Shown piece by piece: positions 1-33,139 of a stretch of DNA of 33,139 nucleotides. Source of the stretch: Gammaproteobacteria bacterium. GTDB lineage: Bacteria > Pseudomonadota > Gammaproteobacteria > Pseudomonadales > Pseudohongiellaceae. The stretch covers positions 1-33,139 of the forward strand of contig JAESQX010000235.1 in the NCBI GenBank assembly GCA_016764875.1. The letters run 5' to 3'. Numbering within the stretch: the stretch's first letter is position 1; each line of letters begins with the position of its first letter. A program made the translations under genes and the position numbers. A model generated the notes under the pieces. That model was not told the DNA's origin, did no database searches, and was given only the letters and a program-made list of their open reading frames with translations.

Positions 1-463
1 AGCCGATCTCCTCCAGCCGCTTCGCGATCAAGGGGTCATCACTGGTATAGACCATTACCTCGAAATCATCGTTTACCAGTGTTTCCGCAGCGAGCAAGGT
101 CTCGGTGACATTGGGGTATAAGGTTTTCTGGTCGCCCAGTACTTCCAGTTTTACCAGGCGGTGGCCATCCAGCAGTTCTCTGGCCATGCGGCAGGTACGA
201 ATCGCTTCCTCCGCGTTATAGCATCCGGCGGTATTGGGCAGTATGGTGTACTGATCTGGAGAAATAACCTGTAAAAGATTTGCCTGGTCTTCATGCTGGC
301 CGAGGTTAACACGGCGGACGGCTACGGTTATTATTTCAGCCCCGCTTGCTTCGAGAGCCGCCAAGTTTTCCTCGAAGTCCTTGTATTTACCACTACCGAT
401 GATCAGGCGAGAATTGTATTCAGTGCCTGCGACCACCAGGGGCTTGTCTTGGTTTGCTGTCAT
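1..463 (-). CDS. thiG: Thiazole synthase ThiG (5' portion, runs off the left edge)
   Basis: Manual reverse-strand translation from ATG at 463: [56 protein letters not shown]...[24 protein letters not shown]...[15 protein letters not shown]; typical ThiG motifs; adjacent to thiS. Not in the ORF track because it is truncated. Confidence 0.95.
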
Positions 464-498
464 GGACGTTCTATTCCTTGTTGTCAGGGCTCATGGGC

Positions 499-699
499 TT
501 ATCCACCGCCTATAGCCTGCACGATCTCAATTACGTCACCATCATGCAAAGCCCTGGCATCATAGTCACTACGGGGAACAATTTCTCGATTCAGTTCCAC
601 GGCAATTCTTGATCCGCTCAGAGTCAGCTGATCAATTAGATCAGACATGTTGCTTTTTTCAGCAAGAGAAACGGACTGATTGTTGACCCGGATTTGCAT
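499..699 (-). CDS. thiS: Sulfur carrier protein ThiS
   Basis: 66 aa, beta-grasp-like, C-terminal ...VQAIGGG (GG terminus), directly upstream of thiG. Confidence 0.93.
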   Translation of the reverse strand: MQIRVNNQSVSLAEKSNMSDLIDQLTLSGSRIAVELNREIVPRSDYDARALHDGDVIEIVQAIGGG

Positions 700-716
700 A
701 TGTTTGGCCTGCTTAG

Positions 717-1100
717 TTAGGGCGATATATTTTCAGAGATAGTGAACCAGGCCAGTGCTCCCCAAGCCAACAGGAAGGCAATACCGCCCAGCGGAGTAAT
801 GGCCCCGAGGGCACGTATCCCGGACAGGCTCAGAATGTAGAGGCTGCCAGAGAATAATATTATGCCGGCCACAAACAGGTAGCCACTGGTTCTTAACGCG
901 ATAGATGCCGGAAATTGCAGACTCAGCAGGGCAACGCCAAACAACGCCAAGGCGTGGTACATATGATACTGGACACCCGTCTGGAAACTGCTTAACAGGT
1001 TTTCAGTCAGGCGATCTCTCAGACCATGGGCGGCAAACGCGCCCAGGGCCACGGCAAGGAAGCCGTTAATGGCGGACAAAAACAGAAATAATTTTGGCAT
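717..1100 (-). CDS. DUF423 family small integral membrane protein
   Basis: 127 aa, about 4 hydrophobic helices, 'GFLAVALGAFAAHGLRD' N-terminal motif typical of the YgdD/DUF423 family. Confidence 0.88.
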   Translation of the reverse strand: MPKLFLFLSAINGFLAVALGAFAAHGLRDRLTENLLSSFQTGVQYHMYHALALFGVALLSLQFPASIALRTSGYLFVAGIILFSGSLYILSLSGIRALGAITPLGGIAFLLAWGALAWFTISENISP

Positions 1101-1171
1101 GGAACGACATTCTCTATGTAGAGCACAGTCAAATCAAGGAAGCGATGGTGTATTGAATAAAAAGCAGGACA

Positions 1172-1206
1172 AAAAAAACCGCCAGAAATGTGCTGGCGGT
1201 TTTTTA
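1172..1206 (-). terminator. Rho-independent terminator between rpoH and the DUF423 gene
   Basis: CCGCCAG (1179-1185) / CTGGCGG (1193-1199) stem with flanking A-run (1171-1178) and T-run (1200-1205); lies just downstream of the rpoH stop on the minus strand. Confidence 0.85.
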
Positions 1207-1219
1207 ACCGGTAAACAGA

Positions 1220-2092
1220 TCAGGCTTCCATTGTTACCTTCACTTTATTCATCGCATTTTTTTCCAGCTGTCTGATTCTTTCGGCAGAAACACCGTATTT
1301 GTCGCCAAGCTCATGCAAAGTGGCTTTATTTTCGCTTAACCAGCGGCTGGTCAGTATGTCCTTGCAACGATCATCAAGTTCGTCCAGGGCCAGATGCAGG
1401 CTGTTGTTAGTGACCTCTTCCCACTCGGCTTCTTCAATGCTGACAGCGATGTCGGAATTACTGTCCTCAAGATAATTGGCCGGAGCCTTGTAGGCAACAT
1501 CATTGTCAGCGTCGGGCTCACAATCAAATGCCGTATCATAGGCACTCATACGTCCTTCCATCTGCCTGACAACCTTGGCATCTACACCCAGGTCTTTCGC
1601 TACAGCCTCAGTTTCAGCGTTATTCAGCCAGCCCAGACGCTTCTTTGAGCTTCTGAGATTAAAGAACAATTTTCGCTGTGCCTTGGTGGTGGCGATTTTA
1701 ACTATGCGCCAGTTCCGCAAGATAAATTCGTGCATTTCGGCCTTAATCCAATGCACGGCAAAGGAAATGAGGCGAACGCCTACTTCAGGATTGAAGCGCT
1801 TGACGGCTTTCATCAGGCCAACATTGCCTTCCTGAATCAGGTCGGCCAGAGGGAGGCCATAACCCGAGTAGCTTTTAGCCATATGTACTACGAATCGAAG
1901 ATGAGCAAGCACCAGTTGTCTTGCCGCATCGACATCGTCTTCATAATAATACTGACAGGCCAGCTCCCTTTCCTGCTCAGGTGTGAGTACGGCAACGCTA
2001 CCGACAGAAGCTATGTAAGCATTCAAATCATGACCCGGAACTGTGGGGCCAATAACCTGTAAATTCTTACTTGTATTCATAACTTTCTTCAC
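1220..2092 (-). CDS. rpoH: RNA polymerase sigma-32 factor RpoH
   Basis: 290 aa; sigma-70 region 2 '[63 protein letters not shown]' including the RpoH box QRKLFFNLR; region 4 HTH at C-terminus; conserved ftsYEX-rpoH order. Exact start uncertain. Confidence 0.96.
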
Positions 2093-2332
2093 TCGCTCTA
2101 TTTGTGTGTGTTGAGGCTAACTTACGCACTTACATTTTAGCATTCATTATTTCAGCATGCTATTCAGGCTCTGAATACGCCTTACCACTAAACAAAACCC
2201 TTACTTTCATTATACTAAAATTACACCTCGAATTATTGATTTCTGTCACCAATCTGGGGGCTTTTGGCAGCGATTTCAAGGGGTTCGATTCGTAAAGTGG
2301 AAATTTAACAAAGCAGCATGTCCCTGCCTGGA

Positions 2333-3289
2333 TTAATCCGCTAATCCATAAAGGTGTTGGAGTGTAGAAACTAGAGCTCCAATCCAGCCAAGACAGCCTC
2401 CCAGAACCACTAAGCCCAGGCTGTTCAGCATGCCGTACCCTCGCAGAGGGAAATTTGTGCCGTAAAGCGACAATAGATTGTCAAGAGAGCTTGCAAAGCC
2501 AAGCTGGATAAGGGCTATCAGCCCACAGGCCACCAGAGCTCCGGAAATCCCAAGCAATAGACCTGTGTATAGAAACGGTCGGGCGATAAAGCTGTCTGTT
2601 CCACCCACCAATTTAATAACCTGTATTTCGTTTTTACGGTTCTCAATTTCCAGTCGGATAGTGTTGCCCACAATAAACAGAACGGCCAGGCCCAGAATCA
2701 GGGTAAAAATCCATCCGGTTCTCTGAACAACTGCTCTGATGGCGACCAGTCGTTGTATCCATTCCAGGTCAATCTGTGCCGTTTCAACATCCACCAGCTG
2801 TCGAAGCTCATCGTACATGGCCCGCGTATCCTGAACCGAAGCGCTGGAGGGGATCACTACGATGGATGCGGGAAGAGGATTATCTCCCAGTTCTGCAAGG
2901 GTGGCGCTAAACTCGGAGTTAGCCGAAAATTCTGCCAGAGCCCGGGCTTTTGATATATATACAGTCTGGTTAATACTGTCGCGTTCAAGTAAGTCTTTAC
3001 TTATAGCCAATCCTTGATCATCAGTGACGGTGTCCATAAGGTATAGAGTGATTTGCGCGCTCTCTTCAAATTGCTCGTTGACCAGGGACAGGTTGTTTCC
3101 AACCAGTTGCAACAATGCCGGTAAAATCAGAGCAATACTGATTACAAATACCGTCATGATGGAGGCTATTGGCGAGTTAATCAGCCTTGACGAAGAATCA
3201 AATAACACGTCCAGATGAGAGTCTACATAGGCGCGAAACCTGGAATTGGCTTTCCTGCTACCCATTGCTGGTTTTTCAGGTGTTTTCAC
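2333..3289 (-). CDS. ftsX: Cell division protein FtsX (ABC-type permease)
   Basis: 318 aa, FtsX-like permease TM pattern, 4-bp overlap with ftsE. Confidence 0.95.
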   Translation of the reverse strand: MKTPEKPAMGSRKANSRFRAYVDSHLDVLFDSSSRLINSPIASIMTVFVISIALILPALLQLVGNNLSLVNEQFEESAQITLYLMDTVTDDQGLAISKDLLERDSINQTVYISKARALAEFSANSEFSATLAELGDNPLPASIVVIPSSASVQDTRAMYDELRQLVDVETAQIDLEWIQRLVAIRAVVQRTGWIFTLILGLAVLFIVGNTIRLEIENRKNEIQVIKLVGGTDSFIARPFLYTGLLLGISGALVACGLIALIQLGFASSLDNLLSLYGTNFPLRGYGMLNSLGLVVLGGCLGWIGALVSTLQHLYGLAD

Positions 3290-3969
3290 AGCCGTTCCCG
3301 GCCACCGTGGGTAACATCATTAACAAGCTGTCCCTGATCCAGGGTGATTATGCGGTGTTTCAACCGGGCAATAAGCCCGAGATCATGGCTGGCTACGAGC
3401 ACACTTACACCGACCTGGTTGAAGTCTTCAAAAAGTTTCAGTATTTCGGTAGATAACAGGGGATCGAGATTACCGGTTGGCTCATCGGCGAGAAGGATCC
3501 CGGGACGGTTAACCACCGCACGAGCAATGCCGATCCGCTGTTGTTCTCCACCGGATAGAGTGGAAGGATTTAGTTTTTCCTTGCTGAGCAGGCCCACCTT
3601 ATCCAGTGCCGCACGTACCCGGCGACTGGCCTGCTGACGACTGTAACCGCCCACTCTCAGTGGAAGCGCTACGTTGTCGAAGACACTGCGATCAAACAAG
3701 AGTTGATGATCCTGGAAAACAACCCCGATCTTACTTCGATGCTGGGGAATCTGACGGTGTTTCAGGCGATTGAGATTTTTTCCATCGACGAATACCTGCC
3801 CTCGGCTGGCTCGCTCCATACGAATTATTAATTTTAATAAGGTACTTTTGCCGGCCCCGGAGCGGCCGGTTAGAAAAGCCATTTCGCCATTCTTTAGCTC
3901 AAAGCTTACATGGGAAAGCGCATCATTTCCGTCTGCGTATCTCTTGCTGACATTATCAAATTTGATCAT
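3286..3969 (-). CDS. ftsE: Cell division ATP-binding protein FtsE
   Basis: Walker [10 protein letters not shown], signature LSGGEQQR, Walker [13 protein letters not shown]. Confidence 0.97.
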
Positions 3970-4988
3970 TCAGTGAACAGGGCTTCGACAAATTGCTCAG
4001 CTACGAATGGCCTCAAATCGTCAATTTTTTCACCTGTTCCAATAAAGCGGATGGGCAAGCCAAGCTGGTTAGCAATGGCAAAAATCATCCCACCCTTGGC
4101 TGTACCATCCAGTTTTGTCAGGGTAATTCCGGTCACGGTGACCGAGTCATGAAAGCTTTTTGCCTGTTTCAATGCGTTCTGACCAGTGGTCGCATCCAGA
4201 ACGAGCATAATTTCGTTAGGCAACGATTCATCCAGTTTCTTCAATACCCGAACTATTTTTTCCAGTTCACGCATCAGATTGCCCTTGGTATGAAGGCGCC
4301 CCGCCGTGTCGGCTATCAGTACGTCAGCCTCCCGTGCCTTTGCAAACTGGTAGGCATCAAAGATCACGGACGCACTGTCAGCGCCGGTTGCTTGCGCAAC
4401 GACCGGGACATTGTTTCGTTGACCCCATTCCTGTAGTTGTTCCACGGCGGCGGCACGAAAAGTATCACCGGCGGCCAGAACAGGTTTCAGGCCCTGGGAC
4501 TGCAAGTGGCAACAAAGCTTGCCTATGGTCGTGGTTTTGCCGGCACCGTTCACCCCCACCAGCAATATTACAAACGGCTTTTTCCCGGTAGCGAGGTTCA
4601 GCGCTACCTCGGCAGGTCGAAGCAGCTCGATCAGTTCATTTTTAAGCTCTGTCAGAAACTGTTCGGGATTAGACAGCTGTTTCCGGTTCAGTTTTTGTTT
4701 GAGGCTGGTTATTACACGGTCAGTTGCTTCCATGCCTACATCCGCCAATAGAAGCCTGGTTTCAATTTCATCCAGTAGAGAATCATCAATGGACTTTGAA
4801 CCGAGAACAAGATTACTCAAGCCTCCGCTTAAATTGGCTCGGGTCTTGCCGAGCCCGGCAATGAGCCGGCCAAAAAAGCCTGACTCACTATCAGCAGCAG
4901 CGGAATCGCTTTCCCTGTTATCTGTTGCTTTGGACGAGTCTTCCTTGATTTTGTCTTTGGGGTGTTCTTTCTTGCTGAAACTGAACAT
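3966..4988 (-). CDS. ftsY: Signal recognition particle receptor FtsY
   Basis: SRP-type GTPase motifs [33 protein letters not shown]; acidic N-terminus. Confidence 0.97.
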
Positions 4989-5185
4989 AGTAAATCGTGG
5001 TACCGCGCAGGGGTATAGAAGAAATAGTGTAAGGGTAAATACTGCCAGAAAATCAGCTGGCTATCCTATCATTTTTATTGTGGGTACACATGTGGAATCC
5101 TTTAATGAGATGTACGACAATTCGGTAAATAAATTTACCCTTGGGCAATGCTTTCTTTTAAAATGTGAGGTTATTCGGTTACACA

Positions 5186-5788
5186 ATGAATTCCGGGCAC
5201 CAACAAAGCAGTCTACGTGTTATTGCCGGTAAATGGCGTAGCCGCAAGATCAGTTTTCCCACCATTGATGAATTAAGGCCAACGTCAAACAGGGTTCGAG
5301 AGACCTTGTTTAACTGGCTGCAGGGGTCTGTCAAAGGAGAGGATTGTCTGGATCTTTTCGCCGGGAGTGGGGCATGCGGTATCGAAGCATTGTCCCGCGG
5401 AGCCAGAAGTGTTGTATTCGTCGAAAAGAACCGGGATGCAGCGGGCATAATAAAGGAGAACCTGAGAGCATTGGGTGCCGATTCGGTAAATGTTCAGTGT
5501 ACGGACGTAATAAGTTGGCTGGAATCTGCCAGCACACCATTGCAGCAGGAATTCGGTCTGGTTTTTATCGACCCTCCCTATGACGCGAACCTGGAAAAAT
5601 CATGCTGCTGGAAACTGGAACAAAGTGGCAGGCTGAAATCGGCAGCGCTTATTTATCTTGAATCTGACAAGAGACAATTGTCGGCTGAACGGCCGCCGAA
5701 CTGGGATGTAATTAAAAGTAAAAAGGCCGGACGAGTGAATTTTTATTTGTTCAGACGAACCGGGTCGATAAACAAGGGAACCACATGA
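5186..5788 (+). CDS. rsmD: 16S rRNA (guanine966-N2)-methyltransferase RsmD
   Basis: LRVIAGKWRSRKISFP...RPTSNRVRETLFNWL...DLFAGSGACGIEALSRGA...VFIDPPYD; adjacent and divergent to ftsY. ORF track starts at GTG 5165; ATG 5186 also plausible. Confidence 0.95.
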   Translation: MNSGHQQSSLRVIAGKWRSRKISFPTIDELRPTSNRVRETLFNWLQGSVKGEDCLDLFAGSGACGIEALSRGARSVVFVEKNRDAAGIIKENLRALGADSVNVQCTDVISWLESASTPLQQEFGLVFIDPPYDANLEKSCCWKLEQSGRLKSAALIYLESDKRQLSAERPPNWDVIKSKKAGRVNFYLFRRTGSINKGTT

Positions 5789-6777
5789 ATATAAAGGAAA
5801 GCCCAGACAAATTTAATCCCAGCCGTTGGGTTCCGGGTGGCCATGCCCAGACGCTATGGCGAAAATTTGCAGCTGTTACAGCAGTGAATCACGCCCGCGA
5901 GCGCATCGAACTTAAAGACGGTGATTTCATAGACCTGGACTGGAATGATCAGGATAACCTGCAACGCGGCAATAATGGAATGATAGTATTAATATTACAC
6001 GGCCTGTGTGGTTGCTCTAAATCTTCCTATGTACAATCACTTCAATACAAACTCGGACTCCTTGGAATTCCAAGCGCCGCTATGAATTTCAGAGGATGCA
6101 GCGGTGAAGTAAATCGACTTGCCAAGGCTTATCATTCCGGGATTACTGAAGACCTTTGTGAGGTGTTTGAATCCATCAGTGAGCAATACAGCGAATCCCG
6201 GATTGCACTGGCAGGGTTTTCACTGGGGGCTAATGTATTGTTAAAATGGTTAGGCGAGGCAAAATTGCCCGACAAGGTAAGCAAAGCCGTTGCGGTTTCA
6301 ACGCCCTTTCATCTTTCCAATTGTTCCCAGGCAATGTTACGAGGCTTGAGTCGATATTATGGCCAATATTTTCTGTGGCGGTTGGTCAGTGTAATGGAAA
6401 AAAAGAAGGCATACTTCAGGAAAACCGAAAACACGGAGCAATTGGAAATTCTGGAATCTTTCGGCAATCTTCGTTCTCTTAAATCTATATGGCACTTTGA
6501 CGAAAAGGTAACCGCTCCATTGCATGGCTTCGCCGGGGCAGAGGACTATTACGACAAATGCAGCAGCATGCAGTTTCTGACTGACATTAAAACACCTACC
6601 TTATTGCTGCAAAGTAATGATGATCCGATAATTCCTGCCCATACACTGCCACAGATCCATGATATGAGTGACGCCATACACATTGATTTAAGTGAAAGTG
6701 GTGGTCATGTGGGTTTTGCATCGGCGTCTGATCGCTTCTGGCTGGAACACCGCATTATTCAATTTCTCACCGCATAA
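5785..6777 (+). CDS. YheT-like alpha/beta-fold hydrolase
   Basis: 330 aa; GGHAQTLWRKF N-terminal motif, LHGLCGCSKSSYVQ, nucleophile elbow GFSLGAN, C-terminal ESGGHVGF. Confidence 0.9.
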   Translation: MNIKESPDKFNPSRWVPGGHAQTLWRKFAAVTAVNHARERIELKDGDFIDLDWNDQDNLQRGNNGMIVLILHGLCGCSKSSYVQSLQYKLGLLGIPSAAMNFRGCSGEVNRLAKAYHSGITEDLCEVFESISEQYSESRIALAGFSLGANVLLKWLGEAKLPDKVSKAVAVSTPFHLSNCSQAMLRGLSRYYGQYFLWRLVSVMEKKKAYFRKTENTEQLEILESFGNLRSLKSIWHFDEKVTAPLHGFAGAEDYYDKCSSMQFLTDIKTPTLLLQSNDDPIIPAHTLPQIHDMSDAIHIDLSESGGHVGFASASDRFWLEHRIIQFLTA

Positions 6778-6848
6778 CCGTATTGTGATTCATTGAGCAA
6801 GCAGGTTCATTCCGTTAGAATACTTTGATCCCACTATAATGAGCCGCT

Positions 6849-7331
6849 ATGAAAAAAGCCGTCTATCCAGGAACTTTTAACCCTATTACCAATGGTCATA
6901 TAGATCTGGTAGAGAGGGCCTCAGGGTTGTTCGATCAAATTGTGGTGGCAATTGGTACCAATCGCCAGAAGACGGTTTTCCTGAGCGTGGATAGACGCGT
7001 TGATCTTGCACGTCAGGTTTTGTCACACCTCGATAATGTGGAGGTCTGTGCATTTGATTCATTGCTTACCGAATTCGCAAAACAAAAGGGGGCCAGTATC
7101 ATCTTGCGGGGTCTTCGCACCGTAGCCGATTTCGAATACGAGTTTCAGCTTGTGGGGATGAATCGAGCGCTGGAGCCTGATATTGAAACTGTTTTTCTTG
7201 CACCCGCCGAACACCTTTCCTACATATCATCCACTTTGGTGCGAGAAATTATTTCCTATGGCGGCGATATCTCCAAGTTTGTTCATCCCGTTGTTGCCCG
7301 GGCAATGATGGATGAATTCGGCCAGCCATAG
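6849..7331 (+). CDS. coaD: Phosphopantetheine adenylyltransferase
   Basis: 160 aa; MKKAVYPGTFNPITNGHIDLVERA; LRGLRTVADFEYEFQ; SSTLVREI. Confidence 0.97.
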   Translation: MKKAVYPGTFNPITNGHIDLVERASGLFDQIVVAIGTNRQKTVFLSVDRRVDLARQVLSHLDNVEVCAFDSLLTEFAKQKGASIILRGLRTVADFEYEFQLVGMNRALEPDIETVFLAPAEHLSYISSTLVREIISYGGDISKFVHPVVARAMMDEFGQP

Positions 7332-7354
7332 CCTGTAAATCATAAGTACGAATA

Positions 7355-8170
7355 TCAGTTCTGGCAGTGTTTGCAGTAAACAGTGCTGCGCTGTCCAATT
7401 CTTATTTCAGTAAGAACCCTGTCGCATTGGACACAGGGTTCGCCACCGCGCCCGTAGACCTTCAGCGACTGTTTAAAGTAGCCCGGTTTACCGTCGCTTC
7501 CGGTAAAGTCCCTCAGGGTAGTTCCGCCCACATGAATCGCGTCTTGTAAAACTGATTTAAGTTGCTCAACGAGAAAGCGGTATCGAGTAATTGAGATCTT
7601 CCCTGCCTGGCAACTGGGACGTATGGCGGCATTAAACAGAGCTTCGTTTGCATAGATATTGCCAATACCTACCACTACAGAACTGTCCATAATGAAATTT
7701 TTAACAGCGATTTTTTTGCCCCTGCCCTGAGCCTTCAAATAGCGCCCGTCAAATTCGTCGCTCAGTGGTTCCGGCCCCAGGTTTTCAAGCAAGGGGTGCT
7801 GCAATACAGGTTGCGTGACCCATAGCATGCAGCCGAATCTTCGAGGATCCGTATAACGTAAGACGATGTTATTACTGAATAAAATATCTATGTGATCATG
7901 CTTATTCGCCGCAGTGCCCAAGGGAACAATGCGTAAACTGCCCGACATGCCCAGATGGATCAGTAGAACCCCCTGCTCAGCGTCGAGTAATAGATATTTG
8001 CCTCTGCGATCAATATTGCGAAAGCACAGGCCAGGCAGTTCCTCCGCCAGCGATGCAGTAACAGGCCAGCGTAATTTTGGCTGCCGGATTAACACCGCCG
8101 TGATGGTCTGCCCCAGAATTTTGGGAGCGATACCACGCCTGGTTGTTTCGACTTCAGGTAATTCCGGCAC
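7355..8170 (-). CDS. mutM: Formamidopyrimidine-DNA glycosylase
   Basis: MPELPEVETTRRGI N-terminus; GIGNIYANEALF; C-terminal zinc finger C-x2-C...C-x2-C. Confidence 0.97.
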   Translation of the reverse strand: MPELPEVETTRRGIAPKILGQTITAVLIRQPKLRWPVTASLAEELPGLCFRNIDRRGKYLLLDAEQGVLLIHLGMSGSLRIVPLGTAANKHDHIDILFSNNIVLRYTDPRRFGCMLWVTQPVLQHPLLENLGPEPLSDEFDGRYLKAQGRGKKIAVKNFIMDSSVVVGIGNIYANEALFNAAIRPSCQAGKISITRYRFLVEQLKSVLQDAIHVGGTTLRDFTGSDGKPGYFKQSLKVYGRGGEPCVQCDRVLTEIRIGQRSTVYCKHCQN

Positions 8171-8312
8171 TGTCAGTACTTCCCCGGGCCGTAATATTGC
8201 GAAGTGATCTTTATAATCTGAGGGCCCCTGGATAAATTATGCAACAATCGCGAGTTATAATCTTTCCGGTGCAGGCCTGTAAAGGCGGATTCAAGAAACA
8301 CGGTGGTCCAAA

Positions 8313-10334
8313 TTGTCAGAACAAATGGTACTTGGAGTAGATGCTGGCGGTACCTTTACTGATTTTGTCCTGTTATGGGAACGAAAGGGGCAAAGGCAGT
8401 TGCGAATTCATAAGGTGCTTTCAACTCCGGCGGCCCCTGAGCAGGCAATCCTTCAGGGCATCAGGGATCTTGAATTAAACGATGTTATAAAAAGCGGCAA
8501 GCTGCTTATTATTCACGGCAGCACAGTAGCAACCAATGCGGTTCTAGAAGGGAAAGGTGCACCAACAGTATTTATTACCAACCACGGGTTTGCAGACATG
8601 CTCACCCTGGGCAGGCAGACCCGGCCGGCTCTATTCCAGCTGGAATTCCCACCAGTGCCGCCACCGGTGGCTTCAGAGTATTGTTTAGAAGTAGGTGGCC
8701 GGCTGACAGCTAACGGCAAGGTGCTGGAACCTTTGCTGGATACGGAGCTGGAGGACATGTGTACCCGGATAAAGGAACTGGAACCTACGGCCGTCGCTAT
8801 CAATTTGCTATTTTCATTTGTTGATGATCGTTTCGAAAGGGCCATTGAAAAAGCTGTCAATGATCTCGGATTATCCATTTTCGTAAGCCGATCTTCCCAG
8901 GTTTTACCGGAGTACAAAGAATATGAAAGGGGAATAGCAACCTGGTTGAATGCCAGTCTGGGGCCGGTAGTGGGCGGATACCTCAACAGGCTCAGTGAAC
9001 AGCTGGGGAGTTGCCAACTGATGATTATGCAGTCCAGTGGAGAGGTGGTTGCGGCAAAGACAGCAGGTAGACGGGCAGTGAGCTTATTGCTCTCCGGGCC
9101 TGCGGCCGGACTTGCAGCTATCAATCATCTTGGCCGACGTTTGCAGGAGTCAAAATTTCTCAGTTTTGATATGGGCGGAACTTCCACAGATGTGGCGCTG
9201 ATTGATGGTGAATTACAGATCACCAATGAAGGACGCATAGCCAATTACCCAGTGGCTGTACCAATGGTGGACATGCACACAATTGGAGCGGGTGGCGGAT
9301 CAATTGCGTTTCTGGATGCCGGGGGTATGCTTCAGGTAGGGCCTCTCTCAGCCGGCGCTGACCCCGGTCCTGCCTGTTATGGAAGAGGTGGAACGGCGGC
9401 AACGGTCACTGATGCAAACCTGGTGCTTGGCCGGATTAAACCCGGGGTATCTCTGGCAGGAAGTTTTAAGCTTGATCTTGACGCGGCATTAGCCGCAATT
9501 GAATCGTTGGCTAGGGCATCAGGACTGAGCGTACGGGAGATGGCGTCGGGTATTATTGATGTAGCTAATGAGCGTATGGCTGAAGCTCTGCGAATGATAT
9601 CTGTGCAACGGGGCTATGACCCGGCGGAATTTACGCTGGCCAGTTTCGGGGGCGCGGGAGGACTGCACGTCTGTGCTTTGGCGGAGGCTATGGGTATGCG
9701 CCGGGCAATTGTTCCGGCCCATGGGGGAGTGCTGTCAGCTCTGGGCATGCTGGTCGCACCACGAGGGCGGCAGTTTTCCCGAACGGTAAGGTTGGCAGGC
9801 GATAGTACCAATGATTCGCAGCTACAGGCCGCTTTTCAGCAATTGCTTGATTCAGGAACAAATGAACTGGTAAGAGAAGGCCTTAAGCAGGCAGTCTTGA
9901 AAAATGAGCTCAGTATAGACATGTGTTATAGCGGACAGTCCTCGACCTTGAACCTGCCATGGAATAATAAGCAGAATGCGATCCAGGAATTTCATAAATT
10001 ACACAAAAATCGCCATGGTTTTTCCCTACAGGGGGATGTTGAGATTGTAAATATTCGGGTTCGAATAACATCGAAAGAACCTTTGCCCGATATTCACGAG
10101 GTTGATACGCATTACTTGTGTAATGACCTCGGTGAGGCTGTGGTGTATAGCAAAAAAGAACAATTAACATTTTATGAAAGGCAAAGCTTAATGGCCGGTC
10201 AATTAGTCGTGGGCCCCGCGATAGTTACGGAGCCGTCAGCTACCACCTTCATTAAAAAAGGATGGACTGGTAAAGCCGATGAAATTGGTAATATCTGGCT
10301 TGATCGCAACCCGGAGGCTGCTGATATTCCGTAA
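8313..10334 (+). CDS. Hydantoinase/oxoprolinase family protein (HyuA-like), without adjacent HyuB
   Basis: 673 aa; MVLGVDAGGTFTDFVLL; HGSTVATNAVLEGKG; SFDMGGTSTDVALI; GPACYGRGG; SFGGAGGLHVCALAEAMGM. Start may be TTG 8313 or ATG 8325. Confidence 0.92.
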   Translation: MSEQMVLGVDAGGTFTDFVLLWERKGQRQLRIHKVLSTPAAPEQAILQGIRDLELNDVIKSGKLLIIHGSTVATNAVLEGKGAPTVFITNHGFADMLTLGRQTRPALFQLEFPPVPPPVASEYCLEVGGRLTANGKVLEPLLDTELEDMCTRIKELEPTAVAINLLFSFVDDRFERAIEKAVNDLGLSIFVSRSSQVLPEYKEYERGIATWLNASLGPVVGGYLNRLSEQLGSCQLMIMQSSGEVVAAKTAGRRAVSLLLSGPAAGLAAINHLGRRLQESKFLSFDMGGTSTDVALIDGELQITNEGRIANYPVAVPMVDMHTIGAGGGSIAFLDAGGMLQVGPLSAGADPGPACYGRGGTAATVTDANLVLGRIKPGVSLAGSFKLDLDAALAAIESLARASGLSVREMASGIIDVANERMAEALRMISVQRGYDPAEFTLASFGGAGGLHVCALAEAMGMRRAIVPAHGGVLSALGMLVAPRGRQFSRTVRLAGDSTNDSQLQAAFQQLLDSGTNELVREGLKQAVLKNELSIDMCYSGQSSTLNLPWNNKQNAIQEFHKLHKNRHGFSLQGDVEIVNIRVRITSKEPLPDIHEVDTHYLCNDLGEAVVYSKKEQLTFYERQSLMAGQLVVGPAIVTEPSATTFIKKGWTGKADEIGNIWLDRNPEAADIP

Positions 10335-10426
10335 TAATACCGCCGGGCAGGACATGAATATCGATGGCATAAACGGAAATCTTATTTACACGTTATTTTC
10401 GGGAGTGTTATAAGTATATGTCCGTT

Positions 10427-10451
10427 CAAAATCATCAAGTGCATGATTTTG
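10427..10451. promoter_or_regulatory. Inverted repeat upstream of the accessory cluster (possible operator or hairpin)
   Basis: CAAAATCAT-caagtgc-ATGATTTTG, perfect 9-bp arms with 7-nt spacer in the 221-bp hyuA/TPR intergenic region; no following T-run. Confidence 0.4.
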
Positions 10452-10555
10452 GTAATGCCTGATTCTGTGATGCGATTGGTGCATCTAGCTGTCTTTTTTG
10501 AGCTCTCTGGATTCGACAACACTCTGTTATACAAGAATAAATTGGAAGACAAGGC

Positions 10556-11947
10556 ATGATCGAGTTAGTGAAAAGAGCCGCTTTTCCGCCATTGCTCCTA
10601 TTAGTTGTGTTTTCCTGCGGTGCTGCTTTGGCGCAGGAAAAAGAGCAACCGGAGAAGACTGGCGGGCGTCCACCGGCAAGTGTCTATGCGAATTTGGTTT
10701 TTAGCGGACCCAAACTGGTGACTGACGGCCTGGATTCGGTAACAGACAATGATTTCAGAATTATCAGCAATGATGCTGCACTACAAACCGCCAGTGTAAA
10801 TAATATAGAAAGTATCAGGCAGTATAAGGCGGTGATTGATGAGCTGGAGCTGGAAGGAGGAGCCTGGGGTCAGGGATTGGCACAGGAGCTAACTGCCCTG
10901 GGTTCTTTGCATCAACAACAGGGAACTTACCTCGAGGCAGTGGAAGTTTACACAAGAGCTATGCACGTCAGTCGGGTTAATTACGGCCTGGATAATCTCG
11001 AGCAGGTTCCCGTAGTTGAACAGCTGATAGGCTCTCATGTGGCCTTGGGCCAGTGGGAAAAGGCAGATCAGCTTCACAGTTATCTGTACTACACCCAGAA
11101 AAAAGCCTTTGGGGCCAATGACCCAAGGATGATTCCAGTGCTTGACAGGTTGGCGAAGTGGAGTCTGAGTGTATTTAACGTTGGTTACGGTGAAGCGGTG
11201 GGCCTGCGGCTACTCACCGCATTTTATTCCTTTCGAGCTGCTTCCGACATAGTAAGCACTCACTTTGGTGAAGAAGACGAACGCTTTGTTAATTATTTAA
11301 GGGATATGGCAGCTACGGCTTATCTGGTAGCTCGCAACCCTGCCTTGATGGAAGAGGCAACGAGGCCTGAATATCGCAATGTGCAGGATATGTTCGAAGA
11401 TAAAATAAACCAGATAGATGGCATAAATCCCAGCGGGTATGCCGATGGCCTGAAAGCATTGGAACGCATTGTGGCCCGCTATGCTGACAAAGGCGATGCA
11501 CCGGTTGAACACGCACAGGCTTTGACCGGGCTGGCCGATTGGTATCTGCTTTTTGATCGCCGCCGGACAGCAGCAGGTTATTATCGTGATGCGTTTAACA
11601 TTCTTTCTGAACAGGAAAATAATGAAGAATTGATCCAGAATAATTTTGGAGAGGTAAAGTTGATACCTGAACTCACCGCTAACATTTTACAATTGAATTC
11701 TGAAAATAAATCAGACCAGGCACAAAACCCGACCAGCGAGACTGGTGTGATTGATGTTAGTTTCGATGTTACCAGTTACGGCGCCGTCACCAACTTTAAA
11801 ATGCTTACTGAAGAAACTGACAATAATTCCAGGGTCCTGACAGCATTGAGGCGAAATGTCAGGAACAGGATATTTAGACCCAGGGTAGTTGCGGGGAAGA
11901 TGGAGCGAACACGGGACAACCATTTTCGGTATCGCTATTGGTATTGA
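10556..11947 (+). CDS. Exported TPR-repeat protein with TonB C-terminal-like domain
   Basis: 463 aa; signal peptide ending ..GAALA-QE; TPR-like segments (ALTGLADWYLLFDRRRTAAGYYRDAFNIL); C-terminus GVIDVSFDVTSYGAVTNFKMLTEE...VLTALRRNVRNRIFRPRVVAGKMERT resembles the TonB_C fold pattern. Confidence 0.75.
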   Translation: MIELVKRAAFPPLLLLVVFSCGAALAQEKEQPEKTGGRPPASVYANLVFSGPKLVTDGLDSVTDNDFRIISNDAALQTASVNNIESIRQYKAVIDELELEGGAWGQGLAQELTALGSLHQQQGTYLEAVEVYTRAMHVSRVNYGLDNLEQVPVVEQLIGSHVALGQWEKADQLHSYLYYTQKKAFGANDPRMIPVLDRLAKWSLSVFNVGYGEAVGLRLLTAFYSFRAASDIVSTHFGEEDERFVNYLRDMAATAYLVARNPALMEEATRPEYRNVQDMFEDKINQIDGINPSGYADGLKALERIVARYADKGDAPVEHAQALTGLADWYLLFDRRRTAAGYYRDAFNILSEQENNEELIQNNFGEVKLIPELTANILQLNSENKSDQAQNPTSETGVIDVSFDVTSYGAVTNFKMLTEETDNNSRVLTALRRNVRNRIFRPRVVAGKMERTRDNHFRYRYWY

Positions 11948-12177
11948 ACGGCTGGTATAGGTGCTTTCATTGGCCTATTGTTAAGGATGAGTTAAGGGAT
12001 AATGCGGTAGAAGGGAAGGAGCAGATGATATTGCGGTCTACGTGACTGAAACGGAAAGTTTTTGAACACGCAACTTGGCGCGAACTGCGGCATAAAAAGG
12101 CTTAAAAGCGTCTAAAATACGATAACAGGTAGATTCTTCAATACAACAGGGTTTCAGGGTTGGCCAGGGAACAAGTG

Positions 12178-13227
12178 ATGAATAGAGATCGAATACATAA
12201 AGCAATAGTAATTGGGGTTCTGGGAGTGGCACTTGCAGCCTGTGAGTCTTCCAGCACACAGTCGCAAAGCTCGTCGCAAAGCATGCCTTCGAGTCCTTCG
12301 TCCAGCTCCTCGTCCTCGTCATCTTCCAGCCAGAGCTCGTCCAGCAGCTTTCCATCTTCGAGCTCTTCATCCAGCTCGTCCAGCAGCTTTCCATCTTCGA
12401 GCTCTTCATCCAGCTCATCAAGCGGTTTGCCCTCCGCATCGTCTTCATCCAGTCCATCAGGCGGTTTTCCTTCTGCATCGTCTTCGTCCGATGGTTTGCC
12501 TTCTGTGTCATCCTCCTCCGGAAGCAGCCCCGGGCTTCCTTCCAGTTCGGGAGCCTCTTTTCCGTCTAGCGGTAGCTCAGGCGTGACAGCAGGATCACCC
12601 GGCGCTGAGTCGGGCACCTCCAGCAGGAATGGATCCGGTGATACAGGAACTTTCGGGCAAAGGGACTCATCCACAGGCGACCTCTCATCCGGGCGTCAAG
12701 GCCCCACAGGTTCTCAATCAGGTGGTGGAAGCGGAGATTATAGTCTCGATACACTTCCGGACGGCGCATTTGGTGGGGATGGTGGTGCTCAAACCACTGG
12801 CACTATGACATCGGCTGAACGGACACGGGTTCTGGATGAGCAGTTACGTAAAGGCTATGAAGTATTTGATGGTATTATTCTCGATGAAAGAGAACGTAAT
12901 CAGACGGATCGAAATGCGAACCCGGGTGGTTTTGGTCGTGTGGGTGATGGTTCATCAGAAAGCGGTGGATCGGCAGGAGCAGCCGGGCGTCCTCAAACTT
13001 TGCCTGCCAACGGGTCGGCAACAGGGCCACAGGTAATTGCACAGTCATCAACTTCTGCGGCACCCAGTGGCGCATCATTCCCACCGCCTGATGACATACC
13101 CAGCGGGCGTGACGATGACGTGGTTGCAAGGCAATTGCGTGAGGCCGCTACGAAAGAACCGGACCCTGAATTGCGCGAAGCATTATGGGAAGAATACAGA
13201 AACTACACAGGTATAAGCGAGCAATAG
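12178..13227 (+). CDS. Ser-rich low-complexity lipoprotein
   Basis: ATG 12178 gives MNRDRIHKAIVIGVLGVALAACESSST..., with lipobox LAAC; long poly-Ser tract followed by Gly/Ser/Pro-rich region and a more ordered acidic C-terminus (ERTRVLDEQLRKGYEVFDGIILDERERN). Confidence 0.8.
   Translation: MNRDRIHKAIVIGVLGVALAACESSSTQSQSSSQSMPSSPSSSSSSSSSSSQSSSSSFPSSSSSSSSSSSFPSSSSSSSSSSGLPSASSSSSPSGGFPSASSSSDGLPSVSSSSGSSPGLPSSSGASFPSSGSSGVTAGSPGAESGTSSRNGSGDTGTFGQRDSSTGDLSSGRQGPTGSQSGGGSGDYSLDTLPDGAFGGDGGAQTTGTMTSAERTRVLDEQLRKGYEVFDGIILDERERNQTDRNANPGGFGRVGDGSSESGGSAGAAGRPQTLPANGSATGPQVIAQSSTSAAPSGASFPPPDDIPSGRDDDVVARQLREAATKEPDPELREALWEEYRNYTGISEQ
12334..12489 (+). repeat. 39-bp (13-codon) in-frame minisatellite in the Ser-rich lipoprotein
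   Basis: Units at 12334-12372 and 12373-12411 are identical (agctcgtccagcagctttccatcttcgagctcttcatcc); diverged 39-bp units at 12412-12450 and 12451-12489; degenerate copies on either side. Confidence 0.9.
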
Positions 13228-13229
13228 GA

Positions 13230-14414
13230 ATGAAACGATTGAGCCGCCACTTTATTTCTGTACTGATGTTAGCTGTTTTTGTCAGCAGCTGTGCTTCTCA
13301 TGTTGTTAAATCAACCACTTACACACCGGTGATTGTGGACACAGAAATCATTCCTGAAGAACTGTTGCTCGATGTTGGCGTAGCGATTTTTGATCCAGGT
13401 ATTGACGAGATTGAGAAGTCCGAGGAAGAGACCACTAATAGCCAGATCCGTGTGGCAGAGTCCAACTTTGTATCCTTTCTGGTTTCTGAAACCTTGCAGC
13501 GCTCAGGGAACTGGGGCGTAGTTAGAGTTTTGCCCGCCAACTCAAGTCCGATGGATGTGATGCTTTCGGGCACCATACTGCAATCCAACGGCGAAGCCAT
13601 GACAATTCGCGTCAATGTCAAAGATTCAACTGGCCGGAAATGGTACACACGCGAGTATCACGAAGTGATAAGCCAGTTTAGTTATGACCCATCCCAGCGC
13701 AAGATGAATGATCCGTTTCAGGTCATTTACAATAAAATAGCCAACGACCTGCTTGCCTATCGCAAGGGGAATATCTCAGAGAATAGAATCACCGATATTC
13801 GAACAGTTTCGGAGCTATTATTTGCCCAGCGGTTTGCTCCTCAGGTTTTTGAGCAATACATAGGACAGGATCGGAATGGGTATTATCAGGTTAGTCGTCT
13901 ACCTGCGGACAATGACCCTATACTGCTGCGTATACAGGACATTCGCGAACGGGACTTCATGTTTATCGATACAGTTCAGGATTATTACGAAACCTACAAT
14001 CGGCAAATGAGGCTACCCTACGATTCCTGGAGAGAGCAAAGCTATTACGAAACGATTACCCTCAGGGAAATAAAAGCTTCCTCCAGGCGTCGATTAATTG
14101 CGGGGACGGCGGCCGTTGTGGGTGGTATAGCGGTCGCAGCAAACGCAGGCAGTTATGCGGCTCAAAGTGGTGGGTTTGCGGGTGTTGGTGCAGGGGCCTA
14201 CCTGATTAAAAGTGGCTTCGAGAAACGAGCTGAAGCCCAGATTCATGTTGCGGCACTGGAGGAGCTGGGCCTTTCGCTGGAAAATGAAGTAGCACCCAAA
14301 GTGATTAACCTTGAAGATCGTACGGTAACGCTCACTGGAAATGTAGAAGAACAATACAGCCAGTGGAAAGAAATTCTTGCAGACTTGTATGTGGCTGAAG
14401 TCGGAGAACAGTAG
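13230..14414 (+). CDS. Lipoprotein with internal Gly/Ala-rich hydrophobic (glycine-zipper-like) segment
   Basis: ATG 13230 gives MKRLSRHFISVLMLAVFVSSCASH with lipobox VSSC; internal RLIAGTAAVVGGIAVAANAGSYAAQSGGFAGVGAGAYLIKSGF. Confidence 0.8.
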   Translation: MKRLSRHFISVLMLAVFVSSCASHVVKSTTYTPVIVDTEIIPEELLLDVGVAIFDPGIDEIEKSEEETTNSQIRVAESNFVSFLVSETLQRSGNWGVVRVLPANSSPMDVMLSGTILQSNGEAMTIRVNVKDSTGRKWYTREYHEVISQFSYDPSQRKMNDPFQVIYNKIANDLLAYRKGNISENRITDIRTVSELLFAQRFAPQVFEQYIGQDRNGYYQVSRLPADNDPILLRIQDIRERDFMFIDTVQDYYETYNRQMRLPYDSWREQSYYETITLREIKASSRRRLIAGTAAVVGGIAVAANAGSYAAQSGGFAGVGAGAYLIKSGFEKRAEAQIHVAALEELGLSLENEVAPKVINLEDRTVTLTGNVEEQYSQWKEILADLYVAEVGEQ

Positions 14415-14468
14415 ACTAATCCTGACTAAACCCCGTTATTAGAATGCCATCACTGCCAATAAAGCCCT

Positions 14469-16010
14469 ATGTCTGAAAATGGAATTGAAAAGATCGAGCC
14501 AGCCGACTTCGATATAAGCAAGTCTTCTCTGTTTTCGAATGAGCCAGCACAACCAACGAAAAATAAGCCATCATTGCTGGTGTGGATAAGCCTCGGTTTT
14601 CTGGCGGTCATCGCCCTTGCTGTTATTTTTGTTCTCCCCACACTTGTTACCGAGTATGAATTGCCTCTGGAACGTAGAGTTGAAGTAGACCAGCTGACCC
14701 CCAGGAACCCAACTGCAAATCAACAGGAAATAAATGCGGTCTCACCTTTTGATGAAGCCCAGAAATCATTGCAGCGAAAAGAGGCACAGGATGTGCTGGC
14801 GCAGTTACTTGGAATTCAAGCCGAACTTGACATAAAGGCAGTGGAAAAATGGGCATCTCAGGAGTACGAAGACGCTTTGGAATTTGCCAGGGCCGGTGAT
14901 GAGTCTTACCTGGTACAGGAATTTATTGAAGCCCGCGATAGCTATGATGAAGGTTTGCTAGCCTTACAGGCAATACAGGAGCAAATTCCTGTAGCAATAA
15001 GCCAGCACCTGATCGACGGCGAAGCCGCCTTAATTGCAAATCAGTCAGAGGGGGCAGTAGAAAAATTTTCCATCGTGTTGAATTTGCAGCCGGACAACAG
15101 CCAGGCAGAAATTGGTCTGGGTAGAGCCGAGGCTTTGGACCAAGTGAATACTTTGCTGGATCAGGCGGGAGAATTAATGGAAGCGGGTGAACTGGAATCT
15201 GCGAGAGACTTGTACCTTGCTGCACTGGATCTGGATGATCGTAATGAAATAACACAAAGTCGACTGAAGCAAGCGAGTGCGCAAATATTGGAAAATGAAT
15301 TTGCGGCGATTATGTCAGAAGGATATGAGTTATTTCAGGATGAACAGCCCGAGGGTGCAATTCAATCATTTCAACGGGCAGCAGCCCTTGGTATCAAGCA
15401 GGGTCAGGCAGAGGCAGCTATTCAGCAAACCCGGGATGAAGTGGCCCGTGTCGAAATAGATCGACTAAGGGATGATGCCCTGAATGCGCGGGATACTGAA
15501 CAATGGCAAGAAGCTGTTGCTGCATATGCCAGTGTGTTGGATATTGATGGCAATCTAGTCTTTGCCCAGGAAGGGAGAGATTACACTGAGAAACGGCTAC
15601 GTCTTGATCAGTTGCTGGATTACGCAAATGCAAATCCGGAAAGACTTGCGGATGACGAAGTCTATAAACAGACACTGGATATTTACTACACCGGGCGTGG
15701 CCTGGAACCACCCGGGGCACACTTACTGGAACAGTTGAATCAGCTTCAGGAGTTTCTGGACAGTTCACAGGTTCCGCTATCAGTTAGTCTTGATTCGGAT
15801 AACCTTACCCAGGTTACTCTGCTCAGGATTGGAGAGCTGGGTGCATTCGTTTCACATACGCTCTCGTTAAAGCCAGGGCGTTACGTGGCCATGGGGACCA
15901 GAGAAGGCTACAGGGATGTGCGAGAGGAATTTACTGTTGGTTTCGGGCAGACACCTGATTCTGTTGTTGTAAAATGTGATGAAAGAATAGTCGCTACAAG
16001 AGGTCGTTAA
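14469..16010 (+). CDS. Single-TM-anchored TPR protein
   Basis: 513 aa; cytosolic N-tail, TM LLVWISLGFLAVIALAVIFVLPTLV, repeated TPR-like helices (GAVEKFSIVLNLQPDNSQAEIGLGRAEAL; QEAVAAYASVLDIDGNLVFAQEGRDY), PEGA-like beta C-terminus. Confidence 0.75.
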   Translation: MSENGIEKIEPADFDISKSSLFSNEPAQPTKNKPSLLVWISLGFLAVIALAVIFVLPTLVTEYELPLERRVEVDQLTPRNPTANQQEINAVSPFDEAQKSLQRKEAQDVLAQLLGIQAELDIKAVEKWASQEYEDALEFARAGDESYLVQEFIEARDSYDEGLLALQAIQEQIPVAISQHLIDGEAALIANQSEGAVEKFSIVLNLQPDNSQAEIGLGRAEALDQVNTLLDQAGELMEAGELESARDLYLAALDLDDRNEITQSRLKQASAQILENEFAAIMSEGYELFQDEQPEGAIQSFQRAAALGIKQGQAEAAIQQTRDEVARVEIDRLRDDALNARDTEQWQEAVAAYASVLDIDGNLVFAQEGRDYTEKRLRLDQLLDYANANPERLADDEVYKQTLDIYYTGRGLEPPGAHLLEQLNQLQEFLDSSQVPLSVSLDSDNLTQVTLLRIGELGAFVSHTLSLKPGRYVAMGTREGYRDVREEFTVGFGQTPDSVVVKCDERIVATRGR

Positions 16011-16014
16011 TGGC

Positions 16015-18093
16015 ATGGAAAGCATTGACGAAAACAAAGTAAATGGATCAACTGACCCGATAGTTCCCATAGATTTCACCCCCAACCAGGATAAAGGGGA
16101 GAAGTTTTCTTTTCGATTTCGCTGGTTACACCTATTCCTTATTCTGTTTCTCGCAATGTCCGGCTCGGCCGCCTGGTTTGTGCTGACCGCCAAATCGATT
16201 GCTATAGATGTCACCCCCCTTACCGCCAGTATCCAACTTGAAGGCGGATTGGCCATAAAAATGGGCCCGCGTTTTTTGGTCAGGGAGGGGGTGTACGAGA
16301 TAAGTCTGACCAATGAAGGCTATCATGATTTAACCACCAACTTGTTTGTTACCGATCAGCAATCCCAGTCGCATCCAATTGAAATGCGAAGGCTGCCGGG
16401 ACTGGTGACCATTGAGGTGCTTTCCCTGGAAGGAGCGCGGGTGCAGATTGATTCAGTGGATATAGGCGTGACTCCGCTGGTGGATGTACCGGTAGAAGCA
16501 GGGAAACATGAAATGTTGATCTCCCGGGATCGTTATCTTCCGGCTAAAGAGCAGATTGTTGTGGAGGGACGTTCCATACGAGAGCGATTTGAACTTGAAC
16601 TGGCCCCGGCATGGGCGGTTGTCAGCCTTGTTAGTGAGCCGGCTGCGGCGGAAGTTTTGATTGACGGAGTGCCGGTTGGCTTTACTCCAATGAATGCTGA
16701 AGTGCTTCAGGGGGACAGGGAGTTCACCATAAAACTGGCCGGCCACAAAGCCTGGCAGGGCGATATTTCTATCGAAGCCGGAAGGGATCTGGTAATCCCT
16801 GGAATAGTCTTGGAGGCTGCGGATGGTCTGGTATTTATCCGTTCCAACCCCAGTAACGCAAGTGTAACCATCAGCGGAGAGTTCAAAGGACAGACACCCC
16901 TCGAAGTTGCCTTGACCCCTGGGGAGCGTCATGAAATTACGCTGTTCAAGGCTGGGTATGCCTCCGGTACTCGAAGTATTCAAACAGCTCCGGACGAGGA
17001 AACCGAGCTGAATATAAAGCTGGAACCAGTCATGGCCAGTGTCCGGGTGCAGGCCAGCCCGGAAGACGCGCAGCTGTATATAAATGGTGAATTTCGTGGG
17101 CTGGCTAATCAGACCCTGGAACTGATGGCGGTGAGCCAGCAGATTGAAATTAGAAAGCAGGGGTATGTCCCCCACACAGCAGAATTTACCTCGCGACCCG
17201 GGTTGGAACAAGTTATCCGGGTTACTCTCAAGTCTCTCGAACAAGAACGGTTGGAGAAAATCAAGCCGGTTATTACAACGCTGGCAGGGCAGACACTTAA
17301 ATTGTTCTATCCTGGCACCATTACCATGGGGGCATCGCGACGAGAAGCAGGTCGAAGGCCAAACGAATCAATACGCGAAGTGACCCTGGAGCAGCCCTTT
17401 TACTTCAGCCTGTACGAAGTAACAAATGGGGAATACAAGAAATTTAAAGCGGACCATTCATCCGGTACTTTTCAAAGTCAGCCTCTTGGTCTGGATTTAC
17501 AGCCAGTCACCCAGGTGAATTGGAATGATGCCGCGCTTTATTGCAACTGGTTAAGCAAGCAGGAGGGGCTGCCCCTGTTTTACCAGGAGACAGATGGCGA
17601 AGTGGTGGGGTTTGATCCGCAGTCAACGGGATATCGATTACCTTCGGAAGCCGAGTGGGCCTGGATAGCAAGATTCAATGGCAGCGAAGCGGCTCTCAAA
17701 TATTCCTGGGGAGATCAACTGCAACCACCTGACGGTGCGGGTAATTTTGCAGATGTTACCGCGCAGGCTTACCTGGGTCAGGTTTTGTTTGATTACAATG
17801 ACAGCTACCTTGGTTCGGCGCCGGTTGGAGATTTTACGCCAAACTACCATGGGGTATATGACATGGCCGGTAATGTAGCGGAATGGGTGCATGATTTTTA
17901 TGGTACTGCCGGGAGCCTCGGTGGTGCGACTGAAGTTGATCCTCTTGGGCTACAGTCCGGGCAGTACCACACCATAAGGGGATCCAGTTGGACCCATGGT
18001 TCTATAACCGAGCTTAGATTGTCTTTTCGGGACTTTGGTGAAGTGCAGCGCAATGATCTTGGATTCAGAATTGCTCGATACCTGGGAGAATGA
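16015..18093 (+). CDS. TM-anchored PEGA-repeat protein with C-terminal formylglycine-generating enzyme (SUMF1)-like domain
   Basis: 692 aa; TM WLHLFLILFLAMSGSAAWFVL; at least four PEGA repeats (e.g. AEVLIDGVPVGFTPMNAEVLQGDREFTIKLAGH; ASVTISGEFKGQTPLEVALTPGERHEITLFKAGY); FGE motifs YRLPSEAEWAWIAR, YSWGD, VYDMAGNVAEWVHDFY, IRGSSW, DLGFRIAR. Confidence 0.88.
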   Translation: MESIDENKVNGSTDPIVPIDFTPNQDKGEKFSFRFRWLHLFLILFLAMSGSAAWFVLTAKSIAIDVTPLTASIQLEGGLAIKMGPRFLVREGVYEISLTNEGYHDLTTNLFVTDQQSQSHPIEMRRLPGLVTIEVLSLEGARVQIDSVDIGVTPLVDVPVEAGKHEMLISRDRYLPAKEQIVVEGRSIRERFELELAPAWAVVSLVSEPAAAEVLIDGVPVGFTPMNAEVLQGDREFTIKLAGHKAWQGDISIEAGRDLVIPGIVLEAADGLVFIRSNPSNASVTISGEFKGQTPLEVALTPGERHEITLFKAGYASGTRSIQTAPDEETELNIKLEPVMASVRVQASPEDAQLYINGEFRGLANQTLELMAVSQQIEIRKQGYVPHTAEFTSRPGLEQVIRVTLKSLEQERLEKIKPVITTLAGQTLKLFYPGTITMGASRREAGRRPNESIREVTLEQPFYFSLYEVTNGEYKKFKADHSSGTFQSQPLGLDLQPVTQVNWNDAALYCNWLSKQEGLPLFYQETDGEVVGFDPQSTGYRLPSEAEWAWIARFNGSEAALKYSWGDQLQPPDGAGNFADVTAQAYLGQVLFDYNDSYLGSAPVGDFTPNYHGVYDMAGNVAEWVHDFYGTAGSLGGATEVDPLGLQSGQYHTIRGSSWTHGSITELRLSFRDFGEVQRNDLGFRIARYLGE

Positions 18094-18368
18094 GATTGAT
18101 GAAACTGATAAAAATTTATTCAGGCATATTTCTGTTTCTTTGTTTAACGCCATCCTGGGCCGCTGAAGCTCCAAAGGAGGATTCGGAGCAAGAAAATAAT
18201 GCTCAAATCAGCTCCGGGGAACAACAACGCTCAGAGGTGGATCCAGCAACAAGTCCGGAGGAGGATAGTGAGTTAGAGGCTGAAAAGGAACAGCAAAGCT
18301 CGTCAAGATTTATCCCAACAGAACAAGTTTCCCAGGACCTGGGAGTTTCATTTCCCGTAGATATATAG
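18090..18368 (+). CDS. Small acidic exported protein
   Basis: 92 aa; signal peptide ...FLFLCLTPSWA-AEAP; acidic low-complexity linker; C-terminus SSRFIPTEQVSQDLGVSFPVDI; 4-bp overlap with upstream gene. Confidence 0.65.
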   Translation: MRLMKLIKIYSGIFLFLCLTPSWAAEAPKEDSEQENNAQISSGEQQRSEVDPATSPEEDSELEAEKEQQSSSRFIPTEQVSQDLGVSFPVDI

Positions 18369-18409
18369 CGGGTGTAATTCAGGAAGAACAATCCATACAG
18401 GAAAATAGC

Positions 18410-19225
18410 ATGAAGCAAGGTTTATTATGGGAATTTATTTACCAGATTGCCGCACTCATTGTGGCTGTAATACTGGTACATTCTGTTTATGTCACGATTG
18501 TCAGGCCAAACGCAGATTTGATACAGGAGCAACAGACATTCCTGCAGCAGAATGATGAAAATTACGTTCCAGAACGCTCAGTATACGTAATTCTTAAAGA
18601 TTACGAACAGGAAACCTGCATTATTTTACTGTTCTGGGCGATTTCCATTATTGGATTGAAAATTCAACATGCCATTAAGGAGAGGTCTCTGCTGGATAAT
18701 GAATTAGTCCAGATTGCAGAAGGAATGAGTATATTACCCGAGGATTCAAGAAATTTTGCGCGTCCGGTGGAAGCCCTGCCAGAGATACAACGGGATTATT
18801 TGTTACCAAGGGCACTACTGGCAGGGCTGCATAGATTCCAGACTACCCGTAATATTCAGGATGTTGCCAGTACCGTGAAAGATGTCTGTGAGATTGAGTC
18901 GGAGCGGCTCGAAACCGAACTTGCTCTCGTGCGCTACATTGCCTGGGCAATTCCATCTATTGGATTCCTGGGAACGGTCAGAGGTATAGGTCAGGCTCTG
19001 GGGCAGGCATATCAAGCTGTAAGTGGAGATATAGTCGGGGTAACCGTGAGTCTCGGGGTGGCGTTTAATTCAACTTTTGTTGCACTGGTGGTAAGTATTT
19101 TGCTGATGTTCCTGTTGCACCAGCTTCAGCTGCTACAGGACAGGCTGGTGCTTGATGCACAGAACTATTGTGATAAAAACCTGGTGCAATATTTACAGGT
19201 TCCTGATCAGAGAAGTCTTGTATGA
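18410..19225 (+). CDS. MotA/TolQ/ExbB proton channel family protein
   Basis: 271 aa; two N-terminal TMs, cytosolic region, then ETELALVRYIAWAIPSIGFLGTVRGIGQALGQAYQA...VGVTVSLGVAFNSTFVALVVSILLMFLLHQLQ, the MotA/TolQ/ExbB signature. Confidence 0.9.
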   Translation: MKQGLLWEFIYQIAALIVAVILVHSVYVTIVRPNADLIQEQQTFLQQNDENYVPERSVYVILKDYEQETCIILLFWAISIIGLKIQHAIKERSLLDNELVQIAEGMSILPEDSRNFARPVEALPEIQRDYLLPRALLAGLHRFQTTRNIQDVASTVKDVCEIESERLETELALVRYIAWAIPSIGFLGTVRGIGQALGQAYQAVSGDIVGVTVSLGVAFNSTFVALVVSILLMFLLHQLQLLQDRLVLDAQNYCDKNLVQYLQVPDQRSLV

Positions 19226-20616
19226 GCCTGAAAGTTATTGAACTAAACGACAGCGCCGTCACGGTCAGTGATGAAAGCGGGTTGATTTTTCAGAGCCCTG
19301 GATTTGCCCAGTTCGGTGATGAGGGTCTTGTGGTGGGTGAAGAGGCGGAGAAACAGACTCGAATAAGGCCCACCAGTAGTTTCAATAAATTCTGGCATCA
19401 ACTCAGTATGGAGCCCCTGGGTTATTCTGTTGGCGGCGTAAGACATTTCGCAGATCTTGCCTTTGCTCACCTGATGCATCTAGCGGACGAAGCAAAAATC
19501 GATGGAGACGTTATTCTTGCCGTGCCGGGCAATTTCACCAGTGCCCAGTTATCAATCCTGCTGGGTATAACCAGCCATTGTCCTTTTAATCCTGTTGGAG
19601 TTGTAGATGCTGCACTGGCCAACACCATCAGGTTGGCAAGGAAGCCGCATATAATCTACGCGGATATTCAGTTACATCAGGCATTATTGACTAAATTTTC
19701 CATAACGGATGGAAACCTGCAGCGCGATACAGTTATTCAGATTCCTGAAGCTGGTTTACAGAATTTTATGGATCTAACCATGCAGCTTGCAACCGGGCTG
19801 TTTATTCAACAATGCCGTTTTAACCCTCAGCATACTGCAGAATCAGAGCAGCAGCTTTATAACGCTCTACCTGCCTGGTTGAAACAACATAAGGACTCAA
19901 AAAGCAGTCTGTTGATGGAGATTAAAACAGCCAGTGCCATACACCAGGCCAAGTTGCCATGGAAAAGCCTGGTACAAGAACTTGCTGGATATTACGCCAG
20001 GATAAATCAACAGTTGACGGCACTGGCCAGTGAAGGTAACTGTCAGATACTGATTTCAGCAAGCCTTGCTCAATTGCCCGATTACATTCAATCAGCGCCG
20101 TCCCACAGTGATGTACAAGTCGTGTCGCCCGAATTACTGGGTAAGACTTGTATCGAATTACAACAGTATATTGATAGCAACGGGGAAGGTTTCCATTTTG
20201 TCACCCGGTTGCCTCTGGTATCCACTGGGGCTTCAAACCATGAGTTCGAATCTGGCACCGTGAGTGAGGAGCCAGCACCCCTCGAGACAGGTGAGCACCC
20301 GGGTCTCCCCACCCACGTCTTATTTGAGAACCATGCCTTGCCTCTGGGGAAGGTGGCTATCAGAAATGATGGTGCCGGCGGTACCACTGCGGCAGTAAAT
20401 GGGCGGGGTATATGCTTGGCACTCAGTGAGATGCCGGACTATCTGGGGCAAATTGAAAAGGAAGACGACCGGGTGTTCATGGTCTGTGGAGAAGCAGGGG
20501 CCATTGTAAATGGAGAAAAAGTAGCGGGAAGGAAGCAATTGTCATTAGGAGACCAGATAACATTCAATGATCAGGGTAAAGCTATTACCCTGATCAGGGT
20601 ACGCGATGGCGTCTAA
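19222..20616 (+). CDS. Hsp70/actin-like protein (degenerate) with FHA-like C-terminal domain
   Basis: 464 aa; DVILAVPGNFTSAQLSILLGITSHCPFNPVGVVDAALANTIRL resembles the Hsp70 core; C-terminus GAIVNGEKVAGRKQLSLGDQITFNDQGKAITLIRV resembles FHA beta-strands; 4-bp overlap with the upstream gene. Confidence 0.65.
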   Translation: MSLKVIELNDSAVTVSDESGLIFQSPGFAQFGDEGLVVGEEAEKQTRIRPTSSFNKFWHQLSMEPLGYSVGGVRHFADLAFAHLMHLADEAKIDGDVILAVPGNFTSAQLSILLGITSHCPFNPVGVVDAALANTIRLARKPHIIYADIQLHQALLTKFSITDGNLQRDTVIQIPEAGLQNFMDLTMQLATGLFIQQCRFNPQHTAESEQQLYNALPAWLKQHKDSKSSLLMEIKTASAIHQAKLPWKSLVQELAGYYARINQQLTALASEGNCQILISASLAQLPDYIQSAPSHSDVQVVSPELLGKTCIELQQYIDSNGEGFHFVTRLPLVSTGASNHEFESGTVSEEPAPLETGEHPGLPTHVLFENHALPLGKVAIRNDGAGGTTAAVNGRGICLALSEMPDYLGQIEKEDDRVFMVCGEAGAIVNGEKVAGRKQLSLGDQITFNDQGKAITLIRVRDGV

Positions 20617-21706
20617 TAAAAAAAAGCGCAGAGATTTAAATCCGTTAAGCCTGGCATTCCTGGATGTTATGTCATGCGGTTTTGGCGCGGTAGTGCTGTT
20701 ATTTCTGATTCTCGATCACTCTGCCCAGGTGGAGGCCGTAGAAGGCAATCCTCAAATCGAAGCTGAGGTAAATCTGTTGCAAGTAGAGATCAGGGAGGGT
20801 GAACTTAATCTGGTACGGGTTCGCAATACGATTTCTGATGTAAATCTGGAAGTCGTTACGGCACAGGGCCTGGCCGATCGTATCCAGGAACAGATTGATA
20901 ATTTTCTCCAGGAGCTTGCCGCACTGGAAAACAGTGCTGTGGTAAGTACCGATGTCATCGAAGAGTTACGTGCCGAAATTCAGGCGCTGGAGGACGAGCT
21001 GCAGCGCTTACAGGCCAGCGCCCTTGAGGCAGAAGGCAATAGTGTACGACAGTTTCTGGGGGATGGAGACAGGCAATATTTGTCCGGGATGTTCCTTGGA
21101 GGTAATCGAATTCTCATCCTGATGGATAAATCGGCCAGTATGCTGGATGAAACACTGGTTAATATTATCAGAACTCGAAATATGTCTGAGGAACGCAAAC
21201 TCAATGCGCCGAAATGGCAACGTGCTGTCAAAACTGTGGAATGGATTACCAGCCAGCTGCCCATCACCAGTCGTTATCAGATTTACGGTTTTAATGACGA
21301 GACTGATGTAATGCTGGAAGGAACCGAAAACCAGTGGCTTGAGGTGGCAGACCGGGAACGACTGGAGGAAGTCATCACCGAAGTAAGGGCAATAGTACCT
21401 GATGCGGGCACCAACATGGTGCGACTTTTCCAAACCGTAGCTCAAATGACACCATTGCCGGATAATATATTTTTAATTACGGATGGGTTGCCCACACTTG
21501 GCAATCGTCGCAGTTCAGGTTCTCTGGTGACACCGAGTCAAAGGCTGGAATTATTTGACGATGCTCTGGAGGAACTGCCGGATAATATTCCGGTCAACGT
21601 TATATTGCTGCCTCTTGAAGGCGATCCCAGTGCCGCAGCCGCCTTCTGGCAGTTGGCACAGTACACCAGGGGCTCATTTCTTACCCCGTCACCTGATTGG
21701 CCCTGA
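20606..21706 (+). CDS. ExbD-like TM / coiled-coil / vWA-domain protein (1)
   Basis: 366 aa; N-terminal TM LSLAFLDVMSCGFGAVVLLFLIL; heptad-like coiled coil; vWA with MIDAS DKSAS (ILILMDKSASM), GTN, IFLITDGLPTLG. Confidence 0.85.
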   Translation: MASNKKKRRDLNPLSLAFLDVMSCGFGAVVLLFLILDHSAQVEAVEGNPQIEAEVNLLQVEIREGELNLVRVRNTISDVNLEVVTAQGLADRIQEQIDNFLQELAALENSAVVSTDVIEELRAEIQALEDELQRLQASALEAEGNSVRQFLGDGDRQYLSGMFLGGNRILILMDKSASMLDETLVNIIRTRNMSEERKLNAPKWQRAVKTVEWITSQLPITSRYQIYGFNDETDVMLEGTENQWLEVADRERLEEVITEVRAIVPDAGTNMVRLFQTVAQMTPLPDNIFLITDGLPTLGNRRSSGSLVTPSQRLELFDDALEELPDNIPVNVILLPLEGDPSAAAAFWQLAQYTRGSFLTPSPDWP

Positions 21707-22704
21707 TGCGCAGGAACAGAGAAACAGACTCGTACAGTGTTGCCTTTCTGGATGTGATGTCCTGTGGTTTTGGGGCTATTATCCTGTTATTGATGATTAC
21801 CAGGAGTGCGGCGCCGGTTATTATTGAAATCAGCGACGTGGATACCACTGGGTCGGTTAATGAGTTACAAGAGCAACTTTTTGCTATCCGGGGAGAAACA
21901 ACTACGTTAGACCGGGAGCTGAATGCCAAACAGGAGCAGCTTTCGACCTATCAGGAGAGGGTGGCGCGTCTGCGGAGGGAATTGACACAGGCTCAGGCGC
22001 AACACCAGATTACCAGCCAGACATCCGAAGAAACCGCCGATGAACTGGGGCAATTAAACATTGCCAGACAGGCGCTTAGTGCTGAAATGCAGCGCCTTCT
22101 CGAGCAGAATTTCGCTAAACAGGACAATGTCATAGCGGGTATTCCGGTGGACAGCGAGTACATTATTTTCGTTATTGACACCTCCGGCAGTATGTATCAA
22201 TCAAGCTGGAGCAGAATGCTGGAAGTAATAGGCAATACCCTGGATGTCTACCCTGAGGTAAAAGGTATCCAGGTGATGAATGACATGGGAGATTATATGT
22301 TTGACTCCTACCGTGGACAGTGGATTCCAGATACACCAAGTCGGCGGAATTTGATTATTTCCACCCTGCGCACGTGGAATCCATACAGTAACAGCAGTCC
22401 GGTTGAAGGGGTTACCAGGGCGATAAATTCATTTTATTCGCCGGATAAAAAAATAAGTATTTATGTACTCGGTGATGATTTCCAGCCCGGCGGGTCTATT
22501 ACAGAGGTATTGCGGGTAATTCAGCGTATAAATCTTGAAGGTGCCGATGGGGAACGCCTGGTTAGAATTCATGGGATTGGATTTCCCAATATTTTTCAAT
22601 TGGACAGGCGCTTTCAGCAAAGTGTCTATCGATATTCAAACCTTATGCGAGAGTTGACTCAGCGAAATGGCGGGACTTTTGTGGGTTTGAACGATTATCG
22701 ATAA
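21706..22704 (+). CDS. ExbD-like TM / coiled-coil / vWA-domain protein (2)
   Basis: ATG 21706 (TGATG overlap with the upstream stop); TM YSVAFLDVMSCGFGAIILLLMI; coiled coil; vWA with MIDAS DTSGS (IIFVIDTSGSMY), ISIYVLGDDF. Confidence 0.85.
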   Translation: MRRNRETDSYSVAFLDVMSCGFGAIILLLMITRSAAPVIIEISDVDTTGSVNELQEQLFAIRGETTTLDRELNAKQEQLSTYQERVARLRRELTQAQAQHQITSQTSEETADELGQLNIARQALSAEMQRLLEQNFAKQDNVIAGIPVDSEYIIFVIDTSGSMYQSSWSRMLEVIGNTLDVYPEVKGIQVMNDMGDYMFDSYRGQWIPDTPSRRNLIISTLRTWNPYSNSSPVEGVTRAINSFYSPDKKISIYVLGDDFQPGGSITEVLRVIQRINLEGADGERLVRIHGIGFPNIFQLDRRFQQSVYRYSNLMRELTQRNGGTFVGLNDYR

Positions 22705-22874
22705 TCAGGCCTTGCATAAAATGGCTAAATTAATAAGCGGTTCCTCAAAAATGAGGTATAAATATAGATTCTCAACGAGATTTCATTTAGACATTATTCA
22801 AGAGGCCTTTTTTCATTACCGGTTTATCTATAAATTTCTACCGAGGAGCCTGAACCAGGGCATTGGCAGCGACA

Positions 22875-23504
22875 GTGATTAAATTAGTTAATATTTGGAA
22901 CCCCAGATCAATACGCGGGCTGATGATGGCGGCGATGTTTGGCATTTTAGCTGCATGTGGCGTCAATAACGTTACCGTTACAGGAACTTATCCTACTCCG
23001 AATGTGGGAAAGCTGCCTCTGAAAATAGCAGTCTATTATGACGAAGCACTACGGGATTTCAGTTACATCGAATACACCGAGACCGGTAAGGAAGAGTTCG
23101 ATATTCATAGTGGGCAATCACATATAGATCTGTTTAATGCCATTCTTCCAGGAATGTTTGAGCAAATTGTCATAGTCGACTCCATGGAAGAAGCAAAAGG
23201 CACGGGGGTGGACGCTGTATTTGCGCCGGCTATTGAAGAGTTTCAACTGGCGTTGCCCTACAAAACCAAACTGGACATGTTTGAAGTCTGGATTAAATAC
23301 AATATGCGATTATTAACAGCTGATGGTGAATATATCGCCGACTGGGTAGCGACTTCATACGGGAAAACCCCCACAGAAACCTTCCGTTCTAACGAAGCGG
23401 GAATCAATGAAGCGGCATTTAGCGCATTGCGAGATCTGGGTTCCAGTTTCTCCCTGAATTTTGCTCGGGTTCCAGAGGTTCGCGACTGGTTGGCCAGTAG
23501 ATAA
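22875..23504 (+). CDS. Lipoprotein of unknown function
   Basis: Lipobox LAAC in RGLMMAAMFGILAACGVNN; start ambiguous (TTG 22863 in the track, or GTG 22875); GAGGAG at 22843-22848. Confidence 0.72.
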   Translation: MIKLVNIWNPRSIRGLMMAAMFGILAACGVNNVTVTGTYPTPNVGKLPLKIAVYYDEALRDFSYIEYTETGKEEFDIHSGQSHIDLFNAILPGMFEQIVIVDSMEEAKGTGVDAVFAPAIEEFQLALPYKTKLDMFEVWIKYNMRLLTADGEYIADWVATSYGKTPTETFRSNEAGINEAAFSALRDLGSSFSLNFARVPEVRDWLASR

Positions 23505-23635
23505 ATGAGATTTAAGGATAATAAAATGACTGTCAGCGAATTTTGCTGTTACTTATAAACCGGGCTCTGCGCTGTATCTGTGGATCAGGCTGACAAGATG
23601 CAACGCTGTAAAGACCGGTTAATGTGAGGCTGCTT

Positions 23636-24319
23636 ATGTATAACTATAATTACAAAGTTAAATCAGGTGTAACGGGAACAGGGATAGCCGTTCTGTTCAC
23701 TGTGGCGCTGGCAAGTTGTACCACTACGACGATTGATGAGTTTCGTCAGGGCGAAACAGGAATAGAGAGCCATGAATCAATTGTTATTCTGGGCCGCAGG
23801 CAGGCCAGTAATTACGAAACCCGGGAAGATTTTGTCAATTGTGTCGGCGAACACGTTAATCAGGGAGAGAACGGTATTAATGTGGTACCCGAACAGGAGT
23901 TTGTTGATGCACTGTTCCCCTGGTTTGAGCCACGCACAGCTCCGCTTCGAACCCAGGATCTTGAAAGGCTGATGGCCGAATCAGTAGTGGCAGAAAAACT
24001 GGATGAATTTGGAATTCGCTATATTGTCTGGGTTGATGGTTTTACCGAAACGACCGGAAGAACAGGCTCAATATCCTGTGCTATTGGCCCTGGCGGTGGT
24101 GGCTGTTTTGGTTTCGGCACCTGGGAAGATGATTCCCGGTTTGATGCCAGAGTATGGGACGTTGATGCACTGACATCGGTTGGCACCATCAGGGCAGATG
24201 CTACGGGCCAATCTTATATGCCCGCGCTGGTTATCCCTATTCCGCTGATTGCCAGGGTTGAAGCCAACGCATGTAGCAGTCTGGCCAACCAGCTCAAGCA
24301 GTTTGTTAGAGGTTCTTGA
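23636..24319 (+). CDS. Lipoprotein of unknown function
   Basis: MYNYNYKVKSGVTGTGIAVLFTVALASCTTTT with lipobox LASC; track start GTG 23624, ATG 23636 plausible. Confidence 0.72.
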   Translation: MYNYNYKVKSGVTGTGIAVLFTVALASCTTTTIDEFRQGETGIESHESIVILGRRQASNYETREDFVNCVGEHVNQGENGINVVPEQEFVDALFPWFEPRTAPLRTQDLERLMAESVVAEKLDEFGIRYIVWVDGFTETTGRTGSISCAIGPGGGGCFGFGTWEDDSRFDARVWDVDALTSVGTIRADATGQSYMPALVIPIPLIARVEANACSSLANQLKQFVRGS

Positions 24320-24355
24320 AAATGATTACTTCCAATTTTAATCTGGTTAAGAGTC

Positions 24356-25879
24356 ATGGCTAGCTTAGAGACATTATCCACAGCAAATTTTCCCTGCTCT
24401 GTATTAATTGCACGAAGTTGGCGTGTCACCGCAGTGCTGTTGCTTGGTGCATTGACAATGATCCTAGCAACGTCGTGTGCAATGAACCCTGCTACCGGGC
24501 GGGGGAATATGGTTTTAATGACAGAAAACGGGGAAAAGAAAATAGGTGAAGAAGAACACCAGAAAGTAATAGATAGTATGCCTATTTATGAAGATGAAGA
24601 ACTGCTTGCCTATGTGACTGGCGTTGGCAATCGCATCGTCGGGGTAAGCCACCGTGATGACCTGGATTATCAATTTACCATTATCGACAGCCCGGAAATT
24701 AACGCGTTTGCATTACCCGGGGGCTATGTATACATTAATCGTGGGTTGCTTACCTATACTAATTCCGAAGCCGAACTGGCGGCGGTTTTAGCCCACGAAA
24801 TAGGCCATATAACGGCCCGTCACGGGGTGCAACAACACGCCCGGGGCAAGGTGGCCAATGTAGTATCGTCAGTGGGGGGAGTCGTGGCGGCGGTGGCTAC
24901 AGGAAGTGGCTATATTGGTTCACAAATAAGTGAGGTGACTTCGATCTGGGCCCAGGCCGGGCTCAGTGGATATGGGCGGGATGCTGAATTGGAAGCGGAC
25001 AGTCTCGGGGCAGACTATTTATACAAAGCGGGCTACGACCCGGCGGCCATGATAGAAGTCATTACAACGCTGAAAAACCAGGAAGATTTCAAACGTCGGG
25101 TGACTGGCGAAGGAGGAGGCTACCATGGTTTGTTCGCGTCCCATCCGCGAAATGATACCCGCTTGCAACAGGCCATCGCTAATGCGGGTAAGCTGGATTC
25201 CGACCAGGTTCTGGAAGTTGATGACGAGAACTTTCGAAACCAGCTTGAAGGATTATTGATCGGCGTCAGTAGAGCCTCTCAATCCAGGGACGACCGAAAT
25301 CGGTATTATCAGACCCTCTTGAGTTACACCATGATATTTCCCGACCAGTGGGAGGTTTCAGAGACCACCACAACAGTGACAGCGGTAGGCGTTGATAATG
25401 ATTCGCTTAATGTTAGCGCGCAGCGATTACAGGATAATATCGAACCCCGTGTATTTATCGCAGAGAAACTCGGTATTAAGAATCTACAAAAATCTGGAGC
25501 GCTGTCGCAATATCGATTGCTGGGTCACACAGGGGTAGTTGAAACTGAAGATGGTGGTATGGAACGTGTGGCGGTTATTTATATGGGAGCGCGCGTTTTT
25601 ATATTGCGGGGCAGCATTAGTAACATCGAAGCAGCAGAAGAAATCGACCGGCAGTTGCTGGCTTCAATTCGCACCTTCCGAGCAATACAGCGAAGTGAAA
25701 TTACACCCGGTAGTGAGCTGAAAATAACGTATGTTCAGGCCAGTGAATTTTTTGATTTTGCCACCGTGGCACGTGACAGCAAACTCGCCAGTTATCCGGA
25801 AGAAACTTTACGCTTGTTAAATGGTTACTACCCCAGGGGCCTTCCGGAAAAAGGAGACTGGGTCAAGCTGGTTGATTAA
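24356..25879 (+). CDS. M48 family metalloprotease, probable lipoprotein
   Basis: 507 aa; zinc motif AHEIGHITARHGVQQHA with downstream ELEADSLGADYLYKAGYDP; lipobox-like LATSC; C-terminal domain after about residue 270. Confidence 0.9.
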   Translation: MASLETLSTANFPCSVLIARSWRVTAVLLLGALTMILATSCAMNPATGRGNMVLMTENGEKKIGEEEHQKVIDSMPIYEDEELLAYVTGVGNRIVGVSHRDDLDYQFTIIDSPEINAFALPGGYVYINRGLLTYTNSEAELAAVLAHEIGHITARHGVQQHARGKVANVVSSVGGVVAAVATGSGYIGSQISEVTSIWAQAGLSGYGRDAELEADSLGADYLYKAGYDPAAMIEVITTLKNQEDFKRRVTGEGGGYHGLFASHPRNDTRLQQAIANAGKLDSDQVLEVDDENFRNQLEGLLIGVSRASQSRDDRNRYYQTLLSYTMIFPDQWEVSETTTTVTAVGVDNDSLNVSAQRLQDNIEPRVFIAEKLGIKNLQKSGALSQYRLLGHTGVVETEDGGMERVAVIYMGARVFILRGSISNIEAAEEIDRQLLASIRTFRAIQRSEITPGSELKITYVQASEFFDFATVARDSKLASYPEETLRLLNGYYPRGLPEKGDWVKLVD

Positions 25880-26060
25880 CCGGGTAATACATTCCCGCTC
25901 TTCTATTATTCCTGCCTGGGCGATTCCTGCCCCTAAGTTCGTCCTGCTTTATTCGGCGTGACACCAAGTATACACTTGGGCTCGTCATTACCGCCCCATA
26001 AAACCTTACCGGGGGTGGTTCTGACTAACCAGACGTTAAGAGTGAGGCCTGAACAGTAAA

Positions 26061-29012
26061 ATGAATCGCGAACAATCACGGATGTGTGGTGCACAGGGGC
26101 TCCCTGATCAACTACAAGAGATTGTTTCACGATTTTGGCAGCGACTGGCGGAGCATCCTGATTTCGAAAATAAAGGGCTGAGTCAGCTATTCTTCGATGA
26201 TAAGAAATTTTCACAAGAAACAGCTCGCGTCTGGGCCGCCAGTGACTTCGTTGCCAACGCGATTCTGTCCAATCCTGATCTTCTGTCAGGTATTTATTCC
26301 CGGCGCGAATCCGAAATTACGAACTACCAGGAACGCCTGGAATCAGCTTTGGGCTCCCTGAAGGACGATGATTACAAGACGGGATTCGAACAGCTTAAAT
26401 CGCGATTACGTTATTTTTACCGACTGGAATTTATCCTCATAATCTGGCGTGATATCTGTGGTTATACAAACGTGCATGAGGTTTGTAATCAGATGTCTGA
26501 ACTGGCGGACGCCTCATTGCAGGTGACACTGGATTTGCTTCATTGCTGGGGTACAAAGCAGTGGGGTCAGCCCATGGCTGACGGGAAAACCCAGTCGATG
26601 GTGGTGATCGGAATGGGCAAACTCGGGGCCAGGGAACTTAATGTTTCCTCCGACATTGATCTGATTTTTGCCTATCAATCCGTGGGTAACACGGAACCTA
26701 CCGGAAACGATGTTGAACCGTTGACCAATCAGCAATTTTTTACTCGAATTGGGCAGCGCTTGATTGATGCCCTGGACAGTACCACCGAACAAGGTTTTGT
26801 CTTTCGCATGGACATGCGGCTTCGTCCCTACGGGAGTGAAGGGGCACTGGTGTTGAACTTTGACGCCATGGAAGATTATTACCAGAACCAGGGACGAGAC
26901 TGGGAACGTTATGCGTTTATCAAGGCCCGTATCGTGGCTGGAAATATCTCGCAAGGAAAGCAGTTACTGAAAAGGCTGAAGCCTTTTGTTTATAGACGCT
27001 ATCTTGATTTTGCCATGTTTGAATCGTTACGTGATATGAAATCACAGATCGATAAGCAGGCCAGGCGCGGCAAGCAGTTGACCGATATAAAACTTGGCCC
27101 AGGTGGAATCCGCGAGGTGGAATTCATAATACAGGCGCTACAACTGGTATATGGTGGCCGTGACAGTTCATTACAGCAACCATCAATCGTTCAGGCCTTT
27201 GCTAATCTGGTTCAGGGAGGCTACCTGCCAGAGTCGGCGGCCGGAGACCTTCTGTCAGCTTACGAGTTTCTTCGCAATCTTGAACACCGGCTGCAGGCAC
27301 TGGCAAATCAGCAGACTCAAAGCCTGCCCACAAATCCGCAACAGCAATTGAGAATTGCTATTGCAATGGGCTGTCAGGACTGGGATGAATTGCTGGACGC
27401 TTTGAACCAGAAACGGAGCGTTGTAAGCGAGCATTTTCGCGACGTATTGAGAACAGAAGACGAGTCAGATGAGGCAAAACAACAAGCAGACGATTGGGCC
27501 CCTTTGTGGAATCTGGAAATAACTGGCGATGACGCCCTGCAAATGTTGGTAAAGGCCGGATTCGAGGACGCCGACGGCAGTCTTGAGCGTATACAACAAT
27601 TCCGCAAGAATAAGAAATGGCTGATTCTTGGTGAACAAAGTCGAAACCGCCTGAATATTTTTATGCCGGTGCTGCTTGATGCCGTAAGCGGATCGGACAA
27701 ACCCAGCTTGTGCCTGAGTAGAGTGATGCCATTGGTAGAGGCCGTCAGTCGGCGCACGGCCTATCTGGTGTTACTGCTGGAAAATCCACAGGCATTGAAG
27801 CAGCTGGTGCTTTATTGCACGCAAAGTCCCCTTATCTCGGAATACTTAAGCAAATACCCGGTATTGCTTGATGAGTTGCTACATGTGCTCAATGAACCTC
27901 CTGATAAACGCTCTCTGGCGGATGAACTTAATGCGCAGTTAATAAGAATAGACGAGGAAAATTTTGAGGAGCAACTGAATTGCCTGCGTTATTTTAAGCA
28001 GGCACATTTGTTACAGGTAATTGCGGCGGAAGTATCCGGGGAAATGCCCTTGATGAAAGTAAGTGACTATCTAACTTTCACCGCTGAAGTAATCCTTGAT
28101 GCCGTGCTTGCCCTGTCCTGGCAGCACCTGGTTTCCAGGCACGGTTATCCCGTTCATACCGATGGCAAGTACGGTGAACCTGAATTCGCCATAGTGGGCT
28201 ATGGAAAACTTGGAGGTATTGAGCTTAGCTATAACTCGGACCTTGATCTGGTGTTTCTACATCAGGGGTCTTTGGATAAAGACACTGTTGTAACTGGCGC
28301 ACAAAAATCGATTAATAGCAGGGCTTTTTATATCAAGATGGCGCAGCGAATTATAACCATACTTGGCACTTACACGATGTCGGGCGAGCTCTATGAAGTA
28401 GACATGCGGCTTCGGCCTTCGGGGGATTCCGGTCTATTGGTCAGCTCAATAGAATCGTTTCTTGAATACCAACAGGAAAAGGCATGGACCTGGGAGCATC
28501 AGGCCCTGGTAAGGGCGCGGGGTGTTGTAGGGAATGCGCCGTTGCTGGAAAAATTTCTGCAAGTGAGAAAACAGATATTGACCCGGCAAAGAGACATTGG
28601 AACGCTTGCAGAAGAAGTAATTACCATGCGTGAACGGATGCGCAAAGAACTCACCAGCAAATCATCTTCATCCCTGGACAAAATCTCTTTTGAAATCAAA
28701 CAGGGGAAGGGCGGAATAGTTGATATCGAATTCCTGGTGCAGTACCTGGTATTGGCACACTCGCATCGGTATGAAGAATTGCTGAGCTACACGGATAATT
28801 TTAGAATACTGGAGGTGGCGCGAGAGTGTCAGTTGCTCCATGAAGATGATATGAACACGCTCATTAAGGCTTATCTCGGTTTCAGATCCGCCACACACCA
28901 GATTGCGTTGCAAACCGAAGAGGGATTGCCATCGCTGGAGAATCTTCGACAGCTGCAGTGTTCGGTAACCGCAATCTGGGACAAGGTGTTCGATTGTGTT
29001 CCCAGGCCCTGA
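26061..29012 (+). CDS. glnE: Bifunctional glutamine synthetase adenylyltransferase/adenylyl-removing enzyme
   Basis: 983 aa; two nucleotidyltransferase modules (GMGKLGARELNVSSDIDLIFAY and GYGKLGGIELSYNSDLDLVFLH), RLRPYGSEG and RLRPSGDSG, KLGPGGIREVEFIIQ. Confidence 0.97.
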   Translation: MNREQSRMCGAQGLPDQLQEIVSRFWQRLAEHPDFENKGLSQLFFDDKKFSQETARVWAASDFVANAILSNPDLLSGIYSRRESEITNYQERLESALGSLKDDDYKTGFEQLKSRLRYFYRLEFILIIWRDICGYTNVHEVCNQMSELADASLQVTLDLLHCWGTKQWGQPMADGKTQSMVVIGMGKLGARELNVSSDIDLIFAYQSVGNTEPTGNDVEPLTNQQFFTRIGQRLIDALDSTTEQGFVFRMDMRLRPYGSEGALVLNFDAMEDYYQNQGRDWERYAFIKARIVAGNISQGKQLLKRLKPFVYRRYLDFAMFESLRDMKSQIDKQARRGKQLTDIKLGPGGIREVEFIIQALQLVYGGRDSSLQQPSIVQAFANLVQGGYLPESAAGDLLSAYEFLRNLEHRLQALANQQTQSLPTNPQQQLRIAIAMGCQDWDELLDALNQKRSVVSEHFRDVLRTEDESDEAKQQADDWAPLWNLEITGDDALQMLVKAGFEDADGSLERIQQFRKNKKWLILGEQSRNRLNIFMPVLLDAVSGSDKPSLCLSRVMPLVEAVSRRTAYLVLLLENPQALKQLVLYCTQSPLISEYLSKYPVLLDELLHVLNEPPDKRSLADELNAQLIRIDEENFEEQLNCLRYFKQAHLLQVIAAEVSGEMPLMKVSDYLTFTAEVILDAVLALSWQHLVSRHGYPVHTDGKYGEPEFAIVGYGKLGGIELSYNSDLDLVFLHQGSLDKDTVVTGAQKSINSRAFYIKMAQRIITILGTYTMSGELYEVDMRLRPSGDSGLLVSSIESFLEYQQEKAWTWEHQALVRARGVVGNAPLLEKFLQVRKQILTRQRDIGTLAEEVITMRERMRKELTSKSSSSLDKISFEIKQGKGGIVDIEFLVQYLVLAHSHRYEELLSYTDNFRILEVARECQLLHEDDMNTLIKAYLGFRSATHQIALQTEEGLPSLENLRQLQCSVTAIWDKVFDCVPRP

Positions 29013-29040
29013 GCGGAGATTGATATTCAGGTAACCAACC

Positions 29041-30081
29041 ATGAGCAATGACCAGCGTATCAATCGAATGCTAATTGTTGGTCCTTCCTGGGTGGGTGAT
29101 ACGGTCATGGCACAATCCCTGCTTAAGCTGTTGCGCCAAATTCATGACGACATGGAAATCACAGTTCTGGCTCCATCGTGGAGCCAGGCGCTGCTGGCGC
29201 GTATGCCGGAAGTTGACCACGCCATAGAATTGCCATTCGGCCACGGGGAGTTAAAGCTATTACGCCGAAGAGAGTTTGCAAGGAAACTTAAAGGTCAGTT
29301 TGATAGCGCCATTATTCTACCGAATTCTTTCAAGTCGGCTCTGATTCCCTTTTTCGCCGGTGTTGGGCAGCGAACTGGCTGGCAAGGTGAATTTCGCAAT
29401 ATGCTATTGACCGATTGTAGAAAGCTGGACCCCGGCAAATACCCGCTGATGGTGCAGCGTTTTCTGGCCCTGGGCCTGGTCCCGGGAGCCGGGCTGATTA
29501 CAGATATACCCAGACCTGATCTTCACAGTGACTCCATTCACGCACGAAAAACAGCCCGGGAATTGAACCTGGATTGCGACAATAAAATTCTGGCGATCTG
29601 TCCCGGGGCAGAATTCGGTGAGGCCAAACAGTGGCCGGCCAGCCATTATGCCCGGCTGTGCGAAATTGCCTCTGCCAATGAGTGGAAGATCTGGATAATC
29701 GGCTCTGCCAATGACCGTGAAGTTGCTACTGAAATTTTTGATCAAATCGACCTGAACACGCGCTCTTCCTGCGTCAATGTGACCGGGAATACTTCATTAA
29801 GCCAAGTCGTCGACCTGCTTTATCTGGCGGGGGCCGTTGTCAGCAATGACTCGGGTCTAATGCATATTGCGGCCGCCGTAGGCTGTCCCGTTGTTGCTCT
29901 ATATGGCTCCACTTCGCCGGACTTTACACCTCCTATGGCAGACAGGGTAAAATCCCTCACTACAGACATAGCCTGTCGGCCCTGCTTTAAAAGAATTTGT
30001 CCCCTCGGGCACAAGCGCTGCCTGACCGAGATCTCAGCCGAAAGGGTTTATAAAGAGTTGAGTAAACTGACAGAAATGTAA
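29041..30081 (+). CDS. waaF: ADP-heptose:LPS heptosyltransferase II
   Basis: MLIVGPSWVGDTVMAQSLLKLL; CPGAEFGEAKQWPASHYA; SNDSGLMHIAAAVGCPVVALYGSTSPDFTPP. Confidence 0.96.
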   Translation: MSNDQRINRMLIVGPSWVGDTVMAQSLLKLLRQIHDDMEITVLAPSWSQALLARMPEVDHAIELPFGHGELKLLRRREFARKLKGQFDSAIILPNSFKSALIPFFAGVGQRTGWQGEFRNMLLTDCRKLDPGKYPLMVQRFLALGLVPGAGLITDIPRPDLHSDSIHARKTARELNLDCDNKILAICPGAEFGEAKQWPASHYARLCEIASANEWKIWIIGSANDREVATEIFDQIDLNTRSSCVNVTGNTSLSQVVDLLYLAGAVVSNDSGLMHIAAAVGCPVVALYGSTSPDFTPPMADRVKSLTTDIACRPCFKRICPLGHKRCLTEISAERVYKELSKLTEM

Positions 30082-30104
30082 TTGAACTCCGGAGTTTCAA
30101 GCAG

Positions 30105-31175
30105 TTGCGAGTCTTAATAGTAAAAGTTTCTTCCCTGGGCGATGTCATACATACGCTTCCTGCCATCACCGATGCAAAACGGGCCAATAGAGACCTCGTA
30201 TTTGACTGGGTTGTTGAAGAAAAATTTACCGAAATTCCTGCCTGGCATCCTGCCGTAGAGTCGGTGATTCCAGTTGCTATCAGGCGCTGGCGTCGAAATT
30301 GGATAAAAACCTTTATTAACTCAGATGTGGGCAGGTTCAGGAAACAGCTGCAGAATGTAGACTACGACCTGGTTATTGATGCCCAGGGATTAATCAAAAG
30401 CGGCATAGTAAGCCGGATGTCCAAGGGCCTGACCATCGGGTTAAGCAGTCGCACGATAAAGGAACCGCTGGCCACAATTTTCTATAATAAGGTGTATTCG
30501 GTGTCATGGTCGGAGCATGCTGTTGACCGGATCCGCGAACTTTTTTCACGAATTTTCAAATACGAGTACGATAAAAGCCATGTAGATTACGGGTTGGAAT
30601 TTAAACGTATTGGTATAAAAGAAAATGAGCCAAAAGAAAAGCAGCTGGTATTCCTGCATGGGACAACCTGGAAAACGAAACACTGGCCGGACCAATACTG
30701 GCGTCAACTTGGGTTGATAGCCACTGAGGCCGGTTACAAGGTGCTACTGCCCTGGGGTGATGAATCAGAAAAGGCGCGGGCAACCTTTATCGCAGGTGAC
30801 AACAAAGCTATCGACATTTTACCGCGGCAATCATTGACTGGACTTGCCATGCACATTGCCAGGTCGGCCGGGGTTATCGCCGTTGATACTGGCCTGGGCC
30901 ATCTGGCGGCGGCATTATCTACGCCGACACTGTCACTTTATGGGCCTACAGACCCAGGGTTATCCGGAACATTCGGAGCGTCGCAAATACATCTGAAATC
31001 TAAATTCGATTGCGCCCCCTGTATGAAAAAAACCTGTGCCTATTCCGGCCCTGAAATTTCTGGTGACTACGATGGGAATTCATTTCCGGTATTTCCGGCC
31101 TGTTTTTCCAGGCAGACGCCCGAGATAGTCTGGCAAAAATTCAAACAACTGATTGATGATTCGGGTGTGTCATGA
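30105..31175 (+). CDS. waaC: LPS heptosyltransferase I
   Basis: MRVLIVKVSSLGDVIHTLPAITDA; HGTTWKTKHWPDQYW; VDTGLGHLAAALSTPTLSLYGPTDPGLSG; TTG start with upstream GGAG. Confidence 0.95.
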   Translation: MRVLIVKVSSLGDVIHTLPAITDAKRANRDLVFDWVVEEKFTEIPAWHPAVESVIPVAIRRWRRNWIKTFINSDVGRFRKQLQNVDYDLVIDAQGLIKSGIVSRMSKGLTIGLSSRTIKEPLATIFYNKVYSVSWSEHAVDRIRELFSRIFKYEYDKSHVDYGLEFKRIGIKENEPKEKQLVFLHGTTWKTKHWPDQYWRQLGLIATEAGYKVLLPWGDESEKARATFIAGDNKAIDILPRQSLTGLAMHIARSAGVIAVDTGLGHLAAALSTPTLSLYGPTDPGLSGTFGASQIHLKSKFDCAPCMKKTCAYSGPEISGDYDGNSFPVFPACFSRQTPEIVWQKFKQLIDDSGVS

Positions 31176-32305
31176 AACTTGGGTTTCTGATCTATTCCTA
31201 TTTTCCTTACGGTGGGCAACAGAGGGACTTTCATCGGATTGTGCAGGTCTGTGTTGAGCGGGGCCACCAGGTTGTTGTTTATACCTTGAAATGGCAAGGA
31301 GACCTACTTGACGGAGCGACTATCAAGTTTGTACCGAATTCTTCAATTAGTCGTCTCGGGCGTTACCGGCATTTTACCCAGTGGGTTCATAATGATCTTA
31401 AAGATGATCCCTGTGATGTAGTAATAGGGTTTAATAAAATGCCCGGGCTTGATGTTTATTTTGCCGCAGACCCCTGTTTTGCCGATAAGGCTGAAAATCA
31501 GCGTGGTTTATATTATCGATTTACCTCCAGGTATCGGCATTTTAAAAAATATGAAGAAGCGGTTTTTGCCAGTGATAATAAAACCCGGGTATTGATTCTT
31601 TCATCGTTACAACGTAAAGCTTTCGAAAAATACTATCCTGATTGCGGTGCAAGAATGTATCAGGTACCACCGGGTATCGATCGTGATCGAATGGTGACTG
31701 ATGCCGCTCCGGTTATTCGGAAAAAGTTTCGCAAGGAATTTAATTTGAAGGATTCGGATCTGCTTATTATTCAGATTGGCTCAGGTTTTAAAGTTAAGGG
31801 GGTGAGTAGATCCATAAGGGCTATCGCGGCATTACCTGACGATATTCGCCGTCGAGTCAAATATTTCCTGGTGGGTCAGGATAAGCCGAATCGATACAGG
31901 AAATTGGCAAACCAGCTGGGTATTGAGGATCGGTTTACGGTATTACCCGGCCGAGACGATATTCCCCGGTTTCTGTTAGGAGCAGATCTGTTGCTGCACC
32001 CTGCTTACAGTGAAAGTGCCGGCTATGTGCTGCTTGAAGCTACAATTTCCGGTTTGCCGGTACTGACCACAAGCACCTGTGGTTATGCCGGGCATATTGA
32101 AAAGGCAGGCTCCGGATTGGTTTGTGATGAGCCCTTCGAGCAAACACAGCTTAATGAAAAACTGGTGGAGATTCTCACATCGCCTGAGCGGGAGCAGTGG
32201 ATCAATAACGGGCTTGAGTATGGCAAACAGGAGGAGCTTTACTCCCTGGCAAAGGTGGCCACCGACTTTATCGAACAATTTGGGCAAGAGGCACAGGTTT
32301 CGTAA
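31172..32305 (+). CDS. waaG: LPS core glucosyltransferase I (GT4 family)
   Basis: MKLGFLIYSYFPYGGQQRDFHRI; VPPGIDRDR; HPAYSESAGYVLLEATISGLPVLTT. Confidence 0.92.
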   Translation: MKLGFLIYSYFPYGGQQRDFHRIVQVCVERGHQVVVYTLKWQGDLLDGATIKFVPNSSISRLGRYRHFTQWVHNDLKDDPCDVVIGFNKMPGLDVYFAADPCFADKAENQRGLYYRFTSRYRHFKKYEEAVFASDNKTRVLILSSLQRKAFEKYYPDCGARMYQVPPGIDRDRMVTDAAPVIRKKFRKEFNLKDSDLLIIQIGSGFKVKGVSRSIRAIAALPDDIRRRVKYFLVGQDKPNRYRKLANQLGIEDRFTVLPGRDDIPRFLLGADLLLHPAYSESAGYVLLEATISGLPVLTTSTCGYAGHIEKAGSGLVCDEPFEQTQLNEKLVEILTSPEREQWINNGLEYGKQEELYSLAKVATDFIEQFGQEAQVS

Positions 32306-33105
32306 TGCTTTACCTCAATGACGAATTCAGTAAAACCTGGCAGGGGCAGGATCCTTTCAAGCTTGTTCAGGCAATTGAAGGCAAGATTTACCGGGAGGTA
32401 AAAAACAGAAAGACCCTGCAGTTTTCTCTGGATGGCAGAAGTTATTTCCTGAAGATGCATTTTGGTGTCGGCTGGGCTGAAATATTTAAAAATATATTGC
32501 AATTAAGATTGCCGATCACCAGTGCAGAGAACGAATGGAATGCAGTAAATCGGTTACACGATCTCAGCATAGATACCATGACAGTGGTTGCCTATGGGAA
32601 AAGGGGCCTAAGTCCGGCCGCGTTGCAATCATTTATTATCACAGAAGACCTTCACAACACGGTTAGCCTCGAAGAATTCTGTGCCCGATGGCCTGATCAG
32701 ACACCCGCTTTCGCAGTAAAGTCCGGATTAATCTATAAAGTCGCCCGTGCCGCAAGAGCCATGCACACTAATGGCATCTGCCACCGGGATTTCTATATTT
32801 GCCATTTCTTGTTGCATAAGGGTGGTGACGGGGAATTCATCAATTTGAAATCCCGCCTTTCACTTATCGATTTACACCGTGCGCTGATAAAGGAAAATCT
32901 TGGTAGTAGATGGATTGAAAAAGACATCGCCGGTTTGTATTTTTCCTGTATGGAAATAGGGCTGACCCAGCGAGACCTGTTTCGCTTTATGTGTACCTAT
33001 AAAGGCAAAGGCCTGCGTGAGACACTGGAAGAGGATGCACAATTCTGGAAGCAGGTAACTTTAAAAGCAACCGCTCTGTATGAGAAGCTGAACAGGCATC
33101 AGTAA
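32305..33105 (+). CDS. waaP: LPS core heptose(I) kinase
   Basis: 266 aa; kinase-like ICHRDFYICHFLL and SLIDLHRA; waaF-C-G-P order. Confidence 0.92.
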   Translation: MLYLNDEFSKTWQGQDPFKLVQAIEGKIYREVKNRKTLQFSLDGRSYFLKMHFGVGWAEIFKNILQLRLPITSAENEWNAVNRLHDLSIDTMTVVAYGKRGLSPAALQSFIITEDLHNTVSLEEFCARWPDQTPAFAVKSGLIYKVARAARAMHTNGICHRDFYICHFLLHKGGDGEFINLKSRLSLIDLHRALIKENLGSRWIEKDIAGLYFSCMEIGLTQRDLFRFMCTYKGKGLRETLEEDAQFWKQVTLKATALYEKLNRHQ

Positions 33106-33139
33106 TTCGCTATGAGGAAATTAACCAGCAAAGATTTGG

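Follow-up and report, generated by a model that had tools for sequence, protein, structure and literature searches.

A vWA protein pair as the putative axle of an ExbB-like proton motor in a gammaproteobacterial operon

In the window (the whole stretch of DNA analysed, 33,139 nucleotides of a Gammaproteobacteria bacterium), two adjacent genes code for different vWA proteins that share a membrane helix and lie close to a gene of an ExbB-like protein. The best-supported reading, which we consider probable, is a proton motor of the 5:2 type with a heterodimer of the two vWA proteins as the axle of the ExbB-like ring. This reading follows from the ExbB-like context without a linked ExbD, the conservation of the helix aspartate and of the ring threonines, the paired clades of the vWA proteins and the structural model of the first of them (vWA1). 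The system of vWA pairs is real and widespread, and the mechanism proposed in the initial annotation is likely and not new. Its argument from sequence is weaker than the genomic argument.

The passages of PMC12204202 (Mol Biol Evol 2025, msaf138) on the TPH-vWA family describe TM-tethered vWA proteins that mostly come as heterologous pairs, next to tolQ homologues but with tolR/exbD missing. There the pore helix carries a proton-binding Asp, in AlphaFold3 models the two Asp are surrounded by a ring of Thr, and the motors, with a query from Idiomarina, are spread over Proteobacteria and Verrucomicrobia. The window has two different vWA genes in tandem that fall into two clades, an adjoining ExbB-like gene (PF01618, at 18410) with ExbD unlinked, a conserved helix Asp, and a Thr pair (T189, T222) in the TolQ-like partner. 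Since it matches each of these described features (the Idiomarina sequences themselves aside), the central idea was already published as a prediction. Beyond those passages, the window has an operon with TPR, PEGA-FGE, Hsp70-like, lipoprotein and M48 genes, and its vWA homologues show a two-clade history and an Asp that persists where CGFGA is lost. What is added here is Asp conservation in a search without motif bias, the ancient origin of the pair, and the conserved operon with its TPR, PEGA-FGE and lipoprotein genes. Among the papers searched, there was no experimental or biochemical study of a TPH-vWA-type motor.

The vWA pair and its shared helix

The features of the pair and of its ring partner, all on the forward strand, are as follows.

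18410..19225, +, ExbB/TolQ/MotA-like channel protein of 271 aa, putative pentamer ring (PF01618, E 8e-14)
18974-18976 and 19073-19075, +, pore threonines T189 and T222 of the ExbB-like protein
20606..21706, +, vWA1: TM helix, coiled coil (residues 49-143) and vWA domain (residues 168-366), from PF13519, an AlphaFold2 model and PDB matches
20645..20713, +, vWA1 membrane helix LSLAFLDVMSCGFGAVVLLFLIL, Asp20 at 20663-20665, hydropathy segment from residue 13
21125..21139, +, vWA1 MIDAS-type motif DKSAS, S176 and S178 invariant, D174 conserved at 90% or more
21706..22704, +, vWA2: TM helix, coiled coil and vWA domain, full-length paralogue of vWA1
21733..21798, +, vWA2 membrane helix YSVAFLDVMSCGFGAIILLLMI, Asp16 at 21751-21753
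22177..22191, +, vWA2 MIDAS motif DTSGS, D158 to M163 conserved at 95% or more

The near-identical helix segment reported earlier for the two genes was confirmed. The peptide AFLDVMSCGFGA lies in the N-terminal membrane helix of both proteins, at codons 17-28 of the vWA1 gene and codons 13-24 of the vWA2 gene, in the reading frames originally given. Its back-translated DNA pattern was matched at just two places in the 2.75 Mb genome (20657-20688 and 21745-21776 of the window), while a reversed control pattern had no match. The vWA2 ATG at 21706 overlaps the vWA1 TGA (21704-21706) by one base in TGATG.

We found vWA1 just above the PF13519 cut-off (27.7 bits vs 27), and the Pfam VWA matches of vWA2 were all under cut-off. 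Averaged over 85 locus pairs, the identity between vWA1 and vWA2 was 62% over the 22-residue helix and 23% elsewhere. The earlier statement that the remainder of the two proteins differs strongly is therefore correct for identity but not for ancestry: a profile comparison aligned 315 columns (probability 99.9, E 2e-35), which makes vWA1 and vWA2 ancient full-length paralogues with a common layout. MIDAS-type residues were conserved in both.

In loci holding both genes, vWA1 stood ahead of vWA2 in all 70 found by the motif scan, all 9 found by the protein search and all 16 of the relatives. A maximum-likelihood tree of 41 proteins placed vWA1 and vWA2 each in one clade (support 100/100), and both clades spanned Pseudomonadota, deltaproteobacterial MAGs and Verrucomicrobiota; the longest branches (Opitutales) had an uncertain placement within their own clade. 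Judged from these sequences, the duplication predates the sampled spread. Nearly every locus with room carried one vWA1 and one vWA2. Together with the ancient duplication, this speaks for a heteromer rather than two alternative homodimers, without proving it, and the conserved pairing points to a putative vWA1-vWA2 heterodimer. The nearest cultivated relative seen among the loci was Pseudoalteromonas denitrificans.

The helix Asp was present in 85/85 ungapped vWA1 rows and 90/90 vWA2 rows of the first collection, a conservation that is partly built in because this collection was picked by the motif. A second, motif-free search with the vWA2 protein as query covered 299 genomes of the phylum; 15 of them had a match, counting the genome of the window itself. 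Of the others, 13 had both N-terminal helices in readable form, and all 13 kept FLD. However, eight of the 13 had ASGLGA in vWA1 and SSAFAA in vWA2 in place of CGFGA, with the helix Cys lost from both proteins and the two glycines lost from vWA2 as well. Retention of FLD where CGFGA decays indicates that the Asp is under tighter constraint than the rest of the motif. The conservation on which the initial proposal depended is thus present in every complete homologue, those of the motif-free search included.

The absence of Cys from both paralogues concerned the same eight genomes of one family. Because of this common membership the losses may go back to a single event; the joint loss could reflect a contact of the two helices.

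The ExbB-like partner and the comparison with ExbD

On contigs with room, an ExbB-like gene was found upstream of the pair on the same strand in 44/45 motif-scan, 9/9 protein-search and 16/16 relatives' loci. In the ExbB-like protein, T189 and T222 are 33 residues apart, were invariant in 72 of the 72 aligned sequences, and align with threonines of a canonical ExbB that the genome also encodes. A distance of 33 likewise separates the essential threonines in TolQ and ExbB. A PDB sequence search with the ExbB-like protein gave only weak TolQ and MotA matches (best E 0.23), and a defence-system library gave a weak ZorA match (E 0.0025), the rest being coiled-coil noise. The genome has five PF01618 genes, and three other contigs with such a gene (C22, C162 and C110) each also carry ExbD; on the window's contig PF02472 (ExbD) had no match. 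An isolated ExbD gene, with no ExbB next to it, was seen on contig C154 of the same genome (4434-4922 of locus L230), and this unlinked ExbD could in principle serve the window's ExbB-like protein.

The AlphaFold2 model of vWA1 had helices at residues 14-46, 49-109 and 115-143, and a vWA domain mostly with pLDDT > 90; the membrane-helix region was of moderate confidence. The PDB matches of the model were vWA domains (E about 1e-5). The vWA1 N-terminus is basic and is followed by a hydrophobic helix from about residue 13. Basic residues ahead of a single TM helix suggest, by the positive-inside rule, an N-in/C-out topology, which would place the vWA domain in the periplasm, in line with the initial annotation. 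Two of the three conditions named there as refuting the proposal, a non-conserved Asp and a cytosolic vWA domain, therefore do not apply.

With these features the pair resembles the ExbB-ExbD and TolQ-TolR systems, since it has an ExbB-family partner with both pore threonines, one TM helix at the N-terminus whose Asp lies close to the cytosolic side, and a predicted periplasmic C-terminal part. Unlike these systems, the window has two different putative axle proteins and CGFGA after the Asp; the periplasmic part of vWA1 is a coiled coil with a vWA fold instead of an ExbD-type domain, and the vWA helices have no detectable ExbD profile match.

The proposed resemblance of the helices to that of ExbD/TolR was not significant by any of three approaches. 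The Pfam ExbD model had no match in the vWA proteins at E up to 1. An hhalign profile check against 32 ExbD proteins gave a probability of about 2% for either vWA helix. In an ungapped register test the D-on-D register ranked second of 51, and most permuted helices scored as well. With all three negative, the sequence likeness to ExbD is not evidence, and common ancestry with ExbD is unsupported by sequence. The suggestion that the vWA hetero-pair forms an ExbD-like axle therefore stands on gene context, Asp, threonines and predicted topology, while its part concerning ExbD resemblance was not upheld.

Alternative readings and the motor model

The vWA proteins might instead be force transducers bound to the edge of the ExbB ring, like TolA/TonB, with an unlinked ExbD filling the pore. 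In the corresponding passage of PMC12204202 a separate vWA family with an SHLS helix is proposed to act as TolA/TonB-like transducers, and one ExbD gene of the genome indeed lacks an adjoining ExbB. However, neither vWA helix has the SHLS motif; each has the invariant Asp near the cytosolic end instead, and with PF02472 unmatched on the contig and the two vWA proteins always paired, we regard side-bound transducers as improbable. We give similarly little credence to the pair being an inner-membrane-anchored adhesion or chaperone sensor, which the ExbB-like ring would use only as a regulator or cargo and whose Asp would serve helix packing, not proton transfer. Such a role would suit vWA domains, which usually bind ligands via MIDAS, with MIDAS residues conserved in both proteins, and it would agree with the non-significant ExbD sequence homology; on the other hand, the Asp persists where the rest of the motif decays, and the ring threonines are invariant without a linked ExbD.

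It appears very improbable that the N-terminal segment acts as a signal sequence, cleaved or of the lipoprotein type, which would leave the vWA domains released or lipid-anchored. The VMSC/VISC sequences are lipobox-like and basic residues do precede the helix, but the hydrophobic stretch lies mostly past the Cys, the Asp falls inside the would-be h-region, GFGA after the Cys is highly conserved, and the eight sampled genomes mentioned above lack the Cys in both proteins. Judged from this conservation, cleavage as a signal peptide is unlikely.

In the proton motor of the 5:2 type, the ExbB-like protein would form an inner-membrane ring, probably a pentamer, with one vWA1 and one vWA2 helix running through it as a heterodimeric axle. 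Protons would be taken up by the aspartate of each helix, facing the threonines of the ring, and the proton flow would turn or move the vWA pair. Via the periplasmic coiled coils and vWA domains the motion would then pass to a metal-dependent or protein partner, for which the PEGA-FGE, TPR and lipoprotein components of the operon are candidates, in what would be a trans-envelope machine. In this model the complex and its 5:2 stoichiometry are predicted, as are the use of protons, the rotation and the partners.

The likeliest guess is that the motor works on the envelope or the outer membrane, much as Tol-Pal does. More tentatively, the motor might be the power unit of an undescribed trans-envelope machine that is conserved in several phyla. 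In it the proton-driven vWA heterodimer would act on the TPR and PEGA-FGE proteins and on lipoproteins of the outer membrane, and in many Gammaproteobacteria a cytosolic Hsp70-like protein would be the regulator. If the motor model is true, the family of ion-driven motors includes axles made of two different proteins that end in ligand-binding vWA domains. It would then be a natural system for asking whether axle subunits differ in their jobs and how a moving axle grips its partner; the conserved operon names candidate partners.

The operon and its surroundings

The remaining members of the operon are listed below.

13185..14414, +, putative lipoprotein, conserved operon member (no Pfam match; VSSC lipobox read from sequence)
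14469..16010, +, membrane-anchored TPR protein, conserved operon member (TPR_2 E 4e-6, just under cut-off; conserved upstream)
16015..18093, +, protein with PEGA repeats and FGE-sulfatase fold, conserved operon member (PF08308 E 1e-45, PF03781 E 1e-40; conserved upstream)
19222..20616, +, Hsp70/actin-like protein, cytosolic, with C-terminal beta domain, accessory (AlphaFold2 mean pLDDT 89)
22863..23504, +, putative lipoprotein, mostly Gammaproteobacteria (LAAC lipobox read from sequence; conserved downstream)
23624..24319, +, putative lipoprotein, mostly Gammaproteobacteria (LASC lipobox read from sequence; conserved downstream)
24356..25879, +, BepA-like M48 metalloprotease, mostly Gammaproteobacteria (PF01435 E 9e-36; NF052400 E 6.5e-40, below cut-off)

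The gene order is 13185 lipoprotein-like, TPR, PEGA-FGE, a small gene, ExbB-like, Hsp70-like, vWA1, vWA2, two lipoproteins and M48 protease. In 16 relatives this order was largely retained, as it also was on contigs labelled Gammaproteobacteria, Alphaproteobacteria (Sneathiella), deltaproteobacterial groups (Desulfogranum and others) and Verrucomicrobia/Opitutales. The 13185 lipoprotein was kept upstream in Alpha-, Gamma- and deltaproteobacterial loci. On contigs with room, PEGA-FGE was present in 15/17 motif-scan, 8/8 protein-search and 14/16 relatives' loci. The Hsp70-like gene, whose product had Hsp70-type nucleotide-binding domains as best PDB matches (E about 1e-15), occurred in 32/45, 1/9 and 16/16 loci of the same three sets and was absent from distant loci. 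An NCBIfam scan of the upstream genes gave none above cut-off, a promoter scan gave as many matches as expected from shuffled sequence, and a plasmid search with vWA2 gave no match.

The link of a motor to an FGE-fold protein is reminiscent of GldLM-GldK of type IX secretion, and the window's PEGA-FGE protein matched GldK with E 5e-26. A GldK-type secretion system was rejected, as the GldK score was 92 vs a curated cut-off of 350 and neither a GldM-like gene nor any other of T9SS was seen; the likeness to GldLM is thus only a loose analogy. The FGE-fold domain of the 16015-18093 protein reads RGSSWTHGSITELRLSFRD, where active FGE enzymes have a Cys pair, and by this reading it may be non-catalytic.

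Upstream of the operon, a TPR protein (10556-11947) has a C-terminal segment like a TonB/AgmX-type domain (NF033768, weak, E 0.03). A putative lipoprotein (12160-13227, LAAC) has an extremely long serine-rich stretch; its place ahead of the operon recurred in relatives, a recurrence that low-complexity matching may inflate. The downstream region (26061-33105) is ordinary, with GlnE, two heptosyltransferases, a glycosyltransferase and a Kdo/WaaP-type kinase.
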